Shown here: piece after piece, positions 1-58,560 of the stretch
How the letters are laid out: each line of letters begins with the position of its first letter
How positions within the stretch are numbered: position 1 is the first letter of the stretch
IMG/VR virus record: IMGVR_UViG_3300009149_000037
Coordinates: 1-58,560 of that record
Strand: one strand, 5' to 3'
From: a virus
Length of the DNA: 58,560 bases
Translations under genes and position numbers: made by a program
Notes under the pieces: model-generated
Seen by the model: the letters and a program-made list of their open reading frames with translations, nothing else
What the model was told of the DNA's origin: nothing
The model's database searches: none

Positions 1-1686
1 AAAGTCTTTGACTCTTCGGGCAAGATGCGAAACCTTGCAGACATCATCGAGAATCTTGAAGATATTACTGATGGAATGTCTGATGAAGTTCGTTCTGCAA
101 CTCTGAGTTTCCTTGGGTTTGAAGCCAGAGTTCAAGCCACTATTCTTCCACTGCTTGGAAGTTCTCAGGCAATCAAAGACTACGAAAAAGCTTTGAGAGA
201 CGCTGGTGGTACCACAGAAGACGTTGCTAAAAAGCAAATGGAATCTTTTGCTTCTCAAATGGAACGCCTCAAGAATCGAGTCAATGTTCTTGGAATCGAA
301 ATTGGTGAGAAGCTTATTCCGTACCTCAACAAACTTGTTGATGCAGTCAAAGCCGGTCTTGACAAATGGAATAATCTGGACGATTCAATTAAAGACGTTG
401 TCATTCAAGTTGGAATCTTCGTAGCAGTCGTTGGTCCAGCACTATTGATTATTGGAAAACTGATTTCTGCTTTGGGGCTTCTGTTAACTCCCTTTGGTCT
501 AATTGCTACTGCAACAGTTTTAGCGGCTGCCGCTTTTCCAGAATTTCGAGAAGAACTAAAAACAACTGTCGTTGAAGCAATCAGGCTTGGAAAAGAGTTA
601 CTCAACATTGTTGGACTTCAAGAAAAACTTGGTCTTGGTAAAAAGTCTGTAATGAAGTTTGGTACTCAAAAAGCAGCTCATAGACTTGACGGTAAAGATA
701 CTCTTGTTGGTGATGATTCTGATCCAAGATTGAAAGCTGAAAAAGCTATTCAAGAAGAAATGGAACAGATGCTGAAAGAGCAGGAGTCTGTGGAAAAAGC
801 TCATAGAGCACAACAGACTCTTAAAGAACTCGAAGCGGAAATGAAGCTAGAAAAGGATCACGCTAAGAAGCTGGAAGCAATGAAAAAGAAAGGTCAAGCA
901 TTAACTGCTCAATTTCTTCCTGAAGAAGAGAAGACAGCTCAGCTCAAACAAGAATACAAAGAGCTTTGGGAGACCGGAAACATTGGAGCAGAAACTTATC
1001 TGAGTGCTCTTGAAGAACTAGAACGTCAATCAAATAAAGATTATCAAATTCATCAATTCGGTATCAGCGATTCTGCTTTGGCTGGTACTTCTGCTGCCTT
1101 CGAAAAGCTTGCTCAATTCGGCGAGTTGAGAGGCAGCATGATTGATAAGACTGGTCCAAGACTTGAAGAATTAAAAACTCAAGAAGCTCAAAGAATCGCT
1201 TTTGATAAAGTAAAGAATCTTGACTCAAACGCTATTACTAACGCTGAAGGAACTTTGGTAGGTGTCGGAAACCCTTCACTTGATCCAAGAGCTTCCTCAG
1301 AAGCATCCATTCAAGATGAAGCGGAAAAGATGCTTGCAGAAAGAATGGCTGATCTTCAACGAATGAACAACGTAGTTAATAAGCAGCCTGCTGTTGAAAG
1401 AGCTATTGCTCAAGAAGTTCCTAACATTCAAGAGCCTTTATCCAGAAGCATACTTGATGGTCCGGGAGAAGGAACAAGAAATATCCGAGATGTCAAAATC
1501 AATAAACCCCTTGATTACCTCTTGGAAGGTGACAAAGTTGCTCAAAGATTTAATCCAGACAACGTAGGCCGTGGAGAATCTTTGTCAATCATACTGACAA
1601 GGCTTGTTGAAATCGCAGAAGAGTCTTTGGAACTTGATAAAAGCAAACCATCACTTGAAGTTGCTGACTCTGGACTATCCAGATAA
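1..1686 (+). CDS. Tail tape measure protein, C-terminal part (5' truncated)
   Basis: The reading frame is open from base 1, so the gene begins upstream of the window; the ATG at 25 is internal. The first 110 residues have the look of the TP901-type tape measure family: a LPLLGSSQAIKDY stretch and then an amphipathic region. A hydrophobic segment follows (IGKLISALGLLLTPFGLIA), as is usual in these proteins. The rest is a long charged coiled coil rich in E, K and Q. A loose internal repeat occurs (TLVGDDSDPRLKAE and TLVGVGNPSLDPRASSE, each followed by an IQxE segment). It sets tail length inside the virion. The next gene starts 17 bases on, behind CTGGAGC. Confidence 0.85.
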   Translation, partial: KVFDSSGKMRNLADIIENLEDITDGMSDEVRSATLSFLGFEARVQATILPLLGSSQAIKDYEKALRDAGGTTEDVAKKQMESFASQMERLKNRVNVLGIEIGEKLIPYLNKLVDAVKAGLDKWNNLDDSIKDVVIQVGIFVAVVGPALLIIGKLISALGLLLTPFGLIATATVLAAAAFPEFREELKTTVVEAIRLGKELLNIVGLQEKLGLGKKSVMKFGTQKAAHRLDGKDTLVGDDSDPRLKAEKAIQEEMEQMLKEQESVEKAHRAQQTLKELEAEMKLEKDHAKKLEAMKKKGQALTAQFLPEEEKTAQLKQEYKELWETGNIGAETYLSALEELERQSNKDYQIHQFGISDSALAGTSAAFEKLAQFGELRGSMIDKTGPRLEELKTQEAQRIAFDKVKNLDSNAITNAEGTLVGVGNPSLDPRASSEASIQDEAEKMLAERMADLQRMNNVVNKQPAVERAIAQEVPNIQEPLSRSILDGPGEGTRNIRDVKINKPLDYLLEGDKVAQRFNPDNVGRGESLSIILTRLVEIAEESLELDKSKPSLEVADSGLSR

Positions 1687-1702
1687 CTGGAGCTGATCAT
1701 AA

Positions 1703-2875
1703 ATGACTGCGACTTTAATAGATGGCCAAAGAGCGTGGGCTTCCAATCGAGATGAGAGGGAAGGTCATCGGTTCTATGAAATCTCTCATCTAGTAAGAAC
1801 CACGACTGCCTTAGATGGTCCTGCAACTGTTATGCAGACGCCTGGGCTTCCCACAATTGGTAGTACATGGAACTTTGACAACGACATAGATGTGTGGGCG
1901 TTCTGCACTCCCTACATGCGAGTCTCAGTTCACAAAGAGAAGGAAGGTGATCCTGCCAAAATCTGGAAGGTCGATCAGAAATTTACTACTGCTCGACCAT
2001 CATTCCAGAAATGTCAGGATACTACGATTGAGAATCCTTTACTTGAACCTCAAAGGGTTTCAGGCTCTTTTGTCAAGTACACAGAAGAAGCAGTTCTTGA
2101 CCGTTACGGAAACGCAATCACTAATTCCGCACATGAATTGTATCGTGGTCCCAACGTCGAGTTTGATGCTTCAAGACCAACGGTCAGTATTGGCCAGAAC
2201 GTATTGAATCTCGGCCTTGCTACTTTTTCTGACATGATCAATAAGGTCAATTCAGTTCCTCAATGGGGTTTACCAGTCCGAACAATCAAACTCTCTAATG
2301 TCTCTTGGACTCGCAATGTCTATGGCGTCTGTTTCTTCTATTACACCAGAGACTTTGAATTTGATATTCGCTATGACACCTTTGATCGAAGCTTACTTGA
2401 CGAAGGTTCAAAAGCTCTCAATGGTGAATTCAATCAAACAGATGGTGGCTGGGATTTAATTGATATCAATGGAGCAGCTCCAGACCCTGGAAATCCAGAA
2501 CACTTCATCCGAATCAAAGACCGTCGAGATGAGAATATCAGAACGCCTCTTTGTAAAGGTATTCCCGGTGGAGCTTCTACGGTTCTAATCAACAACGCAG
2601 CAGCGGTTGATAAAGGTGATGGGACAGTTGGCATTCCTATTACTGGGCACACAATATCTGTAGGAGATGCTGTCACCATTTCTGGATCACTGAATTACAA
2701 CGGCAAATTTACGGTTATCAGTACTTCAGCAAATGAAATTGTGATCACTGCGACTTATGTAGCGGAAACTTTTGCTGGAACTGAAAGAGTCACGACATGG
2801 TCGGTCTGTTACATTCAAGTTGAGAAGTATGAAGAAGCCAATTTCTTCGACTTAGGAATTCCAATCACTCTCTAA
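1703..2875 (+). CDS. Putative tail/virion structural protein
   Basis: This 390-residue protein lies directly after the tape measure gene, where distal tail or baseplate proteins usually sit. I do not recognise the first 290 residues. Residues about 295-370 form a small beta domain (TGHTISVGDAVTISGSLNY followed by a KFTVIS strand) of the kind often appended to phage tail and fibre proteins, probably a KOW/Ig-like barrel. No signal peptide or membrane segment is visible. Start chosen at ATG 1703 with an upstream AACTGGAGC ribosome-binding leader. Function as a tail protein is inferred from position. Confidence 0.6.
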   Translation: MTATLIDGQRAWASNRDEREGHRFYEISHLVRTTTALDGPATVMQTPGLPTIGSTWNFDNDIDVWAFCTPYMRVSVHKEKEGDPAKIWKVDQKFTTARPSFQKCQDTTIENPLLEPQRVSGSFVKYTEEAVLDRYGNAITNSAHELYRGPNVEFDASRPTVSIGQNVLNLGLATFSDMINKVNSVPQWGLPVRTIKLSNVSWTRNVYGVCFFYYTRDFEFDIRYDTFDRSLLDEGSKALNGEFNQTDGGWDLIDINGAAPDPGNPEHFIRIKDRRDENIRTPLCKGIPGGASTVLINNAAAVDKGDGTVGIPITGHTISVGDAVTISGSLNYNGKFTVISTSANEIVITATYVAETFAGTERVTTWSVCYIQVEKYEEANFFDLGIPITL

Positions 2876-2898
2876 CTTTTCCTCAGGGAGAAATAGCA

Positions 2899-3282
2899 AT
2901 GGCGAATGAAGCTCAACTTCATATCAGTCTTCGAATCAATAATCCTACTTCCAAATTCGAAGCTCAAAGTACAAATACTTCTTACACAGTAGACGTTGCA
3001 GGTTCTAGTGGACCAGTTCCGGGAATGGTAGTAGCAACAACCGCTGGACTCGACGTTGCTTTTACTGGATTGACTGTTCCTACATGGTGCGTTCTCAAAA
3101 ATCTGGATTCAACGAACTTTGTTGAGTACGGAATCTGGGATGGAGCAACTTTTCATGAATTGGGAGAACTGCCGCCTCTCAGTAAGCCTCAAATCATCAA
3201 GCTTTCAAGAAACATGACTGGCTTTCGTCTCAAAGCTGACACTGCTTCGTGCGACGTTTCTGTTGAGGCATACGAATTGTAA
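2899..3282 (+). CDS. Small putative virion protein
   Basis: A 127-residue protein rich in small and beta-forming residues, with no recognisable catalytic motif. The pattern (CVLKNLDSTNFVEYGIWDG, then LPPLSKPQIIKLSR) looks like a single beta-sandwich or trimeric appendage domain. It sits within the tail module in the same direction as its neighbours. The start is preceded by CTCAGGGAGAAATAGCA, which combines the phage's recurrent TCAGGGA motif with the ribosome-binding site. A structural role is inferred from context only. Confidence 0.6.
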   Translation: MANEAQLHISLRINNPTSKFEAQSTNTSYTVDVAGSSGPVPGMVVATTAGLDVAFTGLTVPTWCVLKNLDSTNFVEYGIWDGATFHELGELPPLSKPQIIKLSRNMTGFRLKADTASCDVSVEAYEL

Positions 3283-3307
3283 ATTTTCACTTAAGACTGG
3301 AGCAATT

Positions 3308-3484
3308 ATGAACAAGAACGTCGATGGACTCGTCTTTTACCAATCAAAAGAATTTCAAGCTTTGTGTAAACGGTTTGGAATAGACTGGGAAAAGAGAACA
3401 ACTAAGTTACAAATCACTATTGACATTAACTCAATTGTTACTGTTATTCAAAATTACAATGCGGAAAACATTGTTGAACCCTAA
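3308..3484 (+). CDS. Hypothetical protein, 58 aa
   Basis: Start set at ATG 3308, eight bases after the GACTGGAGC leader used by other genes here; an upstream in-frame ATG at 3263 lies inside the previous gene and lacks a leader. The product (MNKNVDGLVFYQSKEFQ...) has an alternating hydrophobic pattern in its second half but no family I recognise. It is placed between virion genes, so a tail or virion accessory role is possible. Confidence 0.55.
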   Translation: MNKNVDGLVFYQSKEFQALCKRFGIDWEKRTTKLQITIDINSIVTVIQNYNAENIVEP

Positions 3485-3515
3485 CACTTAAAATCCTCTA
3501 AGACTGGAGCGTCTG

Positions 3516-3959
3516 ATGAGTGAACTGGCTGCCGAGAATAATCCACCATGCCATCTAGTAACGATTGAGCAGGTGTATTATCAAATGCCTTATGAAGAAC
3601 CTGAAGGGATTGATTCCCGAAGCTCTCACATGGTTTTTTCGGAAGAGGAACCCTTTATCAAAAGGAAAACTCTTTCAAATAATTGGGAGAAGCTTCCAAC
3701 AGGTTCCATTCAAGGTCAAGGCACTGTTGTTATTCAAAACGAAGTGCAACATCCTTCTCAAATACCAACTCCAGAGCAGAAATTGGAGCTTGAAAACCGC
3801 ATTATTGAAGTCTCTTGGGGCATCGAAATAGATAATCAGATTGCTTTGATAATTAGACCAGGTCATACGTGCCGATTTGAAGCTTTTGATCTTTCTGAAA
3901 TCTATTTACGCTCAAAAAATGCTCCATTGAGTTGCCGAATTTATGTTTTTCCTTCCTGA
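3516..3959 (+). CDS. Hypothetical virion-module protein
   Basis: A 147-residue acidic protein with no motif I recognise. The C-terminal half (IIEVSWGIEIDNQ, then FDLSEIYLRSKN and IYVFPS) is predicted beta-rich and ends as virion proteins that bind to a larger fibre or baseplate often do. It starts at ATG 3516 behind GACTGGAGC, and is followed twelve bases later by the next gene of the same module. Confidence 0.55.
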   Translation: MSELAAENNPPCHLVTIEQVYYQMPYEEPEGIDSRSSHMVFSEEEPFIKRKTLSNNWEKLPTGSIQGQGTVVIQNEVQHPSQIPTPEQKLELENRIIEVSWGIEIDNQIALIIRPGHTCRFEAFDLSEIYLRSKNAPLSCRIYVFPS

Positions 3960-3971
3960 TTGGGCTTTGTC

Positions 3972-4655
3972 ATGTCACTAAGAGATTTTTCAGATGAAGA
4001 CATGGCAGAATTAGCTGCCGTTATCAAAGAAAGGAAGGCATCAAGAGGCAATTCCAAGAGCACTGCCAGAGCGGGAGACTCTTTCAACGAGAATACTGAC
4101 CATCAAGCACCAGAAGTCTTTATGGCTTTGACTCCAACAGGCGGAATTCCTGCAATTGATGGAGTTATTCCCGGTTCTGCGGTCTGCGATTTATATAGAA
4201 CAACTGGAGCTTTTGGTTCAGAGACACTTGAAGAGATGGTAGGAATTTCAAAAACCGTCTTCAACATTTCAGCAACGGCAATTGCTGCTGATATTTACGT
4301 TTTAATCAAGCGAACCAAGCAAGGAAAATGGGTTGCAGAAACTGGTGGGTCAGGTGGAGATGGTTCAGTATCAATCTGGTTCACTGTTGATGCAACTGGC
4401 TGTGATGATATTGGAAGATATTTGATAGTTACTCCCAATAGAATTGCTCCACCATGCACAGTCGTCCCTGGAGAAGATGAATATGGTCTCATCTATGTTT
4501 ATGATGACGGTTTTCTTTGTATCCTCAATGAATTCACAAACGCAGAACTCTTAGGACTCAATGGAAAAGCCACTTACGCAAGTGACGTAGACCAAAGCTA
4601 TGGATGCCTCAAAGGTTGGACGCTCGATGGTCTCTGTGATACAGGTAATTGTTAA
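3972..4655 (+). CDS. Putative virion protein of the tail module
   Basis: A 227-residue protein. Its N-terminus is charged and helical (MSLRDFSDEDMAELAAVI), as in proteins anchored on a baseplate. From about residue 55 on it becomes beta-rich, starting with ALTPTGGIPAIDGVIPGSAV, a pattern I associate with phage tail or fibre-associated proteins. The ATG at 3972 is preferred over the TTG at 3960. Its stop codon overlaps the ATG of the next gene (TAATG), so the two are probably translationally coupled and act together in the virion. Confidence 0.55.
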   Translation: MSLRDFSDEDMAELAAVIKERKASRGNSKSTARAGDSFNENTDHQAPEVFMALTPTGGIPAIDGVIPGSAVCDLYRTTGAFGSETLEEMVGISKTVFNISATAIAADIYVLIKRTKQGKWVAETGGSGGDGSVSIWFTVDATGCDDIGRYLIVTPNRIAPPCTVVPGEDEYGLIYVYDDGFLCILNEFTNAELLGLNGKATYASDVDQSYGCLKGWTLDGLCDTGNC

Positions 4656-6193
4656 TGAGTGGTGTTAATACAATCGGTGGATCAAGAGACCGTAGCAACT
4701 GCAACTACGGAATCACAGAATCTTCGTGTCCTGATCCAGATGCTTATTGTTGTTCCCTTTCTCCATGCTGTCTCTGTATCAAATACACAACAGCCAATGG
4801 AGAAATTACTAACGCTGAAGCTTGCCGAGACCCACTTGATAACGACACAACAATTCCTTCCTACACAACTGAAATCTATGCAGGCACAATCGTTCTTGAG
4901 TGGGCCAAAGACCAATATGGAAACTGCGAATTTGTAGTTACATATCTCGGAGTAGTCATTGCCAGACTCGACGTTTGTACGGAACAATTCTGTAAGAGTC
5001 CAGAAGGTTCTGTAGAATTAGAAAACGGCGATGTCATTGAATGGTACACATATCTCAAGCCTAGACGTCAAGTGATGAAAGGCTCTGCTGGCTGCGAGGA
5101 AGTTCCTTGCCTTGCCTGTACGTGCCTCTGTGATCGTCTCTGCATGATCTGGCGTAGAGATACAGGATACGCAACTGATTTACCTTGCGAGTATTGCGAT
5201 GTAGTCTGCGATTCTGTTTTAGCAGAAATGCCACTTGATGAAGATTGTGTTGGAGGCGGAGTTGTCTGGGGACCAATTATCTTTGAGCCAAACTGCTCTG
5301 ATAACATTGGGCCAGTCTCTGTATCAGTTGCTCTCGGAACAGACGAATATGGTAATTGCGAACTGAAGCTAATCGTTGATGGTGAAGAAAGAGCAACTCT
5401 GGAAGTTGATGAAGCGGGAGAAGCCTGCAAGAACGTAAACCTTTCAGCTTCTTACATTGATGATACAGGTTGCGTCGTCACTGTCGTTGTGGAGTGTAAG
5501 AAGTGTGGCGATCCTTGTTTCCCAACTATCAATGGTTGCGGTAAAGGTTGCTGCTTCACGGATAGAGACTGCTTCGACATTTCAAATCATATCGACACAA
5601 TCCCCTTCATGATTGAAGGTCTGGCTGGACTACCAACAGTCTATGGAGACTTTGTTCAATCGGGAACAGGCGTTAGAAGTCACTGTGGTCGTTGCGGTTG
5701 TCTTGAAGCTCTCATCACTGATAGTTCTACAAGATTTGGAATCTCATTCTTAGGCCAACAATGTTTAGGTGGATTTGCTACTTCTTGTGGCAAGGTATTC
5801 CACTTTGCTTTGAGTTGTGAAACAGACGTGACTGGAGATGCCGCAGAATCTGGATACAACGAAATAGACACTTGTGCTTCCAGGTTGCGATTACTTGTAG
5901 GAACTTCAACAACTCCTGGATTTTCAGGCACAATCAGAGATGAAACAGGCTGCGTCTTATTTGATCCACAATATCCTCATGTCTCTCTTCCCTTTGATAC
6001 TGTCTCTTGCAGTCCTGATGGCTTAACTGGCTCTGTCAGCCTTGACTCTGTTACTCTTCTGGAATGTGAACAAGAGGCTTATGCCGTCTGCGAGAGTCCA
6101 CCAAATCCTTCTGAGATATTTTCTGATAATTGCTGTGAGCTATTTACACCTCAACCTTTTGCTGGTGCTACGTTGACTCTTCTACTTCCTTAA
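4655..6193 (+). CDS. Cysteine-rich virion protein with internal repeats
   Basis: A 512-residue protein with about 45 cysteines, close to 9 percent, many in pairs or CxxC spacing (YCCSLSPCCLC, CTCLCDRLC, CGRCGC, GCGKGCC). No signal peptide is visible. Two related segments near residues 90-115 and 225-260 both contain D(Q/E)YGNCE followed by a beta hairpin, so part of the protein arose by duplication. Its place at the end of the tail module and its tight coupling to the preceding gene suggest an exposed fibre or tip protein. The cysteines could be disulphides formed after lysis, or metal sites. I do not recognise the family. Confidence 0.6.
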   Translation: MSGVNTIGGSRDRSNCNYGITESSCPDPDAYCCSLSPCCLCIKYTTANGEITNAEACRDPLDNDTTIPSYTTEIYAGTIVLEWAKDQYGNCEFVVTYLGVVIARLDVCTEQFCKSPEGSVELENGDVIEWYTYLKPRRQVMKGSAGCEEVPCLACTCLCDRLCMIWRRDTGYATDLPCEYCDVVCDSVLAEMPLDEDCVGGGVVWGPIIFEPNCSDNIGPVSVSVALGTDEYGNCELKLIVDGEERATLEVDEAGEACKNVNLSASYIDDTGCVVTVVVECKKCGDPCFPTINGCGKGCCFTDRDCFDISNHIDTIPFMIEGLAGLPTVYGDFVQSGTGVRSHCGRCGCLEALITDSSTRFGISFLGQQCLGGFATSCGKVFHFALSCETDVTGDAAESGYNEIDTCASRLRLLVGTSTTPGFSGTIRDETGCVLFDPQYPHVSLPFDTVSCSPDGLTGSVSLDSVTLLECEQEAYAVCESPPNPSEIFSDNCCELFTPQPFAGATLTLLLP

Positions 6194-6222
6194 TAACAAT
6201 TGCATAATTGACTAGAGCCAAT

Positions 6223-9060
6223 GTGCCAAAGGTTATTGAATTTCGACCATTCTACATTGGGAATAAAGCAGGCTCACGTTCTGAGTTTGTCTTTGAGCCT
6301 AAACTGAAAGAATGGATTGGACCAGATTCAAGCCTCATTAGACAAAATGGCTGGCATCTTTCTCAAGGTGATTCAGCGATTCCTTGCGAGCATACAGGCA
6401 CGGGAGCAAAGTGCGGCGAATGGGATTTTCCAGAACTATTACTTCCACCCGAAGATATCGTTAAAGGTAAACGCAAAACAGCAAGAAACCGCTCAAGACA
6501 ATCTACAACTAAACGAACCAAAGCCAGAGTTCACTCAAGAAAAGTTATTGTTCCGGGAGTAGGTTCCTGCATGGTGGAACTTATTTCAAACTTCTTTTCT
6601 ATCAAAGATTCCAGCGGCTGCAACTGTAAAGCCTACGCTTCCAAAATGGATAAATGGGGGCCAGAAGGTTGCGAACTTCATCGAGAAGAAATCATCAATC
6701 ATCTAGCCAAGAATACAGAAATTCTTCGGAAGGGAATTCAAGACCTCAACATTCCTGGTTGCGGCTTACTTTCAAAACTCGCCGGCACTTCCGCTGCAAT
6801 TCCTCTTCTCAAGATTGGAGCGAATTGGTTACTCACTAAAGCAATCTCCAGTCACAAATCGAAGAAAGAAGCAGCGACAAAGGTTGGTCCCAAAGATGCG
6901 ATCAAATGGATTGAACCAAATCCTTTGAACCTGACTCGGAATCTTGCAATTCATGTCTTCCCGGTCATTGGCAAATGGGAATGGCTCATTGAAGCTCTTA
7001 AAGACAAGACTCATCTTTTCAATGGTCGTAAGCTTGTCTCAATCGTCACTTCTAAAGGCGATTCTGTACGCTTCAAAAACCGAACGATCAGACTTCAAAA
7101 TCCTGAAACAGTCGCTGCTCAATTTCGAGAACTTGGCTTTGAGGTTTCTCTCAGGGAAAACTCGGTGAGGACGGGTGAGTTTGTTTCGTTTGCTCCAATG
7201 GTCAAAGAGCTTTACTCAACTGACCCTTCCCAAGTCACTTTGTACTTACACAGCAAAGGTTCAAAGCATCCAGACAATGAATTTCGATCTATTACAAAAT
7301 GGAATGAAACGATGTTGTCTGTCTTGCTTGATATTGAATCGGTCACAGCGAGTTTCAGCAGAGGCAATGATTTAGTTGGAGCGTTGGGTGGAGATGTTTT
7401 TGGTGATGGCAATGTTCCAATGGGGTCATTCTACTGGTTTAGAAATTCGACTGGTGAAGCAACAGTCACTCCTCACAAGAATCCTTTCTTCACTTCAGAG
7501 AGTTGGCCATCCAAGATATTCAATCAAGAGTATCTCTTAGGTGCAGTCGATGGAAGCAGACCATTCAAGCAACTCTATACAGCAAACTTCTGGGATAATG
7601 GTGAAGGTTCTGACAGACTCAAGAGATTCAATTCTCAAAGAGTCCATAGTATCGAAGAACCAAAAATCACTTTGATTACTCCAACAGGCGATCGACCAGA
7701 AGCTTTCAGACTCTGCGAGAAATGGATATCTCAACAAACTCTAAAACCTTTTGAGTGGATCGTCATTGACGATGGCGAAGTTCCTACTCAAATCACTCAA
7801 GGTCAAAACTACATCAGGCGACAAGGTAGAAAGAGTTCAGAACATACTCTTCCAGACCAGATGCTTGAAGCTCTCAAGTATGTGACTGGAGATTTTGTAA
7901 TCATGATCGAAGACGATGACTACTATCATCCAGAGTATCTTCAATTGATGGTTCAACAATTACAAACAGCGGAGCTTGTCGGAGAAGTTGGCGCTCGATA
8001 CTACTACCTTCCAACTGCAACTTTCAGACACTACACAGAACACACTCATAGCAGTTTCTGCCGAACAGGTTTCAGAAAGAATGTCATCCCACTGCTTTCA
8101 GAAATCTGTAAGGCTTCAAACGAGTCTTTGGATATCAATCTTTGGGAACAATGGACTGGAACCAAACAGCAGCAGTGGAAATCTACGACGATTGGTTGCA
8201 TTGGTATCAAAGGAATGCCTGGTCGAAAATCCCATAATAAGATCAGACCAGAAATTGATGATCACAATCTCAAGACGCTGAAGCAATGGTGTCCCGATTG
8301 GAATGACTACTTACCCTTCTTGAAACCTATCAAAAATCGAGTGGAAGAGACGGGAACACTCTTCAGTATTCTTCTCAGGGAGTATGACCGATTCAGGCCA
8401 GTCTCTGCTGACTCAAGATTTGATCGTCAACTATTAACTGATTCCAAAGAAGTCAAAGTTCAAGGATGGAATATCAATCCAGTCAAACACACTCCAAGTG
8501 ATCCTAAGCAATCAAGACATTTGAAGATTCTTGCTACTCAATCTTTTCCAGATGCTGATTGGATTCTTTATCATGATGCTCAACTTCAATTGAAGTGTAG
8601 TCCCTCATTCTGGTTTGATTGGGTACGTTCTCAAGGTGAAGCAGACATTTACTTTTATCATCATCATCAAAGGCATTGTGTCTACAAAGAAGCTAAAGAG
8701 GTGATGAAGATTCGAAAAGATAAGCCTCAAAATGTTCAACCTCAAATTGCTCGATACGCAAGCCAGAAGATTCCTGAAAACCTTGGATTGTATCTCGGTG
8801 GATTACACATTCGACGAAATACAGAAGCTGTAAAAGCCTTCGAAGAAATCTGGTGGCGTGAAGTTAAACGCGGTTCAGTCAGAGACCAGATTTCTTTGCC
8901 CGTCGCTCTTAGAGAAAGTGGCGTCAAGTTTTTAGCTTTACCGCCAATGTCATGGACTCAACATTTTCAAAGATATACTCACCTCACGAATACTCCAGTC
9001 ATTGAAAATATGTCGGCGAATGATATTCGTGTCTGGGAAAACTTTAAGAAAACGAAGTAA
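6223..9060 (+). CDS. Multidomain glycosyltransferase (GT2-type plus TOD1/DUF616-like domain)
   Basis: About 945 residues. Residues 1-110 are an unrecognised module; about 115-170 hold a small cysteine cluster (CNCKAYASKMDKWGPEGC). A first glycosyltransferase-like region lies near 235-400 (LYLHSKGSKH). A clear GT-A domain follows near 480-640 (ITLITPTGDRPEAFRLCEKW, then FVIMIEDDDYYHPEY with the metal-binding aspartates). A third domain near 705-900 (LLREYDRFRPV, ADWILYHDAQ) resembles TOD1/DUF616 transferases. The GTG at 6223 lies four bases after GACTAGAGC, a variant of the phage leader, so I prefer it to the TTG at 6208. It probably builds or alters a surface glycan, on the host or on the virion. 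Confidence 0.75.
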   Translation: MPKVIEFRPFYIGNKAGSRSEFVFEPKLKEWIGPDSSLIRQNGWHLSQGDSAIPCEHTGTGAKCGEWDFPELLLPPEDIVKGKRKTARNRSRQSTTKRTKARVHSRKVIVPGVGSCMVELISNFFSIKDSSGCNCKAYASKMDKWGPEGCELHREEIINHLAKNTEILRKGIQDLNIPGCGLLSKLAGTSAAIPLLKIGANWLLTKAISSHKSKKEAATKVGPKDAIKWIEPNPLNLTRNLAIHVFPVIGKWEWLIEALKDKTHLFNGRKLVSIVTSKGDSVRFKNRTIRLQNPETVAAQFRELGFEVSLRENSVRTGEFVSFAPMVKELYSTDPSQVTLYLHSKGSKHPDNEFRSITKWNETMLSVLLDIESVTASFSRGNDLVGALGGDVFGDGNVPMGSFYWFRNSTGEATVTPHKNPFFTSESWPSKIFNQEYLLGAVDGSRPFKQLYTANFWDNGEGSDRLKRFNSQRVHSIEEPKITLITPTGDRPEAFRLCEKWISQQTLKPFEWIVIDDGEVPTQITQGQNYIRRQGRKSSEHTLPDQMLEALKYVTGDFVIMIEDDDYYHPEYLQLMVQQLQTAELVGEVGARYYYLPTATFRHYTEHTHSSFCRTGFRKNVIPLLSEICKASNESLDINLWEQWTGTKQQQWKSTTIGCIGIKGMPGRKSHNKIRPEIDDHNLKTLKQWCPDWNDYLPFLKPIKNRVEETGTLFSILLREYDRFRPVSADSRFDRQLLTDSKEVKVQGWNINPVKHTPSDPKQSRHLKILATQSFPDADWILYHDAQLQLKCSPSFWFDWVRSQGEADIYFYHHHQRHCVYKEAKEVMKIRKDKPQNVQPQIARYASQKIPENLGLYLGGLHIRRNTEAVKAFEEIWWREVKRGSVRDQISLPVALRESGVKFLALPPMSWTQHFQRYTHLTNTPVIENMSANDIRVWENFKKTK

Positions 9061-9083
9061 CAAAAACTTGACTGGAGCTACTC

Positions 9084-9761
9084 ATGTCTGCAATGCAATG
9101 GTCTTATGGAATTACAACAGTTCCTTCAAGACTACACACAACGTTTCCAAGAACTCTTAAATCACTTGCTAACACAGGATTTGACAAACCTCACTTGTTT
9201 GTTGATGGATGTTCAGATTCAGATAAGTATCTGAATTGCTCCAGCCATGGAATCACACTTCATCATCCAGCTCTCAGAACCGTTGGTAATTGGGTTGCAG
9301 CACTCTGGGAACTCTATTGCAAGAACCCAGACGCCCATCGGTATGCAATCTTTCAAGACGATTTAGTGACCTGTCTTTCTCTCAGGGAATACTTGGAAAA
9401 GTGCCCCTACATCACTAACACTTATCTCAATCTGTTTACTGCTCTAGCAAATCAATCAAGTCATGAAGGCTGGTACTTCTCAAATCAAAAAGGTCTGGGA
9501 GCAGTCGCACTCGTCTTTGATAATCAAACAGCAATTAAACTTCTGAAGAGTCCAAAGCTGATTGATAAACCTAAAAGCTCAAAAGGTCACAAAGCAATTG
9601 ATGGAGCAATCATTGATGCTCTCAAAGATTCTGGTGTCAAAGAATTAGTTCACAATCCTTCTCTTGTACAACACACAGGAGAAGTCACTTCAATCGTTGG
9701 TAACAAGCAACATCCAATTTCCTCATCATTCCCTGGAGAAGATTATGACCTTCTCAAATGA
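9084..9761 (+). CDS. Putative GT-A fold glycosyltransferase
   Basis: A 225-residue protein starting with YGITTVPSRLHTTFPRTLKS, a typical first strand-helix of a GT-A nucleotide-sugar domain. AIFQDDLVTC supplies an acidic DD motif for the metal, and a later GWYFSNQKGLG loop fits the acceptor side. It is shorter than usual and may have only a single domain. Its start follows GACTGGAGC. The last 17 bases overlap the next glycosyltransferase gene, so they are likely coupled and work on the same glycan. Confidence 0.7.
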   Translation: MSAMQWSYGITTVPSRLHTTFPRTLKSLANTGFDKPHLFVDGCSDSDKYLNCSSHGITLHHPALRTVGNWVAALWELYCKNPDAHRYAIFQDDLVTCLSLREYLEKCPYITNTYLNLFTALANQSSHEGWYFSNQKGLGAVALVFDNQTAIKLLKSPKLIDKPKSSKGHKAIDGAIIDALKDSGVKELVHNPSLVQHTGEVTSIVGNKQHPISSSFPGEDYDLLK

Positions 9762-10746
9762 GAGGATTGGATTGATTGGCTATCACTGTGCTTCTGGTTT
9801 AGGCGAGAAGAATCGTCAGATGGCAACTTATCTGGATATTGATACGTGGCTCATCAAACCCCATAAACATTATCCAACTCTGCCGCTACACGAAGATGTT
9901 GATTCAATTATCTGTCCAACAGGTCGTTCAATAAAGCTTGAAGGATTTCTTAAAGCAGTTGATACAGTTCTCTTCGATGAAACTCCTTACTACCCAAACA
10001 TCACTCATCGAATCAAAGAAGCTAATAAGCGAATTGTTTGTATCGCCTGTATGGAGTGGATGCCCATAGAAGGAACTCCGTGGCTTAAAGATGTGGACCT
10101 TTTCATCTGCCCTACCAGACACTGCTATGACCTTTATCGAAAGGAGTTACCTTGTATCTACTTTCCCTGGCCTGTTGATACTCAGCGGTTTCAATTCAGG
10201 GAAAGGTCTGTCTGTGAGAGGTTTCTGTTTCTCAATGGAAGAGGGGGTTGGAAAGGTCGAAAAGGAGCTTCAGTAATCAATGAGACAATCTCTCTATGGC
10301 CTGAGATTCCTTTAGACATTATCAGTCAGGGCAGATGGGAAGGTTCTACAGGCCCTAATACTAGAATTCTCAAATCACCAATCAACAATGCAAACCTCTA
10401 CAAGACAAGTGACGTTTTAGTCTCCCCCCATTTCATGGATGGCACAGGCTTAGAGCAGATGGAAGCGATGGCTTCAGGCTTACCTGTCATTAACACAGAT
10501 GGTAGACCTTGGAACGAATTACCCTCAATCGCCTTTATCAACTCAACAGTCTCCACTATCAAAGTCAAAAGACAAATTGACTGGCATATTCCTTCCGCGA
10601 AGCATCTAGTAGAAATCTGCAAGTCACTTCTCAATCAAGACATTTTCAAAGAGTCCAGAGAAGCTAAAGAATGGGCAGACTCAAGGAGCTTTGATAAACA
10701 CTCTTCAACTCTCAATGACCTTATCCGAAAAGGAAAGCCAGAATGA
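9745..10746 (+). CDS. Glycosyltransferase, GT4 (group 1) family
   Basis: A 333-residue GT-B protein. The N-terminal half opens with IGLIGYHCASGLGEKNRQM, a GT4 acceptor-domain start. The C-terminal half carries DGTGLEQMEAMASGLPVI, the family's E-x7-E nucleotide-sugar motif. The ATG at 9745 has a CTGGAGAA ribosome-binding site; the longer frame back to 9664 lies inside the upstream glycosyltransferase gene and is not used. The stop overlaps the ATG of the next gene. It transfers an unknown sugar within the glycan cluster. Confidence 0.82.
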   Translation: MTFSNERIGLIGYHCASGLGEKNRQMATYLDIDTWLIKPHKHYPTLPLHEDVDSIICPTGRSIKLEGFLKAVDTVLFDETPYYPNITHRIKEANKRIVCIACMEWMPIEGTPWLKDVDLFICPTRHCYDLYRKELPCIYFPWPVDTQRFQFRERSVCERFLFLNGRGGWKGRKGASVINETISLWPEIPLDIISQGRWEGSTGPNTRILKSPINNANLYKTSDVLVSPHFMDGTGLEQMEAMASGLPVINTDGRPWNELPSIAFINSTVSTIKVKRQIDWHIPSAKHLVEICKSLLNQDIFKESREAKEWADSRSFDKHSSTLNDLIRKGKPE

Positions 10747-11024
10747 AGAATCTTCTAATTGTCTTGATTATTATTTCAACATCCTCAACAGCACTCGCTG
10801 ATTGGATTCAATATCGTTCTGGCTACACAATCTACTATCACACGCATCACTATCATCCCGACTTTGGAAACGCTGGTTGGGGCAGTTTAGTTCCAACCTA
10901 CAGACCCCCAATTTATCAGTATCAAACTCAATACAAATACTATCCAGGAACTGGCTGGATCAGTAATCAAGCATCAGACCGTCAGAAGCGAATGGAAGCT
11001 CATCACAATTCGTGGAGATACTAA
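10743..11024 (+). CDS. Small secreted protein with signal peptide
   Basis: A 93-residue protein. Residues 1-19 (MKNLLIVLIIISTSSTALA) form a classical signal peptide with an ALA cleavage site. The mature part is rich in Tyr, His and Gln (YYHTHHYH, YQTQYKYY) and ends with a basic tail. It could be a periplasmic or membrane-associated lysis or superinfection factor; there is no recognisable enzyme motif. The ATG overlaps the stop of the GT4 gene by four bases. Confidence 0.6.
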   Translation: MKNLLIVLIIISTSSTALADWIQYRSGYTIYYHTHHYHPDFGNAGWGSLVPTYRPPIYQYQTQYKYYPGTGWISNQASDRQKRMEAHHNSWRY

Positions 11025-11042
11025 TTACAAAAGGAATCAAGG

Positions 11043-11291
11043 ATGGTTCTAGCAGTCTTCTTTGCTGGATTGATTGTAGCTCTCTTAGGAGCAATGTGTG
11101 AGAACGCATACCACGCTGGAGATATCAAAGCCACTGGCTTACTCTCTTTGGTCCAGTGTATTTCTCAGGGATTAATTGCGTGGGTCGTTATTGCGGATAA
11201 GTCATTACCCTACTTGATTGCTTCTGCGATGGCCTGGTCAATTGGTTCAATGGTTGGTTGCTACTGGAAAAAATTAAACCATGAAACCTGA
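11043..11291 (+). CDS. Two-helix membrane protein, possible holin
   Basis: An 82-residue protein with an N-terminal hydrophobic helix (residues 2-20), a central mixed segment, and a second hydrophobic stretch (about 36-68, possibly two short helices), ending in a basic tail (CYWKKLNHET). Size and topology suit a holin, but no endolysin gene is recognisable nearby. It sits between a secreted protein and another tiny membrane protein, which together could be a lysis or envelope module. Confidence 0.5.
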   Translation: MVLAVFFAGLIVALLGAMCENAYHAGDIKATGLLSLVQCISQGLIAWVVIADKSLPYLIASAMAWSIGSMVGCYWKKLNHET

Positions 11292-11415
11292 AAAAGTTCC
11301 TCTAATAGAAAAACTTGTAATCTATTCTATTCTGATTTTTGTTTTCAGTCTGGGAGCAGTTGGGCTTTCTTTACCTGTTATCGGATTTCTCTATGTGATT
11401 GGAGCGTTACCCTGA
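11281..11415 (+). CDS. Tiny single-span membrane protein, 44 aa
   Basis: The ATG at 11281 lies inside the end of the previous membrane-protein gene. The frame gives a 44-residue peptide with a short charged start (MKPEKVPLIEKL) and one long hydrophobic helix (VIYSILIFVFSLGAVGLS and following). The stop TGA shares its A with the ATG of the sulfotransferase gene at 11415, the tight packing seen throughout this operon. It could be a second lysis or spanin-like component; this is only positional inference. Confidence 0.55.
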   Translation: MKPEKVPLIEKLVIYSILIFVFSLGAVGLSLPVIGFLYVIGALP

Positions 11416-11975
11416 TGGCTAGATGCTTCATTGTTCTTGGGATGCCCAGAACAGGCACGTCACTCACGACGGGAATTCTCAACAATATGGGAGTCTATGT
11501 TGGAGAATCTCGAAAGGGAAAAAACAATCCTTGCTACTACGAAAACAAAGCTCTTTTTGATTTCATCAATCGAGTGCCTGGGGTTTCAGCAGGTCAAGTT
11601 GTTTCTTCAATCGAACGAGAAGCTCAAGGCAAAGACTATGGAATGAAGCATCCTTCAATCGTAGAAAGGTGGCACGAATTTAAGCCTCATATTCCAGAAC
11701 CAGTCTTTATTGTTACTCATCGAAGAGACGCTGATGCTCAATACAACTCTCATCGGTCAGCAATCAATAGACAGCATCGACCAGAATTCAATGAGAGAAA
11801 TCGAGTCTACTATCAGAAAGTCTTAGAAGCGATCAACGGTTATCCTTCATTCAATGTTTTCTATGAAGACTGGCTCAAAGACTTCACCCAATTACAAAAG
11901 ATGGCAGACTTCTTCAATCTGACTGTAACTCCTGAAGCCAGAAAACTCGCTGATCCAAAACTCAAACATTTTTAG
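11415..11975 (+). CDS. Putative sulfotransferase
   Basis: A 186-residue P-loop protein. CFIVLGMPRTGTSLTTGIL is the 5'-phosphosulfate (PAPS) binding loop of the sulfotransferase family, and VFIVTHRRDADAQYNSH matches the 3'-phosphate-binding Arg/Ser region. The length is at the short end for bacterial and viral sulfotransferases. Known family members move sulfate from PAPS to sugars, proteins or small molecules. Surrounded by glycosyltransferases and a methyltransferase, it probably sulfates a glycan. It lacks its own leader and is coupled to the upstream peptide gene. Confidence 0.75.
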   Translation: MARCFIVLGMPRTGTSLTTGILNNMGVYVGESRKGKNNPCYYENKALFDFINRVPGVSAGQVVSSIEREAQGKDYGMKHPSIVERWHEFKPHIPEPVFIVTHRRDADAQYNSHRSAINRQHRPEFNERNRVYYQKVLEAINGYPSFNVFYEDWLKDFTQLQKMADFFNLTVTPEARKLADPKLKHF

Positions 11976-11984
11976 ACTGGAGCA

Positions 11985-12311
11985 ATGATGGCTGACACAG
12001 AACTTACTAATGATCCTAATGGTATTCCTCACAGACAAATCAATCCAAAAACAGGGCAGCAAGCAGCCTATGTAGTTCTTTCTGAAGAAGAACGGAAAAA
12101 GGGTTTTGTTGAGCCTCTTCGCCGCAAATACATTCATAAATCTTGTGGTTGCATAACAACAATTGGTTTGTCAATTGCCGAAACCTACGCACGACAACCT
12201 GAATTTTACTCAGGAACTTTTTGTATTGGTTGTAAATTACATTTTCCTCTCGAAGAATTTGTGTGGGATGGTACGTCACAAACTGTAGGAACAAGGAGTA
12301 CAAATCAATGA
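11985..12311 (+). CDS. Conserved phage hypothetical protein with zinc-type cysteines
   Basis: A 108-residue protein. Two cysteine pairs (SCGC near residue 48 and FCIGC near residue 80) bracket TTIGLSIAETYARQPEFYSG; I recall this arrangement from uncharacterised proteins in many tailed phages. A structural zinc site is likely. The gene follows GACTGGAGC and has two ATG codons in a row (11985 and 11988); either could be used. The end overlaps the FkbM gene by four bases. Confidence 0.6.
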   Translation: MMADTELTNDPNGIPHRQINPKTGQQAAYVVLSEEERKKGFVEPLRRKYIHKSCGCITTIGLSIAETYARQPEFYSGTFCIGCKLHFPLEEFVWDGTSQTVGTRSTNQ

Positions 12312-12949
12312 GTCAAACGATGGAAGACGTCAGAAAACGAAATGCCTTAATGGCATCAACCTACATTCCAGATTGTTCAAAAGGTCCAGGAGCTTTCTAC
12401 AACATTGGTGTTGGACCACTTATCAAATCAGAATGGAGACACTGGAAAGAACTGTATCCAGAAATGCAACTCTTTGGATGTGAGCCAAATCCAGTTCTCT
12501 ACTCACAACTGCTGATGAAGTTTCCTGGTAGACTTTTCAGTTGTGGTATCTCAGACAAAGAGTCCATTGAGATGTACATGGAACCTGAAAAAGAAAAGAC
12601 ATTCGGACGTTCCAGCATATTTCCAGTCAATGGTCTTTCAGATAAAACAATCAGGGTTGAGTGCATTACCCTCAATGAATTTGATCAAGAAGTCGGTTCT
12701 CTAGAATCAATTCTTCTTTGGATGGACATTGAAGGTTCAGAACTCATTGCTCTCAAATCTGGCGAGGAACTTCTCAAATCTGGAAGGGTTCACACTATCA
12801 ATCTTGAACTAAGAGACAAACCAGAAATAGAAGGTTGGCCAACAGCAACGGAAATCACAGAATACCTTTCCACAATTGGATTCAAGAAAGCTGTGGACTA
12901 CAACAATCAGGTTTCACATTGGGATACTATTTTCACGAAAGTGAAGTGA
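12308..12949 (+). CDS. FkbM-family methyltransferase
   Basis: A 213-residue class I SAM-dependent methyltransferase. The motif LLWMDIEGSELIALKSG is the FkbM signature, preceded by FYNIGVGPLIKSEW, FGCEPNP and IRVECITLNEF, the usual order of strands. FkbM enzymes O-methylate sugars, polyketides and other hydroxyl acceptors. In this cluster the natural acceptor is a glycan made by the neighbouring transferases. The start at 12308 overlaps the previous stop; a longer frame from 12263 would run deep into that gene and is rejected. Confidence 0.8.
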   Translation: MSQTMEDVRKRNALMASTYIPDCSKGPGAFYNIGVGPLIKSEWRHWKELYPEMQLFGCEPNPVLYSQLLMKFPGRLFSCGISDKESIEMYMEPEKEKTFGRSSIFPVNGLSDKTIRVECITLNEFDQEVGSLESILLWMDIEGSELIALKSGEELLKSGRVHTINLELRDKPEIEGWPTATEITEYLSTIGFKKAVDYNNQVSHWDTIFTKVK

Positions 12950-12952
12950 CTC

Positions 12953-13828
12953 ATGAGAATCTACTACATAGGCAAATTCAAAGAAGAACACAACACAGAA
13001 AACTACGTCACCGCTGCCTTCGAAGAATTAGGCCACAAAGTCTATCAATACAAACACAACAAAAAGGAAACTCTTGCTCAAATCTTCAATCGAATTCAAG
13101 AGTTTGGAGCAGACACAGTTCTCTTCAGTAAAGCAGAATTTCCAGAAGCAAAAAAGTTGATTGATCTTTGCTATGCGAAAGGAATTCTGACTGTCTGCTG
13201 GCAATTCGATTTATTCATTGGATATCGCTCAAAACTCCCAGAACAATTCTGGTCTGATTTTCTCTTTACAACAGATGGTGGACACCAAAGAGAGTTTATC
13301 AAGCTTCGATGCAATCATCGTTTGCTGCGTCAAGGAATTCATAAACCAGAAGCCATCAAGATAGACTCTACAGAATACAAATACGATGTAGCGTTCGTTG
13401 GTAGTTGCACTCACGTAAGTCATGAATCAAGACGGAACCTTTTGAAGTTCCTTCAACAAAGAAAAAGCTTCATTCATTATCAGACCATGAGAGGCTTGAA
13501 ACTGAATGAAGCTTTAAATCAAGTCAAAATCGTCGTCGGTGATTCTTATCCTTCACCAAATTACTGGAGCAATCGAATCTATGAAATCACTGGCCGAGGT
13601 GGATTCTTTCTACACCCATTCACAGAAGGCTTAGACTCAGAGTTTGAAGATGGCGAACACTACGTTGGTTATCAGCGAGGCAACTACAAACAACTCTGTG
13701 ATCGCATTGATCTTCTTCTCAGGGAAGATTCGGCGAGGGAAAGAATCCGCCAAGCTGGGTTTGAGAAGACTCGCAATTGCTACACCTACACTCACAGAGT
13801 TCAAGAATTGCTTTCAATAATTTCTTGA
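12953..13828 (+). CDS. CgeB-like glycosyltransferase
   Basis: A 291-residue GT-B type protein. It has MRIYYIGKFKEEHNTENY at the start, a nucleotide-binding half with VAFVGSC, and the C-terminal pattern NRIYEITGRGGFFLHPFTEG followed by CDRIDLLLREDSARERIRQA. That matches the spore-maturation CgeB/GT1-like family. It is the last gene of the rightward late transcript; a strong hairpin terminator starts ten bases after the stop. A TCAGGGA motif is embedded at 13719. Confidence 0.78.
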   Translation: MRIYYIGKFKEEHNTENYVTAAFEELGHKVYQYKHNKKETLAQIFNRIQEFGADTVLFSKAEFPEAKKLIDLCYAKGILTVCWQFDLFIGYRSKLPEQFWSDFLFTTDGGHQREFIKLRCNHRLLRQGIHKPEAIKIDSTEYKYDVAFVGSCTHVSHESRRNLLKFLQQRKSFIHYQTMRGLKLNEALNQVKIVVGDSYPSPNYWSNRIYEITGRGGFFLHPFTEGLDSEFEDGEHYVGYQRGNYKQLCDRIDLLLREDSARERIRQAGFEKTRNCYTYTHRVQELLSIIS

Positions 13829-13837
13829 AGCTCCTTC

Positions 13838-13905
13838 GCCAGCAGCCTCCCTCTTTTCCGTTCAGCTCCAGTCCGGTTCTGAGGTAGAGGCTGCTGGCTC
13901 TTCTT
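13838..13905 (+). terminator. Rho-independent terminator ending the rightward tail/glycan transcript
   Basis: GCCAGCAGCCTC at 13838-13849 pairs perfectly with GAGGCTGCTGGC at 13887-13898, followed by TCTTCTT. The loop is long (37 bases), which is unusual, but the 12-bp GC-rich stem and its place right after the last + gene support termination. It separates the + strand block from the leftward block. Confidence 0.75.
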
Positions 13906-14113
13906 AGGTTTCTTTCGTATACCTAATTGGTGGGAAAAGGCGTCTGGAAGCTTCTAGGGTTAATCTAGGAGGTTTAAGACACGATTCTAGGCACCCTGCT
14001 CGCGTTTTAAGGCCTGTTTCGAGCCTCAGCCGTAGGTTATATCTAATCTGGGGCTTAGAGGCTCTAAAATCGCGTCTGAGGGCTTCGGAGAAAAGAAGGG
14101 TACGTTCGTTTTC
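13906..14113. other. Gap between converging transcripts, no gene seen
   Basis: No open frame with a ribosome-binding site is visible on either strand. A 62-codon frame on the minus strand (14026-14214) starts with GTG, has no leader, and is a shadow of the 45-residue gene. The stretch has scattered AGGCGTCTG/TCTGAGG words that may be degenerate remnants. It is the meeting point of two opposing transcripts. Confidence 0.4.
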
Positions 14114-14251
14114 TTATTTGAAGAGGCGTCTGAGGAACGATCCTGTGACCTTGCCGGCTGCTCGTCTGGCGATTCTCCGTCCAACTCTACCTTTCTGGAT
14201 AGCGTTGAAGTCACCCATCAGTCGAGCGATGAAGTAAAGGAAGCTTCTCAT
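14114..14251 (-). CDS. Small basic protein, 45 aa
   Basis: The frame begins with ATG at 14251 behind CAGGAGATATC, a good ribosome-binding site. The product reads MRSFLYFIARLMGDFNAI, then a basic half (GRVGRRIARRAAGK...FLRRLFK). I recall very similar short basic proteins (FYxxARxxGDxxAxxRG...RR) widely distributed in phages and mobile elements without known function. The net positive charge suggests nucleic acid or membrane binding. It is the last gene of the leftward block. Confidence 0.65.
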   Translation of the reverse strand: MRSFLYFIARLMGDFNAIQKGRVGRRIARRAAGKVTGSFLRRLFK

Positions 14252-14277
14252 GATATCTCCTGAAGAAAAAGGGAAAG

Positions 14278-14326
14278 GTCCGATGGATGGAATTGAACCA
14301 TCGTATACGCAAACCTGCCATCGGAC
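14278..14326 (-). other. Mini tRNA-like structure (acceptor stem and T arm only)
   Basis: Read on the minus strand, TCCGATG and CATCGGA form a perfect seven-pair acceptor-like stem (an extra G:C pair extends it). Just inside the 3' strand lies a canonical T arm, GATGG-TTCAATT-CCATC, with the invariant TTC of tRNA T loops. Only 16 bases (GCAGGTTTGCGTATAC) stand in place of the D and anticodon arms, so the element is under 50 bases. It is not a normal tRNA. It may be a decayed tRNA or a tRNA mimic. It lies just upstream of the 45-residue gene. Confidence 0.5.
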
Positions 14327-14511
14327 GACTCTTCAAAACTTTGTCATGATGCACCTAGCTTTCTTGTATTGGACTCTTCCGAAGCGAAGTAGTCAGGATT
14401 GTTAATCAGGTAGCACACTCTGTAGTCTGGTTTGCGAATACTATGTTGACTCCAGAACTTCTACAGACTTGATTTAGCTTTCGATCACTTGGCTATCATG
14501 CGTTCCCTGAT
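14327..14511 (-). other. Spacer downstream of the helicase gene; possible ATT-started 31-codon frame at 14344-14439
   Basis: Between the helicase stop and the tRNA-like element no ATG/GTG/TTG gene is visible. One minus-strand frame (14344-14439) has coding-like composition (KPDYRVCYLINNPDYFASEE) and a CTGGAGTC leader ten bases before an ATT codon. It is either a tiny non-canonically started peptide or a remnant. A TCAGGGA motif lies on the minus strand at 14504-14510. Confidence 0.25.
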
Positions 14512-16065
14512 TTAAGATTCAAGACTATCAGTCACGTAGACCAATTCGTTGATTGCTCTAGTGATTGCGACATAGACAAGATTGTATTCCTGTTCCTTTG
14601 CTGATGGAGTTTTCGCCATTGGATGAGGGCAAGGACAATTCTTCATCTGGAGAAAGAAGACTCTTGAAGCTTCGAGACCTTTGGCCTTGTGTATGCTACT
14701 GAGAACGATTCCCGTGTCTTGTTTATCCTGAAACATCTTTTCGATTTTAGCAATCACGTCTGCAACAGACTTGGAATCTTCAATGAAGTAGCAGAGGCAT
14801 TCGTGGCGATCATTGAGAGCTTCAATCCGATTTTCGTTCGGATTTTTCTTTGAGGTTTCCTTGTCAACTTCTCCGTCAATCCAGAGCGACAATCGCTCAA
14901 CTAGTTCTACGATGGTTGAGGCTTTCATTTTCTGGACGGTTGAGACAAGACCTTGACCAATGTCTCTGCCTTTGATCGTTGCTTTGCGTCCGGCTCGAAT
15001 GAAGCCAAAACATTCTTTGACGAGTGGAGCATTGACTCGGCAGAGGATCATGTCACCTGATTGAGCGAGTGATTGGTAATCGTCGATCGTAACCGTCTTG
15101 ACCGAACCTTCTGAGTTTGATTCGTGAGCTTCGAAGTCTGGAACGAATTGCCTTGCCTCTTCAACGATTGTTCTACCACAACGGCGAGTCTCAGTGAGAG
15201 GCAATATAACGCATCCTTTCAGAGTTTTTTCCATGCGAGGAATACTGTCGGAATCTGCTCCAGCGAAACCGTAGATGGCCTGGTTGACATCACCTACAAG
15301 AACAATTCGCTTGCCCGCTTTGAGAGCCAAAGCCTGTTGACAACGATTCAAATCTTGGGCTTCATCAACTAGGAGCAAATCGTATTTTGGAATGCTCAAA
15401 CCCAGAGCGATTGGCAACCAGACCATATCGTCGTAATTGAGTTTTCGGTCTTCAGAAACTTTCTTGCAACGATCAAGAATCTGGATGACCAAATCGAAGA
15501 TTTTGGATTGACTATCGTTAAGGTCGATGTCGTAGCGGTGAGCAAGGTGGAGCAGATCAGAATCTGAGGCTTCCTCAAACGTACCAACCAGGTTCATCTT
15601 GCAGAGGCTGACAAGACGCTCAGTGGCTCGCAATGCAGTCGTGTGACGCTTGCGGATTTCTCGCAAGTCTTTGCCAAGAATTTCCGAGACCATGTTCGGC
15701 ACTCGCCACGGGTCCATAGCGACTTTGCCAACAGCGTTTCGGACAGCCGCAAATCCCATACTGTGCATGGTCATCGCTTCGCAATCAGCCGGAACCCGTT
15801 TTTGAAGTTCAACGGCAATGGCTTTGTTGAAGGCGACGAAACAGACTGAATCGTTCTTACCAGACTTGCTGATTTCATCCCAGACGGCTTGTTGCTGAGC
15901 CGAGGGAGTGAGGCTTGAGCCAATTCCCCGTAGGACGTTCAAGCCTTCGACAATTGTCGTTGTTTTGCCTGTGCCCGCCAAAGCCTTGACGATCAAATGA
16001 GGTCCAGCTTGTCTCTTCGATTTCAGTTTCACGTTTTTCAGAACTGACTTTTTTGTTGTTGTCAT
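14512..16065 (-). CDS. UvrD/Rep-type SF1 DNA helicase
   Basis: A 517-residue superfamily 1B helicase. Motifs in order: Walker A (VKALAGTGKTTTIVEGL, about residues 28-44), VCFVAFNKAIA (Ia), Walker B LLVDEAQDLN, motif III LVGDVNQAIYGF, motif IV LTETRRCG, motif V LSSIHKAKGLEA and motif VI YVAITRA. The short length fits phage UvrD-like enzymes, which unwind DNA 3' to 5' in replication or recombination. The start at 16065 follows TTCTGGAGCAATGAA; the longer frame up to 16149 lacks a leader. The N-terminus carries the SVLKNVKLK peptide shared with other proteins here. Confidence 0.88.
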   Translation of the reverse strand: MTTTKKSVLKNVKLKSKRQAGPHLIVKALAGTGKTTTIVEGLNVLRGIGSSLTPSAQQQAVWDEISKSGKNDSVCFVAFNKAIAVELQKRVPADCEAMTMHSMGFAAVRNAVGKVAMDPWRVPNMVSEILGKDLREIRKRHTTALRATERLVSLCKMNLVGTFEEASDSDLLHLAHRYDIDLNDSQSKIFDLVIQILDRCKKVSEDRKLNYDDMVWLPIALGLSIPKYDLLLVDEAQDLNRCQQALALKAGKRIVLVGDVNQAIYGFAGADSDSIPRMEKTLKGCVILPLTETRRCGRTIVEEARQFVPDFEAHESNSEGSVKTVTIDDYQSLAQSGDMILCRVNAPLVKECFGFIRAGRKATIKGRDIGQGLVSTVQKMKASTIVELVERLSLWIDGEVDKETSKKNPNENRIEALNDRHECLCYFIEDSKSVADVIAKIEKMFQDKQDTGIVLSSIHKAKGLEASRVFFLQMKNCPCPHPMAKTPSAKEQEYNLVYVAITRAINELVYVTDSLES

Positions 16066-16094
16066 TTCATTGCTCCAGAATTTGAACTGAGCCA

Positions 16095-16331
16095 CTAATA
16101 TGATTTGAAAAATCCACCGGCTTCTGTAACTCTCTTTGCTGTTGTCCATGCAAAGTCAACGGATAGGTGAATTGCATCAAGCCGAAACACAGTTGCATAC
16201 TGATTTTTAATTCCTTGAATTCGAGCAGGATAACCATCCAAAAATACTTGCCTCTGCGTGAGGTCCCTTCTTTCTTCCTCTGTAACAATACTACCCTTTT
16301 TCAGTTTCACGTTTTTCAGAGCAGATGCCAT
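16095..16331 (-). CDS. Hypothetical protein sharing the LKNVKLK N-terminus
   Basis: A 78-residue protein beginning MASALKNVKLKKGSIVTEEE. The first eleven residues match the helicase N-terminus encoded next door, and 22 bases are identical (16021-16042 and 16299-16320), so this segment was duplicated. The remainder has no recognised fold. Start at 16331 chosen because AAAGGAAAACGAC stands just upstream; the longer frame from 16451 overlaps the neighbour. Confidence 0.6.
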   Translation of the reverse strand: MASALKNVKLKKGSIVTEEERRDLTQRQVFLDGYPARIQGIKNQYATVFRLDAIHLSVDFAWTTAKRVTEAGGFFKSY

Positions 16332-16377
16332 GTCGTTTTCCTTTGAGCGTTTTGGTTGTCGTTTTTGAATCTCTGAA

Positions 16378-16623
16378 TTAGCAGATATTGAGCAATCCCC
16401 AAAGCTGATTGTCTCCGACCCAGATTTCCAAATCGGCTCTTTGATCATCACTCATCCGTTCTTCGAAATCTTCAATCTTCGAATCAAGGTGCTCCAAACG
16501 CTCATCCATTTTGATTTGCTGAGCTTCAGTTCGGTTCCAATCAGACTGCACTGAAAGTTCGCCAAGTTTGTAAGCTTGTCGAGCGACTCTTTTGAAGTTC
16601 CCGATTTCTTTTGAAGTCAGCAT
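16378..16623 (-). CDS. Hypothetical coiled-coil protein
   Basis: An 81-residue protein. The middle (QIKMDERLEHLDSKIEDFEE) is a strongly predicted coiled coil, with an acidic C-terminal part. No family recognised. The start at 16623 has a CCTGGAGAAACGAA leader, the minus-strand version of the phage's TGGAG leader. It lies in the promoter A transcription unit. Confidence 0.6.
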   Translation of the reverse strand: MLTSKEIGNFKRVARQAYKLGELSVQSDWNRTEAQQIKMDERLEHLDSKIEDFEERMSDDQRADLEIWVGDNQLWGLLNIC

Positions 16624-16667
16624 TTCGTTTCTCCAGGTTTTGGGTTGGGTTACCGCGTGTCTGAGAG

Positions 16668-16835
16668 TTAGTTCATTGCTTTCCGCACTTTGAGGATATT
16701 CTCGTCGCTGTCCTCAAGATGTTGATCAACCAGATACATACCAAGTTCGCCATCTGACATAGTATTGACTGATTGGCAAAATTCTTCGTTAGCCACCAGA
16801 CTGCAAACTACGTTTTGGAGTTGTTCTTTGGTCAT
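16668..16835 (-). CDS. Small acidic hypothetical protein, 55 aa
   Basis: Begins MTKEQLQNVVCSLVANEE and continues with a helical acidic stretch. The ATG at 16835 follows GGGAAAAGAAACG; the frame extends to a GTG at 16874 but that has no leader. It is the first gene after promoter A (16883-16912), so it is likely expressed early and strongly. Function unknown; its size and position suit a host take-over peptide. Confidence 0.55.
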   Translation of the reverse strand: MTKEQLQNVVCSLVANEEFCQSVNTMSDGELGMYLVDQHLEDSDENILKVRKAMN

Positions 16836-16882
16836 CGTTTCTTTTCCCGTTTGAGTTCGTTTCGTCCGCATCACTAAGAGGA

Positions 16883-16912
16883 GTTATCGGTTAATAGTCG
16901 CCCCAAGTAAAG
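16883..16912 (-). promoter_or_regulatory. Leftward promoter A
   Basis: On the minus strand a CTTTAC box (complement of 16907-16912) and a GATAAC box (complement of 16883-16888) are 18 bases apart. The same two boxes at the same 18-base spacing occur upstream of leftward genes at 19445-19474 and 39762-39791. The unit would drive 16835 down to 14114. Confidence 0.6.
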
Positions 16913-16928
16913 CCCAAAGGCGACTATT
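16893..16928. repeat. Inverted operator-like boxes overlapping promoter A
   Basis: AATAGTCGCC (16893-16902) and its exact reverse complement GGCGACTATT (16919-16928) flank the -35 box of promoter A with 16 bases between them. Related boxes occur at the other two big leftward promoters. Position and symmetry suit an operator for a dimeric regulator. Confidence 0.55.
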
Positions 16929-16960
16929 TCAGGGAAGATTTTCAAAGTTTTTTGAAATGC

Positions 16961-17197
16961 TCATTTTCCCTTGGTTTTTGAGCCTTTTCGAGACTGACCT
17001 CTGGGAAATCCTTTGGTCTGAGGCTTCTCGGCGTACCTCTGAGCTTCAGATTCCGAGATTGAATAGCTGTATTGCCAGTTCCCGTTCCGGTCTTTTCGCC
17101 GTTGCGTTTTTCGGGCCTTGAGAGTTCCCGTACGGATTAGAGTGCGAACTTGCTGAGGGGAACATCCGATGATCGTAGAGGCTTCTGTAGGAGTCAT
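16961..17197 (-). CDS. Helix-turn-helix DNA-binding protein (excisionase/MerR-like HTH_17)
   Basis: A 78-residue protein beginning TPTEASTIIGCSPQQVRTLI, a clear helix-turn-helix of the excisionase/HTH_17 type in which the first helices choose a single DNA site. A basic tail follows (RKTQRRKDRNG, SRKGSKTKGK). It could be the regulator that reads the boxes near the leftward promoters, but nothing shows this directly. Its ATG is preceded by GAAAGATTCGAAA, the same bases that precede the next upstream gene at 17398. Confidence 0.7.
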   Translation of the reverse strand: MTPTEASTIIGCSPQQVRTLIRTGTLKARKTQRRKDRNGNWQYSYSISESEAQRYAEKPQTKGFPRGQSRKGSKTKGK

Positions 17198-17209
17198 TTT
17201 CGAATCTTT

Positions 17210-17398
17210 CTAACCGTGAAGCATGAGAAGGTAAATCGTCTCTGAGAACCCACCACAACGAAACACGTAACCACCCTTCACTCGATTAGCAGTGTGGTGA
17301 CAATCCAAACGACCTACCGACGTGTATTGCTGAGTTCCGTATAAACGAATTTGAATCACTGTTTTGGATTCTTGTCGAAGTTCTTGCAGAGTTTTCAT
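17210..17398 (-). CDS. Hypothetical protein, 62 aa
   Basis: Begins MKTLQELRQESKTVIQIRLY and ends with CGGFSETIYLLMLHG. The central HHTAN and single cysteines are not a recognisable metal site. Its ATG overlaps the stop of the tiny membrane peptide (ATGA), implying translational coupling, and has the GAAAGATTCGAAA leader. It is part of the promoter B unit. Confidence 0.55.
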   Translation of the reverse strand: MKTLQELRQESKTVIQIRLYGTQQYTSVGRLDCHHTANRVKGGYVFRCGGFSETIYLLMLHG

Positions 17399-17481
17399 TT
17401 TCGAATCTTTCTTGAGGCTGCGAGCAGAATGAAGCAGCCAATAACGAGGTAAGGAGTTGCGGCGAGAATCTGTTCAGTCAT
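17395..17481 (-). CDS. Tiny membrane peptide, 28 aa
   Basis: ATG at 17481 follows GATGGAGGCTTCCG with a strong GGAGG ribosome-binding site. The peptide has a short start, one hydrophobic helix (PYLVIGCFILLAA) and a basic tail (SRKIRK), a typical single-span topology. It overlaps both neighbours (stop over the 17398 ATG; start inside the 44-residue gene). Real translation is plausible but not proven. Confidence 0.45.
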   Translation of the reverse strand: MTEQILAATPYLVIGCFILLAASRKIRK

Positions 17482-17608
17482 CGGAAGCCTCCATCAGGAT
17501 TAGTTTTTCGAGCATTGCGTTGAGAACTTTAAGGTCTTCAACGTGACGGGTTTCGGTGAGCCGTTTTTGAACGATGGCGATTCGAGTTTCAATTTGCTGC
17601 CTAGTCAT
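17474..17608 (-). CDS. Small helical protein, 44 aa
   Basis: Begins MTRQQIETRIAIVQKRLTET and continues as one amphipathic helix likely to form a coiled coil (EDLKVLNAMLEKL). The start lies within the last codons of the preceding gene and the end overlaps the start of the membrane peptide, so the three genes form a coupled string. The family is unknown. Confidence 0.5.
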   Translation of the reverse strand: MTRQQIETRIAIVQKRLTETRHVEDLKVLNAMLEKLILMEASDD

Positions 17609-17795
17609 ATTGAAGTTTCCTTAATACTCGATAGTTGGAAGAGTTATAAGGCAGGGGCAAATCATAACCGATTAACAACACTTCATTTTTCTCTTCGGAG
17701 TAATAGAAGACGTTTGGAGTTGTCTCTAACGGATTACCCTCACTGTCTAACGTGAAGAACCAATAATACCCGCTGGTAGAAATTTGCCTGGCCAT
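17601..17795 (-). CDS. Hypothetical protein, 64 aa
   Basis: An aromatic-rich, probably all-beta small protein (MARQISTSGYYWFFTLDSEG, then NVFYYSEEKNEVLLIGYDL). Leader GAGGAGAAACTCAATA. The ATG overlaps the stop of the upstream gene by one base. No family recognised; size, location in the early leftward block, and lack of enzyme motifs suit a host-interaction protein. Confidence 0.55.
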   Translation of the reverse strand: MARQISTSGYYWFFTLDSEGNPLETTPNVFYYSEEKNEVLLIGYDLPLPYNSSNYRVLRKLQYD

Positions 17796-18001
17796 TATTG
17801 AGTTTCTCCTCTATAAGCTTTCAGAAGGTCAGTCAGTTTGTCACAAATGGTTTCCGCTTGAGGCCTACCAATCTTCAAGAATTCTGCAACAGCATTGACT
17901 GAGATACCCTCTTCGGTATCTGCATTGAGTTTTCTAGAGACAATTGCATCGACGATTTTATCAATGCAAATATCAATCGCTGTTCCGTGTTGGCGTTTCA
18001 T
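17795..18001 (-). CDS. Hypothetical protein with helix-turn-helix-like end
   Basis: A 68-residue protein. The second half (ISVNAVAEFLKIGRPQAETI) reads like a helix-turn-helix (AVAEFLKIGRPQAETICDKL), with a helical N-terminal half (AIDICIDKIVDAIV). It may be a small transcription factor. Its first 29 bases overlap the end of the 77-residue gene upstream. Confidence 0.5.
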   Translation of the reverse strand: MKRQHGTAIDICIDKIVDAIVSRKLNADTEEGISVNAVAEFLKIGRPQAETICDKLTDLLKAYRGETQ

Positions 18002-18206
18002 TAACTTCTACCTTGTTGGTGAATGGAAAAGCGTACTCATGGAAAGAAACAGAAACTACGTTGTTGGTCCTAGACAACGAATCGAAAAGACCTTTAGCGA
18101 TTACAGCTAAGTCATCAGGATTGTGAATACACTCACAATCCACATCAGTTTTGATTTTACCATTAGAGGAACGGGTGACGATAACTCGGATGAAAGTTTG
18201 TAGCAT
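17973..18206 (-). CDS. Hypothetical protein, 77 aa
   Basis: Starts MLQTFIRVIVTRSSNGKIKT behind TTGAGGATTAAA; the TTG at 18218 is inside that leader and is rejected. A predicted beta-alpha-beta protein (FIRVIVTR, DDLAVIAKGLFDSLS, VVSVSFHEY). No known family. The C-terminal 10 residues are encoded by bases that also start the next gene. Confidence 0.5.
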   Translation of the reverse strand: MLQTFIRVIVTRSSNGKIKTDVDCECIHNPDDLAVIAKGLFDSLSRTNNVVSVSFHEYAFPFTNKVEVNETPTRNSD

Positions 18207-18207
18207 T

Positions 18208-18489
18208 TTAATCCTCAAGGCAAAGGTGAGAGTAGTGATCGAGACTTCCGCAATGGCTGCAACGAGCAGCGTTGGTATCTCGATTGATCTGAATGTGCTC
18301 CAGTCTCAAGGGCAGGTAACCGCAAGGTCCATAAGAGGCGAGAACCTCACAAGCGACTTCCGCCGTCTCATAGAGATTATCGTCGAGAGGTTCAACCAGC
18401 GTATCGCAGCAGACTGGACAGATCGGAATAAAGGTTTCATCGACCACAAAAATCTTAGAGCAGAGACGGCATTTGCAGGTATCAGCCAT
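18208..18489 (-). CDS. Zinc-ribbon/zinc-knuckle protein
   Basis: A 93-residue protein. It begins MADTCKCRLCSKIF and then IPICPVCCDTL, giving two CxxC pairs of a zinc ribbon. It ends with CSHCGSLDHYSHLC, a CxxC-H-C arrangement resembling a CCHC knuckle. Such proteins usually bind nucleic acid or scaffold complexes. The start follows CTTCAGGGAATCTAGTC, which contains the phage TCAGGGA motif on the minus strand (18498-18504). Confidence 0.6.
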   Translation of the reverse strand: MADTCKCRLCSKIFVVDETFIPICPVCCDTLVEPLDDNLYETAEVACEVLASYGPCGYLPLRLEHIQINRDTNAARCSHCGSLDHYSHLCLED

Positions 18490-18533
18490 GACTAGATTCC
18501 CTGAAGAAAAAGGTAAGAAATCGAAATGGTGGA

Positions 18534-18893
18534 TCAAATTACTTCAATGACATCACAAGCTCTGACTCTTCGACGAACTTCAATGCCATCCCCAGGTCCA
18601 GAAGGTCCAGTTGCTCCAACATACCAGACGATTCCATCTTCGAAGAGAAATCCACCATCCCAGACTCCGTCAGCCCAATCATCAGTTCCATCTGTGCTAT
18701 CAAATTCCGATTGAGTTAAATGAGGTGTGGCACGAGCATAAGTGTCATAAAAATTGTCTCCAAGCTTCTCGACAGCAAGAGACACATCCCAGTCGCATGC
18801 TTCCAACCATTGACCGAAAGTGAATTTGCCTTCAGCGATCAAAGAGAATCGTTCAGTGCGAGCAGCTGGAAAAGGTTGAATGCGAATCGTCAT
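18534..18893 (-). CDS. Hypothetical acidic protein, 119 aa
   Basis: Begins MTIRIQPFPAARTERFSLIA; the ATG follows CTGGAGCTGAAACG, a leader that is repeated before the gene at 19153. The centre is acidic and aromatic (DSTDGTDDWADGVWDGGF) and the end is basic (VRRRVRACD). No family recognised. The acidic patch could mimic DNA, as in some anti-restriction or polymerase-blocking phage proteins, but this is speculation. Confidence 0.5.
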   Translation of the reverse strand: MTIRIQPFPAARTERFSLIAEGKFTFGQWLEACDWDVSLAVEKLGDNFYDTYARATPHLTQSEFDSTDGTDDWADGVWDGGFLFEDGIVWYVGATGPSGPGDGIEVRRRVRACDVIEVI

Positions 18894-18958
18894 CGTTTCA
18901 GCTCCAGAACTTGAGGGAAGGAACCCGCCGGAGCGGGCCAAGAGAAAAACCAAAAAAG

Positions 18959-19153
18959 CTACCAAACCCGTTCACCACATTTGGTCAGGCAGATCGCATT
19001 TGCAACTGCCTCAGCTTCTGACTTGAACGGACAATCCATCCCATCAATATCTCCACCTTCCCAGTAGATGAAGAAAACTGATTTCCCAGAACCATTCCAG
19101 CCCTGTTTGATTTCGAATGTCTCTTTTTTGACTTTGAGGGTTGAAAAAATCAT
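18959..19153 (-). CDS. Hypothetical protein, 64 aa
   Basis: Begins MIFSTLKVKKETFEIKQGWN; the sequence looks like a small beta-alpha fold (SVFFIYWEGGDIDG then FKSEAEAVANAICLTK). Its leader CTGGAGCTGAAACG is nearly identical to that of the gene at 18893 and the flanking bases AGGGAAGAAACCCGCCG/GAGGGAAGGAACCCGCCG also match, so the leaders were duplicated. Confidence 0.5.
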   Translation of the reverse strand: MIFSTLKVKKETFEIKQGWNGSGKSVFFIYWEGGDIDGMDCPFKSEAEAVANAICLTKCGERVW

Positions 19154-19215
19154 CGTTTCAGCTCCAGATTTGAGGGAAGAAACCCGCCGAAGCGGGCTGA
19201 GAGGATTTCGGGATG

Positions 19216-19389
19216 TTACGACATCTCTTGAACGAATCGCAGTGACCAATTTCCGCTGAACAGCGACATCATGAACAGACGAAACTTTGAATCAGCCTGC
19301 TCCTGAGTTTCCGCTTCGATGACTTTCGAATCATCAAAAGACTTGTTCAGAACCTTCGAAAACGTCGTGTAGTGAAAATTAAAACGCAT
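19216..19389 (-). CDS. Hypothetical protein, 57 aa
   Basis: Begins MRFNFHYTTFSKVLNKSFDD and continues with EAETQEQADSKFRLFMMSLF. The ATG at 19389 follows ACTTGGAGACGACTG. It is the first gene after promoter B (19445-19474). The fold resembles small beta-alpha proteins but I cannot name a family. Confidence 0.5.
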   Translation of the reverse strand: MRFNFHYTTFSKVLNKSFDDSKVIEAETQEQADSKFRLFMMSLFSGNWSLRFVQEMS

Positions 19390-19444
19390 CAGTCGTCTCC
19401 AAGTTTTGGGTTTCAGTTTTTCGCCGCGTCGTTGCGACAAGGGA

Positions 19445-19474
19445 GTTATCGTCTAAATAGTTGGGGGAGTAAAG
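19445..19474 (-). promoter_or_regulatory. Leftward promoter B with operator-like boxes
   Basis: CTTTAC (complement of 19469-19474) and GATAAC (complement of 19445-19450) lie 18 bases apart, as in promoter A. AATAGT-type boxes occur at 19456-19463, 19481-19490 (GGCGACTATT, inverted) and 19507-19516 (AATAGTTGCC). It would drive genes 19389 down to 16961. Confidence 0.6.
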
Positions 19475-19538
19475 GCCAAGGGCGACTATTTTAGAAGATT
19501 CCCGAAAATAGTTGCCCTGCCTCAAAAATCCCTTGGTT

Positions 19539-20903
19539 TCAGACAGATTTCAGATGCTCCAAAGAAACCTCAATAACCGTTCCGGCACCCGCATAGCCGT
19601 TCCCGACTGAGACTTTCGCCCTTTTGGGGTAGAGTTCTTTGATGGTTCCCTTCCATCGTGAGGCTTCGTCGTCAGTCTCTTGGACCCAAACTTCATCGCC
19701 CTCTAAATGCTTGCCTTTTCGCTTCGTAGGCTTCTCTTCGAGGGTTTTATCGTCGTCTTCTGGCTCATCTTCCTCTTCGGGTTTCTCTGGCTTGCCAAGG
19801 TCAATACCGCCAACTGTCGGACACTCAATCAGAGTCTGATAACCGTCTTCGTTGATCTTGTATTCCAACTTGAGTTTTTCTCTGGTCACTGTCTTCCCTG
19901 AAGAAAATAGATTCCAAGCTTTGATCAGCAGAGCCACTGTATCCTCAGTTGTGATTCTTTCGTCGTCATCGACTTCTGCCATCATTTCAAAAAGGTGTTG
20001 GAGTTTATTCGAACGAGCAGCGATCAAAACGAAGAATTCTTGAGCGAGTTCTTCCATGCTCCAATCAAGAACAGATTCACTTCTGACATCATCATCAGAA
20101 TAGTATTCATGGAAAATGGATTTGGAAGATGCCATTAAGTAAAGCAGAGCAGCACACTTGCCAGGAACCAGCCATTTCGTGATATTGCCATCAGTGTCCT
20201 CTTCAAAAATAAAGCCTACGCAATCAATCAATTTCAGATGTCGTTCAACGAAGCCGATTGATTCGCTGTGAGTTCGTTTTGCAGCGTTGAAGGGATCAAA
20301 ACAAGCTCCAGTTCTTTCCCAGAGATTTCTGATACAGAAGTCTGCGATTCGGGCAACTCGTTTTTTCTGAGTTCCGTTGAGCTTCATGGATTGGAAATAA
20401 GCTGAACGATACATCACGTCAGTCAGGCTCCGTGGTTTGCAGGTATCCATCGTGTTCACCGTCTCGTCGCCTTCATCGACTCCATACACAATCAACTTCT
20501 CGATGAAAGGTTCTTCAGACCAGAACTGACCCTCGGGCCATTCAGCGTATTCCTCTGCTGCGAGAATCAAACCAATCAGAGTGTGTTGACCATTGAGTAC
20601 CAATCCCGTTTTACCAATAATGATTGGCTCGCCGTTGAACATCCACCGATAACGAAGAATTTCTTGCTTCAGCGAATCGTAATTGCTCTTGGAAATTGGC
20701 CGATTCGTGATGTTGTTAGCGAGGAATACTTTCCTTGATCCAACTTTGAAATTGTGAATTTCCAAAGGCGTCTCATCTGTTGCTTCAGTCCATCCCAGAA
20801 GTTCTTTGGCTTCGTCCGCTGAGATGTAATCTCCTGGAGAAGAATAAGCGATTTCAGCAAACAGAACTTCACGGGCAGCAGCAGTCGTTTTCTTGGTAGC
20901 CAT
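19539..20903 (-). CDS. ParB/Srx-like N-terminal domain protein with acidic linker and SH3-like end
   Basis: A 454-residue protein. Residues 60-125 match the ParB/sulfiredoxin-like fold common in phages (NRPISKSNYDSLKQEI, RWMFNGEPIII, LVLNGQHTLIGLI). The usual GQHR is GQHT here, so the catalytic-type arginine is missing. A helical middle follows, then an acidic linker (KPEKPEEEDEPEDDDKTLEE) and a basic/beta C-terminal domain (GDEVWVQ...AKVSVGN) like an SH3/Tudor barrel. Some family members hydrolyse nucleotides or bind DNA; the role here is unknown. It is the last gene of the promoter C unit, expressed early by position. Confidence 0.65.
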   Translation of the reverse strand: MATKKTTAAAREVLFAEIAYSSPGDYISADEAKELLGWTEATDETPLEIHNFKVGSRKVFLANNITNRPISKSNYDSLKQEILRYRWMFNGEPIIIGKTGLVLNGQHTLIGLILAAEEYAEWPEGQFWSEEPFIEKLIVYGVDEGDETVNTMDTCKPRSLTDVMYRSAYFQSMKLNGTQKKRVARIADFCIRNLWERTGACFDPFNAAKRTHSESIGFVERHLKLIDCVGFIFEEDTDGNITKWLVPGKCAALLYLMASSKSIFHEYYSDDDVRSESVLDWSMEELAQEFFVLIAARSNKLQHLFEMMAEVDDDERITTEDTVALLIKAWNLFSSGKTVTREKLKLEYKINEDGYQTLIECPTVGGIDLGKPEKPEEEDEPEDDDKTLEEKPTKRKGKHLEGDEVWVQETDDEASRWKGTIKELYPKRAKVSVGNGYAGAGTVIEVSLEHLKSV

Positions 20904-20947
20904 TTGTCGTTTCCTTGAATCAAAGAGTTAAGGGAGAAAAGCAGAGA

Positions 20948-21172
20948 CTAGAGTTCTGGACCAGTCCAAGTCAGAACGTGATTCTTGCGACTGACAAGAC
21001 CAGTGTTGACAAGAGTCTCAATAAACCGGTCGAACTGATCGGCAGTCAGGTCTGGAAAAGATTCCATCATCAAAGCGTAGAGATGACCAGCAGGAACTGA
21101 TTTGAGTTCTCGAATTGCTTCACAGACGGCGACAGAGATTAAGAAACGAGTGTTTTGAGATTTGGTCAACAT
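20948..21172 (-). CDS. Hypothetical winged-helix-like protein
   Basis: A 74-residue helical protein with the pattern LYALMMESFPDLTADQFDRF followed by LVNTGLVSRKNHVLTWTG. It resembles a small winged helix whose wing is the C-terminal hairpin. Ribosome-binding site AGGAG six bases before the ATG. Possibly a transcription factor; no family named. Confidence 0.5.
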   Translation of the reverse strand: MLTKSQNTRFLISVAVCEAIRELKSVPAGHLYALMMESFPDLTADQFDRFIETLVNTGLVSRKNHVLTWTGPEL

Positions 21173-21181
21173 GAGAAACTC

Positions 21182-21499
21182 CTAAGTAAGCCAAGAGGGA
21201 ATAGTGACACTGCCGTCTCGATGCAGCAGATACATTTCAGGGTCTAACCTCGACTCCAGATCAGCAGGATAGAGGAAAAAAGCTGAGACCGCAGTAGCGT
21301 AGTCGCTGAAAATTTCCTCTTCAGAAGGTGGTCCATCAACAGCCTCTTTCTGAAGTGTGTAGATCAGTTTTCGGTCAAGGAAAAACGCATCATCAGTTCT
21401 GCATTTTCCAGAGAGAACTTCTGACCGAACCCATTTGTCAAAGCTCTCGGCGGGTTGATTGTCGAGAGTACAATCGAATGTTCTTCGAAATTCTGCCAT
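21182..21499 (-). CDS. Hypothetical acidic protein, 105 aa
   Basis: Begins MAEFRRTFDCTLDNQPAESF. It is acidic, with no catalytic motif visible (PPSEEEIFSDYATAVSAFFL). Leader TGAGGAGAAGTCTG. Lies in the promoter C unit among other small early genes. Similar in character to phage host-take-over proteins, but that is an inference from size, charge and position. Confidence 0.5.
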   Translation of the reverse strand: MAEFRRTFDCTLDNQPAESFDKWVRSEVLSGKCRTDDAFFLDRKLIYTLQKEAVDGPPSEEEIFSDYATAVSAFFLYPADLESRLDPEMYLLHRDGSVTIPSWLT

Positions 21500-21510
21500 C
21501 AGACTTCTCC

Positions 21511-21723
21511 TCAGGAAATTCGGTCAGTGCGGGTCCAGTAACAGTAGTTGCAGATGTGTGCTCCGTCAGAATCTTCGAAACACTTGCCATTCGCCGTCTC
21601 TGGTCGTTTGCAGCACTCACAAGGCAACTGATCGTCGTTGTGCTGATCAATCAATCCCAATGGGAAAATCTCAGCGTTCTGTTTCTGTCGTCTCTTCGAT
21701 TCTGCTTTGGTGATCGTCTTCAT
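21511..21723 (-). CDS. Small zinc-finger-like protein, 70 aa
   Basis: The C-terminal half has PCECCKRPETANGKCFE and then HICNYCYW, giving CxxC...CxxC pairs that would bind one zinc. The N-terminal 20 residues are basic (TKAESKRRQKQN). Leader CTCTGGAGAAACGAA, the same form as at 16623. Probably binds nucleic acid or a host protein. Confidence 0.55.
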   Translation of the reverse strand: MKTITKAESKRRQKQNAEIFPLGLIDQHNDDQLPCECCKRPETANGKCFEDSDGAHICNYCYWTRTDRIS

Positions 21724-21770
21724 TTCGTTTCTCCAGAGGGTTTCAAAAATGGGGTAAGAAAACTTGGTGA

Positions 21771-21920
21771 CTACCAGATTGAAACAATCCAGTCAGAACC
21801 AAGTTCCTTACGAAGTTCATCCCCTGAATTCACCGTGAAGAATCGAACCTGACCAGTCGTCTTGTGGGATGCTCGGAAGTTTGCGAAAGCTTTATTTCCG
21901 ATTGTTTGTTCAATGATCAT
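21771..21920 (-). CDS. Small hypothetical protein, 49 aa
   Basis: ATG at 21920 follows CAAGGAAACGAAAA. The product reads MIIEQTIGNKAFANFRASHK then VRFFTVNSGDELRKEL and ends DWIVSIW. It is the first gene behind promoter C and is too short for usual gene callers. The overall pattern is a small beta-alpha-beta fold. Function unknown. Confidence 0.55.
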   Translation of the reverse strand: MIIEQTIGNKAFANFRASHKTTGQVRFFTVNSGDELRKELGSDWIVSIW

Positions 21921-21976
21921 TTTTCGTTTCCTTGGTTTGGGTTTCGTTTCAGCCAGTCGTTGTTTCGACTGAGGGA

Positions 21977-22006
21977 AGTATTATAATAGTCGGCGTTCCC
22001 ATAAAG
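21977..22006 (-). promoter_or_regulatory. Leftward promoter C
   Basis: CTTTAT (complement of 22001-22006) stands where CTTTAC stands in promoters A and B, and the spacer shares CGACTATT with promoter A. The -10 could be AATACT at the family spacing of 18, or the better-looking TATAAT (complement of 21980-21985) at 15. It would drive genes 21920 down to 19539. Confidence 0.5.
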
Positions 22007-22177
22007 CCTGGGATAGACTTTTTTCCAATTTTGCGAGAAATAGTTGCCTTTCCCTACTTTTCCCTGTGAAAAAGGCCCTTTTCAATCTTGGAAATCTTCC
22101 TTCAAAACGTCTTTTGAGGCTCAATCGAGAAAAATGAGAGACAAAAAGGTTTTGAAAGGGGCGAGCGGCGATCGTCG

Positions 22178-22213
22178 AAGCAAGTTTGAAAACGTCTTTG
22201 AAAAAACTTGCTT
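22178..22213. repeat. Perfect 10-bp inverted repeat
   Basis: AAGCAAGTTT at 22178-22187 is exactly complementary to AAACTTGCTT at 22204-22213, with a 16-base loop. No T-run follows, so a terminator is unlikely on the + strand. It could be an operator, an origin element, or a structured leader. Confidence 0.5.
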
Positions 22214-22410
22214 GAAAAGATGAGACCGGCTGCGAAAAAAGTGAGAGAAATTTCTGAGACGCGAGGCAAGCCCCAAACTAGCCCTATGTATTAGTTCTTT
22301 TATTGTCCCTTTACTTTCCCCTACTACGTTACTACGTTACGTGGGTGGGTTTTGGGAGCGAAGAGGTTAATAGTTAATATATAGTTATCTATATAGAGAT
22401 AAGAGATAGT

Positions 22411-22761
22411 ATGTCTAAGAAGTCTTCAGAGATATGGAAAGTGATCCCAGCTCAAAGTCTTTCTCGCCGCGAAGGATATTTTGAGGCATCTTCTTTTGGA
22501 CGAATCAGAGAGGAAACAGATGACGGATATCTGTATCTGGAACCTTTTTTCTCCAGAGTGAATAAACTTCAGATAATTCGCTTCTCTAAAAATAGGCAAA
22601 GGCCAGTTCATCAACTGGTGCTCCACGCCTTCAAAGGTCTGAAGCCTCAAGGCTGCTCTGAGTTTGTCTATCGAGCAAAACACCTTGATGGAAACTTCTT
22701 GAACAACACTCCAGAAAATCTTGCTTGGATCAAAGTTCCGAGAGAGGAAGCTGCCGTCTGA
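22411..22761 (+). CDS. NUMOD4/HNH-type homing endonuclease
   Basis: A 116-residue protein. The first 50 residues fit the NUMOD4 module (EIWKVIPAQS...YFEASSFGRIREE), and the second half has the HNH_3 pattern (VHQLVLHAFKG, then AKHLDGNFLNNTPENLAW) with H, N and N catalytic positions. It is short but complete for this class. Homing nucleases of this type insert into phage genomes next to early genes. It is the first rightward gene after the control region. Confidence 0.75.
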   Translation: MSKKSSEIWKVIPAQSLSRREGYFEASSFGRIREETDDGYLYLEPFFSRVNKLQIIRFSKNRQRPVHQLVLHAFKGLKPQGCSEFVYRAKHLDGNFLNNTPENLAWIKVPREEAAV

Positions 22762-22820
22762 TTTGCTTGCTCTTTTTCTTCAGGGAATTGCGAGGAAGGC
22801 TGCCGAGAAATCGAGCAGCG

Positions 22821-22847
22821 TTTTTTATTTCTAAGCTACGTTATAAT
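22821..22847 (+). promoter_or_regulatory. Rightward promoter upstream of 22887
   Basis: TATAAT at 22842-22847 within TACGTTATAATACG, with TTTTTTATTT at 22821-22830 in place of a -35. The same arrangement, TTTTATTTTCTGAGATACGT before TATAAT, recurs at 25652-25678, so this looks like a phage early promoter class. The transcript would start about 22855, just ahead of the 68-residue gene. Confidence 0.6.
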
Positions 22848-22886
22848 ACGCGGCACCAAATCACCTCTGACTTCGAAAGGTACATA

Positions 22887-23093
22887 ATGACGAATGGCAA
22901 CAACAAGTATTCATGGGATGAGTGGTTCAAGAAAAACTATTTCACCCTGAAGCATGGCAGACACTTTGAGGGTGATCCTTCTACGATGTGCCAACAGGTT
23001 CGGAACGCCGCGAGTAGAAGAGGTCTTTCAGTTTCTGTAAGGCAAGACCCAGCAACTAACTCAATCAAGGTGACAATCAATGGCCCGCGTTAA
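22887..23093 (+). CDS. Hypothetical protein, 68 aa
   Basis: Begins MTNGNNKYSWDEWFKKNYFT and has a probable DNA-binding or beta-hairpin C-terminus (RRGLSVSVRQDPATNSIKV). The ATG at 22887 sits behind CGAAAGGTACATA about 40 bases from a strong promoter; the long frame from 22725 overlaps the HNH gene and the promoter and is rejected. I recall similar phage proteins but no function. Confidence 0.55.
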   Translation: MTNGNNKYSWDEWFKKNYFTLKHGRHFEGDPSTMCQQVRNAASRRGLSVSVRQDPATNSIKVTINGPR

Positions 23094-23181
23094 AGGCTGC
23101 TCTCATGGCAACGATCCTCAAGACTGCGACGAATGCCAGATTGAAAAGATTCAACATCCCCCAAATGGAAATGACAGATAA
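23080..23181 (+). CDS. Tiny cysteine-containing peptide, 33 aa
   Basis: ATG at 23080 overlaps the end of the previous gene by 14 bases. The product begins MARVKGCSHGNDPQDCDECQ, with three cysteines and a histidine that could hold one zinc. It ends in HPPNGNDR. Overlap and ribosome-binding context (CAAGGTGACA) support translation, but it is too short to be sure. Confidence 0.45.
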   Translation: MARVKGCSHGNDPQDCDECQIEKIQHPPNGNDR

Positions 23182-23192
23182 AGGAAAATCCA

Positions 23193-23651
23193 ATGGGAAT
23201 GCACGCTGATGATTGCCTTAATGAAACTCTTCAACATGAAATGAATTTTCAGAACTACAGTGAAGGAAATCTAAGTTTGGAAGAAGCCTATGAATTTGGG
23301 CTGATTGATGAGCGAGGATACGCTCCAAAAGAATTAGTAGACTCTTCTCTCAGACTTGGAGTTATGGATGCAGAATCACTTGAAAATGAACTTGCTCTTT
23401 GCGAAGGAGCTTTCAAGGGTTCATCCAGTTGTCTGACCCAATTGCTAGGATCAAACTTTCTTTTTAAGCAGCGTCAAAAATCTTCTGAGGTAATCCACTA
23501 TTGGAGATCAGGAACAAAACTCCTACTTCCAAAAGACATGACTAATTCTCATTTGGAGAACGCAATTACCTATTGCAAGAAAAATGGAATTGAAAAAACT
23601 CCAATTGCCAAAAATATGGTCAAAGAATTAAAGAAAAGGAAGTCTAAATGA
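23193..23651 (+). CDS. Hypothetical protein, 152 aa
   Basis: Begins MGMHADDCLNETLQHEMNFQ; helical in its first half (LSLEEAYEFGLIDERG) and ends with a lysine-rich tail (VKELKKRKSK). Two ATG options exist (23193 and 23199); the first has AAAGGAAAATCCA upstream. It overlaps the next gene by four bases, so the early genes here form one coupled operon. No family recognised. Confidence 0.55.
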   Translation: MGMHADDCLNETLQHEMNFQNYSEGNLSLEEAYEFGLIDERGYAPKELVDSSLRLGVMDAESLENELALCEGAFKGSSSCLTQLLGSNFLFKQRQKSSEVIHYWRSGTKLLLPKDMTNSHLENAITYCKKNGIEKTPIAKNMVKELKKRKSK

Positions 23652-24028
23652 CTAAGGAAGTGAAAAGAATCGAAAGAGGTTGGCCTGGGCACTTTATTTG
23701 TGCGCACAGATGTAGATTCAGAAGAAATACTCTTTTAGAACTGAAATCTCTAAGGTTAATTGTCAGTACAGTTGGTTGTATGGAGGACCCTTTGAATCCA
23801 GATAAATTTTTTGAGATTGGATTCAATAGACATTATGAAACCATGGTATTCTTTGCTTCCTGGCAAGAAGGAAAATACTGGGATGCTGATTGTCAAAGAG
23901 GAGAAGTCAGTTTTGACTCTCCTTGGATGGTTAAGGATTTGGAAAATGATAATCTAGCGAATAATCAACACGAAGAAGTTGTTAAAGAAATTCAAACTAG
24001 AATGCTTCAAGGAGACTCCTTCAAATGA
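23648..24028 (+). CDS. Conserved phage hypothetical protein
   Basis: A 126-residue protein with KRIERGWPGHFICAHRCRFR near the start and NRHYETMVFFASWQEGKYWDAD in the middle. I recall this pattern from uncharacterised genes in phages and prophages of several bacterial groups. It has CxxxC/H features that could hold a metal. Overlaps both neighbours by four bases. Confidence 0.6.
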   Translation: MTKEVKRIERGWPGHFICAHRCRFRRNTLLELKSLRLIVSTVGCMEDPLNPDKFFEIGFNRHYETMVFFASWQEGKYWDADCQRGEVSFDSPWMVKDLENDNLANNQHEEVVKEIQTRMLQGDSFK

Positions 24029-24513
24029 CATACTTCATTGGAATTGATCCAGGAAAATCAGGCGGTCTGGTTGCTCTTTCTTCTTCAGGGAAGATTGAGG
24101 AAGCCTCAGTGATGCCTTCAACTGAAACAGATATCGCAAATTGGTTTGGCGGTTACTCAAATCTTATCAACGGTCACAATTACGCTCTAATTGAAAAAGT
24201 TCATGCGATGCCAGGACAAGGTGTGACGAGCATGTTTACTTTTGGACGTAATTTTGGTTTTTTGAGGGCTTGTCTTTGCTGCAATGAAATACCTTTTAAT
24301 GAAATTCAACCAAGAGAATGGCAGAAAGCTTTTGGAATTCCTTCTAAGAAGAAAACTGAAAACAAGAGACAATTCAAAATCAGACTGCTAGAAAAAGCTC
24401 AACAACTGTTTCCAAGTTTTCCGCTTTGGAAAGAACCAAGGGCATTGGGTAGGCAACTTTCAATCTGTGATGCTTTGTTAATTGCAGAATTCTGTAGGAG
24501 GATTTATGGATGA
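24025..24513 (+). CDS. RuvC-like Holliday junction resolvase
   Basis: A 162-residue RNase H-fold protein. FIGIDPGKSGGLVAL carries the first catalytic aspartate, LIEKVHAMPGQG the second acidic residue, and SICDALLIAEFCRR the third. Q-rich QPREWQKAFGIP is typical of phage RuvC/RusA-like resolvases. It would cut branched DNA during recombination or before packaging. Start at ATG 24025, overlapping the previous stop. Confidence 0.8.
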   Translation: MTYFIGIDPGKSGGLVALSSSGKIEEASVMPSTETDIANWFGGYSNLINGHNYALIEKVHAMPGQGVTSMFTFGRNFGFLRACLCCNEIPFNEIQPREWQKAFGIPSKKKTENKRQFKIRLLEKAQQLFPSFPLWKEPRALGRQLSICDALLIAEFCRRIYG

Positions 24514-24632
24514 GCACTAACTCAAAAAACAAATGGAGAGTTTGTAGGAATTGTAGAAACAAATGGAAGTCTACTAAACAACAATGTCCAAATTGCGGAC
24601 GTAGAAACTCGTTTAGGATTCCAAAGAAATGA
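24510..24632 (+). CDS. Small zinc-ribbon protein, 40 aa
   Basis: ATG at 24510 overlaps the resolvase stop (ATGA). The product has VCRNCRNKWKSTKQQCPNCG: two CxxC pairs about 14 residues apart, a zinc ribbon, within a strongly basic peptide. It ends with an ATGA overlap to the next gene. The tight coupling and motif make it a real gene although it is short. It probably binds nucleic acid. Confidence 0.6.
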   Translation: MSTNSKNKWRVCRNCRNKWKSTKQQCPNCGRRNSFRIPKK

Positions 24633-24907
24633 AAGATTTAGCCTCTCAAATAGCCTCTATGGTTGAAGACAAACCTGATTCAACTCTCACGATTAGAGTT
24701 GTTAAAGATAGACTTAGAATGGACTTTGTAGTTCCTTGGGACAAAAAGGAATTAAGAAGAAGCTCAGAGATTGTCTTAAGTAATTTGTTTCGACATAGAT
24801 TCCCCTCGATTCAAGTAAGTAAGTTACTAAGAAAAACTGAACAAGACATTGATAAGATTTTACTTTCAGATCCAAATTATATTGAAAAATATATTGGAAA
24901 GGACTGA
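24629..24907 (+). CDS. Hypothetical protein, 92 aa
   Basis: Begins MKDLASQIASMVEDKPDSTL and then runs as a beta strand (TIRVVKDRLRMDFVV) and helices (SSEIVLSNLFRHRFP). No recognised domain. Lies within the early recombination/repair operon. Confidence 0.5.
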   Translation: MKDLASQIASMVEDKPDSTLTIRVVKDRLRMDFVVPWDKKELRRSSEIVLSNLFRHRFPSIQVSKLLRKTEQDIDKILLSDPNYIEKYIGKD

Positions 24908-24912
24908 GAGAA

Positions 24913-25101
24913 ATGAAAATTGTTCAAATAATTGTTTCGCATACTCTGAAGAGAAATGGAATTGACAAACATCGAAAATGTACTTTGACAATTCCAAAAG
25001 CTTTCTCTGATCAATATCCAAAGTCTCAACAATTCGTTGTTGAACAACATGGTTTGAATCTTCTTTATGTTCCTGTGGAAAACTTCAAGAGACAAACATG
25101 A
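24913..25101 (+). CDS. Hypothetical protein, 62 aa
   Basis: Begins MKIVQIIVSHTLKRNGIDKH and continues CTLTIPKAFSDQYPKSQQFV. It resembles a small AbrB-like swapped-hairpin fold in length and pattern, but the match is weak. It overlaps the start of the uracil-DNA glycosylase gene by four bases. Confidence 0.5.
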   Translation: MKIVQIIVSHTLKRNGIDKHRKCTLTIPKAFSDQYPKSQQFVVEQHGLNLLYVPVENFKRQT

Positions 25102-25646
25102 AAACGATAAACTGGAAACGACACAAAGAAAATTGGATGGATTGCGACAAATGCAGTCTTTGTGAACGTCGAAGCAAAGTAGTTTTGTTGAAAGGTAAAG
25201 TTCCTTGTGATGTTCTTTTCGTTGGAGAAGCTCCAGGAGTTGGAGAAGATACAATTGGAAAACCTTTTGTTGGTCCTGCTGGTTATCTATTAGACCAAAT
25301 GATTGAAGCTGCTGAACCACTAGAGATAAGACTTGCCTTCACAAATCTGGTTGCTTGCATTCCCAAAGATGAAGAGGGAATAAAGATGAAAAATCCACCA
25401 AAAGATGCAATCATGAAATGCTCTAAGAGACTTCAGGAAGTGGTCAAGCTTTGTAAGCCAACTCATGTTATTTGCGTTGGTAAGCTTTCTTCAAAATGGT
25501 GTCGTCAATTTATTGAAGGAGTTACCTTTGAGGATATCATTCATCCAGCCTCAATCCTCAGAGCAGACATTACTCAACAAGGATTAGCAATTCAGAGAAA
25601 TGAAACTCTGATGGGAAATCTCTTCAGAAGTCTGATTCCTTTTTGA
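25098..25646 (+). CDS. Uracil-DNA glycosylase, family 4 type
   Basis: A 182-residue protein. VLFVGEAPGVGED is the family 4/5 motif A (GEAPG), NLVACIP follows, and the uracil-binding motif is HPASILRA. Cysteines at 16, 19, plus those in NLVAC and KCSKR could hold the [4Fe-4S] cluster typical of family 4. Known members remove uracil from DNA. In a phage that may carry a modified thymine, the enzyme could protect against misincorporated dUMP, or attack host or rival DNA. Confidence 0.85.
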   Translation: MKTINWKRHKENWMDCDKCSLCERRSKVVLLKGKVPCDVLFVGEAPGVGEDTIGKPFVGPAGYLLDQMIEAAEPLEIRLAFTNLVACIPKDEEGIKMKNPPKDAIMKCSKRLQEVVKLCKPTHVICVGKLSSKWCRQFIEGVTFEDIIHPASILRADITQQGLAIQRNETLMGNLFRSLIPF

Positions 25647-25651
25647 GTCGC

Positions 25652-25678
25652 CTTTTATTTTCTGAGATACGTTATAAT
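25652..25678 (+). promoter_or_regulatory. Rightward promoter upstream of 25698
   Basis: TATAAT at 25673-25678 inside GATACGTTATAATTCG, with TTTTATTTTCTGA just upstream. It matches the promoter at 22821-22847 over most of its length, including the TACGT before TATAAT and CG after. It lies right after the glycosylase gene. Confidence 0.6.
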
Positions 25679-25697
25679 TCGCCTCAAAGGAAACGAG

Positions 25698-25892
25698 ATG
25701 AAAAAAGAAGAACCTCAAGAGTCTGAAGAAGAAAAAGAAGAGAGACTTGATAAACTGAGAATGGAAGCAAGGGACTATGAACTATTTAGATGGAAGTGTC
25801 CAAAATGTGGAAGCGTCCATCAATTCAAAGCCAATCAATGCTTTAACCGATCCTGCCTCTACAAAGGTAAACTCAAAAAGGTGAAACGATGA
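25698..25892 (+). CDS. Small zinc-ribbon protein, 64 aa
   Basis: A highly charged N-terminus (KKEEPQESEEEKEERLDKL) is followed by WKCPKCGSVHQFKANQC and then a further Cys (FNRSCLYKG), giving C-x2-C...C-x5-C for a zinc ribbon. First gene of the transcript from the 25.67 kb promoter. Coupled to the next gene by a four-base overlap. Confidence 0.55.
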   Translation: MKKEEPQESEEEKEERLDKLRMEARDYELFRWKCPKCGSVHQFKANQCFNRSCLYKGKLKKVKR

Positions 25893-26053
25893 TAAGTGAA
25901 GAAATCATTTTGCAACGCGATCGTGTAGAGTGTTTCATCAATGAACTGCAACAAATAATTGAGTTGAGTTCAGTCTACGAAATAAAGCTAAGATTTACTG
26001 AAGCTCAAATTGTGATTGTTCCGTTACATTCCCCAATTGTGGTGAAGCGATGA
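25889..26053 (+). CDS. Hypothetical protein, 54 aa
   Basis: ATG at 25889 overlaps the previous stop (ACGATGATA context shared with the next two genes). The product MISEEIILQRDRVECFINEL then QQIIELSSVYE and a C-terminal beta part (AQIVIVPLHSPIVV) is plausible as a small folded protein. No family recognised. Confidence 0.5.
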   Translation: MISEEIILQRDRVECFINELQQIIELSSVYEIKLRFTEAQIVIVPLHSPIVVKR

Positions 26054-26265
26054 TTGAACAAATTTATTGTTACACTTTTGAAGGAACAGGGGCTGTAACA
26101 AAATCAACTATCATCATTCTTGAAACACAAGAATATCATGCTTTGAGAAACGCTAAAGCATGGGCCTATAAAAATGGTCTTGACCCTGAATCTCTTAAGA
26201 GGGTTTGCTGTAAACCAATTGAGATAGGGTTAGTCGTTTATGCTCACGATGGAAATGATTGTTAA
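26050..26265 (+). CDS. Hypothetical protein, 71 aa
   Basis: Begins MIEQIYCYTFEGTGAVTKST. Includes a helix with LRNAKAWAYKNGLDPES and ends in HDGNDC. The start overlaps the previous stop (GCGATGATT). No known domain. Confidence 0.5.
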   Translation: MIEQIYCYTFEGTGAVTKSTIIILETQEYHALRNAKAWAYKNGLDPESLKRVCCKPIEIGLVVYAHDGNDC

Positions 26266-26288
26266 CCAGTAACTAAAAAGGTAAAACG

Positions 26289-26492
26289 ATGATTTCTGAA
26301 AATGAACCTTTTGACTTGTCCAAATATAGACAATTGCAAGTTGGTGAATTCATTGACGTGGGTGATATTTGGAGTAGAACAACAAAGCCATTTCGATGGG
26401 AAGAAATTAATAACTCAACTGTTGCGTCTGGAGTTAAGTTACTAGGTTTAATGTGGCTTGACAGTTACCCATTAGTTTTTCGAAAAAAGTAA
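26289..26492 (+). CDS. Hypothetical protein, 67 aa
   Basis: Begins MISENEPFDLSKYRQLQVGE and has an aromatic-rich middle (DVGDIWSRTTKPFRWEEI). Leader AAAAAGGTAAAACG, similar to that of the gene at 25889. No recognised family; fourth in a run of tiny early genes. Confidence 0.5.
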   Translation: MISENEPFDLSKYRQLQVGEFIDVGDIWSRTTKPFRWEEINNSTVASGVKLLGLMWLDSYPLVFRKK

Positions 26493-26496
26493 AACG

Positions 26497-27609
26497 ATGA
26501 AAAAGAAATCAGCAACTTCAAAACTGAAAAAGATCAAAGTTGAGAAAAGGGAACCAGTTTGGAAAGGTCCAATTGAAGAAGGTGTTACTCAAAGTTTGTT
26601 GAGTATGTTTTTGACTTGCCGAGAACGATTCAGACTGAGGGTGGTTGAAGGCTTGCGAGTGGTAGAGGGATTTTCCAAAGCTCTTGAATATGGAAACATG
26701 TGGCATCTCTGCGAAGAGAATCATGCTCACGGAATTGATTGGGAGAAGCCTCTCAAAGAGTATGCTCAAAAACTGGTTGGTCTGTATCAAGGTCAACAAG
26801 AGGAAGTCAGCAAGTGGTATTCAATCTGCAAGATGCAATTTCCCCATTATGTGAAATACTGGAAGCAACATCCAGACGTTAAGAAGCGAACGCCAGTCTT
26901 GTCTGAGGAAGTCTTTTGCGTGCCTTATGTTCTTCCTTCAGGGAGAGTAGTGAAGCTGAAGGGTAAATGGGACAGTGTTGATATCGTTGGTAAGGGAAGA
27001 AATCGACAACTCTGGCTCCAAGAGAATAAATCCAAAGGAACCGTTGACGAAGAAAATATGGAACTGCAATTGGCCTTCGATCCTCAAACGATGATTTATG
27101 TCGTGGCTCTTGAAGCAGCGATCAAATGCGGTCAAGTAAAATCTCCAGAAGAAAAGATTACTGGCGTACGTTATAATGTCGTGCGGAGACCACTGAGTAG
27201 CGGGAAAGGTTGTATCAGACAACACAAACCGACGAAAAGTAATCCTGCTGGAGAAAGCCTTGAGAGTTTCTATGATAGGCTGGAGCAATATATCGTTGAC
27301 GAGCCAGAACACTATTTCAAACGATGGAACGTAGAACTCTCTCAAACAGACATTGATAAGTTCAAAACTCAATTTTTCAATCCAATTTTGGAACAACTCT
27401 GCGATTGGTGGGAGTTCATCGCCGTAGAGCCTTTCAATCCTTGGACTAAACGAATGGGACATGCTCAAGGAATTCATTGGAGACATCCTTATGGAATGTA
27501 CAATCCAGTGAATGAAGGAAGAGACCAATACAGTGAGTTTTTGAAGAATGGAAACGAAACAGGATTGACTAGAATTCCAGAACTGTTCCCCGAACTGAAA
27601 GAAGAATAA
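26497..27609 (+). CDS. RecB/Cas4-like PD-(D/E)XK nuclease
   Basis: A 370-residue protein. TQSLLSMFLTCRERFRLRVV is a Cas4/RecB-type N-terminal start, with H-containing helix YGNMWHLCEEN. The catalytic core appears as VKLKGKWDSVDIV (D) and LWLQENKSKG (E-x-K), followed by QTMIYVVAL (Q-xxx-Y). It would be an exonuclease in recombination or DNA degradation. The N-terminus (SKLKKIKVEK) is a variant of the LKNVKLK peptide. A TATAAT word at 27172 lies inside the frame and is probably incidental. Confidence 0.8.
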   Translation: MKKKSATSKLKKIKVEKREPVWKGPIEEGVTQSLLSMFLTCRERFRLRVVEGLRVVEGFSKALEYGNMWHLCEENHAHGIDWEKPLKEYAQKLVGLYQGQQEEVSKWYSICKMQFPHYVKYWKQHPDVKKRTPVLSEEVFCVPYVLPSGRVVKLKGKWDSVDIVGKGRNRQLWLQENKSKGTVDEENMELQLAFDPQTMIYVVALEAAIKCGQVKSPEEKITGVRYNVVRRPLSSGKGCIRQHKPTKSNPAGESLESFYDRLEQYIVDEPEHYFKRWNVELSQTDIDKFKTQFFNPILEQLCDWWEFIAVEPFNPWTKRMGHAQGIHWRHPYGMYNPVNEGRDQYSEFLKNGNETGLTRIPELFPELKEE

Positions 27610-27854
27610 TGCAAAAGACTGGACTAACTATGGATGAGGCTAAAGACCTCATAAAAGAGCCTACTCTAAGAGGGGAAAGCTCTTGTGGTACTTGTGGATT
27701 TTTTAGAAAAGGTCATTACTACTCAGACAGTACAAAAAACTTTGCAGATTTTGTGTTTGATAGTAGTCTTGGAAATTGTTGTAGATTTCCTGAAACTGCT
27801 CTAAAAACAAAGACCCATTGGTGCGGAGAATTTTCATTAGAGGACAAAAAATAA
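27609..27854 (+). CDS. Small cysteine-rich protein, 81 aa
   Basis: The pattern SCGTCGFFRKG, GNCCRFPE and HWCGEF (C-x2-C ... C-C ... C) matches a family of small proteins in phages and bacteria proposed to bind a metal or Fe-S site. The start codon overlaps the nuclease stop by one base. A tRNA-like gene begins nine bases after the stop. Confidence 0.55.
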   Translation: MQKTGLTMDEAKDLIKEPTLRGESSCGTCGFFRKGHYYSDSTKNFADFVFDSSLGNCCRFPETALKTKTHWCGEFSLEDKK

Positions 27855-27862
27855 TCTCAATA

Positions 27863-28038
27863 GGCAAGGTGGCGAAATGGTAGATGCTGATGACATAGAA
27901 GACTTATGAAGGTGTGCTATGTCCCCGAGAACAGTGAATAAACGCGAGTGACAAGAGGGTCTGGAAGGTCACTGGTTTTGATCCAGCAGCACTGTCGCGA
28001 ATTAGTAAGTCATGCAGGTTCGAATCCTGCCCTTGCCA
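27863..28038 (+). tRNA. tRNA-like gene with about 100 extra bases, anticodon unresolved
   Basis: GGCAAGG (27863-27869) pairs perfectly with CCTTGCC (28031-28037). A tRNA D arm of leucine type follows (GGCGAAATGGTAGATGC) and a canonical T arm precedes the 3' end (GCAGG-TTCGAAT-CCTGC). The spacing is 176 bases, not about 75-90. Inside are further stems: GACATAG/CTATGTC (27890-27933 region), GTGAC/GTCAC, ACAGTG/CACTGT, and a CTGG-TTTTGAT-CCAG hairpin whose loop equals a tRNA-Gln(UUG) anticodon loop. No single cloverleaf fits. It is either an interrupted tRNA or a larger structured RNA with tRNA ends. Confidence 0.55.
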
Positions 28039-28073
28039 TTTTACAAATCCCTGAAACTGACTGGAGAAATCTG

Positions 28074-28931
28074 ATGGCCGTTGTTACGAAGCAGAAACGA
28101 AAAGGCGTTAAGAAACTCACTGGAGATATCTTCGATCAAATTCAACCAATTGAGTTTGACGATTACTTGAAGATGAATCTTTATGGGAAAAGTGGAACAG
28201 GAAAAACTTCTTTGTGGAGCAGTTTTCCTGGACCAATTCTTGGAATCATTACTTCTGGCTCAAACAAATCTGGTGAGTTGAGAAGTATTTCAAAAGCAAC
28301 AATCAAGAAAAACAGAATTGAACAGTTCCCTCTTCAAGACCCAGACCAGATTCGGGAAATTGTTAAAGCCCAAAGAGACTCTGGACGATTCAAAACTCTA
28401 GTCGTGGATCATATCTCCTCGCTTCAGGATCAAGTGTTAAAGAGTGTTTTGGGACTGGATGAAGCTCCTACTCAACTCTCATGGGGATTGGCAACTCAAC
28501 AGCAATATGGAACGCTGGCTCATCGCATGAAGGATTACATGCGAGACCTTCTTGGATTGGAAAACTGCAACATTGTTTTCGTAGCTCAAGAAAGAGTCTT
28601 TGAACCTAACAATGAAGATTCTGAATTAGATTTGCTACCTTATGTGGCTTCTGCGGTGAGTCCTTCAATTGTTGGATGGCTCAATCCTGCGGTAGACTAC
28701 ATCTGTGAGACGTTTATCCAAGCAAAAACGGCAGAGAAAACGATTAAGGTTGCTGGAAAAACGAAGACTAAAACTATTCGCCTGTCTGGAGTAGAATACT
28801 GCCTGCGAACTGGACCTTCAGAAGTCTACACTACAAAATTCAGAAAGCCTCACGACAGTGGAATTGATCTTCCAGAATACATTGTTGATCCAACATATGA
28901 TAAAATCATGAAACTCATTCAAGGAGAATAG
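28074..28931 (+). CDS. RecA-like P-loop ATPase (Sak4-type recombination protein)
   Basis: A 285-residue protein. NLYGKSGTGKTSLWSSF is a Walker A motif, FKTLVVDHISSL a Walker B, and NIVFVAQERV the sensor region, in the compact arrangement of Sak4-like phage ATPases used in single-strand annealing. The start at 28074 follows GACTGGAGAAATCTG; the frame continuing back to 27948 overlaps the tRNA-like gene and is rejected. Flanked by a RecB-like nuclease and an ssDNA-binding-like protein, it fits a phage recombination/replication set. Confidence 0.75.
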   Translation: MAVVTKQKRKGVKKLTGDIFDQIQPIEFDDYLKMNLYGKSGTGKTSLWSSFPGPILGIITSGSNKSGELRSISKATIKKNRIEQFPLQDPDQIREIVKAQRDSGRFKTLVVDHISSLQDQVLKSVLGLDEAPTQLSWGLATQQQYGTLAHRMKDYMRDLLGLENCNIVFVAQERVFEPNNEDSELDLLPYVASAVSPSIVGWLNPAVDYICETFIQAKTAEKTIKVAGKTKTKTIRLSGVEYCLRTGPSEVYTTKFRKPHDSGIDLPEYIVDPTYDKIMKLIQGE

Positions 28932-28932
28932 A

Positions 28933-29103
28933 ATGGCGACTACACAGAAACAGGACATTGATTTCATTGATACGGTGATTCCAAGCGACCTGCTTGAACA
29001 GGCAATCGACTGGATCGCGGCAAACATGGCCCCGGAAGAGGTATTCCCTGATTCCAAGTTGGAACAGTGGGCGGAAGAAGCTGGGCACATTCAAGGAGAA
29101 TAA
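28933..29103 (+). CDS. Small GC-rich protein of foreign look, 56 aa
   Basis: ATG at 28933 behind AAGGAGAATAGA. The product (MATTQKQDIDFIDTVIPSD, then IDWIAANMAPEEVFPDSKL) resembles small proteins with DWIxxNLxPxDVF that I recall mainly from Planctomycetota. Its base composition is richer in GC than its neighbours. CATTCAAGGAGAATA occurs at both its ends (28916-28930, 29088-29102), suggesting it came in as a module. Confidence 0.6.
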   Translation: MATTQKQDIDFIDTVIPSDLLEQAIDWIAANMAPEEVFPDSKLEQWAEEAGHIQGE

Positions 29104-29104
29104 A

Positions 29105-29287
29105 ATGCTTTGTCTGACACGGAGGCTAAAAGAAGCAATCATGATTAACGACAACATTGAAATCGTTGTTTTGGAAACAAGAGAAGATCGTGTAATGATT
29201 GGAATTCAAGCACCAAAAGAAATGAAGATTTATAGAAAGGAGATTTGGCTCAAAAGAAAATCCGCTGAGAAAGATTCTACAGAGTAG
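29105..29287 (+). CDS. csrA: CsrA, carbon storage regulator (phage-encoded)
   Basis: A 60-residue protein that matches CsrA along most of its length: MLCLTRRLKEAIMINDNIEI, then VMIGIQAPKEMKIYRKEIW, the second RNA-binding strand with its conserved arginine. CsrA dimers bind GGA motifs in mRNA leaders, usually blocking ribosomes. The gene's own leader, CATTCAAGGAGAATAAA, has CAAGGA overlapping the ribosome-binding site, so autoregulation is likely. The frame reaching back to 28994 is an overlap with the previous gene and is rejected. Confidence 0.88.
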   Translation: MLCLTRRLKEAIMINDNIEIVVLETREDRVMIGIQAPKEMKIYRKEIWLKRKSAEKDSTE

Positions 29288-29332
29288 CTGGGTTGATCAA
29301 CCAAAATTGTTTTTGTTCAAAAGGAATTAAGA

Positions 29333-30223
29333 ATGGCTAAGAAGAAACAGAAAAGTGCGTTGGCTGGAGTGTCCGTTAAAGCGATCAAAAAAGCTGCAAA
29401 GGAACCAACGAAAGCAACAGGACAGATTCCTGGAGGTATTTCCAAGGGAGTCGCTCAACTGAAGAGTTGCTATTTTGCTCTGTACGAGAACGGAGTGAAT
29501 AAGGGCAAACCTTATTTCAGAGCATCAGGCGTTGTGGTTGCTGGTAATCATGCAACACGAAATGTGATTGGCTTGACGACGTCAATCATGGAACCAATTT
29601 GTGATACAACAACGAGGGCAGGAAAAACGACGACTGAAGATGAGCATATCTCCAGCATCATGAATACGCTTCGACTGCTTGGAGCAGATACAGAAGATGT
29701 TGACGATGTTTCCAATCTTGAAGAGCTTGCTGCCGATCTGGTAGAAGCTGCTCCTCACTTCTCGTTTTCAACTTCACAATCAGAGCCTACTACAGAATTT
29801 CCTGATCCAAGGGTTTGGGAAAATTGGTATGGAGCAGTCGATGATTTTGAAGCGGACGCTGGAGACGATGGAGTAGATGAAACTCCAGAAGACACTGATG
29901 AAGAGGAAGACGACGAAGAGGAAACTGAAACTGAAGATGATGATGATGATGATGAGGAAGAAGAGACGGCAGAAGCTGAAGAAGAAGAGGATGACGACGA
30001 TGACGAAGAAGAAGACGATGATGAAGAAGAGGAAGAGGAAACTGAAAAAGTTGAGCCACCGGAAAAAGGTGACGTGTATCTTTACAAACCACCAAAGAAG
30101 AAAAAGAAGATTGAGGTGGAAGTCACAGCAGTCTTTCCCGGCAAACAAACTTGTAATGTAAAAAGTGTTGATGATGGAAAGGTTATCAAGAGTATTTCAT
30201 GGGATGCTCTTGAAACAGAATAG
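29333..30223 (+). CDS. ssDNA-binding-like protein with acidic tail and SH3-like C-terminus
   Basis: A 296-residue protein. Basic start (MAKKKQKSALAGVSVKAIKK); a folded domain at about 35-160 (LYENGVNKGKPYFRASGVVV, GLTTSIMEPICD) that fits an OB-type phage single-strand DNA-binding or annealing-partner protein; a run of about 65 mostly Asp/Glu residues; and a C-terminal beta domain (GDVYLYKPP..., VEVTAVFPGKQTCNVKSV) similar in layout to that at the end of the ParB-like protein. The acidic run works in SSBs to recruit partners. Identity rests on pattern and position only. Confidence 0.55.
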   Translation: MAKKKQKSALAGVSVKAIKKAAKEPTKATGQIPGGISKGVAQLKSCYFALYENGVNKGKPYFRASGVVVAGNHATRNVIGLTTSIMEPICDTTTRAGKTTTEDEHISSIMNTLRLLGADTEDVDDVSNLEELAADLVEAAPHFSFSTSQSEPTTEFPDPRVWENWYGAVDDFEADAGDDGVDETPEDTDEEEDDEEETETEDDDDDDEEEETAEAEEEEDDDDDEEEDDDEEEEEETEKVEPPEKGDVYLYKPPKKKKKIEVEVTAVFPGKQTCNVKSVDDGKVIKSISWDALETE

Positions 30224-30234
30224 TTGAGGGGAGA

Positions 30235-30280
30235 GAGGCAGGAGAGTTCATGGAAGTTTAATATCTCCTGCCTCTTTTTA
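30235..30280 (+). terminator. Rho-independent terminator after the SSB-like gene
   Basis: GAGGCAGGAGA (30235-30245) and TCTCCTGCCTC (30264-30274) form an 11-bp stem followed by TTTTTA. It lies twelve bases after the stop and ends just before a tRNA gene, so it probably limits readthrough of the early operon. Confidence 0.82.
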
Positions 30281-30281
30281 T

Positions 30282-30354
30282 GGTCCTGTAGTTCAATTGG
30301 GAGAACAGCGGGGTGCATCCCGGACGAATGCTGGTTCGAATCCAGCCAGGACCA
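30282..30354 (+). tRNA. tRNA, anticodon probably GCA (Cys), imperfect anticodon stem
   Basis: Acceptor GGTCCTG/CAGGACC, D arm GTTC-AATTGGGA-GAAC, variable loop CGAAT and T arm GCTGG-TTCGAAT-CCAGC are all standard. With T33 at 30314 the anticodon is GCA. The anticodon stem, however, has two mismatches (G29:G41 and G27:A43). An alternative four-pair stem with a six-base loop would not give a normal tRNA. No CCA is encoded beyond the discriminator A. Confidence 0.65.
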
Positions 30355-30433
30355 ATGTTATATTCGGCATGGACAAGGCCGATAACTTGATGCCTCTGAC
30401 TTAACCAGTCCCGTTTCCTTATTGGCATCTCAA

Positions 30434-30466
30434 AATGAGTGGGTGAAGCTCATTTCTTTTCTTTAA
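30434..30466 (+). terminator. Weak hairpin with T-rich tail
   Basis: AATGAG (30434-30439) pairs with CTCATT (30449-30454), followed by TTCTTTTCTTT. The six-pair AT-rich stem makes it a weak terminator or a leader hairpin for the membrane-protein gene that starts at 30476. The stretch 30355-30433 upstream has only a small TCGGC/GCCGA hairpin and no gene. Confidence 0.4.
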
Positions 30467-30475
30467 GGATTCAAC

Positions 30476-30706
30476 ATGAATAGAAAACAGGCTGTTTGTT
30501 TGTTCTGTATATTGTGGGTTGTAATCCCTCTTTTGATTATTGAAATTTCCGCAGCTTCAAAAATGATTGAGAGATACTATGTAACCTCTGTAGGAATAGA
30601 GGATTGGTGTTTACTGATTTTAGCAATGACATTTTTTGTTTTCTTGAATGTCTGCTTGATTGGCACTTCCATCGCCCTTTACTTAACTTTTTCTTCAGGG
30701 AAATAA
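30476..30706 (+). CDS. Two-helix membrane protein, 76 aa
   Basis: Basic start (MNRKQ), then a hydrophobic helix (AVCLFCILWVVIPLLIIEIS), a polar loop (KMIERYYVTSVGIEDW), and a second long hydrophobic stretch (LLILAMTFFVFLNVCLIGTS). This topology suits a holin or a superinfection-exclusion protein. Its C-terminal bases contain TTCTTCAGGGA (30690-30701). Confidence 0.5.
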   Translation: MNRKQAVCLFCILWVVIPLLIIEISAASKMIERYYVTSVGIEDWCLLILAMTFFVFLNVCLIGTSIALYLTFSSGK

Positions 30707-30707
30707 T

Positions 30708-30878
30708 GTGAAGAAGAAATATCCATACAAACGAAAAGTGAATTACGTTTGCGTTGCTTGTTCTGATACAGGCTTGAATTCAAAAGGTGGAGTTTGCTAT
30801 GCCTGCCAGAAAAGAGATCAAGGGAAAAGAATCGAAGCTAAGCAAGACGCTCAAAAACATAAAAATAAAAAGAAGTGA
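30708..30878 (+). CDS. Small zinc-ribbon protein, 56 aa, overlapping the next gene
   Basis: GTG start at 30708, directly after TTCTTCAGGGAAATAAT. The product has YVCVACSDTGLNSKGGVCYACQ: two CxxC pairs framing GxGxxSKGG, a recurrent phage zinc-ribbon. A basic tail follows. The last 80 bases are also coding in another frame for the HNH-like protein that starts at 30799. Confidence 0.55.
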   Translation: MKKKYPYKRKVNYVCVACSDTGLNSKGGVCYACQKRDQGKRIEAKQDAQKHKNKKK

Positions 30879-31422
30879 ATGGGTTCTAAGACCTGAAGTG
30901 TTACTTTGCCCTAATACCCCTAAGCCAATGCACGGAATCGCTCCAAGGGTAATCCTAGGACAGAAGTGGTGGGATGCTACAAGGAAAGCTGCTTATCAAT
31001 CCACTGATTTACATTGTGTCGCTTGTGGAACTCCCAAACATAAAGTCAAGGGAAGTCGCAAACACTTAGAGGGTCATGAGATTTATGACGTTGATTATCA
31101 AAGAGGAACTTTGACTTACATTGAGACTGTTCCTCTTTGCCCTTACTGTCACATGTATATTCATGATGGTAGATTGCTGGCGTTGATGCAGAAAAAAGTT
31201 CTCACTCAAAGAAAGTTCACAGCAGTCATTCAACATGGCGATTCAGTTTTGAAGGCAGCAGGATTAAATCGACCAACAAAATTCAGTCGAGACGAAGCTA
31301 TAATCTCTGCAATCTCAAATGGAAAAGTTGCTGAATGGGCTGAGTGGAGATTGATACTCAAGGGCAAAACGTATCCACCTAAGTTCAAGACTCTGAAAGA
31401 ATGGGAGAAAGCTCATGCCTGA
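30799..31422 (+). CDS. HNH/treble-clef nuclease-like protein
   Basis: A 207-residue protein. LHCVACGTPKHK supplies the first CxxC, KHLEGHEIYDVD the active-site His-Glu-type segment, and VPLCPYCHMYIHDGRL the second CxxC with HxxIH, a treble-clef HNH arrangement. Start at ATG 30799 behind GGTGGAGTTTGCT, inside the zinc-ribbon gene. N-terminal residues 15-24 (SKTLKNIKIK) carry the peptide shared with the helicase. Could be a nicking or packaging-associated nuclease. Confidence 0.65.
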   Translation: MPARKEIKGKESKLSKTLKNIKIKRSEWVLRPEVLLCPNTPKPMHGIAPRVILGQKWWDATRKAAYQSTDLHCVACGTPKHKVKGSRKHLEGHEIYDVDYQRGTLTYIETVPLCPYCHMYIHDGRLLALMQKKVLTQRKFTAVIQHGDSVLKAAGLNRPTKFSRDEAIISAISNGKVAEWAEWRLILKGKTYPPKFKTLKEWEKAHA

Positions 31423-31687
31423 AATTTGTGAGTATTGTAAAGCTGAGTTTTTATGTTCTAGCAGACCAGTGAGACTCTTGTTTGGAAAACACATTTGTAA
31501 AACTTGTAGTAACAAGTTTCGAAGACATCAATTGGGGCCAGACACTTCAAAAACAGAAACTGAAATGGAGTATGAAAAGTTTCTGAAAGGTAAAGTACAA
31601 TTGCCTCTAATAATCAAACACAAAAATCGTCATGGCGATGTAGCAGCTGGACCTCTGAAACCTTCAACCAAATTTTTCAAGATGTAG
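31415..31687 (+). CDS. Zinc-finger-like protein, 90 aa
   Basis: CEYCKAEFLCSS and HICKTCSNKF give two CxxC pairs near residues 5-8 and 28-31, followed by a basic part (FRRHQ) and a tail (AAGPLKPSTKFFKM). Overlaps the previous gene by eight bases. Probably a nucleic-acid or protein-binding factor. Confidence 0.55.
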   Translation: MPEICEYCKAEFLCSSRPVRLLFGKHICKTCSNKFRRHQLGPDTSKTETEMEYEKFLKGKVQLPLIIKHKNRHGDVAAGPLKPSTKFFKM

Positions 31688-31694
31688 GTTCAAA

Positions 31695-32072
31695 ATGAAA
31701 GACAATGTACGAGCCGCAATAGAGCGACTAAGACAGGACGATTTGACATTTGGAAATGACCGCAGAAACAGTTGCCGGATGAATTATGATGGACGAGTTG
31801 TTTGGGAAGATGTGCAAACTTTGCTTTCAGAACATCTGGCAGACGATGACGAGCCCGTGACTGTCGAGTGGCTGGAATCGGTCGGGTTCAAGGGCATCTC
31901 CGTGATGGCCGAGGTGATTCTGTCGGCTTACGTGCGGCTTCAAAGGCCGTCCTACGATGTCGTCGTTCGCGGAAATGGCGCGGCGTTTTCCCCGCCTCTA
32001 GCGACAGCCGAAACCCGTGGCGACGTCCGCCGATTGTGTGCAGCACTGGGGATCGAACTAAAGGAAATCTGA
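31695..32072 (+). CDS. GC-rich hypothetical protein of foreign origin, 125 aa
   Basis: The second two-thirds (from about 31840) are markedly GC-rich against the AT-rich surroundings, with codons such as GTG, GCC and CGC rarely used elsewhere here. The protein has DDDEPVTVEWLESVGF and ends RGDVRRLCAALGIELK. I recall this pairing (EPVTxEWLxxVGF...TRGxxRRLCxALG) from proteins in Planctomycetota. A recent transfer from the host is likely. Function unknown. Confidence 0.65.
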   Translation: MKDNVRAAIERLRQDDLTFGNDRRNSCRMNYDGRVVWEDVQTLLSEHLADDDEPVTVEWLESVGFKGISVMAEVILSAYVRLQRPSYDVVVRGNGAAFSPPLATAETRGDVRRLCAALGIELKEI

Positions 32073-34082
32073 ATGATTTCATGTGACACGGAAACGACAG
32101 GGCTGGATTTCAAACATGGAACAAAACCTTTTCTAGTTACGATCTGCGATGAGAAACAAAATAATACATGGTGGGAGTGGGATGTTGATCCTTTAACAAG
32201 ACAACCTCAAATCCCGGAAAAAGATATTTCGCAGATTCGAAAGAAGCTCTATCAACAAGAATTGGTATTCCATAATCCGAAATTTGATTTCAGAGCGTTG
32301 GATACTATTTCTTCTGATTGGCCTGATAGAGATTGGAATTTAGTTGATGACACTCTGACTGCTTCACATTTACTTGCTTCCAATCAGCCTCCTGACTTAA
32401 CCAACTTGAGCATGATTTATCTTGGGGTGAATATCAAACCTTATGAAGATGCAGTTCAAGAAGCTTCGAATCAAGCTAGACGAATTGCCCGAAGTAAATT
32501 TCCAGAATGGAAAATTGCTAAAAAAGGAATGAAGGAACTTCCATCTTCTACGGGAGACCTCTGGGCCAACGATATGTGGCTTCCAAGAGCCATTGCAATG
32601 GAGTTGAATTATCCGGGAGATCATCCCTGGTGGACTGTTACTTCTGACTACGCAAATGTTGATACTGCTTCAACGATGCTTCTACATCAAGTTTTTGTAG
32701 AGCAACTTGAAGAAGAAGGATTGACGGAAATCTACAAAGAGCGATTGAAGTTACTTCCAATCATTTATGATATGGAAAGTAAAGGCATTTCACTGAGCAA
32801 AAAACGGCTGGAAGAACTCTACACTCAATACAAAGAAGAGTTTGATGCTTACAGCAAAACTTGTTTGAAGATTTCAGAGAAGGCTGGTTGTGAATTGGTA
32901 TTACCAAAAGGAGCTTCACCAACCAAGACCCTCAAAGAATTCTGCTTCACAGAACCGAAAGGTTTGAAGCTACCAGTTTTGAAGACAACAGATACTGGTC
33001 AACCCTCAATGGACAAAGAGACCAAAGCTTTGTATCTGTTGACGCTGCCTGAGAAATCCAAGCAATACAAGTTCATGCGAGCGTTGGATTCCAGAGCATC
33101 TCTTGCTACCTCAATCAACTACATGGACAGCTACAGAAAGTTCATGGTTGATGGTAGACTCTATTCTTCGATCAATCCGACTGGTACAACTACGCTGAGG
33201 ATGAGCAGTAACAATCCAAACCAACAGCAGATCAGTAAGAGGATTGATAAGCATGGAAGGAATCTGAGATATCTGTTTGGTCCAGAAAAAGGCAAGGTTT
33301 GGGTCTCAATTGACTACGACAATCTGGAGTTGAGAATTCCAGCTTATGAGTGTCGAGAGATTGCAATGCTCGACCTCTTTGAGAATCCAGATAAGGCTCC
33401 ATTTTTTGGTTCTTACCATTTGCTGATTGCTTCGATAATTCATCCCAAAGAGTGGAAAGTTTGCTTGAAAGAAGCTGGTCCTCAATACGTTGCTGAACTC
33501 TTGAAGAAGAAATTCAAGGATACTCTGTACCAATGGACGAAGAATGGAAACTTCGCTGAAATGTATGGAGCAGTTGATACTCACGACGGTCAAGGAACGG
33601 CTGATAAAGCTTTTCATGTGCCTGGTGCTCAAGAGATAATCTCTAAGAAGCTGACCAGGAAAAACGCTCTCAATAGTCAGTACATCAAATTCGCAAACGA
33701 ACACGGATATGTTGAGACGCTGCCAGACACTGAGGTTTCTGAGCGAGGATATCCGTTATACTGCTCACGAACCAATAGAGGCTACGTGAAGCCCACGATA
33801 CCACTCAATTACCACGTACAAGGAACAGCTTGTTGGATTATGATGCGAGCGATGGTTAAGGTTCAAAACTACTTCAACACTTTGCCTGATTCTATTGGAG
33901 CTAGAATCGTAATGAATGTTCATGATGAATTGGTGCTAGAGTTTTCTTCAGGGAGTAACTGGAAACCAAAAGTAAGAAGGGTAAGGACTTTGATGGAGTC
34001 TATTGGTAAAGTTCTTCAACCTCAAATCAAACTTACTTGTGGCGTAGACATTCACACTAACAATTGGAGTCAATCAGCATGA
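32073..34082 (+). CDS. Family A (Pol I/T7-like) DNA polymerase
   Basis: A 669-residue replicative polymerase. The 3'-5' exonuclease domain opens with SCDTETTGLDF and continues with LVFHNPKFDFRAL and the later aspartate region (DYANVDT). Polymerase motifs: SSINPTGTTTLRMSSNNPN, motif A WVSIDYDNLELRIPAY, motif B around WTKNGNFAEMYGA, and motif C MNVHDELVLEF. The start comes right after the GC-rich gene, and its stop overlaps the first gene of the hypermodification cassette (ATGA). It would have to copy 5-hydroxymethyluracil-containing template. Confidence 0.92.
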   Translation: MISCDTETTGLDFKHGTKPFLVTICDEKQNNTWWEWDVDPLTRQPQIPEKDISQIRKKLYQQELVFHNPKFDFRALDTISSDWPDRDWNLVDDTLTASHLLASNQPPDLTNLSMIYLGVNIKPYEDAVQEASNQARRIARSKFPEWKIAKKGMKELPSSTGDLWANDMWLPRAIAMELNYPGDHPWWTVTSDYANVDTASTMLLHQVFVEQLEEEGLTEIYKERLKLLPIIYDMESKGISLSKKRLEELYTQYKEEFDAYSKTCLKISEKAGCELVLPKGASPTKTLKEFCFTEPKGLKLPVLKTTDTGQPSMDKETKALYLLTLPEKSKQYKFMRALDSRASLATSINYMDSYRKFMVDGRLYSSINPTGTTTLRMSSNNPNQQQISKRIDKHGRNLRYLFGPEKGKVWVSIDYDNLELRIPAYECREIAMLDLFENPDKAPFFGSYHLLIASIIHPKEWKVCLKEAGPQYVAELLKKKFKDTLYQWTKNGNFAEMYGAVDTHDGQGTADKAFHVPGAQEIISKKLTRKNALNSQYIKFANEHGYVETLPDTEVSERGYPLYCSRTNRGYVKPTIPLNYHVQGTACWIMMRAMVKVQNYFNTLPDSIGARIVMNVHDELVLEFSSGSNWKPKVRRVRTLMESIGKVLQPQIKLTCGVDIHTNNWSQSA

Positions 34083-34924
34083 AAATTTCTGATGTTAAAA
34101 AGTTGACTACACAAAAGAGATTTTTGTATTGGATTAAAGAACGGGAATCTATCAGAAAAAAGAAAGAGGCAAAAAAGTCTAAGCCATGGACTGATGATGA
34201 AATTTTTGTAACATACAAATTCTGTAATGTTAGAAGAATGGATGATAGAGTTAGCCAATGGCTTCTCAAAAACTGGTTCATTCCTTATTATGATCACCCA
34301 AACATGTTAACTGCTTGTACACTAGCAAGGGAAATTAACAACACTGATTCTTTAGAAGAAATTGGATTTCCTAATTCTTGGCGTCCAAAAAGAGTTCAAA
34401 AAATTCTTGAATCAAGAGTTGAAAGAGGGTTGAAAGTTTTTTCTGGAGCCTATATGATTACAGGCACTCTTGGAGGAACAAAAATAGAACAAGTTGTCAA
34501 TAAAGTTGTTACCCCTATTCACAAAAGTAAAATAAAATTGAACAAAAATTCAATGCAAGAATCTTGTACAATGTTGTTACCTTTTGCGGGGTTTAGCCAT
34601 TTCATTTCTGGGCAAGTAATTGCAGACATGAGACAATCTTCAGAAGGCCATTGGTCTGATGCTAAAGAATGGGCTCCTATGGGTCCTGGTTCTAAGAGAG
34701 GGATGAATCGTTTGTTAGGGAATGATAAAGACAAACCAATGAAACAAGATGTATTTCTTGGTTTTCTAAAAGATGTAATTGAATTGGTTGAAAAAAATCT
34801 TCCGGAAATTGCTTTAAGACTTGAAGCAATTGATGTACAAAACTGTCTTTGCGAGTTTGATAAGTACAGCCGAACAATATTTGGTGAAGGTCGTCCAAAA
34901 TCTAAATATCCAGGAGGTGTCTAA
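34079..34924 (+). CDS. aGPT-Pplase2/HMUDK-helical family protein (thymine hypermodification)
   Basis: A 281-residue protein. FLYWIKERESIRKKKE then PWTDDEIFVTYKFCNVRR and MDDRVSQWLLKNW match the alpha-glutamyl/putrescinyl thymine pyrophosphorylase clade 2 family, known from phages with hypermodified thymine. In that family's proposed role the pyrophosphorylated 5-hydroxymethyluracil in DNA is processed or displaced. The start (34079) overlaps the polymerase stop; the kinase gene follows two bases after its own stop. DNA is more AT-rich than most of the genome. Confidence 0.8.
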   Translation: MKISDVKKLTTQKRFLYWIKERESIRKKKEAKKSKPWTDDEIFVTYKFCNVRRMDDRVSQWLLKNWFIPYYDHPNMLTACTLAREINNTDSLEEIGFPNSWRPKRVQKILESRVERGLKVFSGAYMITGTLGGTKIEQVVNKVVTPIHKSKIKLNKNSMQESCTMLLPFAGFSHFISGQVIADMRQSSEGHWSDAKEWAPMGPGSKRGMNRLLGNDKDKPMKQDVFLGFLKDVIELVEKNLPEIALRLEAIDVQNCLCEFDKYSRTIFGEGRPKSKYPGGV

Positions 34925-34925
34925 C

Positions 34926-35501
34926 ATGATAGTTAGTCTGAGAGGGACACATGGTAGTGGAAAATCAACTGCTGTAAGAAGGTTTCTTTCCAGATATCCA
35001 GGATACGAATCAATTCCTGGAAAGAAACATCCAGAAGGATATAGAGTTACTATATCAGAACTTTCAAAACCTCTTTATATTGTTGGTCATTATGAGACAC
35101 CTTGTGGTGGGTGTGACAGCATTCAACCCTATAGTTTGATTTGGCCAAGAGTTGTTTCTTATGCTGAAAAAGGACATGTACTTTTTGAAGGTGCTCTTGT
35201 TAGTAGTAGCTATGGTAACATTGGAAGAGCCAGTGAAGTTTATGGTGATGAAGTGGTATTTGCTTTCATGGACACACCCTTAGAGAAATGTATAGAAAGA
35301 ATCAAAAAACGAAGAGAACAATCAGGTAAGTCTTACACCAAACCATTCAACCCAGCTAACACAATTTCAAAAGCTAAAAATGTAACAAGGAGCATTGAAG
35401 TCATAACAAAAATTGGTCGTAGAGTTGTAATTGTTAATCACAAAAAAGCAACAAACATAATTCTTAGATTGTTTAAGGAGTTTGACAATGTTGAAAACTA
35501 A
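34926..35501 (+). CDS. 5-hydroxymethyluracil DNA kinase (P-loop)
   Basis: A 191-residue P-loop kinase. IVSLRGTHGSGKSTAVRRFL is the Walker A (residues 7-15 GTHGSGKST), and EGALVSSSYGN plus VVFAFMDTPLEKCIERI follow the layout of hmU DNA kinases. Established family activity is phosphorylation of 5-hydroxymethyluracil within DNA, activating it for substitution. The start is ATG 34926; the ORF running back to 34821 is not supported. The last 14 bases overlap the following gene. Confidence 0.82.
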   Translation: MIVSLRGTHGSGKSTAVRRFLSRYPGYESIPGKKHPEGYRVTISELSKPLYIVGHYETPCGGCDSIQPYSLIWPRVVSYAEKGHVLFEGALVSSSYGNIGRASEVYGDEVVFAFMDTPLEKCIERIKKRREQSGKSYTKPFNPANTISKAKNVTRSIEVITKIGRRVVIVNHKKATNIILRLFKEFDNVEN

Positions 35502-36660
35502 AGACTGGAGATTACCAGAAAACAGGATAGAAGCTTTTACAAGAGTTGTTCATAGTAGGATGGTTGAAGGGGATTTAGATCATCATCATTCTGCACAAGT
35601 TATATCTTCTGAGATGTCTTTATCAGATGATGACAAGCTTCTATATGCATTGTTGTTTGGCCAAAGCTATAGAAATCATTGGGCTATGCTATCTTTACAA
35701 TTATGGCCTGATCTTCTTTCTAGAAAACATTCAGAGCTTGTAAAATGGCACAACAAAAATTACAAGAGATTGGTATTTGCCAAAGATACAAAATGGAATT
35801 TAAGGAAGTGGCCTGATTTTGTTGAATGTATCCGAAAGAAGTACAAAGGTGTTTCTCTGTGTGAGCATTTTGGAAACTTGTGCAGTAGCGATTCTGCCAA
35901 GGTAAACTATGACAGAGTCAATAAAGAGTTGAGATCAATCTGGTCAATTGGTAGAATGTGTGCCTGGCTTGCACAACAAACTATGTATGAGTTGTTTGAT
36001 TGGAATTTAGATCATTGGGATCAACAGTTGTATGACTCAGGAACCTGGTCACAGTATGATTCTTTGTGTTATTTGTTTGATAGAATAGACTTGGCCAGGA
36101 CTCAGATAGTTTCTGGAAAAAGAGTAAAAAGAAAACCTTCTAGAGAAGACATATCTTTGATGGAAGTCAACACCCAAAAATTGATGGGAATCTTGAACAA
36201 AAGAATACCATTTCATGTTGATATCTATAATGTTGAAAGTGCTGAATGTGAATACAGAAAAACTGCCTATGGACCTAATAGAATAAAGGAGTTCACTTTC
36301 TGGACTACAAATGAATTGGTAGAAGAATATCAACACTTGAAATCTTTGTGGAATCCTGAAGAACAATCTGGAAAAATAACTTGGAATCCTTACATGATTG
36401 CACTAATGACTAAGGGAAAAAATGTTAGAGATTATGGTTGGCATCCAGATTACTTCAGGGTTCTCTATGATTATGGAATGAATTTGAATACACATTACAT
36501 TTATAAGGATGAACCTGATGCACATGAGGTCTTAAGCTTACCAAAGAATATTTCAGACTCTTTCAGGATTCTCAAACGTGAATGGTTAGATATTTCTAAG
36601 TCCGAAAGATTAAACCTTAGAAAAATGTACAACCCCAAAAACTTTTTAAGGAGTAACTGA
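35488..36660 (+). CDS. Amino acid:DNA transferase-like (AADT) protein
   Basis: A 390-residue protein. The block LLYALLFGQSYRNHWAMLSL, then LRSIWSIGRMCAWLAQQTMY and SQYDSLCYLFDRID, follows the layout I recall for AADT proteins of hypermodified-thymine phages (GR-x2-AW, then a D/G..SxxxxLC segment). AADTs are proposed to attach an amino acid or amine to activated hmU in DNA. The assignment rests on pattern and on the neighbours (kinase and pyrophosphorylase-family gene). The end overlaps the FkbM ATG by one base. Confidence 0.65.
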   Translation: MLKTKDWRLPENRIEAFTRVVHSRMVEGDLDHHHSAQVISSEMSLSDDDKLLYALLFGQSYRNHWAMLSLQLWPDLLSRKHSELVKWHNKNYKRLVFAKDTKWNLRKWPDFVECIRKKYKGVSLCEHFGNLCSSDSAKVNYDRVNKELRSIWSIGRMCAWLAQQTMYELFDWNLDHWDQQLYDSGTWSQYDSLCYLFDRIDLARTQIVSGKRVKRKPSREDISLMEVNTQKLMGILNKRIPFHVDIYNVESAECEYRKTAYGPNRIKEFTFWTTNELVEEYQHLKSLWNPEEQSGKITWNPYMIALMTKGKNVRDYGWHPDYFRVLYDYGMNLNTHYIYKDEPDAHEVLSLPKNISDSFRILKREWLDISKSERLNLRKMYNPKNFLRSN

Positions 36661-37418
36661 TGTCCAAAGTTAAAAATGCAACTGATTCAAGTTATGAAAT
36701 GAAAGAAGAAGGAAAATTCAAATGTTACATTAGGGAAAATTCTTCCGATGCTGTAGTCTTTAAAGATAACCTTCAAAAATGTCCTATTGAAAAGCACATT
36801 GAAGTAAATGAGAATCAGAAATGGGTTGACTTAGGTGGATACATTGGTACATTTGCAATGTTTCTCAGGTCTAGAGGTGTTGTTCCAACTTTTTCTGTAG
36901 AAGCTGATCCAGACAATGCTGAAATGTATGTAAAGAATATGGATCTCAATGGGATTAAGGATTACAAGCTTTTAAACAAAGCAGTGTTTCTAAATCCTCA
37001 AAAACCTGTAATGACTCTTTACAAGGGGAGCAAAGGAAGTAGAAAGAATCATGCAGCAAATACGTTTTTCTCTAGATGGAAAACTGAAAGGGACACATTA
37101 GAAATTCCAACAATTTCGTTTGATAAGGTTATGAAACAAGCGATCAAATATCTAGGAAAAGGAGGTGAATGGAATTTGAAGCTTGATATTGAAGGTGCTG
37201 AAATTGATATTCTTGAACGTGCTGATTTATCAATGTTTAACAACTTTTTCTTTGAGTATCATTTTCAAGCCGATAAATCTGTGAAACGAGCAAAAAGAAT
37301 ATTCAAGATGTTCAGATCAAAAGGATACACAGTAAAGACTAGTATCTCCCTTCCAAAAACTGCCGAACCTGAATACTGGACTCAAGAAGTGTTCATTGCT
37401 TGGATTTTCAAATCTTAG
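36660..37418 (+). CDS. FkbM-family methyltransferase in the hypermodification cassette
   Basis: A 252-residue class I methyltransferase. SAM-binding loop WVDLGGYIGTFAMFL, acidic strand FSVEADPDNAEMY, and the FkbM signature LKLDIEGAEIDILERAD. It differs from the FkbM gene at 12308, which sits in the glycan cluster. Placed one base from the AADT-like gene, it probably methylates the group added to DNA or its precursor, though a glycan substrate cannot be excluded. Confidence 0.78.
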   Translation: MSKVKNATDSSYEMKEEGKFKCYIRENSSDAVVFKDNLQKCPIEKHIEVNENQKWVDLGGYIGTFAMFLRSRGVVPTFSVEADPDNAEMYVKNMDLNGIKDYKLLNKAVFLNPQKPVMTLYKGSKGSRKNHAANTFFSRWKTERDTLEIPTISFDKVMKQAIKYLGKGGEWNLKLDIEGAEIDILERADLSMFNNFFFEYHFQADKSVKRAKRIFKMFRSKGYTVKTSISLPKTAEPEYWTQEVFIAWIFKS

Positions 37419-37431
37419 AAAGAAGTTAAAA

Positions 37432-38586
37432 ATGTCAAACCCTATTCGTGTTGCTGTAATTGGAGTGGGCAATTGTGCTAAGTCACTTATCTGTGGTGTT
37501 GCTTCTTACAAAGAAACAAAATCCACACAAGGACTTGCTTTTGCAAAAATTGGAGGTTACAAACCAGGAGATATTGAATTTGTGGCAGCCTATGATGTAG
37601 ACACAAGAAAAGTTGGTAGGCCCCTTAAAAAAGCAATTTATGGATTGCCAAATTGTTCTGACGATTTCGATGTTAATCAAGAAGAATTGAGTTCAATTTG
37701 TTCTGGAACAATTGTTAAGAAAGGAGCGGTATATGATGGGGTTGCTTCTCACATGTTAATTGCTCCAGAAGATGAAGGATTCAGAATAACAAAAGATCCA
37801 GAACCTTCTTTAGAAGATGTTGTTCAAGAACTCAAAAACTCCAAGGTAGATATCTTATTGAACTATCTTCCTGTTGGGTCTGAAGTAGCAACAAGATTCT
37901 ATGTTGAAGCTTGCTTGAAGGCAAAAGTTCCTTTTGTGAATTGTATTCCTGTGTTCATTGTTTCCGATCCTTTCTGGGAAGAAAAATTAAAGGAAAGAGG
38001 TATCCCTGCAATTGGAGATGACATGAGGTCACAGTTGGGTGCTTCAGTAGTATCACAGGCTCTTCAGGAATTGTTTTTCAACAGAGGAATGAATATACAA
38101 TTCCACTGTCAAACGAATCATGGAGGAAATACAGATTTCTTGAATATGGTAGATCAAACTCGTCTAGCTTCTAAGAAGATTTCAAAAGAAAATGTCATTC
38201 GGTCTCAAAATGACCTGAGAGGAATTCCTGTTCCAAAGAACGGAATTTATGCTGGTCCATCTTCGTACATTGCCCATCATGGGGACAATAAAATCGCTCA
38301 CTTCAGAATAGAAGCTACTGGTTTTGGAGGGGCAAAAGTTGAATTTGATGCTAAGCTCTCTGTACAAGACTCACCTAACTCTGCAGGAGTCGTGATTGAC
38401 GCTATAAGGTATCTACAGGTCGCTAAAGAAATGGGCCTCACTGGGTCTCTCAGAGGTCCTAGTGCAGCCACTCAAAAAACTCCCCCAGAACAGATGATGA
38501 TACAGGACGCTCACGAGGAATGTAAGACTCTTGCTGAGAGAAAACTTACTTCTTCCCTCTTACAACACAATAAGGTGTCTAAATGA
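37432..38586 (+). CDS. Myo-inositol-1-phosphate synthase
   Basis: A 384-residue enzyme matching MIPS over its length: Rossmann start VAVIGVGNCAKSLICGVAS, the AAYDVD strand, DILLNYLPVGSE, GDDMRSQLGASVV, and the active-site block CQTNHGGNTDFLNM, followed by FDAKLSVQDSPNSAGV. MIPS converts glucose-6-phosphate to inositol phosphate with NAD. Such genes occur in some phages. Here it is between an FkbM methyltransferase and a HAD-like gene within the DNA-modification operon, so an inositol-type or derived group on DNA is a possible outcome. Confidence 0.85.
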   Translation: MSNPIRVAVIGVGNCAKSLICGVASYKETKSTQGLAFAKIGGYKPGDIEFVAAYDVDTRKVGRPLKKAIYGLPNCSDDFDVNQEELSSICSGTIVKKGAVYDGVASHMLIAPEDEGFRITKDPEPSLEDVVQELKNSKVDILLNYLPVGSEVATRFYVEACLKAKVPFVNCIPVFIVSDPFWEEKLKERGIPAIGDDMRSQLGASVVSQALQELFFNRGMNIQFHCQTNHGGNTDFLNMVDQTRLASKKISKENVIRSQNDLRGIPVPKNGIYAGPSSYIAHHGDNKIAHFRIEATGFGGAKVEFDAKLSVQDSPNSAGVVIDAIRYLQVAKEMGLTGSLRGPSAATQKTPPEQMMIQDAHEECKTLAERKLTSSLLQHNKVSK

Positions 38587-38960
38587 TTAATTCCTACGAC
38601 ATAGATGGTGTTATCTACATGGGTCCTGAATACCTCGGAGTGAGTCCAGAGGAAGAAGACGTAATAATTACGGGGAGGTCATTTGAAGAGGCATCTGAGA
38701 CGTCTCAGATGCTTTGTGAGAGAGGCATCAACAACAAGGTACACTATAACCCAAAGCTCTTTAGCAATAAGACTAGAGAATCCTCAGGATTTCACAAAGT
38801 GACAATTTTGAAAAAGTTAATCTCTGAAGGTATGCCTATTGGGATACATTTTGAAGATGATCCAATCCAAGCTGAGATAATACAAAAAAATGTTTCAGGA
38901 CTCCAAGTTGTGTTGTTAGTACATAACCTTGTAGAAAAAGAGAATGTTCGTCATTTATAG
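38583..38960 (+). CDS. HAD-like phosphatase
   Basis: A 125-residue protein. NSYDIDGVIYMGPE is a DxDG-type HAD motif I, DVIITGRSFEEA motif II (ITGR), and IGIHFEDDPIQAEI motif IV. The cap domain is minimal. Overlaps the MIPS gene by four bases, so it is coupled to it; dephosphorylation of inositol phosphate or of a nucleotide intermediate is a natural guess. Last gene of the cassette; a terminator follows. Confidence 0.72.
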   Translation: MINSYDIDGVIYMGPEYLGVSPEEEDVIITGRSFEEASETSQMLCERGINNKVHYNPKLFSNKTRESSGFHKVTILKKLISEGMPIGIHFEDDPIQAEIIQKNVSGLQVVLLVHNLVEKENVRHL

Positions 38961-38965
38961 ATGTG

Positions 38966-39006
38966 AAAAAAGCCTCTCAGATATCTAACTGAGAGGCTTT
39001 TGTTTG
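38966..39006. terminator. Bidirectional terminator
   Basis: AAAAGCCTCTCAG (38968-38980) pairs with CTGAGAGGCTTTT (38989-39001), a 13-bp stem with A-run on one side and T-run on the other. It lies between the rightward hypermodification cassette and the leftward unit ending at 39023, so it can stop both transcripts. Confidence 0.88.
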
Positions 39007-39022
39007 TGGTACGGGAAATTGT

Positions 39023-39430
39023 TCAGTCAAACTTCACAGCAAGACCTTTCTTTGTTAGATAATAACATGTTCCTCTTACTTCTTCAGAAACAATTGATGA
39101 AACAAACCCTTGAACCACAAGATCATATTTCAGATTCAATTGGTTACGTACCAGAGCAAAATCTACTTTACCCTTTTCTGCAATGACAGCAACTGTCGCA
39201 GCAGTCTTGGAAGAAATTGCTCCGGCATTTTTCATTGCTTCGAACAACGCTTTCTTCTTTGGTGACCACTTGATTTTTTTGTTCAATTGGTCAGAAATTT
39301 CTTTTGGTCCCTTAGATTTTTTGACTACAGATTTTGGAGAAGCCTTTTTCGTCGTCTTCTTTTTCTTTGTTGTTTCAATTGCAGTGGTTTTCTTCGTCGT
39401 CTTCTTTTTCTTTGGGGTTGCAGTCGTCAT
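39023..39430 (-). CDS. Lysine-rich, histone-tail-like DNA-binding protein
   Basis: A 135-residue protein. Residues 1-45 are a repeated lysine/threonine/alanine tail (TPKKKKTTKKTTAIETTKKK and then KTTKKASPKSVVKKSK), like a histone H1 or AlgP-type tail. Residues 60-135 are a probable winged-helix (KKALFEAMKNAGAISSKTAA, then LVVQGFVSSIVSEE). The start at 39430 follows TAGACTGGAGACTTGAA. The family could compact DNA, mask promoters, or guard modified DNA. It is in its own leftward unit under promoter D. Confidence 0.65.
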   Translation of the reverse strand: MTTATPKKKKTTKKTTAIETTKKKKTTKKASPKSVVKKSKGPKEISDQLNKKIKWSPKKKALFEAMKNAGAISSKTAATVAVIAEKGKVDFALVRNQLNLKYDLVVQGFVSSIVSEEVRGTCYYLTKKGLAVKFD

Positions 39431-39475
39431 TTCAAGTCTCCAGTCTAAGAACAATGGAAGGCTGCCATCTTCAGG

Positions 39476-39523
39476 CCAGAGGAACCAAACCTCTGACGAC
39501 TCTCTCCCGCCATGAGAGAGTTT
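39476..39523. repeat. Two adjacent hairpins between leftward genes
   Basis: CAGAGG/CCTCTG (in 39478-39498) and CTCTCT/AGAGAG (in about 39502-39523) form two stable hairpins between the 57-residue gene and the lysine-rich gene. There is no T-run, so they may attenuate transcription or protect mRNA ends. Confidence 0.4.
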
Positions 39524-39528
39524 CGGCT

Positions 39529-39702
39529 TTACTTAACACACTCTACAAGACCAAAAAACCTTTGAACTGTTTCATCAGCAAATTCACAATACGTGTAGGT
39601 CCTAGTCTTGACAACCGATTCAACGCGAGACATTCTGTTCTCGTTGAACACTACGGTATCGCCCACTTGAAGTTCTGAGTAAGTTCGCTTGATTGTTTCC
39701 AT
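39529..39702 (-). CDS. Small SH3-like protein, 57 aa
   Basis: Begins METIKRTYSELQVGDTVVFN, a small beta barrel typical of SH3/KOW-like phage proteins (GDTVVFNENRM...). The ATG at 39702 follows AAACTGGAGCACTAAA; the frame back to 39756 has no leader. First gene behind promoter D. Confidence 0.55.
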   Translation of the reverse strand: METIKRTYSELQVGDTVVFNENRMSRVESVVKTRTYTYCEFADETVQRFFGLVECVK

Positions 39703-39735
39703 TTTAGTGCTCCAGTTTTCGTTTCGGGTTTCGGT

Positions 39736-39741
39736 TATAAT
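39736..39741 (+). promoter_or_regulatory. Rightward -10 element upstream of the thymidylate synthase-like gene
   Basis: TATAAT within GGTTATAATTCGTC resembles the cores at 22842 and 25673 (GTTATAATNCG). It lies about 110 bases before 39850, in the divergent region shared with leftward promoter D. The -35 side is not clear. Confidence 0.4.
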
Positions 39742-39761
39742 TCGTCTCTCCAACAAAAGCA

Positions 39762-39791
39762 GTTATCGTCACTCTTGGACGAAAAGTAAAG
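39762..39791 (-). promoter_or_regulatory. Leftward promoter D
   Basis: CTTTAC (complement of 39786-39791) and GATAAC (complement of 39762-39767) with an 18-base spacer, exactly the family of promoters A and B, but without the AATAGT boxes. It serves 39702 down to 39023, ending at the bidirectional terminator. Confidence 0.55.
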
Positions 39792-39849
39792 TTCAAATGA
39801 TAAAAATCTTCAAAGAAAATCTAAAGTTTTCAAAACTACAGGAAATCCA

Positions 39850-41001
39850 ATGCATTTAAAGACAAAAAACGTCAACACCGCGTTCGCTGATCTGGTCAAA
39901 TCCTTCTGCGATTCCGAAGAGGTTGAAGAGACGGAGACCAGAAATGGCAAAGTCAAAGTCTTCTCAGAGCCTGTCACGATTACGTTTGAGAATCCTACAG
40001 AACGGGTTCTCTTCAATCGAGCAAGAGACGCCAATCCATTCTTCCACGTCTTTGAATCTCTATGGATGCTCGCTGGCAGAAATGATTTGAAACCTCTACT
40101 GAAATACGTTTCGACCTTTGGAGATTTCAGCGATGACGGCGAGACTCTCAATGGAGCCTATGGTTATCGTTGGAGACAAGCTAATGCTTCGGAAAATCAT
40201 CCTGAAGGAAGTTGGCAGGGAGACCAATTGAATATACTTGTAAGCCATCTTAAGAAGAATCCAACAAGTCGCAGAGCAGTTCTGCAAATGTGGAATGTAG
40301 AAGACGATCTGTTGAATGTTGATTCTTCAAAAGACGTTTGTTGTAATCTCTCTGCTTGCTTTTCAATTAGAGTTACAGGAGAAGTTTGCTCCAGATGCGG
40401 TAAAGAAACAGACCCAGAGCTTGGAATACCAAATCACACAAGTACTTGTAATCTTTCAAAAGGAAAACCTGTAAAGACTCCAATCAAATACTTAGACATG
40501 ACTGTTTTCAACCGCAGTAATGATATGGTCTGGGGAACTTGCGGAGCCAACGCTGTTCACTTTTCTTTTCTCCAGGAGTATATGGCCAAGCGTCTTGGAG
40601 TTAGAGTTGGTAAGTATCATCAAGTTTCTAACAACCTTCACGTCTATACTGAAACAAATTCTGGTTGGACTCCAGATAAGTGGTTAGATTATGCTGACGA
40701 ATACTCTTATGAGCAAGACGTTAAAATACAAGTTCCTCTGGTAGATGACCCTGAGACCTTTGATAGAGAAGTTCAGAAGTTCATTGACTACGGCGACTCA
40801 AGTAGAAGTTGGAAAGAACCTTTCCTTCATAAAGTAGCTGCTCCTATGGTCTGGGCCTTTGAACATCATAAAAGACGATCTTACAGTGACGCTTTAACAG
40901 CTTGTATCGTTATCAAAGATGACGCTTGGAGACTCGCTGCAACCAATTGGATTTTGAAACGACAAGAAAATTGGAAAAAGAAAAATGAAAGTAACAGTTG
41001 A
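39850..41001 (+). CDS. Thymidylate synthase-family enzyme, candidate dUMP hydroxymethylase
   Basis: A 383-residue member of the ThyA/hydroxymethylase superfamily. NGAYGYRWRQ, the catalytic-cysteine region SSKDVCCNLSACFSIRV, FNRSNDMVWGTCGANAVHFS and KYHQVSNNLHVY are aligned with ThyA blocks. The asparagine in GANAVHFS is the residue that selects dUMP in ThyA; dCMP hydroxymethylases have Asp there. With an hmU DNA kinase downstream in the pathway, a dUMP hydroxymethylase is the favoured role; ordinary dTMP synthesis remains possible. A zinc-like insertion (CSRCGKETD...CNLSK) lies near 185-205. Confidence 0.78.
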   Translation: MHLKTKNVNTAFADLVKSFCDSEEVEETETRNGKVKVFSEPVTITFENPTERVLFNRARDANPFFHVFESLWMLAGRNDLKPLLKYVSTFGDFSDDGETLNGAYGYRWRQANASENHPEGSWQGDQLNILVSHLKKNPTSRRAVLQMWNVEDDLLNVDSSKDVCCNLSACFSIRVTGEVCSRCGKETDPELGIPNHTSTCNLSKGKPVKTPIKYLDMTVFNRSNDMVWGTCGANAVHFSFLQEYMAKRLGVRVGKYHQVSNNLHVYTETNSGWTPDKWLDYADEYSYEQDVKIQVPLVDDPETFDREVQKFIDYGDSSRSWKEPFLHKVAAPMVWAFEHHKRRSYSDALTACIVIKDDAWRLAATNWILKRQENWKKKNESNS

Positions 41002-41323
41002 TGATTTGAAACCGGAAGATGTTCGAACTCAACATTCTAAATGTCGAGGGTGTGATGCTAAAATAGGAACACCTCATTTTGACAATTGTGATTTATCTCC
41101 AATTCCAGAAATCAATTCAAAACAAATTGGAGGGAATCACTACAAAGGAGAAGGAGAACAACACTGGGATATGATGTGGCGTCTCTATGGAGAATCCTGG
41201 TTTGTAGGCAACATCACGAAGTATGTATTGAGATACAAAAAGAAGAATGGATTGCAAGATTTAGAAAAAGCAAAACACTATCTTGACAAACTCATTGAAC
41301 TGGAGACTTCAAATGAATCTTAA
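40985..41323 (+). CDS. DUF3310 (SaV-like) protein
   Basis: A 112-residue protein. The C-terminal domain, KQIGGNHYKGEGEQHWDMMW then GNITKYVLRYKKKNGLQDLE and KAKHYLDKLIE, is DUF3310. The N-terminal part carries SKCRGCDAKIG...C. Some members are annotated as nucleotide kinases without direct evidence. It overlaps the ThyA-like gene by 17 bases and the MazG-like gene by 11, so these form one nucleotide-metabolism string. Confidence 0.72.
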   Translation: MKVTVDDLKPEDVRTQHSKCRGCDAKIGTPHFDNCDLSPIPEINSKQIGGNHYKGEGEQHWDMMWRLYGESWFVGNITKYVLRYKKKNGLQDLEKAKHYLDKLIELETSNES

Positions 41324-42233
41324 CGACTACGCTGAGAAGGCAATGGAGACTGAAGCAGACCAAGAAGTGATTGCAAACAGACTTGGACGATTGACTGAAA
41401 GCAATTACAAAGTGTTTGTTAGACTCAATAATGGTATCACTGGTCTATCTGATGAGATTGGAGAACTTAATTCTGCTTTGAAGAAATGGATTGAGTATGG
41501 TCAACCTCTTGATCGAGAAAACGTCAAAGAGGAAGTTGGAGATTGTCTTTGGCGTCTCGCTCAAATTTGTAAAGCTTGCGACTTTACTCTGGACAAAGCA
41601 GCAGAAGCCAACATCGAAAAACTCCAAAGGCACCGATACAAAGAAGGTTACTCTGATGAAGCGGCCAGAGAAGAAAACAGAGACCGTATCTCTGAGGCTT
41701 CTGTAATGCGTTCCACAGATGAATTGACTCAAGAAGTAATTGATCAAGTGAACGAAAAGAAATGCAAAGGAAAACTCTGTAGTCCTGTAGCAAACTCTCA
41801 AATGATGCAAACTGGTCAAGGTTTCGCTGAACCTCCAGAAGCTTACGACGATTATCAAACAGACCCTCTACCCAATGAATCAATTCAAATTCAACCATCT
41901 CAAACTTATCAAGAAGCTTATGATAATAATGGGCCAGAAGAAGAAGATGGTCCTTGGGCAGAAGGGTGGGAAAAAAGAAGCGGAATTGAAGAATCTTACG
42001 ACGATTATCAAACAGACCCTCTACTCAACAAAGCAGAATCCCATCGTTACCATATTCCAAAGTTTCCAGAAAGTTTTAATGAAACTCTGCCTGGGCGTTT
42101 AATCAAATCAAAACTAGATCAAGTCATTTCAGTCTGGGAAGATGCTGCGATAGCAATTGCAGGAATGGTAGAAGGTCAAGATCATAAAATGGCTTTGAAA
42201 ATGATTGAGAGAGCAAAGGAGCAAACTCAATGA
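41313..42233 (+). CDS. MazG-like NTP pyrophosphohydrolase with repeated tail
   Basis: A 306-residue protein. Residues 30-110 form an all-alpha NTP pyrophosphatase (GLSDEIGELNSALKKWI, the E-x-x-E metal site, then VKEEVGDCLWRLAQ with E-x-x-D). It may remove unwanted dNTPs, such as dTTP, in favour of the modified one. The later part has two copies of DDYQTDPL with an exact 30-base repeat (41842-41871 and 41995-42024). The start at 41313 follows GAACTGGAGACTTCAA. Confidence 0.72.
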   Translation: MNLNDYAEKAMETEADQEVIANRLGRLTESNYKVFVRLNNGITGLSDEIGELNSALKKWIEYGQPLDRENVKEEVGDCLWRLAQICKACDFTLDKAAEANIEKLQRHRYKEGYSDEAAREENRDRISEASVMRSTDELTQEVIDQVNEKKCKGKLCSPVANSQMMQTGQGFAEPPEAYDDYQTDPLPNESIQIQPSQTYQEAYDNNGPEEEDGPWAEGWEKRSGIEESYDDYQTDPLLNKAESHRYHIPKFPESFNETLPGRLIKSKLDQVISVWEDAAIAIAGMVEGQDHKMALKMIERAKEQTQ

Positions 42234-43057
42234 GTGATCTTCCCGAAGCTTTGAAGCCATATCGTTTTCATGGACTGGACTTTGATTGGAACGGTAATCT
42301 TGAAGAGCAAGTTCAAGCCGAATGCCCGTTCTGTGCAAAAGAGAAATTCTTCATCAATCCAAAGAATGGGCTATGGAAGTGTTTTACCTGTGATGCTGGA
42401 AGCGAAAAAGGTGGTGGCAACTCAACTGAGTTTATGAGGAGTCTTTGGAACTTAGCGTCTGATGCGACTTCCAATTATGCGTCTTTGGCTAAAGAGAGAA
42501 TGGTTGAAGAAACAACTCTCATTCGGTGGGAAGTCGTCAAAAATCCTCTGAATGATCGTTGGATGGTTCCTGGATATTCAATCAAGAAAACTCTTACCAA
42601 CCTTTACAAGTATACAATGATCAATGGTAAGAGACGACTGTTATCAAGTCCGACCAAAGATCATTCACATTGTTTATTTGGAATGAATCTTTACAAGCAT
42701 GATGAGAACATCATCTATCTCTGCGAAGGTCCATGGGATGCTATGGCTCTTTGGGAGTTGAAACCCGGTGGAACTGTTCTTGGAACTCCTGGAGCTAATA
42801 CCTTCAAAGAAACTTGGGCCAGTTTATTCTCCGGGAAAATCGTTAACATACTCTTCGACAACGATCATCCCAAGACGAATAGAAAGACTGGTAAGGTAAT
42901 TGAAGGAGCGGGAATCGCTGGAGTGAAAAGAACAACAGCAATCTTAACTTCTAGTCCAAAACCACCTTTGGAAATCAATTACATTAAGTGGGGTGAAGAA
43001 GGATTTGATTCAGACTTACCCTCAGGCACAGACGTTAGAGATTTCATTAATACTTAA
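42230..43057 (+). CDS. Zinc-finger/Toprim DNA primase
   Basis: A 275-residue protein. CPFCAKEKFFINPKNGLWKC and FTC form the primase zinc ribbon. The Toprim domain shows IIYLCEGPWDAMALWEL (catalytic Glu) and VNILFDNDHPKT (DxD). This layout matches phage DnaG-like primases without a fused helicase. The neighbouring AAA+ protein at 43673 could be its helicase partner. Confidence 0.82.
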   Translation: MSDLPEALKPYRFHGLDFDWNGNLEEQVQAECPFCAKEKFFINPKNGLWKCFTCDAGSEKGGGNSTEFMRSLWNLASDATSNYASLAKERMVEETTLIRWEVVKNPLNDRWMVPGYSIKKTLTNLYKYTMINGKRRLLSSPTKDHSHCLFGMNLYKHDENIIYLCEGPWDAMALWELKPGGTVLGTPGANTFKETWASLFSGKIVNILFDNDHPKTNRKTGKVIEGAGIAGVKRTTAILTSSPKPPLEINYIKWGEEGFDSDLPSGTDVRDFINT

Positions 43058-43071
43058 CCAAAGGAAAGACA

Positions 43072-43446
43072 ATGGGTACTCCAAAACATCCAATACAACC
43101 ACTTGTGCAAGATGAATATGGAACTCAGAGATTTCAAGATAATAAAATCGTGAGATATTTGTTGGACAACGGACCATTTGACCTGAATGATTTAGCAGGG
43201 TTACCTTTTTGCCGTGAAGACCGAGAACAATTTGCCCAATTGATAGGCTATAGTCTTTCAGGTTTTGGGGAATTAAGTTATGTCAGTCGCGACACATATG
43301 ATATTGCAGAAAAAATGTTAACAATTACTGATGAAAAGGTAGCAGAATTAACCGTATTGAGGGAAAAGCTAAACGAGATAAGAAACCTCATTAGGCAATT
43401 AACAACAACGGCGTTTCAAATTCATCCAGACGATTTAAGAGACTAA
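43072..43446 (+). CDS. Conserved phage hypothetical protein, 124 aa
   Basis: The part KIVRYLLDNGPFDLNDLAG followed by CREDREQFAQLIGYSLSGF and GELSYV belongs to a family of short phage proteins I recall but cannot name. It is helical and ends with a coiled coil (VLREKLNEIRNLIRQL). Located between the primase and the AAA+ ATPase, so perhaps linked to replication. Confidence 0.6.
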   Translation: MGTPKHPIQPLVQDEYGTQRFQDNKIVRYLLDNGPFDLNDLAGLPFCREDREQFAQLIGYSLSGFGELSYVSRDTYDIAEKMLTITDEKVAELTVLREKLNEIRNLIRQLTTTAFQIHPDDLRD

Positions 43447-43475
43447 CAAAATTCTTTTCTTCAAGGATTTCATCA

Positions 43476-43670
43476 ATGCAACGTAAACCATTAGCCCTGC
43501 CTCAAGGCGGTTGTTGGTATTGTGGAGAAGATCAAACAGATACTTTCAGTGGAGAGTTTGATACAAATCTGCATCTTGAATGTTTAGAAAAACACCTCAA
43601 AGAATATCCAGATGACCCTGAAGCAAAGATCATGTATCGAGAACTTGAGCACCTTTTTCTTCAGGGATAA
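43476..43670 (+). CDS. Small zinc-binding protein, 64 aa
   Basis: GGCWYCGEDQTDTFSGEFDT then LHLECLEKHLKE gives a CxxC...H...C set. The gene ends in TTTTTCTTCAGGGATAATA, so its last codons form the recurrent TCAGGGA motif just before the next gene's ATG. Function unknown. Confidence 0.55.
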   Translation: MQRKPLALPQGGCWYCGEDQTDTFSGEFDTNLHLECLEKHLKEYPDDPEAKIMYRELEHLFLQG

Positions 43671-43672
43671 TA

Positions 43673-44986
43673 ATGCAGGCGAAAAAAGAGAGACTGGAAT
43701 TGCTGCTGAGGATGTTAACGCCTGTTCCTGAAGAATGGGTAAAAAAAGCAGGGACAAAAAGTAGTGGGGGAGAAGTCAGATGCGAACCTTGTGACACTTA
43801 CAAGAAGCTGATCAACTCTTGGAGAAAAGCTCTTAAGTGGACTCCCGGATTGGACAATGCTCTTTCCGTGATGTTGTCTTCGATTACTTCAACGATGAGC
43901 GTTGGAGATCAATTGTGGATTAAAATAATTGGGCCAGCTAGTTGCGGAAAATCGACGCTTTGTGAAGCTGTTTCAGTCAATACAAAATACGTTCTGGCAA
44001 AATCTACTATTCGCGGTTTTCATTCGGGGTTCGGCGATGGACAAGAGGATCATTCACTCATCAGCAAAGTATCAGGGAAAACTCTTGTCACCAAAGATGG
44101 GGACACACTACTTCAATCTCCCAATTTGGGACAAATACTTTCTGAAGCAAGGGATGTCTATGACACTGTTTCCCGTACCTCTTACCGAAACAAAAGCAGC
44201 AGAGACTACCAAGGAATCCGAATGACGTGGCTATTGTGTGGTACTTCCTCTTTGAGAAGTATTGACAGCAGCGAATTGGGAGAACGATTCCTTGATTGCG
44301 TTATCATGGAAGGAATCGACGAAGATTTGGAAGACGAAATTCTTTGGCGAGTCGTCAACAAGTCAATCAAGAATATGGGCATCGAAGCAGATGGAACTCC
44401 AGAGTCTCAGCAGTCGCCTGAAATGACAGAGGCAATGAGTTTGACGGGTGGATACATTGACTTTCTGAGGAACCAGACTCAAAGAAAATTAGAGGCGATT
44501 ATTGTTCCTGATTGGGCGTTGCATAAGTGCATGAAGCTTGGAAAGTTTGTTTCGTTGTTGAGAGCAAGACCTTCACGGATGCAGGAAGAGACGGCTGAGA
44601 GGGAATTTGCTGCAAGACTTGTTAGTCAATTGACTCGATTGATGATGTGCTTATCTCTGGTGTTGAATCGAAAGACAATTGATAAGGAAGTCCTGAAGAG
44701 AACCGTTAAGGTGGCAATGGATACAAGCAGGGGTAATACGCTTCTGCTGGTGAAAGAGCTTTACGAGAGGGGCCAGTTATCTATACCCTTGCTTGCAACG
44801 TATACTGGTTTGACTGATACAGAAGTGAGGAAGTTGCTGAAGTTCTTAAGGAAGATTAATGTAGTTGCTTTCACAGCGGTTAAGTTGAATGGAGTTGTCA
44901 ATCGGTCTAAGAAGCCTCAATGGCAACTCACTTCAATGATGCGAAAGCTTTACGAATCCGTTTGCCATTTGGAGAAAGACTTGTGA
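43673..44986 (+). CDS. AAA+ ATPase, putative replicative helicase or loader
   Basis: A 437-residue protein. WIKIIGPASCGKSTLCEAVS is the Walker A; TLVTKDGDTLLQSP supplies a Walker B-like acidic patch; MTWLLCGTSSLRSIDSSELG is a sensor 1; GERFLDCVIMEG holds an arginine finger-like R. A C-terminal winged helix follows (LLATYTGLTDTEVRKLLKFL). The arrangement suits MCM/SF3-like replicative helicases of phages, paired with the primase at 42230. It overlaps the next gene by four bases. Confidence 0.68.
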   Translation: MQAKKERLELLLRMLTPVPEEWVKKAGTKSSGGEVRCEPCDTYKKLINSWRKALKWTPGLDNALSVMLSSITSTMSVGDQLWIKIIGPASCGKSTLCEAVSVNTKYVLAKSTIRGFHSGFGDGQEDHSLISKVSGKTLVTKDGDTLLQSPNLGQILSEARDVYDTVSRTSYRNKSSRDYQGIRMTWLLCGTSSLRSIDSSELGERFLDCVIMEGIDEDLEDEILWRVVNKSIKNMGIEADGTPESQQSPEMTEAMSLTGGYIDFLRNQTQRKLEAIIVPDWALHKCMKLGKFVSLLRARPSRMQEETAEREFAARLVSQLTRLMMCLSLVLNRKTIDKEVLKRTVKVAMDTSRGNTLLLVKELYERGQLSIPLLATYTGLTDTEVRKLLKFLRKINVVAFTAVKLNGVVNRSKKPQWQLTSMMRKLYESVCHLEKDL

Positions 44987-45150
44987 GTAAAAGGGGAACT
45001 GAGCATTTAGAGACGGAGATCAATATTTTGATTGACAGATTTCGTAAAGAGTATGAAATGACTTATGCAGAAGTCGTTGGAACTTTGTTGATAGTTGCTA
45101 ACTCTTTGTGTACCGAAACTCAAGAAAACAATGAACCAGAAAGTGAGTAG
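44983..45150 (+). CDS. Hypothetical protein, 55 aa
   Basis: GTG start at 44983 overlapping the previous stop (GTGA), with TTGGAGAAAGACTT as leader. The longer ATG frame at 44920 would overlap by 67 bases. Product MSKRGTEHLETEINILIDRF and a helical TYAEVVGTLLIVANSL stretch, acidic end. No family recognised. Confidence 0.5.
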   Translation: MSKRGTEHLETEINILIDRFRKEYEMTYAEVVGTLLIVANSLCTETQENNEPESE

Positions 45151-45153
45151 ATT

Positions 45154-45375
45154 ATGTCAGTTCCAAACATTCAGATTCTGAGCACGACAGTAAACATTTT
45201 GAGAGAAAGGAATCTGGGAGTTCATGCTCAAGCAGTCGAAGATTGCATTCAATACATTGAGTTGAAAGAAGCAGGAATTCCAATTGAGACACCAACAACA
45301 GAGATTGTCTTGACGGCGGTGGAAATCAATAAAGTTGAAGAGGGAGAAACTGATGGTAACTCAGACGAAGATTGA
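45154..45375 (+). CDS. Hypothetical protein, 73 aa
   Basis: MSVPNIQILSTTVNILRERN then a helical middle (AQAVEDCIQYIELKEAG) and an acidic tail (EEGETDGNSDED). Overlaps the next gene by 23 bases. Nothing identifies its function. Confidence 0.45.
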   Translation: MSVPNIQILSTTVNILRERNLGVHAQAVEDCIQYIELKEAGIPIETPTTEIVLTAVEINKVEEGETDGNSDED

Positions 45376-45640
45376 AAATGCAGAACAACTTTTGAATCAG
45401 ATTGAGGCAGCTCTGGAATTCAGTGGAGAAAGTAAATGGGAATCGAGAGTGGCTCATTTGTTTCGACAAGAGTTCATGCCAAGATTGAGGATTAATCGGT
45501 TCTTCACTTATTTGAGGCAATTGGAAAAAGAAGGCAAACTTGAAATGTTTGTGGATAACTATTTTGATGAGAGTTCTCGACAGGGAGTGAAGTTGACTTT
45601 CTTTAGATTGATTCCTGAAAAAGAAAAGGCAACTCAATGA
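45353..45640 (+). CDS. Hypothetical protein, 95 aa
   Basis: ATG at 45353 behind GAGGGAGAAACTG. MVTQTKIENAEQLLNQIEAA and a basic, helical body (HLFRQEFMPRLRINRFFTYL, RQLEKEGKLEMF) ending in beta residues. No recognised domain. Coupled to both neighbours by overlap. Confidence 0.5.
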   Translation: MVTQTKIENAEQLLNQIEAALEFSGESKWESRVAHLFRQEFMPRLRINRFFTYLRQLEKEGKLEMFVDNYFDESSRQGVKLTFFRLIPEKEKATQ

Positions 45641-45885
45641 AAGAATTCATAGTTGATCGAAGGGAGAAAAATACACTAGAACAAGTCAGAGTTCCGATTG
45701 AAACTCCAATGGTTGCTAGAGAAGAAAATCAAGTTCCAGTAATCAAAGATGGTTCTACAATTCAACTAAGTGTAAGGGGGAAAGTGTTTCAGCAAAGCAC
45801 CACTGCAAAAGACTACAACCTTTGGATGGACATGGAAACTGGAGAGTGGGTAACTATTTTTTGGGAAGGAGCATTAAAGCAATGA
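45637..45885 (+). CDS. Hypothetical protein, 82 aa
   Basis: Begins MKEFIVDRREKNTLEQVRVP; the second half is beta-rich (TIQLSVRGKVFQQSTTAKD, then WVTIFWEGAL). Overlaps both neighbouring genes by four bases. No named family. Confidence 0.5.
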   Translation: MKEFIVDRREKNTLEQVRVPIETPMVAREENQVPVIKDGSTIQLSVRGKVFQQSTTAKDYNLWMDMETGEWVTIFWEGALKQ

Positions 45886-46163
45886 TCAACGCACTAACTC
45901 AACTTGAGGAATGGGTTCATGAGAATAGATATCATTCCGTTCAAATTTTTAGGGCAGACATTCTTGAAAGACTTGCTACATGGAATGTTGAATTGTGGAT
46001 AGGAGATAATCTGTTTGTGAATGTTGTTGAAAATGAACTGCCTTTAGTGGATGGAGATAATTTAGCAGGATTGGAAGCAACTATTCTTGAGGCACTTGAG
46101 AAGGTTAAAAAGAAAGTTGGTGCTCCAACAACAAAGCCGGCTTCAGCAGAGAAAATTGTCTAA
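45882..46163 (+). CDS. Hypothetical protein, 93 aa
   Basis: ATG at 45882 (ATGA overlap). MINALTQLEEWVHENRYHSV, helical and acidic, ends with a basic tail (VKKKVGAPTTKPASAEKIV). The longer frame from 45822 lies inside the previous gene. Confidence 0.5.
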   Translation: MINALTQLEEWVHENRYHSVQIFRADILERLATWNVELWIGDNLFVNVVENELPLVDGDNLAGLEATILEALEKVKKKVGAPTTKPASAEKIV

Positions 46164-46489
46164 AAAGAAGTGAGGAAAACAATGAACGTATTTGAGAAAC
46201 TAGAGGAAGCAAAAAAAGTATCAATCGTTGCCGCGAATGCAGTGATTGCGGCGACAGCGAAAGTGGAATCTGTTAAGGATAACCTTCGTAGAGTTTTGAC
46301 GGTTGGTGCAAATAAGCCGATTGCCGTAGGAATTCTGCCAAATGGTAAAGTGGCAGTTGTTGTAAAGACAGACGATTCAAAAGCGAACCAACTGAAGATT
46401 CTGGAAGCTGTTCAATTGAATGACAATGGAAACATCGTGACGGAGAAAAATACGTTTGAGGTGAAGGAAATCATCTAAAAAGAAGTGAG
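46159..46489 (+). repeat. 16-base direct repeat flanking the 98-residue gene
   Basis: TCTAAAAAGAAGTGAG occurs at 46159-46174 and 46474-46489. Each copy contains a stop-and-ribosome-binding-site context (TAAAAAGAAGTGAG). The gene between may have entered by duplication or recombination across this leader. Confidence 0.6.
46182..46478 (+). CDS. Hypothetical protein, 98 aa
   Basis: Start at 46182 behind AAGTGAGGAAAACA. Helical first half with alanine-rich stretch (SIVAANAVIAATAKVESVKD) and a beta-rich second half (PIAVGILPNGKVAVVVKTD). Flanked by exact 16-base repeats. No family recognised. Confidence 0.5.
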   Translation: MNVFEKLEEAKKVSIVAANAVIAATAKVESVKDNLRRVLTVGANKPIAVGILPNGKVAVVVKTDDSKANQLKILEAVQLNDNGNIVTEKNTFEVKEII

Positions 46490-46544
46490 TTGTATATAAG
46501 AGTGTAGGTGGAGTTAATTAAGAAATTTTGAATGTGGAAAATTG

Positions 46545-47135
46545 ATGACAAAAAGAACAAGAGGAGTCAAACAAAGAGCAAAAATGGTTCATAAAAATGC
46601 GATGACAAAGCATTTGACGGAGAACCAAAAAAGGTTTTGTGAAGAGTTAGTAGCCTCAACTTCATTCAGTCCAAAAGAAGCGGCAGAGAAAGCAGGATAC
46701 AAACAAGGAGCAGTCGCGGGAGCGAAGATACTCAAGAATCCTTATGCCAATGCTTACATCTCAGACCTCATCCGTATTAGATCAGAAAAGACTGAACTCA
46801 AAGCAGAGACCGTATTAAAGGAACTAATGCACTGCTGCTTGAGAGACCCAATTGGCCTGGTAGATGAAGAAGGTTACTTCCATACTAATCTTCATGACAT
46901 ACCTGAAGAATTGAGACGAGCAATTGATGGTATCAAGGTCAAGCAGACCAGGGATGAAGAAGGAAACATGACACAAACTCTTGAGATAAAATTTGTTTCA
47001 AAAGCAAGTATGATAGAGCTTGCTATGAAGCATTTAGGCTTACTCGATGCCGATGGAAACGGTGAAGAACAATTGAAACGATTGGATTGGGATAAACTCT
47101 TAGAAGGAGAACCAAACAATGTCATTGAAATCTAA
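46545..47135 (+). CDS. terS: Terminase small subunit
   Basis: A 196-residue protein. LTENQKRFCEELVASTSFSP then KEAAEKAGYKQGAVAGAKIL and KNPYANAYISDLI is the Terminase_2 (Nu1-like) DNA-binding signature. The C-terminal part is the oligomer arm. ATG at 46545; the TTG at 46542 is a weaker choice. Recognises the packaging site and loads the large subunit, which lies 1.8 kb downstream after four inserted genes. An AT-rich stretch at 46490-46540 may hold a late promoter. Confidence 0.82.
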   Translation: MTKRTRGVKQRAKMVHKNAMTKHLTENQKRFCEELVASTSFSPKEAAEKAGYKQGAVAGAKILKNPYANAYISDLIRIRSEKTELKAETVLKELMHCCLRDPIGLVDEEGYFHTNLHDIPEELRRAIDGIKVKQTRDEEGNMTQTLEIKFVSKASMIELAMKHLGLLDADGNGEEQLKRLDWDKLLEGEPNNVIEI

Positions 47136-47466
47136 ACTGCCCAAATTGACTCTTGACGTTCTATTGAAGTTTGCAGAAGAACATTCAAAAGACAAATTTG
47201 ATATTAACCATAGTAAAACCTGACTGGCCGTTCAATGTGCTGCCCAGTTAGGGTACACCGACCCAGGTATGGGTGGATATTCTACACTCCAATACCAAGA
47301 TGGGTTTAACGATTGGAAAGAGCGTTCCATTGATGAAGTCTACGCCAAATGGTGTGAAGATACAGTCAAATTGAGAGGAACTAACAAATCACAAGTCTGG
47401 ATGACTGGAGCAAAAATAGTTACTTCAATCAAGGAATACGTTAAGGATCACAATCATGAAGGTTGA
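47119..47466 (+). pseudogene. Gene interrupted by an in-frame TGA (or recoded)
   Basis: A single frame runs from ATG 47119 to the stop at 47466, broken only by TGA at 47221-47223. Before it: MSLKSKLPKLTLDVLLKFAE and DINHSKT. After it: LAVQCAAQLGYTDPGMGGYS, DWKERSIDEVYAKW and TSIKEYVKD. The coding quality continues unchanged across the stop (LAVQCAAQLGYTDPG is not restarted by any ATG until 47269). It is either a nonsense mutation, with possible restart at ATG 47269, or readthrough. The family is one of packaging-region accessory proteins I cannot name. Confidence 0.6.
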
Positions 47467-47995
47467 AAAAGAGAACAAATTCCTTTTCAAAGAAACTCTG
47501 GCACTACTCAAACCAGAATCAACGATCGTAGAACTTGGAACAATTCGAGACAGCAATCCCAAAGCAGAATTCACAGATGGCTGGAGCACTCTTCAATGGT
47601 ATCTTGCAGGACACGAAGTACATTCAATTGACACAGACTTTAGAGCACTCAAAATATGTGAGTTGACATTGAGACTTGAGACAACTCCTCGAACAAAACT
47701 CCCAGTGTTTCCTTATTTGGTTCACTGCAATGCTTTAGCTTTTCTCAGGGAAATGTGGCCTAAGTTAGACGCTCCAATTGATCTTCTCTACATTGATGCT
47801 CCAATAGGTCAGGAAGCTGCTGATTGTTTCATGCTCGCTGATAAATGGATTCAAGAAGGTGGCTTAGTTCTCGTAGATGATATTGAAGAGAACCACACTC
47901 AAAGAAAAGAGTTGTTACTGCCTGCAATCCTTGAAGCTGGATACGTTGAACTACATAACAATGGCAGACAATCACTACTTCAAAAACAAGGCTGA
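47456..47995 (+). CDS. Class I SAM-methyltransferase-like protein
   Basis: A 179-residue Rossmann protein. TIVELGTIRDSNP is motif I, HEVHSIDTDF the acidic strand, LLYIDAPIGQEAADCFMLAD and GGLVLVDDIEEN are motifs IV-VI. No catalytic signature for DNA methylation (no DPPY or IPC) is seen. It may act on a small molecule or glycan. It sits with a LicD-like gene between the two terminase genes, an unusual place. Confidence 0.6.
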   Translation: MKVEKENKFLFKETLALLKPESTIVELGTIRDSNPKAEFTDGWSTLQWYLAGHEVHSIDTDFRALKICELTLRLETTPRTKLPVFPYLVHCNALAFLREMWPKLDAPIDLLYIDAPIGQEAADCFMLADKWIQEGGLVLVDDIEENHTQRKELLLPAILEAGYVELHNNGRQSLLQKQG

Positions 47996-47998
47996 GGT

Positions 47999-48625
47999 AT
48001 GAAACTATTTGATAGAGAAGTTGCTCGACAGACTCTGATTGATGTGTATCCAATCTTGAGTCCCTACTTTGCTTTGGCTCATGGAACAGTCTTAGGAGCT
48101 TACAGAGACAAAGATTTCACTCCAACAGAAGTAGATATTGATTTGCTAACAACGGTCGAAGTGATGGCAGAAAATGCTGAACTACTTCTTATAGCTTTGG
48201 AGCGTGAAGGATTTGTCAGTAGGGTAATTGAGAAACCCAATGGGGCTATCAGAGCGTTTTCAGTAAAGAGAAACGGTATCAAGATTGATTGTGCCGGATA
48301 CACGAAACATATTTTGAAGAGCAGCCAGGAATACAACACGTCTCTACACTCACTGATCAATTCTCGACCTAGATGTCTTTCGGCTTATAGAGAAGTAGGC
48401 TACTCAACTTCAACGCTTAAGGATTTTTCGATCGTTCATCCTTATTCCTTTTTCCTCAGGGAGAATATGGAGACGATTGATTTTCAGGGATTACCTTGGA
48501 AGATTCCTTCCCCAATTGAAGAGTATCTTGAAAGGGAGTATGGATCAGAATGGGAGACACCAATTCGTACTCACATGCAACAATCACGTATCTATCACTT
48601 TGAAACTCTGGAAGGAATATCATGA
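47999..48625 (+). CDS. LicD-like nucleotidyl/phosphocholine transferase
   Basis: A 208-residue protein. FALAHGTVLGAYRDKDFTPT followed by EVDIDLLTTV is the LicD/fukutin nucleotidyltransferase-like motif (GxxLGxxR...DxDiD). The rest (YGSEWETPIRTH) ends as LicD proteins do (Y...W..P). LicD proteins add phosphorylcholine or phospho-sugars to surface glycans. Overlap and direction suggest it is co-expressed with the packaging genes. Its substrate is unknown. Confidence 0.68.
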   Translation: MKLFDREVARQTLIDVYPILSPYFALAHGTVLGAYRDKDFTPTEVDIDLLTTVEVMAENAELLLIALEREGFVSRVIEKPNGAIRAFSVKRNGIKIDCAGYTKHILKSSQEYNTSLHSLINSRPRCLSAYREVGYSTSTLKDFSIVHPYSFFLRENMETIDFQGLPWKIPSPIEEYLEREYGSEWETPIRTHMQQSRIYHFETLEGIS

Positions 48626-48897
48626 AAACAAGGCGATCTAATATAGAACTTGAACTAATAGGTAAGCTTTGTTGCAAACTTCTAAGGTCAAGAGTGAATC
48701 CAGAAAAAGGTTATTGTGAATTCTTTTTTCTAAAGGATCATTGCTGCGACATGCAAGGAGCAATCAATCTGGCAAAATACCTTATGGGAGAGTCTCTGAG
48801 ATACATTAGAACGTATTCTGGAGAAGATTTAGATACTTCCTACATTTGTCTAGGAGATGACTCTTGGGTAGCACACAACAGGAAATTTGATGAGTGA
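48622..48897 (+). CDS. Hypothetical protein, 91 aa
   Basis: Begins MKTRRSNIELELIGKLCCKL, with a KDHCCDMQGA loop and an acidic end (HNRKFDE). Cysteine pairs (CC twice) are not spaced as a known zinc site. Overlaps the previous and next genes; nothing more can be said. Confidence 0.5.
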   Translation: MKTRRSNIELELIGKLCCKLLRSRVNPEKGYCEFFFLKDHCCDMQGAINLAKYLMGESLRYIRTYSGEDLDTSYICLGDDSWVAHNRKFDE

Positions 48898-50446
48898 GCT
48901 TGCATTGGACCCTGTAGGATTTGTGGCTAGGGTTTGGCCTAAAGTCATTCTGTATGACAAGCAGGCTGAGATTATGGAATCGGTAAGGGACAACGATGAC
49001 ACGATCGTTATTGCAGGGAACCAACTTGGCAAAGACTTTATCTCAGGTCTTATTGCTCTATGGTTCTTTTGTTCTAGGCGACCTGCAAGGGTTGTCACCT
49101 CATCTGTTAAATTTGATCAACTCAATGACGTTCTATGGGGTGAAATCAGAAACTTCTTATCAACCTCAGCAATGCCCTTACCAGTTCAAAACAACCACAT
49201 GAAGTTGAGACAAACTTACAATGATGGGCGTATTGTTGATAAATCAGAAATGGTTGGTCAGGTTGTTTCTACAGAGGAAGGTTTGCTGGGTCGTCACTTG
49301 GCAAGAGGTGATAACAATCTTCCAATGACGCTGGTTATCTTCGATGAATGCTCTGGAGTTGATGATGGAGTCTGGGAAAAATGCTCAACATGGTCTCATC
49401 GAAGATTAGCAATTGGAAATCCTTTTGATTGTGAGAACTTCTTCAAGAAAGCGTATGACAAAGGAGATATTCCAAGAGACCCGAAAGACTTGAGCAAAGG
49501 CTACTATCAAAAAGTCATTTACATTAACGCTGAAGATTCTCCAAACGTGAAGCTGGCTCGAAAGCAGATCGCAGAAGGTTTAGAACCTACAAATGAAATC
49601 GTAGTGCCTGGAGTAAAGGACTGGCTGACCTACGTTAAGCAACGGCAACTCTGGGACGTTAAACTAGCTACGATTGGCCTAGATGCTAAATTCTACGAAG
49701 GGGCAGACGTTAGACTCTACCCTCAAGAATGGCTTCAACTTGCTGCGAGACATTCAGAGACTTACAAGATTTCAAGTAACGATACAGCAGAGTCAATTGG
49801 TATTGATGTTGCAGAGGGTGGAGACTCAACGGTTTGGACGGTCATTGATTGGCGAGGAATCCTAGAACAAATTTCTTTGAAGACTGAAGACACTTCGATT
49901 ATTCCAAGCCATACGATTGCTCTTGGACTGAAATGGAATGTGCCGCCTGAAATGTGGTGGTTTGATAGAGGTGGTGGTGGAAAGCAACATGCAGACGTTT
50001 TGAAGCGGCAGGGATATCAAGTCAAAACAGTAGGATTTGGAGAACCTTCATCTGACCCTCATAAGTTCAAAAGAGGTAAAGTCAGTTTTAAGAAAAGAGA
50101 GTCAAGAGAAGACGCAAGGTATGCTTTCAAGAATCGTCGAGCAGAAATGTTTGGATTGATACGATATGAATTTCTTGATCCTTCTGCTGAGAATTATCCT
50201 TTCGGTATTCCCAGACAGCTTTCTGAGTTACACTCTCAACTATCGAAATTCCCTTTGGACTATGAAGAGGGCAAACTTATCCTTCCACCAAAGAACGCAA
50301 TCAGTGACAAGCAGCGAAAAAGGGGCGTGACTAGAACACTTACTCAAATGATTGGTCATAGTCCAGATGAAGCAGACTCCTTAGCATTAGCAATCTACGG
50401 CATGCTAAGGAAAAGACATATCAAAGTTCTTGGAAGAGGAATTTAA
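48890..50446 (+). CDS. terL: Terminase large subunit
   Basis: A 518-residue packaging motor. IVIAGNQLGKDFISGLIALW is the ATPase Walker A variant, MTLVIFDECSGVDDGVWEKC the Walker B with catalytic Glu, and RRLAIGNPFD the coupling motif. The nuclease part has IGIDVAEGGDSTVWTVIDW (first Asp) and ADSLALAIYGM (last Asp). Length is normal. It cuts concatemers and drives DNA into proheads. The ATG at 48890 overlaps the previous stop. Confidence 0.85.
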   Translation: MSELALDPVGFVARVWPKVILYDKQAEIMESVRDNDDTIVIAGNQLGKDFISGLIALWFFCSRRPARVVTSSVKFDQLNDVLWGEIRNFLSTSAMPLPVQNNHMKLRQTYNDGRIVDKSEMVGQVVSTEEGLLGRHLARGDNNLPMTLVIFDECSGVDDGVWEKCSTWSHRRLAIGNPFDCENFFKKAYDKGDIPRDPKDLSKGYYQKVIYINAEDSPNVKLARKQIAEGLEPTNEIVVPGVKDWLTYVKQRQLWDVKLATIGLDAKFYEGADVRLYPQEWLQLAARHSETYKISSNDTAESIGIDVAEGGDSTVWTVIDWRGILEQISLKTEDTSIIPSHTIALGLKWNVPPEMWWFDRGGGGKQHADVLKRQGYQVKTVGFGEPSSDPHKFKRGKVSFKKRESREDARYAFKNRRAEMFGLIRYEFLDPSAENYPFGIPRQLSELHSQLSKFPLDYEEGKLILPPKNAISDKQRKRGVTRTLTQMIGHSPDEADSLALAIYGMLRKRHIKVLGRGI

Positions 50447-50447
50447 C

Positions 50448-50573
50448 ATGAATGACGCTTTAGAAAAATTCCAAGAAGCGAAGAGGCAATTTGTAATCTC
50501 TGTTGCTCATGCTTTGAAGATTGACAAGCTCTGTGACTGGCTCACAAAGACAATTCGAAAATTCAATCCTTAA
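50448..50573 (+). CDS. Tiny helical protein, 41 aa
   Basis: ATG at 50448, one base after the terL stop. Product MNDALEKFQEAKRQFVISVA then LKIDKLCDWLTKTIRKF, one long amphipathic helix pair. Leader AGAGGAATTTAAC. The spacing and coding look support it. Confidence 0.5.
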   Translation: MNDALEKFQEAKRQFVISVAHALKIDKLCDWLTKTIRKFNP

Positions 50574-50589
50574 CACTTAGGAATCTAAC

Positions 50590-52167
50590 ATGGCTAAGAA
50601 GAAATCAGCAGTTCCAAAGAAGGTGAAGAATACAAGTCTGGAATTGACGGTCAAAGAAGCTACTCAAAAAGTTGAGATGGCTATCAATCAGTTGATGTCC
50701 AGAAGTAAGTACCTCAACAAAAATCTCGATGACCGACGATCAATCAATGACGATTGTGGTTATCCTGATAATCCAGATATTGATTCGCATTTCCTGCCTC
50801 TCTATGAGCGTGAAGGAGTCGCACGAAGAACAGTCAATATCTATCCCGATGAATGTTGGAAGTCTATCCCTTCAGTTTTTGAGACAGACGATACAGACGA
50901 AGAGACTGAATTTGAAAAAGCTTTCGGAGAACTTGGCAAATCTCTAATGGGAGAAGAGGATCACTACAATCCTGAAGACAGTGGACATCCATTGTGGGAG
51001 TATCTTCATCGCCTTGATATTGTTTCTGGAATTGGAAGATATGGCGTTCTGCTTCTAGGCTTTGATGACTCTGAAGATTTCAGCAAAGAGGTTCAACCTA
51101 GAAACGGAAAAATCAAGCTGGTTTATGTGAGAGTCTTTCACGAAGCGAATGCTCAAATCACAAAGCTTGATGAGAACAAAAACAGTTCAAGATACGGACA
51201 ACCAGTTGAGTATAGTCTCTCAACAACGAACGTCTCTTCAGTCACAGACAGCGAGACTTCTGTTGATGCAATGAAGGTTCATTGGACAAGAGTTATCCAT
51301 GTCGCTGATACGCTTGTCACAAATGAGTTGTATGGAACTCCAAGGCTCAAATCGAATCTCAACAGGCAACTCGACCTTAGAAAACTCTATGGTGGTTCAG
51401 CCGAAATGTATTGGCGAGGAGCTTTCCCCGGTCTTGCTCTTCAGACAAATCCTAATATGGACCCAGACTACGTCATTGATAGAACTGCTCTCAAAGACAA
51501 CATGGAGAACTTCTTCAATTCGCTCCAAAGGTATTCACTGCTTGAAGGTCTTGAAGCAAATATGCTTGCTCCAACGGTCGTTGATCCTTCTCCTCAAGTA
51601 GCAGTTCAAATTGACGCTATCTGTATTGATATTCAATGCCCACGAAGAATCTTTACAGGCTCTGAACGTGGTGAATTAGCTTCTTCTCAGGATAGCGAAG
51701 CGTGGGAAGGTCGATTGAAATCTCGGAGAACAGAATACATCACTCCAAAGATTATTGTGAAGGTCATCAATCGGCTTATTAAAGTTGGTATTCTTCCAGT
51801 TCCACCAGAAGGATTCAAAGTAGCCTGGGAAGAAACACAGCAACTCTCAGAAGAACTTCAGGCTAAAATTGCAGAGATTAAAACCAAAGCCATCGCTGCT
51901 TATCTTCAGGGAGACGGCAGCAACCTGATTGCTCCTGAAGATTTCTTGACTCGCATTCTTGGATTTACAGGCGAGGAAACTCAAGAGATTCTCGATGCCA
52001 CTGAAAAGTATCTGATTGATAATCCTATTGAAGAGGAGTTCGATGATGGACTCGACGAATTCGGAAACCCCCAACAGTTTCCTGAAGAAAATATCAAGCC
52101 ACCAAAGCAACCATCAAGCAATCCCTTTCCAACAACAACCAAGCCAAAACCAACAGTCTCCAAATGA
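50590..52167 (+). CDS. Portal protein (DUF1073-like)
   Basis: A 525-residue protein with a basic N-terminus, LYEREGVARRTVNIYPDECW (portal start), GIGRYGVLLLGFDDSED (wing), HWTRVIHVADTLVTNELYGT, and VAVQIDAICIDIQCPRRIFTG then RGELASSQDSEAWEGRLKSR, the DUF1073/portal pattern. The last 120 bases also encode the N-terminus of another protein in a different frame. Twelve copies would form the head vertex channel through which DNA is packed. Confidence 0.82.
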   Translation: MAKKKSAVPKKVKNTSLELTVKEATQKVEMAINQLMSRSKYLNKNLDDRRSINDDCGYPDNPDIDSHFLPLYEREGVARRTVNIYPDECWKSIPSVFETDDTDEETEFEKAFGELGKSLMGEEDHYNPEDSGHPLWEYLHRLDIVSGIGRYGVLLLGFDDSEDFSKEVQPRNGKIKLVYVRVFHEANAQITKLDENKNSSRYGQPVEYSLSTTNVSSVTDSETSVDAMKVHWTRVIHVADTLVTNELYGTPRLKSNLNRQLDLRKLYGGSAEMYWRGAFPGLALQTNPNMDPDYVIDRTALKDNMENFFNSLQRYSLLEGLEANMLAPTVVDPSPQVAVQIDAICIDIQCPRRIFTGSERGELASSQDSEAWEGRLKSRRTEYITPKIIVKVINRLIKVGILPVPPEGFKVAWEETQQLSEELQAKIAEIKTKAIAAYLQGDGSNLIAPEDFLTRILGFTGEETQEILDATEKYLIDNPIEEEFDDGLDEFGNPQQFPEENIKPPKQPSSNPFPTTTKPKPTVSK

Positions 52168-52363
52168 AAAGGTTATTGAGGGAAGTTGTCAGCCTGAAAG
52201 GTATCTTCCAACTCAAGAAGAGATACTTGAAGGGACTCGATTGATTCGAGAGACTTGGTCAGAAGAGGAAATGCGTAGACGATACGTTGGAGAAATACCT
52301 GCTCCAGATACTTTCACTATTCCTCAATGCTCGATAGGCGTCGAAGATGGTCGAAGAAAATAG
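52043..52363 (+). CDS. Overlapping small protein with EEI-L-W-EE-RR motif
   Basis: A 106-residue protein in a frame different from portal. ATG at 52043 (and 52046) lies behind GAAGAGGAGTTCG, a strong ribosome-binding site within portal. The N-terminal half is Gln/Ser/Pro-rich and dictated by portal's own codons; the other half (LPTQEEILEGTRLIRETWSE then EEMRRRYVGEIPAP) looks like an independent conserved domain, recalled from host-type small proteins. Overlaps the next gene by 17 bases. Confidence 0.6.
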   Translation: MMDSTNSETPNSFLKKISSHQSNHQAIPFQQQPSQNQQSPNEKVIEGSCQPERYLPTQEEILEGTRLIRETWSEEEMRRRYVGEIPAPDTFTIPQCSIGVEDGRRK

Positions 52364-52568
52364 AATTGAATGTATTGATATCTATCTGGCAAATGGCCAT
52401 ATCTACGCTTACCGATTCCAGAATACTGTGACGGACAGACTCGCTTTACTGTTTAGTTTGAAGAGACAACTCAGAGACAAATCATTGGAAGGTTTTTCCA
52501 AAGACATTTACACAATTGTCTATGAGCGAATGGCAACACTTGCCTTAGAAGATCAAGGATTTCAATGA
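52347..52568 (+). CDS. Hypothetical protein, 73 aa
   Basis: MVEENRIECIDIYLANGHIY followed by RFQNTVTDRLALLFSLKRQL. A likely small alpha/beta protein. It overlaps the upstream gene by 17 bases and the MuF gene by four. No family recognised. Confidence 0.5.
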   Translation: MVEENRIECIDIYLANGHIYAYRFQNTVTDRLALLFSLKRQLRDKSLEGFSKDIYTIVYERMATLALEDQGFQ

Positions 52569-54301
52569 CAACTCTAAACGCTAAACATACTCACAGAAGA
52601 GTTTCAAGAAATCCTTTGAAGATTGATCCTTCAAGGACAAAAACTATTCGTGATGCCTACCAAAGAATTCTTAGAGTCAAATTCGGCAAATTAAAAAGAG
52701 CAATTACCAAACTGATACTTCAAGAAAATGCTTTTGGATTAGGCCCAAGAGTAACCTTCAACGAACTTCAATTGGTTGAGAATACTCGATTTGCTTTTGA
52801 GTCTGATCCTAGAAAGCTGCAACTGTTTCAAGAATGGCTTGCTGAAGAATACTCTAAAGACATACTTCCAGGCTCGATTGAAAACGCCAATGATGCTTAC
52901 TGGACGAAGTATGTCAATGAAGCTTATGAGAAGGGTCAAGGTAGAGCATTCGATGGGGTCAACAAACCGGCTCTTACTGACGCTAACTTTCTCGGGGGAG
53001 CAAAGGGAGAATTTCTAAGGCAGTCTCTTGGTGGACCAGTTGCAATTGATCGAGTCAAATCTTTGGCAGCAAGAAACTTCACTGAATTGAAAGGAGTTAC
53101 AGAAGCAATCTCTCAACAACTTTCAAGACATCTCGTTGAAGGTATGGCTCAAGGATTAGGTCCAAGAGAAATCGCCAGCCGAATGAACAAGACGATTGAT
53201 ACAATCACAAAAAACAGAGCATTGGTTATCGCTCGTACAGAAACTGTGAGGGCACATGCAGAAGGACAATTAGATGCCATTGAAAATCTTGGAGTAGAGA
53301 AAGTCAGAGTGGCAGTTGAGTGGTCTACTGTAGGTGATGATAGAGTCTGTCCTCTCTGCTCACCGATGGAAGGCGTGGTACTCGATATCAAAAAAGCTAG
53401 AGGTATCATCCCACGGCACCCCAATTGCAGATGTGCTTACATACCCGCAAATGTCGGTGAGCCTAAACTGGGACAGAAGAGAAGCAAGCAGGAAACACAA
53501 CAGGCGTTCGACGAATCCATCAAAGCAGAAATCCCAAAACGAGACAAAGACAAGATCACGATTACCGATCAAAAGAAACGATCAAAATGGACTGGAGCAG
53601 ATACCAAACCCGGAGCAGCTCCAAGGTCCATACTCGATACAGATATTGCTCCAAAATCTACACCAACAGGAAAAACTCTTGCTAAACCAACTCAATTAAA
53701 AACTGCTATAAAGACCTCAAAAACAACGAGACAATTTCCTAAAGCAATTAGCGAAGAAGAATTCAATAAGTCAAAGAAAAGAGGCGACGAAATTTGGTAT
53801 AGAGGTATAAAAGGCCCAAAAGCTAAACAATACGCTAATGAATTGGCAGAAGGAATCCAGTATATTCCTAATGACATTTTTGGTTCAGGGACGTTTATCG
53901 CTGTTGGGGATAATGCTGAAGACATGGCAAAGTTTTTTGCAGGTAAAAATGGGGTAATTGTTAAAGGTGTTTTAGAAAAAGACGCCAAAATTATTAGTAG
54001 AAAAAACGCCTTAGAAAGAATCTCTGAGAATGGAAATAAGTTTAATGAGCTTCATGATAAAAAATTGGCTGAGTTAATTAGCCGAGGTCAATCAGGAGAT
54101 ATGAAAGCCTTTGAAGAAATGACTGAATTATTTAACAAGAAAAATAAGTTTGATGCTCTTCAAACAACCTATAACTCCGATCCAACTAAGTGGGCCAAAG
54201 AAAATGGGTTTCACGGATTGAGGCAATTTAATGGTCAGTCATTGAGTGAAGAGATAGTTTTATTTGATTTGAACAAAACTAAAATAGTTAATCCGGAGTA
54301 G
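52565..54301 (+). CDS. MuF-like minor head protein with C-terminal ADP-ribosyltransferase-like domain
   Basis: A 578-residue two-part protein. Residues about 150-300 hold the MuF (Mu gpF/SPP1 gp7) signature: VIARTETVRAHAEGQLDAIE, VEWSTVGDDRVCPLCSPMEG and PRHPNCRCAYIPA. Residues about 395-578 resemble an ADP-ribosyltransferase fold: IWYRGIKG (Arg), FGSGTFIAVGDNAED (turn motif), and EEIVLFDLNKTK (Glu). The linker is poor in structure, and DNA beyond about 53690 becomes AT-rich, so the C-terminus looks grafted. MuF-linked toxin domains are known in phages; they could be injected with DNA. Confidence 0.7.
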   Translation: MTTLNAKHTHRRVSRNPLKIDPSRTKTIRDAYQRILRVKFGKLKRAITKLILQENAFGLGPRVTFNELQLVENTRFAFESDPRKLQLFQEWLAEEYSKDILPGSIENANDAYWTKYVNEAYEKGQGRAFDGVNKPALTDANFLGGAKGEFLRQSLGGPVAIDRVKSLAARNFTELKGVTEAISQQLSRHLVEGMAQGLGPREIASRMNKTIDTITKNRALVIARTETVRAHAEGQLDAIENLGVEKVRVAVEWSTVGDDRVCPLCSPMEGVVLDIKKARGIIPRHPNCRCAYIPANVGEPKLGQKRSKQETQQAFDESIKAEIPKRDKDKITITDQKKRSKWTGADTKPGAAPRSILDTDIAPKSTPTGKTLAKPTQLKTAIKTSKTTRQFPKAISEEEFNKSKKRGDEIWYRGIKGPKAKQYANELAEGIQYIPNDIFGSGTFIAVGDNAEDMAKFFAGKNGVIVKGVLEKDAKIISRKNALERISENGNKFNELHDKKLAELISRGQSGDMKAFEEMTELFNKKNKFDALQTTYNSDPTKWAKENGFHGLRQFNGQSLSEEIVLFDLNKTKIVNPE

Positions 54302-54326
54302 CCTCAAAATCAATTCTGGACGAATA

Positions 54327-54524
54327 ATGAAATACCCTAAAGATCATCCTGTTTGGACTATTGCAAGGCATAGTGTCTATCTTGGATTTGCAACTTTGAT
54401 TCTCTACACAAATGCAAGCAATTTTGACCATACAGAAATAAAGACAATTCTTGAAATGGGTTTGGTGTTCATTGGAGCTGATTATGCCAAATCCAAATTA
54501 TCAAAGTCTAAGGAGAAAGACTAG
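54327..54524 (+). CDS. Single-span membrane protein, 65 aa
   Basis: MKYPKDHPVWTIARHSVYLG leads into a hydrophobic segment (FATLILYTNAS) and a second (TILEMGLVFIGADY), ending in a basic tail (SKSKEKD). It may be a small holin-like or envelope protein. Located after the possible ADP-ribosyltransferase, so an immunity role is another possibility. Confidence 0.45.
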   Translation: MKYPKDHPVWTIARHSVYLGFATLILYTNASNFDHTEIKTILEMGLVFIGADYAKSKLSKSKEKD

Positions 54525-54526
54525 AG

Positions 54527-54790
54527 ATGGCTAAACGACATAAAGGCGGCAGAGAATTCACGGACACTGAAGAAAGGATTCTTGCTCTATTGCAAGATGG
54601 AAAGCCTCATACAAGAAAAGAAGTCAGATGCTCAATTGGAGACGAACATACTTCTTTGAAGAGTGTCTCATTCCATCTGTCTAACATTCGAAAAGTGTTG
54701 AATCCCAAAGGCCACGACATCATTTGTGAGTTTCGACACAAGAATATCAGCTATCGTTGGGTGAGATTATTGCCATCAGCTTGTGAATAG
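54527..54790 (+). CDS. Winged-helix DNA-binding protein, 87 aa
   Basis: FTDTEERILALLQDGKPHTR and then KEVRCSIGDEHTSLKSVSFH plus NIRKVLNPKGHDIICEFR and SYRWVRL form a transcription-factor type winged helix like the C-terminal domains of response regulators. It could regulate head gene expression. Two bases separate it from the membrane protein gene. Confidence 0.65.
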   Translation: MAKRHKGGREFTDTEERILALLQDGKPHTRKEVRCSIGDEHTSLKSVSFHLSNIRKVLNPKGHDIICEFRHKNISYRWVRLLPSACE

Positions 54791-54837
54791 CTTAGTTGTA
54801 CTATCTTTCGAAGGCTTGCAGTTTACGGATTGCTTTG

Positions 54838-54879
54838 AACAGACTTAGTATTCCTCAGTGAATACAAATTTCGTCTGTT
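54838..54879 (+). promoter_or_regulatory. Nested hairpin in the leader of the protease/scaffold gene
   Basis: AACAGAC (54838-54844) pairs with GTCTGTT (54873-54879), enclosing GTATTC (54848-54853) that pairs with GAATAC (54860-54865). The ribosome-binding site lies just downstream. No T-run follows. It could control translation or processing of the head-gene mRNA. Confidence 0.45.
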
Positions 54880-54894
54880 CTCCGTAGGCTCTCT

Positions 54895-56163
54895 ATGACT
54901 ATTGAAAATCTAGTAGTCAATCTTTCTGGCAAAGTGCGAAGAGTGAAGAGCAAAGGGATTCAATACCTTGTTGCTCCTGTTCGCATGATTGTGCCTGGCG
55001 TACTCAATGGTTCATTGGGTCCGCTGCTTTATCCGCCTGAAGAAATCAAAGCCACTTTCCGTAAATGGAATGGTGTACCTCTCACGAACAATCATCCTTC
55101 TGGCTCAGCTATGGAAGCTGGTCACCTCATTATGGGTGAAGTTCGAAATGCTGGTACGGATGGAGCAGACCTCATTGGAGAAGCCTGGTTCAACGTAGAG
55201 AAAACGAAAAAAGTCAACAACGATATTTATGCTGCATTAACTCAAGGCCAGAAGATTGAATTGAGTACAGGCTTAGGAGTTGACAAAGAAGAAGCTCCTG
55301 CTGATTCCGTTTTCAATGGCGAAGTCTATACACATATTGCTCGAAACTTTAAGCCAGACCACCTTGCAATTCTCATCGACTCAATTGGAGCTTGCTCCGT
55401 GAAAGCCGGTTGTGGAGTATTCAATGAAGAATCAAAGGTTGATTCTGAAGCAGAAGAAACTCTTGTCCCTGTAAGTAATTCAGAAGAAGAGGAAGACTCA
55501 ATGAAGTTGAAACCAGAGGAACGAACAGCAATCGTCAACGGTCTGATTGCTAACAATTGCGGCTGTTGGACACAAGATGATACTGAAGTTCTGAATGGTT
55601 TCTCCGATGAGAAGCTGACCAGCCTTCAGGAATCATCTGTCAAGAATTCAGAGATGAAAGAAACTCTGAATGCTGCAACGAAAGAATTCAAAACTGAAGA
55701 TGGTACCACTCTTACTTTCAATGTTGAGAATAAGAAGTGGATTTCTAAGACTCCTGAAAAGGAGGTTGATAAGGAGGGTTCTGTGGTGAACAAGCATGGT
55801 CAAGGTATGGGTGATGAGCCTCAAACGACCGATCAATGGCTGGCGTCTGCTCCGCCTGAAGTTCGGGAGGCTGTCTCTAACTCAATGCAGATTCAGAACG
55901 AAGCAAAGGAAGCTCTTGTTCGTCGTCTCATCGCAAATGTTGCAGACGCTGACAAGCACGCTAAGGGTGAATCTCTTATGAAGAGGTCACTCGCCGAACT
56001 TCGTGAAATCGAAGCTCTCTTGCCTGCTCCTGCGGCACAGAACTCTTCTTCAGGGATTAACTGGGGGGCAGCTTCTGGTGGCTCTGACCGAACTGTCATG
56101 AATGAATTTGGCAGCGATGAATTCATTCCAGAAACCTCTTTGAGCTTTTCGAACGGCAAGTGA
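54895..56163 (+). CDS. DUF2213-type prohead protease/scaffold protein
   Basis: A 422-residue protein. The first 180 residues (YLVAPVRMIVPGVLNGSLGP, WNGVPLTNNHPSG, AALTQGQKIELSTGLG, HLAILIDSIGACSVKAGCG) match DUF2213, which precedes capsid genes in many phages and is considered a prohead protease-like domain. H and S residues in NNHPS and ELSTG could be the catalytic pair. The rest is a charged, helical scaffold (NSEEEEDSMKLKPEERT). Gene order (protease, decoration, capsid) supports it. Confidence 0.75.
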   Translation: MTIENLVVNLSGKVRRVKSKGIQYLVAPVRMIVPGVLNGSLGPLLYPPEEIKATFRKWNGVPLTNNHPSGSAMEAGHLIMGEVRNAGTDGADLIGEAWFNVEKTKKVNNDIYAALTQGQKIELSTGLGVDKEEAPADSVFNGEVYTHIARNFKPDHLAILIDSIGACSVKAGCGVFNEESKVDSEAEETLVPVSNSEEEEDSMKLKPEERTAIVNGLIANNCGCWTQDDTEVLNGFSDEKLTSLQESSVKNSEMKETLNAATKEFKTEDGTTLTFNVENKKWISKTPEKEVDKEGSVVNKHGQGMGDEPQTTDQWLASAPPEVREAVSNSMQIQNEAKEALVRRLIANVADADKHAKGESLMKRSLAELREIEALLPAPAAQNSSSGINWGAASGGSDRTVMNEFGSDEFIPETSLSFSNGK

Positions 56164-56215
56164 TTTCATAAGTCACTTTCAATATAACAAACCTACACGA
56201 TAGAGGAAAATTCCG

Positions 56216-56695
56216 ATGGCTAAGGGAAATGGAATTGTGGTTAGCTACCCTGAAAGGGGTGTGCGTTTTGAAGGGACAATCACTGGAGCATTGCTTCCAG
56301 GCACGATTGTTCAGATTGATGTTTCTGAAGGGATTGATACCAACGGAAACTTTACTTGGGAAGCGTATAACGCTGCCGCTGATGGTAACCAGCGACTGAT
56401 TGCAGTTCTTCTGCCTTCAGAACTCAAAGGTGCAATCGCAACGGCTGCGTATGTCAATGGTGATCACTGCTTTGTGTATGTTCCTGCCGCTGGCGAACAA
56501 CTGAATTGCATCGTTGGCGACGTTGCTGGTACTGGCGATGATCACGCATTCGGTGATCTTCTGATTGTCGATGATGGAACAGGCGAACTGGTTGCTACAA
56601 CTGGTACTCCAGAATCTGAACCATTCATTCTGCTTGAAGCTATTACTGATCCGACTGCGGATACTCTGGCTCACGTTCTGTTCACAGGATATTGA
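56216..56695 (+). CDS. Head decoration protein
   Basis: A 159-residue beta-rich protein just before the major capsid gene. ALLPGTIVQIDVSEGIDTNG and NQRLIAVLLPSELKGAIATA followed by YVNGDHCFVYVPAAGEQLNC are of the type used by capsid cement or stabilisation proteins. No catalytic residues. Abundant high-expression style codon use. Confidence 0.68.
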   Translation: MAKGNGIVVSYPERGVRFEGTITGALLPGTIVQIDVSEGIDTNGNFTWEAYNAAADGNQRLIAVLLPSELKGAIATAAYVNGDHCFVYVPAAGEQLNCIVGDVAGTGDDHAFGDLLIVDDGTGELVATTGTPESEPFILLEAITDPTADTLAHVLFTGY

Positions 56696-56747
56696 TACTT
56701 CCCCTGAGTGGGATTACTAGAAAAAACCTTTTTGGGAGAAGTTGAAA

Positions 56748-57896
56748 ATGTTTGTTGAATCTGACTACATCCTCAACGGGCAAGGTCATGGAGAAGTCGC
56801 TGAGGCTTTTCAGAATGCTCGATTTGAAAAAGGGCTGATGCGACCCTTCTACGCTCGCAATAAAGCAGGACGAATGGTGTCTGTTGTTCAAGTTCAGAAC
56901 GGTACAAAATCTGATGGAACACCAGACTACGAATTGATTCCAACGGCTGATCTTCAAAGTCGTGGAATGCAGTCTCGAGTAGCAAACGCGACATCACTTC
57001 GAAAAGATGATTGGATTCGATTTGATAAGGCAGTTGTAAAGTCTGCTCGTCAACGTCTCAGGGCTTGGTCTGATCTAGCTGCTGCGAATACCCTCAGTGG
57101 TTTCGACGGTATGTCTCAGACGATTCTTGAGCATGAGACGGTGAGTGATCCGGGTGAAGCTCTGGTTGACATGGATGGTACGGCAGAAGGTCGCACCGAT
57201 GAGCCACGATTCCAGCTTGAAGGTTTGCCTCTTCCGATTACTCACAGTGGCTTTTCTTTCTCTGAGAGGAAGCTTGCTGTCAGTCGGAAAAGCGGAACGC
57301 CTCTCGATGTAACTCAGGCAGAAGCTGCTGGCCGACGAGTTGCAGAGCACGTTGAGAAAACTCTGATCGGCGTTAATACTGGTCTAATCTATGGAACGGC
57401 TGCCGATTATGGTCGTAGTCCTCAAGTCTATGGTTACACGAATTTTCCTGCTCGTCTAACCGATACGACTGGTACTGACCCAACGGGAGCAAACGGTCCA
57501 ACAGTCCTGAGTGACTGGCTTGGATATCGTGATGCTCTTTACAACAACAACTTCTATGGGCCATTCATGGTTTATACGAGTCGTGATTGGGATCAATACC
57601 TTGATAATCTGTTTTCAACAACTGAGCCTTCTGCTGGCACTCTTCGAAGTCGCCTCTTGCAGATTGATGGTATTCAAGACATCCGTCGTCTTGATTTCCT
57701 CACAAGCGATTTCCAAGTGATCTTCGTTCAGATGACTTCGGATGTTGCTCGGGCTGTTGTTGGTATGGATATTACGACCATCCAGTGGGATTCAATGGGC
57801 GGACTGCGAAAGAACTTCAAAGTCATGTCTATTATGGTTCCTCAACTGCGAGCAGACTTCAGTGACAACTGTGGAATTCTCCACGCTTCTCATTGA
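56748..57896 (+). CDS. Major capsid protein
   Basis: A 382-residue protein with an HK97-type outline: N-terminal arm (residues 1-60), E-loop-like segment (RFQLEGLPLPITHSGFSFSE), spine helix (EKTLIGVNTGLIYGTAADYG), P-domain and A-domain (YGPFMVYTSRDWDQYLD, LTSDFQVIFVQMTSDVARAV, TIQWDSMGGLRKNFKVMSIM). The gene order upstream supports it. ATG at 56748 behind GGGAGAAGTTGAAA. A hairpin terminator follows. Confidence 0.82.
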   Translation: MFVESDYILNGQGHGEVAEAFQNARFEKGLMRPFYARNKAGRMVSVVQVQNGTKSDGTPDYELIPTADLQSRGMQSRVANATSLRKDDWIRFDKAVVKSARQRLRAWSDLAAANTLSGFDGMSQTILEHETVSDPGEALVDMDGTAEGRTDEPRFQLEGLPLPITHSGFSFSERKLAVSRKSGTPLDVTQAEAAGRRVAEHVEKTLIGVNTGLIYGTAADYGRSPQVYGYTNFPARLTDTTGTDPTGANGPTVLSDWLGYRDALYNNNFYGPFMVYTSRDWDQYLDNLFSTTEPSAGTLRSRLLQIDGIQDIRRLDFLTSDFQVIFVQMTSDVARAVVGMDITTIQWDSMGGLRKNFKVMSIMVPQLRADFSDNCGILHASH

Positions 57897-57915
57897 TGGT
57901 TTCTAATTCTTAGGA

Positions 57916-57956
57916 AGCATCTTAAACCGGATGCTCTGGCCAAGGATGGCCTTTAA
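57916..57956 (+). terminator. Attenuator-type double hairpin after the capsid gene
   Basis: AGCATC/GATGCT (57916-57935) and GGCCA/TGGCC (57938-57951) followed by TTTAATA. Short stems with a weak T-run suggest partial termination, which would lower downstream head-tail gene expression relative to capsid. Confidence 0.6.
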
Positions 57957-57992
57957 TACAACTTCCAAAACGGCAAAAGACAGGAGCTTCAA

Positions 57993-58391
57993 ATGGCTAC
58001 AGCAACTGCAACTCCAGTAATGAAATTCAGGCTGAAGGTTGGTACTCACGTTTCGATAATGCGAGACAAAGAAGGTAAGCCAGTTATTGATCCAAAGACT
58101 GGCCGAAACAAAACGATCAAGCATGAGGCAAGTAATCCACGAACTTGCCTGATTGATAGTACCGATGATCTGGCAGCAAGGTTTGGACGAACTAAGTTTG
58201 AACCTATCTATGGTCAGTCAACCAGAGCATTGGAAGAGTCTCATCCCGAAGTTTATGCCTTCGAAAAAATGACTGTCTCTCAGTTGAAGGAATATGCTGA
58301 GGAAGACGAGATCGACATTGAAGGCATGAAAACCAAAGTCGATATTATCAATGGTTTGCGAAAAGCCATCGCTGAACGAGAAGCAGAATAA
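57993..58391 (+). CDS. Hypothetical head-region protein with SAP-like C-terminus
   Basis: A 132-residue protein. The N-terminal half is basic (KFRLKVGTHVSIMRDKEG) and beta-like; the C-terminal half (MTVSQLKEYAEEDEIDIEGM then KTKVDIINGLRKAI) resembles a SAP/Rho_N helical domain. Position immediately after capsid suits a head accessory protein. Leader AGACAGGAGCTTCAA. Confidence 0.6.
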   Translation: MATATATPVMKFRLKVGTHVSIMRDKEGKPVIDPKTGRNKTIKHEASNPRTCLIDSTDDLAARFGRTKFEPIYGQSTRALEESHPEVYAFEKMTVSQLKEYAEEDEIDIEGMKTKVDIINGLRKAIAEREAE

Positions 58392-58435
58392 TTCCTGGCA
58401 AGGAATGATCCTTTCTTCCAGGGAGATACTTCAGA

Positions 58436-58560
58436 ATGGCTGTAAGAACAAACGCAACCAACGTCAAAGCAGTCCTTTTGAGTCTGTACGATCTGGTCAA
58501 TACTCCTGACTTGACAGCTTTCATTTCTGAAGCTTCTCTCCTGGTTGATTGGGTTGACTC
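58436..58560 (+). CDS. Head-tail connector-like protein, 5' part (3' truncated)
   Basis: The frame opens at ATG 58436 behind CCAGGGAGATACTTCAGA and is still open at the window edge. The visible 41 residues (MAVRTNATNVKAVLLSLYDL, then ISEASLLVDWV) fit the helical start of gp6-like head-tail connectors (...D...FI..A...VD). Assignment is tentative as most of the protein is outside. Confidence 0.5.
   Translation, partial: MAVRTNATNVKAVLLSLYDLVNTPDLTAFISEASLLVDWVD

What the first reader, a model, noticed from the sequence alone, without database searches (positions are those of the whole stretch)
47119..47466. In-frame TGA within a well-formed gene between terS and the methyltransferase gene
The frame continues with coding character on both sides of TGA 47221 (HSKT|LAVQCAAQLG). 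Nothing before 47269 restarts translation. TGA may be read through (Trp or Cys insertion, or Sec), or the gene is a fresh null. The phage carries unusual tRNA genes, so suppression deserves a look.
Basis: seen in the sequence. Interest (0 to 1): 0.6.

Follow-up and report, generated by a model that had tools for sequence, protein, structure and literature searches.

The report
Isolated stop codon in phage orphan gene
A small gene of unknown family in an uncultivated tailed virus carries one stop codon in its reading frame; the likeliest reading is an ordinary interrupted gene (a mutation or an assembly error), with two adjacent small genes as the main alternative and no firm evidence that the virus reads the stop as an amino acid.

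Summary
TGA 47221-47223 lies in frame between ATG 47119 (good Shine-Dalgarno) and TGA 47464. Codon statistics support coding in that frame on both sides and in no other frame. The ORF is an orphan: no homologue was found in protein-family libraries, PDB sequences, phage and plasmid records, viral and genome contigs, or the relatives fetched here. It lies between terS and terL, a spacing that varies from about 0 to 3.8 kb in relatives, so it is probably dispensable cargo. TGA is this virus's commonest stop (25 of 47 genes), which rules out a genome-wide TGA reassignment. The one well-scoring tRNA gene has no UCA anticodon. The only restart, ATG 47269, has a poor ribosome-binding site and sits in a hairpin, so two separate genes are less likely than one interrupted gene, but not excluded. 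UGA-C context, a very stable hairpin over the stop and a loosely SECIS-like hairpin leave readthrough or selenocysteine open, but each is weak or post hoc and cannot be tested without relatives. Best reading: one roughly 115-codon accessory orphan gene broken by an isolated nonsense codon, real or assembly-borne, giving mainly a 34-residue peptide. Low interest.

The parts
47103..47110 (+). Shine-Dalgarno GAAGGAGA before ATG 47119
   Evidence: duplex -8.8 kcal/mol with anti-SD, top 3% of all ATGs in the window
47119..47223 (+). upstream part of the ORF (34 codons + TGA)
   Evidence: coding score +7.6 bits
47221..47223 (+). in-frame TGA, followed by C
47224..47466 (+). downstream open frame (80 codons + stop TGA), same frame
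   Evidence: coding score +12.5 bits, other frames negative
47269..47466 (+). 65-codon ORF that would be the second gene if translation restarts
   Evidence: poor SD and low start accessibility (0.16; 24 gene starts checked 0.20-0.72)
47219..47252 (+). hairpin, 9-bp stem CCUGACUGG/CCAGUUAGG, TGA in its 5' arm
   Evidence: -13.9 kcal/mol, among the most stable 0.1% of 34-nt windows; whole-region z only -1.4
47237..47258 (+). alternative hairpin with bulged C and loop AGUUA, loosely SECIS-like in spacing
   Evidence: -9.4 kcal/mol; 2% of UGAs in the window (6% GC-matched) do as well
47261..47274 (+). small hairpin ACCCA-GGUA-UGGGU burying ATG 47269
46542..47135 (+). terminase small subunit (Terminase_2), overlaps the ORF start by 17 nt
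   Evidence: PF03592 4e-18, phrog_51 8e-22
47456..47995 (+). methyltransferase-like protein, overlaps the ORF end by 11 nt
   Evidence: Methyltransf_24 E 3e-5, just under Pfam's cut-off
47999..48625 (+). LicD-like nucleotidyltransferase
   Evidence: PF04991 28.9 bits, cut-off 22.6
48887..50446 (+). terminase large subunit
   Evidence: phrog_2 2.5e-18; relatives up to 54% identical

Best explanation
An accessory orphan gene of about 115 codons, in the variable cargo site between terS and terL, is interrupted at codon 35 by one isolated nonsense codon: a recent mutation, a minority allele caught by the assembly, or a consensus error. Translation starts at ATG 47119 and mostly ends at UGA 47221, giving a 34-residue peptide; the rest is not made or only at background readthrough. 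Shown: the frame, coding statistics on both sides, absence of homologues in what was searched, variable terS-terL spacing in relatives, TGA as main stop. Inferred: that the two parts were one protein, that it is dispensable, and the origin of the TGA.
For: Same-frame coding signal on both sides of the TGA, including a weak positive signal in the 45 nt between TGA and the next start. Poor start context for the second half: SD-like pairing no better than 35% of all ATGs, ATG inside a hairpin, accessibility 0.16 against 0.20-0.72 at 24 other gene starts. A low-confidence single-sequence AlphaFold2 model of the read-through protein has a helix (residues 30-43) running across codon 35. In 37 relatives with both genes, terS-terL spacing runs from overlapping to 3.8 kb and no relative has this gene, as expected for dispensable cargo. 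TGA is a normal stop here, 25 of 47 genes. In-frame stops in prokaryotic genes are reported most often in the mobilome/phage category (PMC7918605).
Against: The only sign of decay is one stop; the rest of the frame is intact, so a null would have to be recent. Coding score just after the TGA is weak (47224-47343: lowest 5% of real gene segments). Without homologues, unity of the two parts rests on composition only. No reads were available to tell mutation from error.
Confidence: 0.5

Rival explanations
1. Two adjacent small genes: a 34-codon gene 47119-47223 and a 65-codon gene 47269-47466 that happen to share a frame, with a 45-nt intercistronic stretch holding hairpins.
For: Same-frame neighbours are common in this window (stops at 3957, 11973, 12947, 45148 and 46161 are each followed by a start within 3 codons; 25644 has a start 17 codons on). 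Coding signal just after the TGA is weak and becomes strong only from 47344. Fifteen stop-free codons arise by chance about half the time.
Against: ATG 47269 has no well-placed SD and is the least accessible start of those checked; the gap itself scores +2.5 bits in frame with the other frames negative.
Confidence: 0.27
2. Functional readthrough: ribosomes partly decode UGA 47221 by near-cognate tRNA, making both a 34-residue and a 115-residue product.
For: UGA followed by C, the rarest following base among this virus's TGA stops (3 of 25) and described as a weaker termination signal, in work on eukaryotic cells (PMC9841425); UGA readthrough by near-cognate tRNAs is known in E. coli (PMC5373646); stable hairpin at the site.
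Against: The hairpin's 5' arm contains the UGA itself, so it would be unwound once the stop is in the A site (inference). Fold z-scores are ordinary, -1.1 to -1.4. No conservation can be shown. The phage has no UCA-anticodon tRNA.
Confidence: 0.15
3. Selenocysteine insertion at UGA 47221 through a bacterial-type SECIS at 47237-47258.
For: Hairpin with bulge and G-containing loop, loop 22 nt after the UGA.
Against: 2-6% of UGAs in the window do as well; no homologue with Cys at this position, the standard criterion, and single sequences count only as candidates because of possible sequencing error (PMC1088965); no CxxU/UxxC motif; host and its Sec machinery unknown.
Confidence: 0.03
4. Genome-wide use of TGA as a sense codon by the virus.
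For: None beyond the single TGA.
Against: TGA ends 25 of 47 genes; no UCA-anticodon tRNA among the tRNA genes found.
Confidence: 0.01

Closest known systems
Isolated in-frame stops in prokaryotic and phage genes (PMC7918605)
   Same: Single TGA in an otherwise open coding frame, in a mobile-element gene.
   Different: There the stop is recognised against orthologues; here there are none, so selection cannot be measured.
Natural UGA readthrough genes (E. coli nudL and pheL in PMC5373646; phage Q-beta A1, from memory)
   Same: UGA followed in frame by an open coding extension.
   Different: Those extensions are shown experimentally; here there is no protein evidence and no conserved stimulator.
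Bacterial selenoprotein genes
   Same: In-frame UGA with a hairpin soon after it.
   Different: No Cys homologue, no redox motif, hairpin not exceptional for this window.

Membership tests
Bacterial selenoprotein gene | SECIS hairpin just downstream of UGA with G in a small apical loop | tested here: inconclusive
   Loose geometry met at 47237-47258, but 2% of all UGAs (6% GC-matched) do as well
Bacterial selenoprotein gene | Homologues with Cys at the UGA position | tested here: not met
   No homologue in any search; criterion from PMC1088965
Bacterial selenoprotein gene | Host or phage Sec machinery | not testable with these tools
   Host unknown; Sec genes were not searched one by one in the phage; Rfam at gathering cut-offs found no Sec tRNA in the window
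Programmed stop-codon readthrough | Stop conserved in relatives with coding constraint on both sides | not testable with these tools
   No relative carries the gene
Programmed stop-codon readthrough | Leaky context and downstream stimulator | tested here: inconclusive
   UGA-C present; hairpin overlaps the UGA rather than lying downstream
Alternative genetic code (TGA sense) | TGA avoided as terminator, UCA tRNA present | tested here: not met
   TGA ends 25 of 47 genes; no UCA anticodon
Interrupted gene (nonsense mutation or error) | Intact homologue elsewhere | tested here: inconclusive
   No homologue found at all

The most novel reading that the evidence does not exclude
A phage orphan gene whose UGA is decoded on purpose (near-cognate readthrough or selenocysteine), with hairpins over the stop and over the only restart codon ensuring that the second half is made only as a fusion.
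Probability: 0.1. Interest if true: 0.5.

Novelty: new member of a known kind. Interest (0 to 1): 0.17.

Why it matters
If it is only an interrupted cargo gene it matters little beyond careful annotation: a TGA in an orphan of one metagenome-assembled virus should not be taken as recoding. If readthrough were shown, it would be a case of a DNA phage using UGA recoding in a non-structural accessory gene.

Tried and rejected
Searches for homologues of the read-through protein or its 65-residue part: Pfam, PHROGs, NCBIfam, PDB sequences, phages, plasmids, viral contigs and genome contigs, all empty or noise. tblastn and phmmer --max over the fetched loci (about 165) gave nothing. A weak hit in one relative (E 6e-4) lies out of frame inside a helicase-like ORF of L172 and was rejected. 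Foldseek on the AlphaFold2 model (mean pLDDT 55) gave no match below E 0.6. Suppressor tRNA rejected by anticodon. The TerL profile in genome contigs gave only distant hits (24-28% identity) in Clostridia and Nitrospirae MAGs, not enough to name a host.

Full report
What is there. The window is one 58,560-base virus record of IMG/VR. Between terS (46542-47135) and a methyltransferase-like gene (47456-47995) a frame opens at ATG 47119 behind a good Shine-Dalgarno sequence and runs to TGA 47464, broken once by TGA at 47221. The ORF overlaps terS by 17 nt and the next gene by 11 nt, as in a packed operon.

Is it coding? A third-order, three-phase model trained on 47 ORFs of this window (taken as genes) gives +7.6 bits before the TGA and +12.5 bits after it in this frame; both other frames are strongly negative. 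Random stop-free sequences reach these scores in 0.3% and 0.05% of trials. The signal after the TGA is uneven: 47224-47268 +2.5, 47269-47343 -0.8, 47344-47463 +11.1 bits. So both ends are coding, and the middle is only weakly so.

One gene or two? The only in-frame restart is ATG 47269. It lacks a well-placed SD, lies in a small hairpin (ACCCA-GGUA-UGGGU), and is less accessible than the 24 other gene starts checked (0.16 against 0.20-0.72). This favours one gene. Against that, neighbouring genes in the same frame with short gaps are common here, and 15 stop-free codons come by chance half the time. I weigh one interrupted gene at roughly twice the two-gene reading; that weighting is a judgement, not a computed value.

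Does the virus read TGA as sense? TGA ends 25 of 47 genes, so there is no general reassignment. ARAGORN lists two tRNA genes; the one at 27949 scores below Rfam's cut-off and lies within an ORF. The tRNA at 30282-30354 is well supported (50.4 bits), with a 4-bp anticodon stem and a 6-nt loop GUGCAU; it holds no UCA. Relatives carry tRNA-Met(CAU)-like genes of similar sequence, so it is probably an altered member of that type (inference).

Local RNA. A 9-bp hairpin (47219-47252) contains the UGA in its 5' arm; at -13.9 kcal/mol it is among the most stable 0.1% of 34-nt windows, and about seven such sites occur in the window. It was found after the fact, and fold z-scores are only -1.1 to -1.4. 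With the first 15 nt masked, as by a ribosome at the stop, another hairpin forms at 47237-47258 with loop AGUUA; its spacing fits the loose bacterial SECIS range (range taken from general knowledge), but 2% (6% GC-matched) of UGAs here do as well. The accepted test for a selenoprotein, Cys-containing homologues (PMC1088965), is not met.

Relatives. Profiles of portal and TerL brought in many IMG/VR relatives; several share the 43673 gene, terS and terL. In 37 with both terS and terL, their spacing runs from overlapping to 3.8 kb. None holds the ORF, so the question of TGG or two genes could not be answered by comparison. The search tools may withhold records very near the window.

How it most likely works. 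The gene is variable cargo; translation begins at 47119 and mostly ends at 47221. Whether the TGA is a mutation in the virus population or an error of the consensus cannot be told without reads. Function of the intact protein, if one exists, is unknown; the read-through sequence is predicted helical with low confidence.

Verdict. In-frame stops are reported to be most frequent in phage and transposon genes (PMC7918605), so the case is ordinary unless protein data show otherwise.

Noticed in passing
34064-41001: Gene set for hypermodified thymidine in DNA: 5-hmdU DNA kinase helical domain (34064-34924), amino acid:DNA transferase ADDT (35482-36660), inositol-phosphate-synthase-like protein (37396-38586), thymidylate-synthase homologue (39850-41001).
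   Followed up: no
39456-39528 (-): Type II hammerhead ribozyme, 42.7 bits, above Rfam's cut-off.
   Followed up: no
30282-30354 (+): Well-scoring tRNA with a 4-bp anticodon stem and 6-nt loop GUGCAU; ARAGORN cannot assign it. Looks like an altered tRNA-Met(CAU) when set beside relatives.
   Followed up: partly
L180 1501-1572 (-), in the record of L013: A relative carries a tRNA with anticodon CUA that ARAGORN labels tRNA-Pyl: a possible amber-decoding phage of the same group.
   Followed up: no
47119-48897: The terS-terL interval is a variable cargo site in this virus group, from overlapping genes to 3.8 kb; here it holds the orphan, a methyltransferase-like and a LicD-like gene.
   Followed up: partly
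6208-9060: One 950-residue protein with two glycosyltransferase domains (Glycos_transf_2 and TOD1/MUCI70-like).
   Followed up: no
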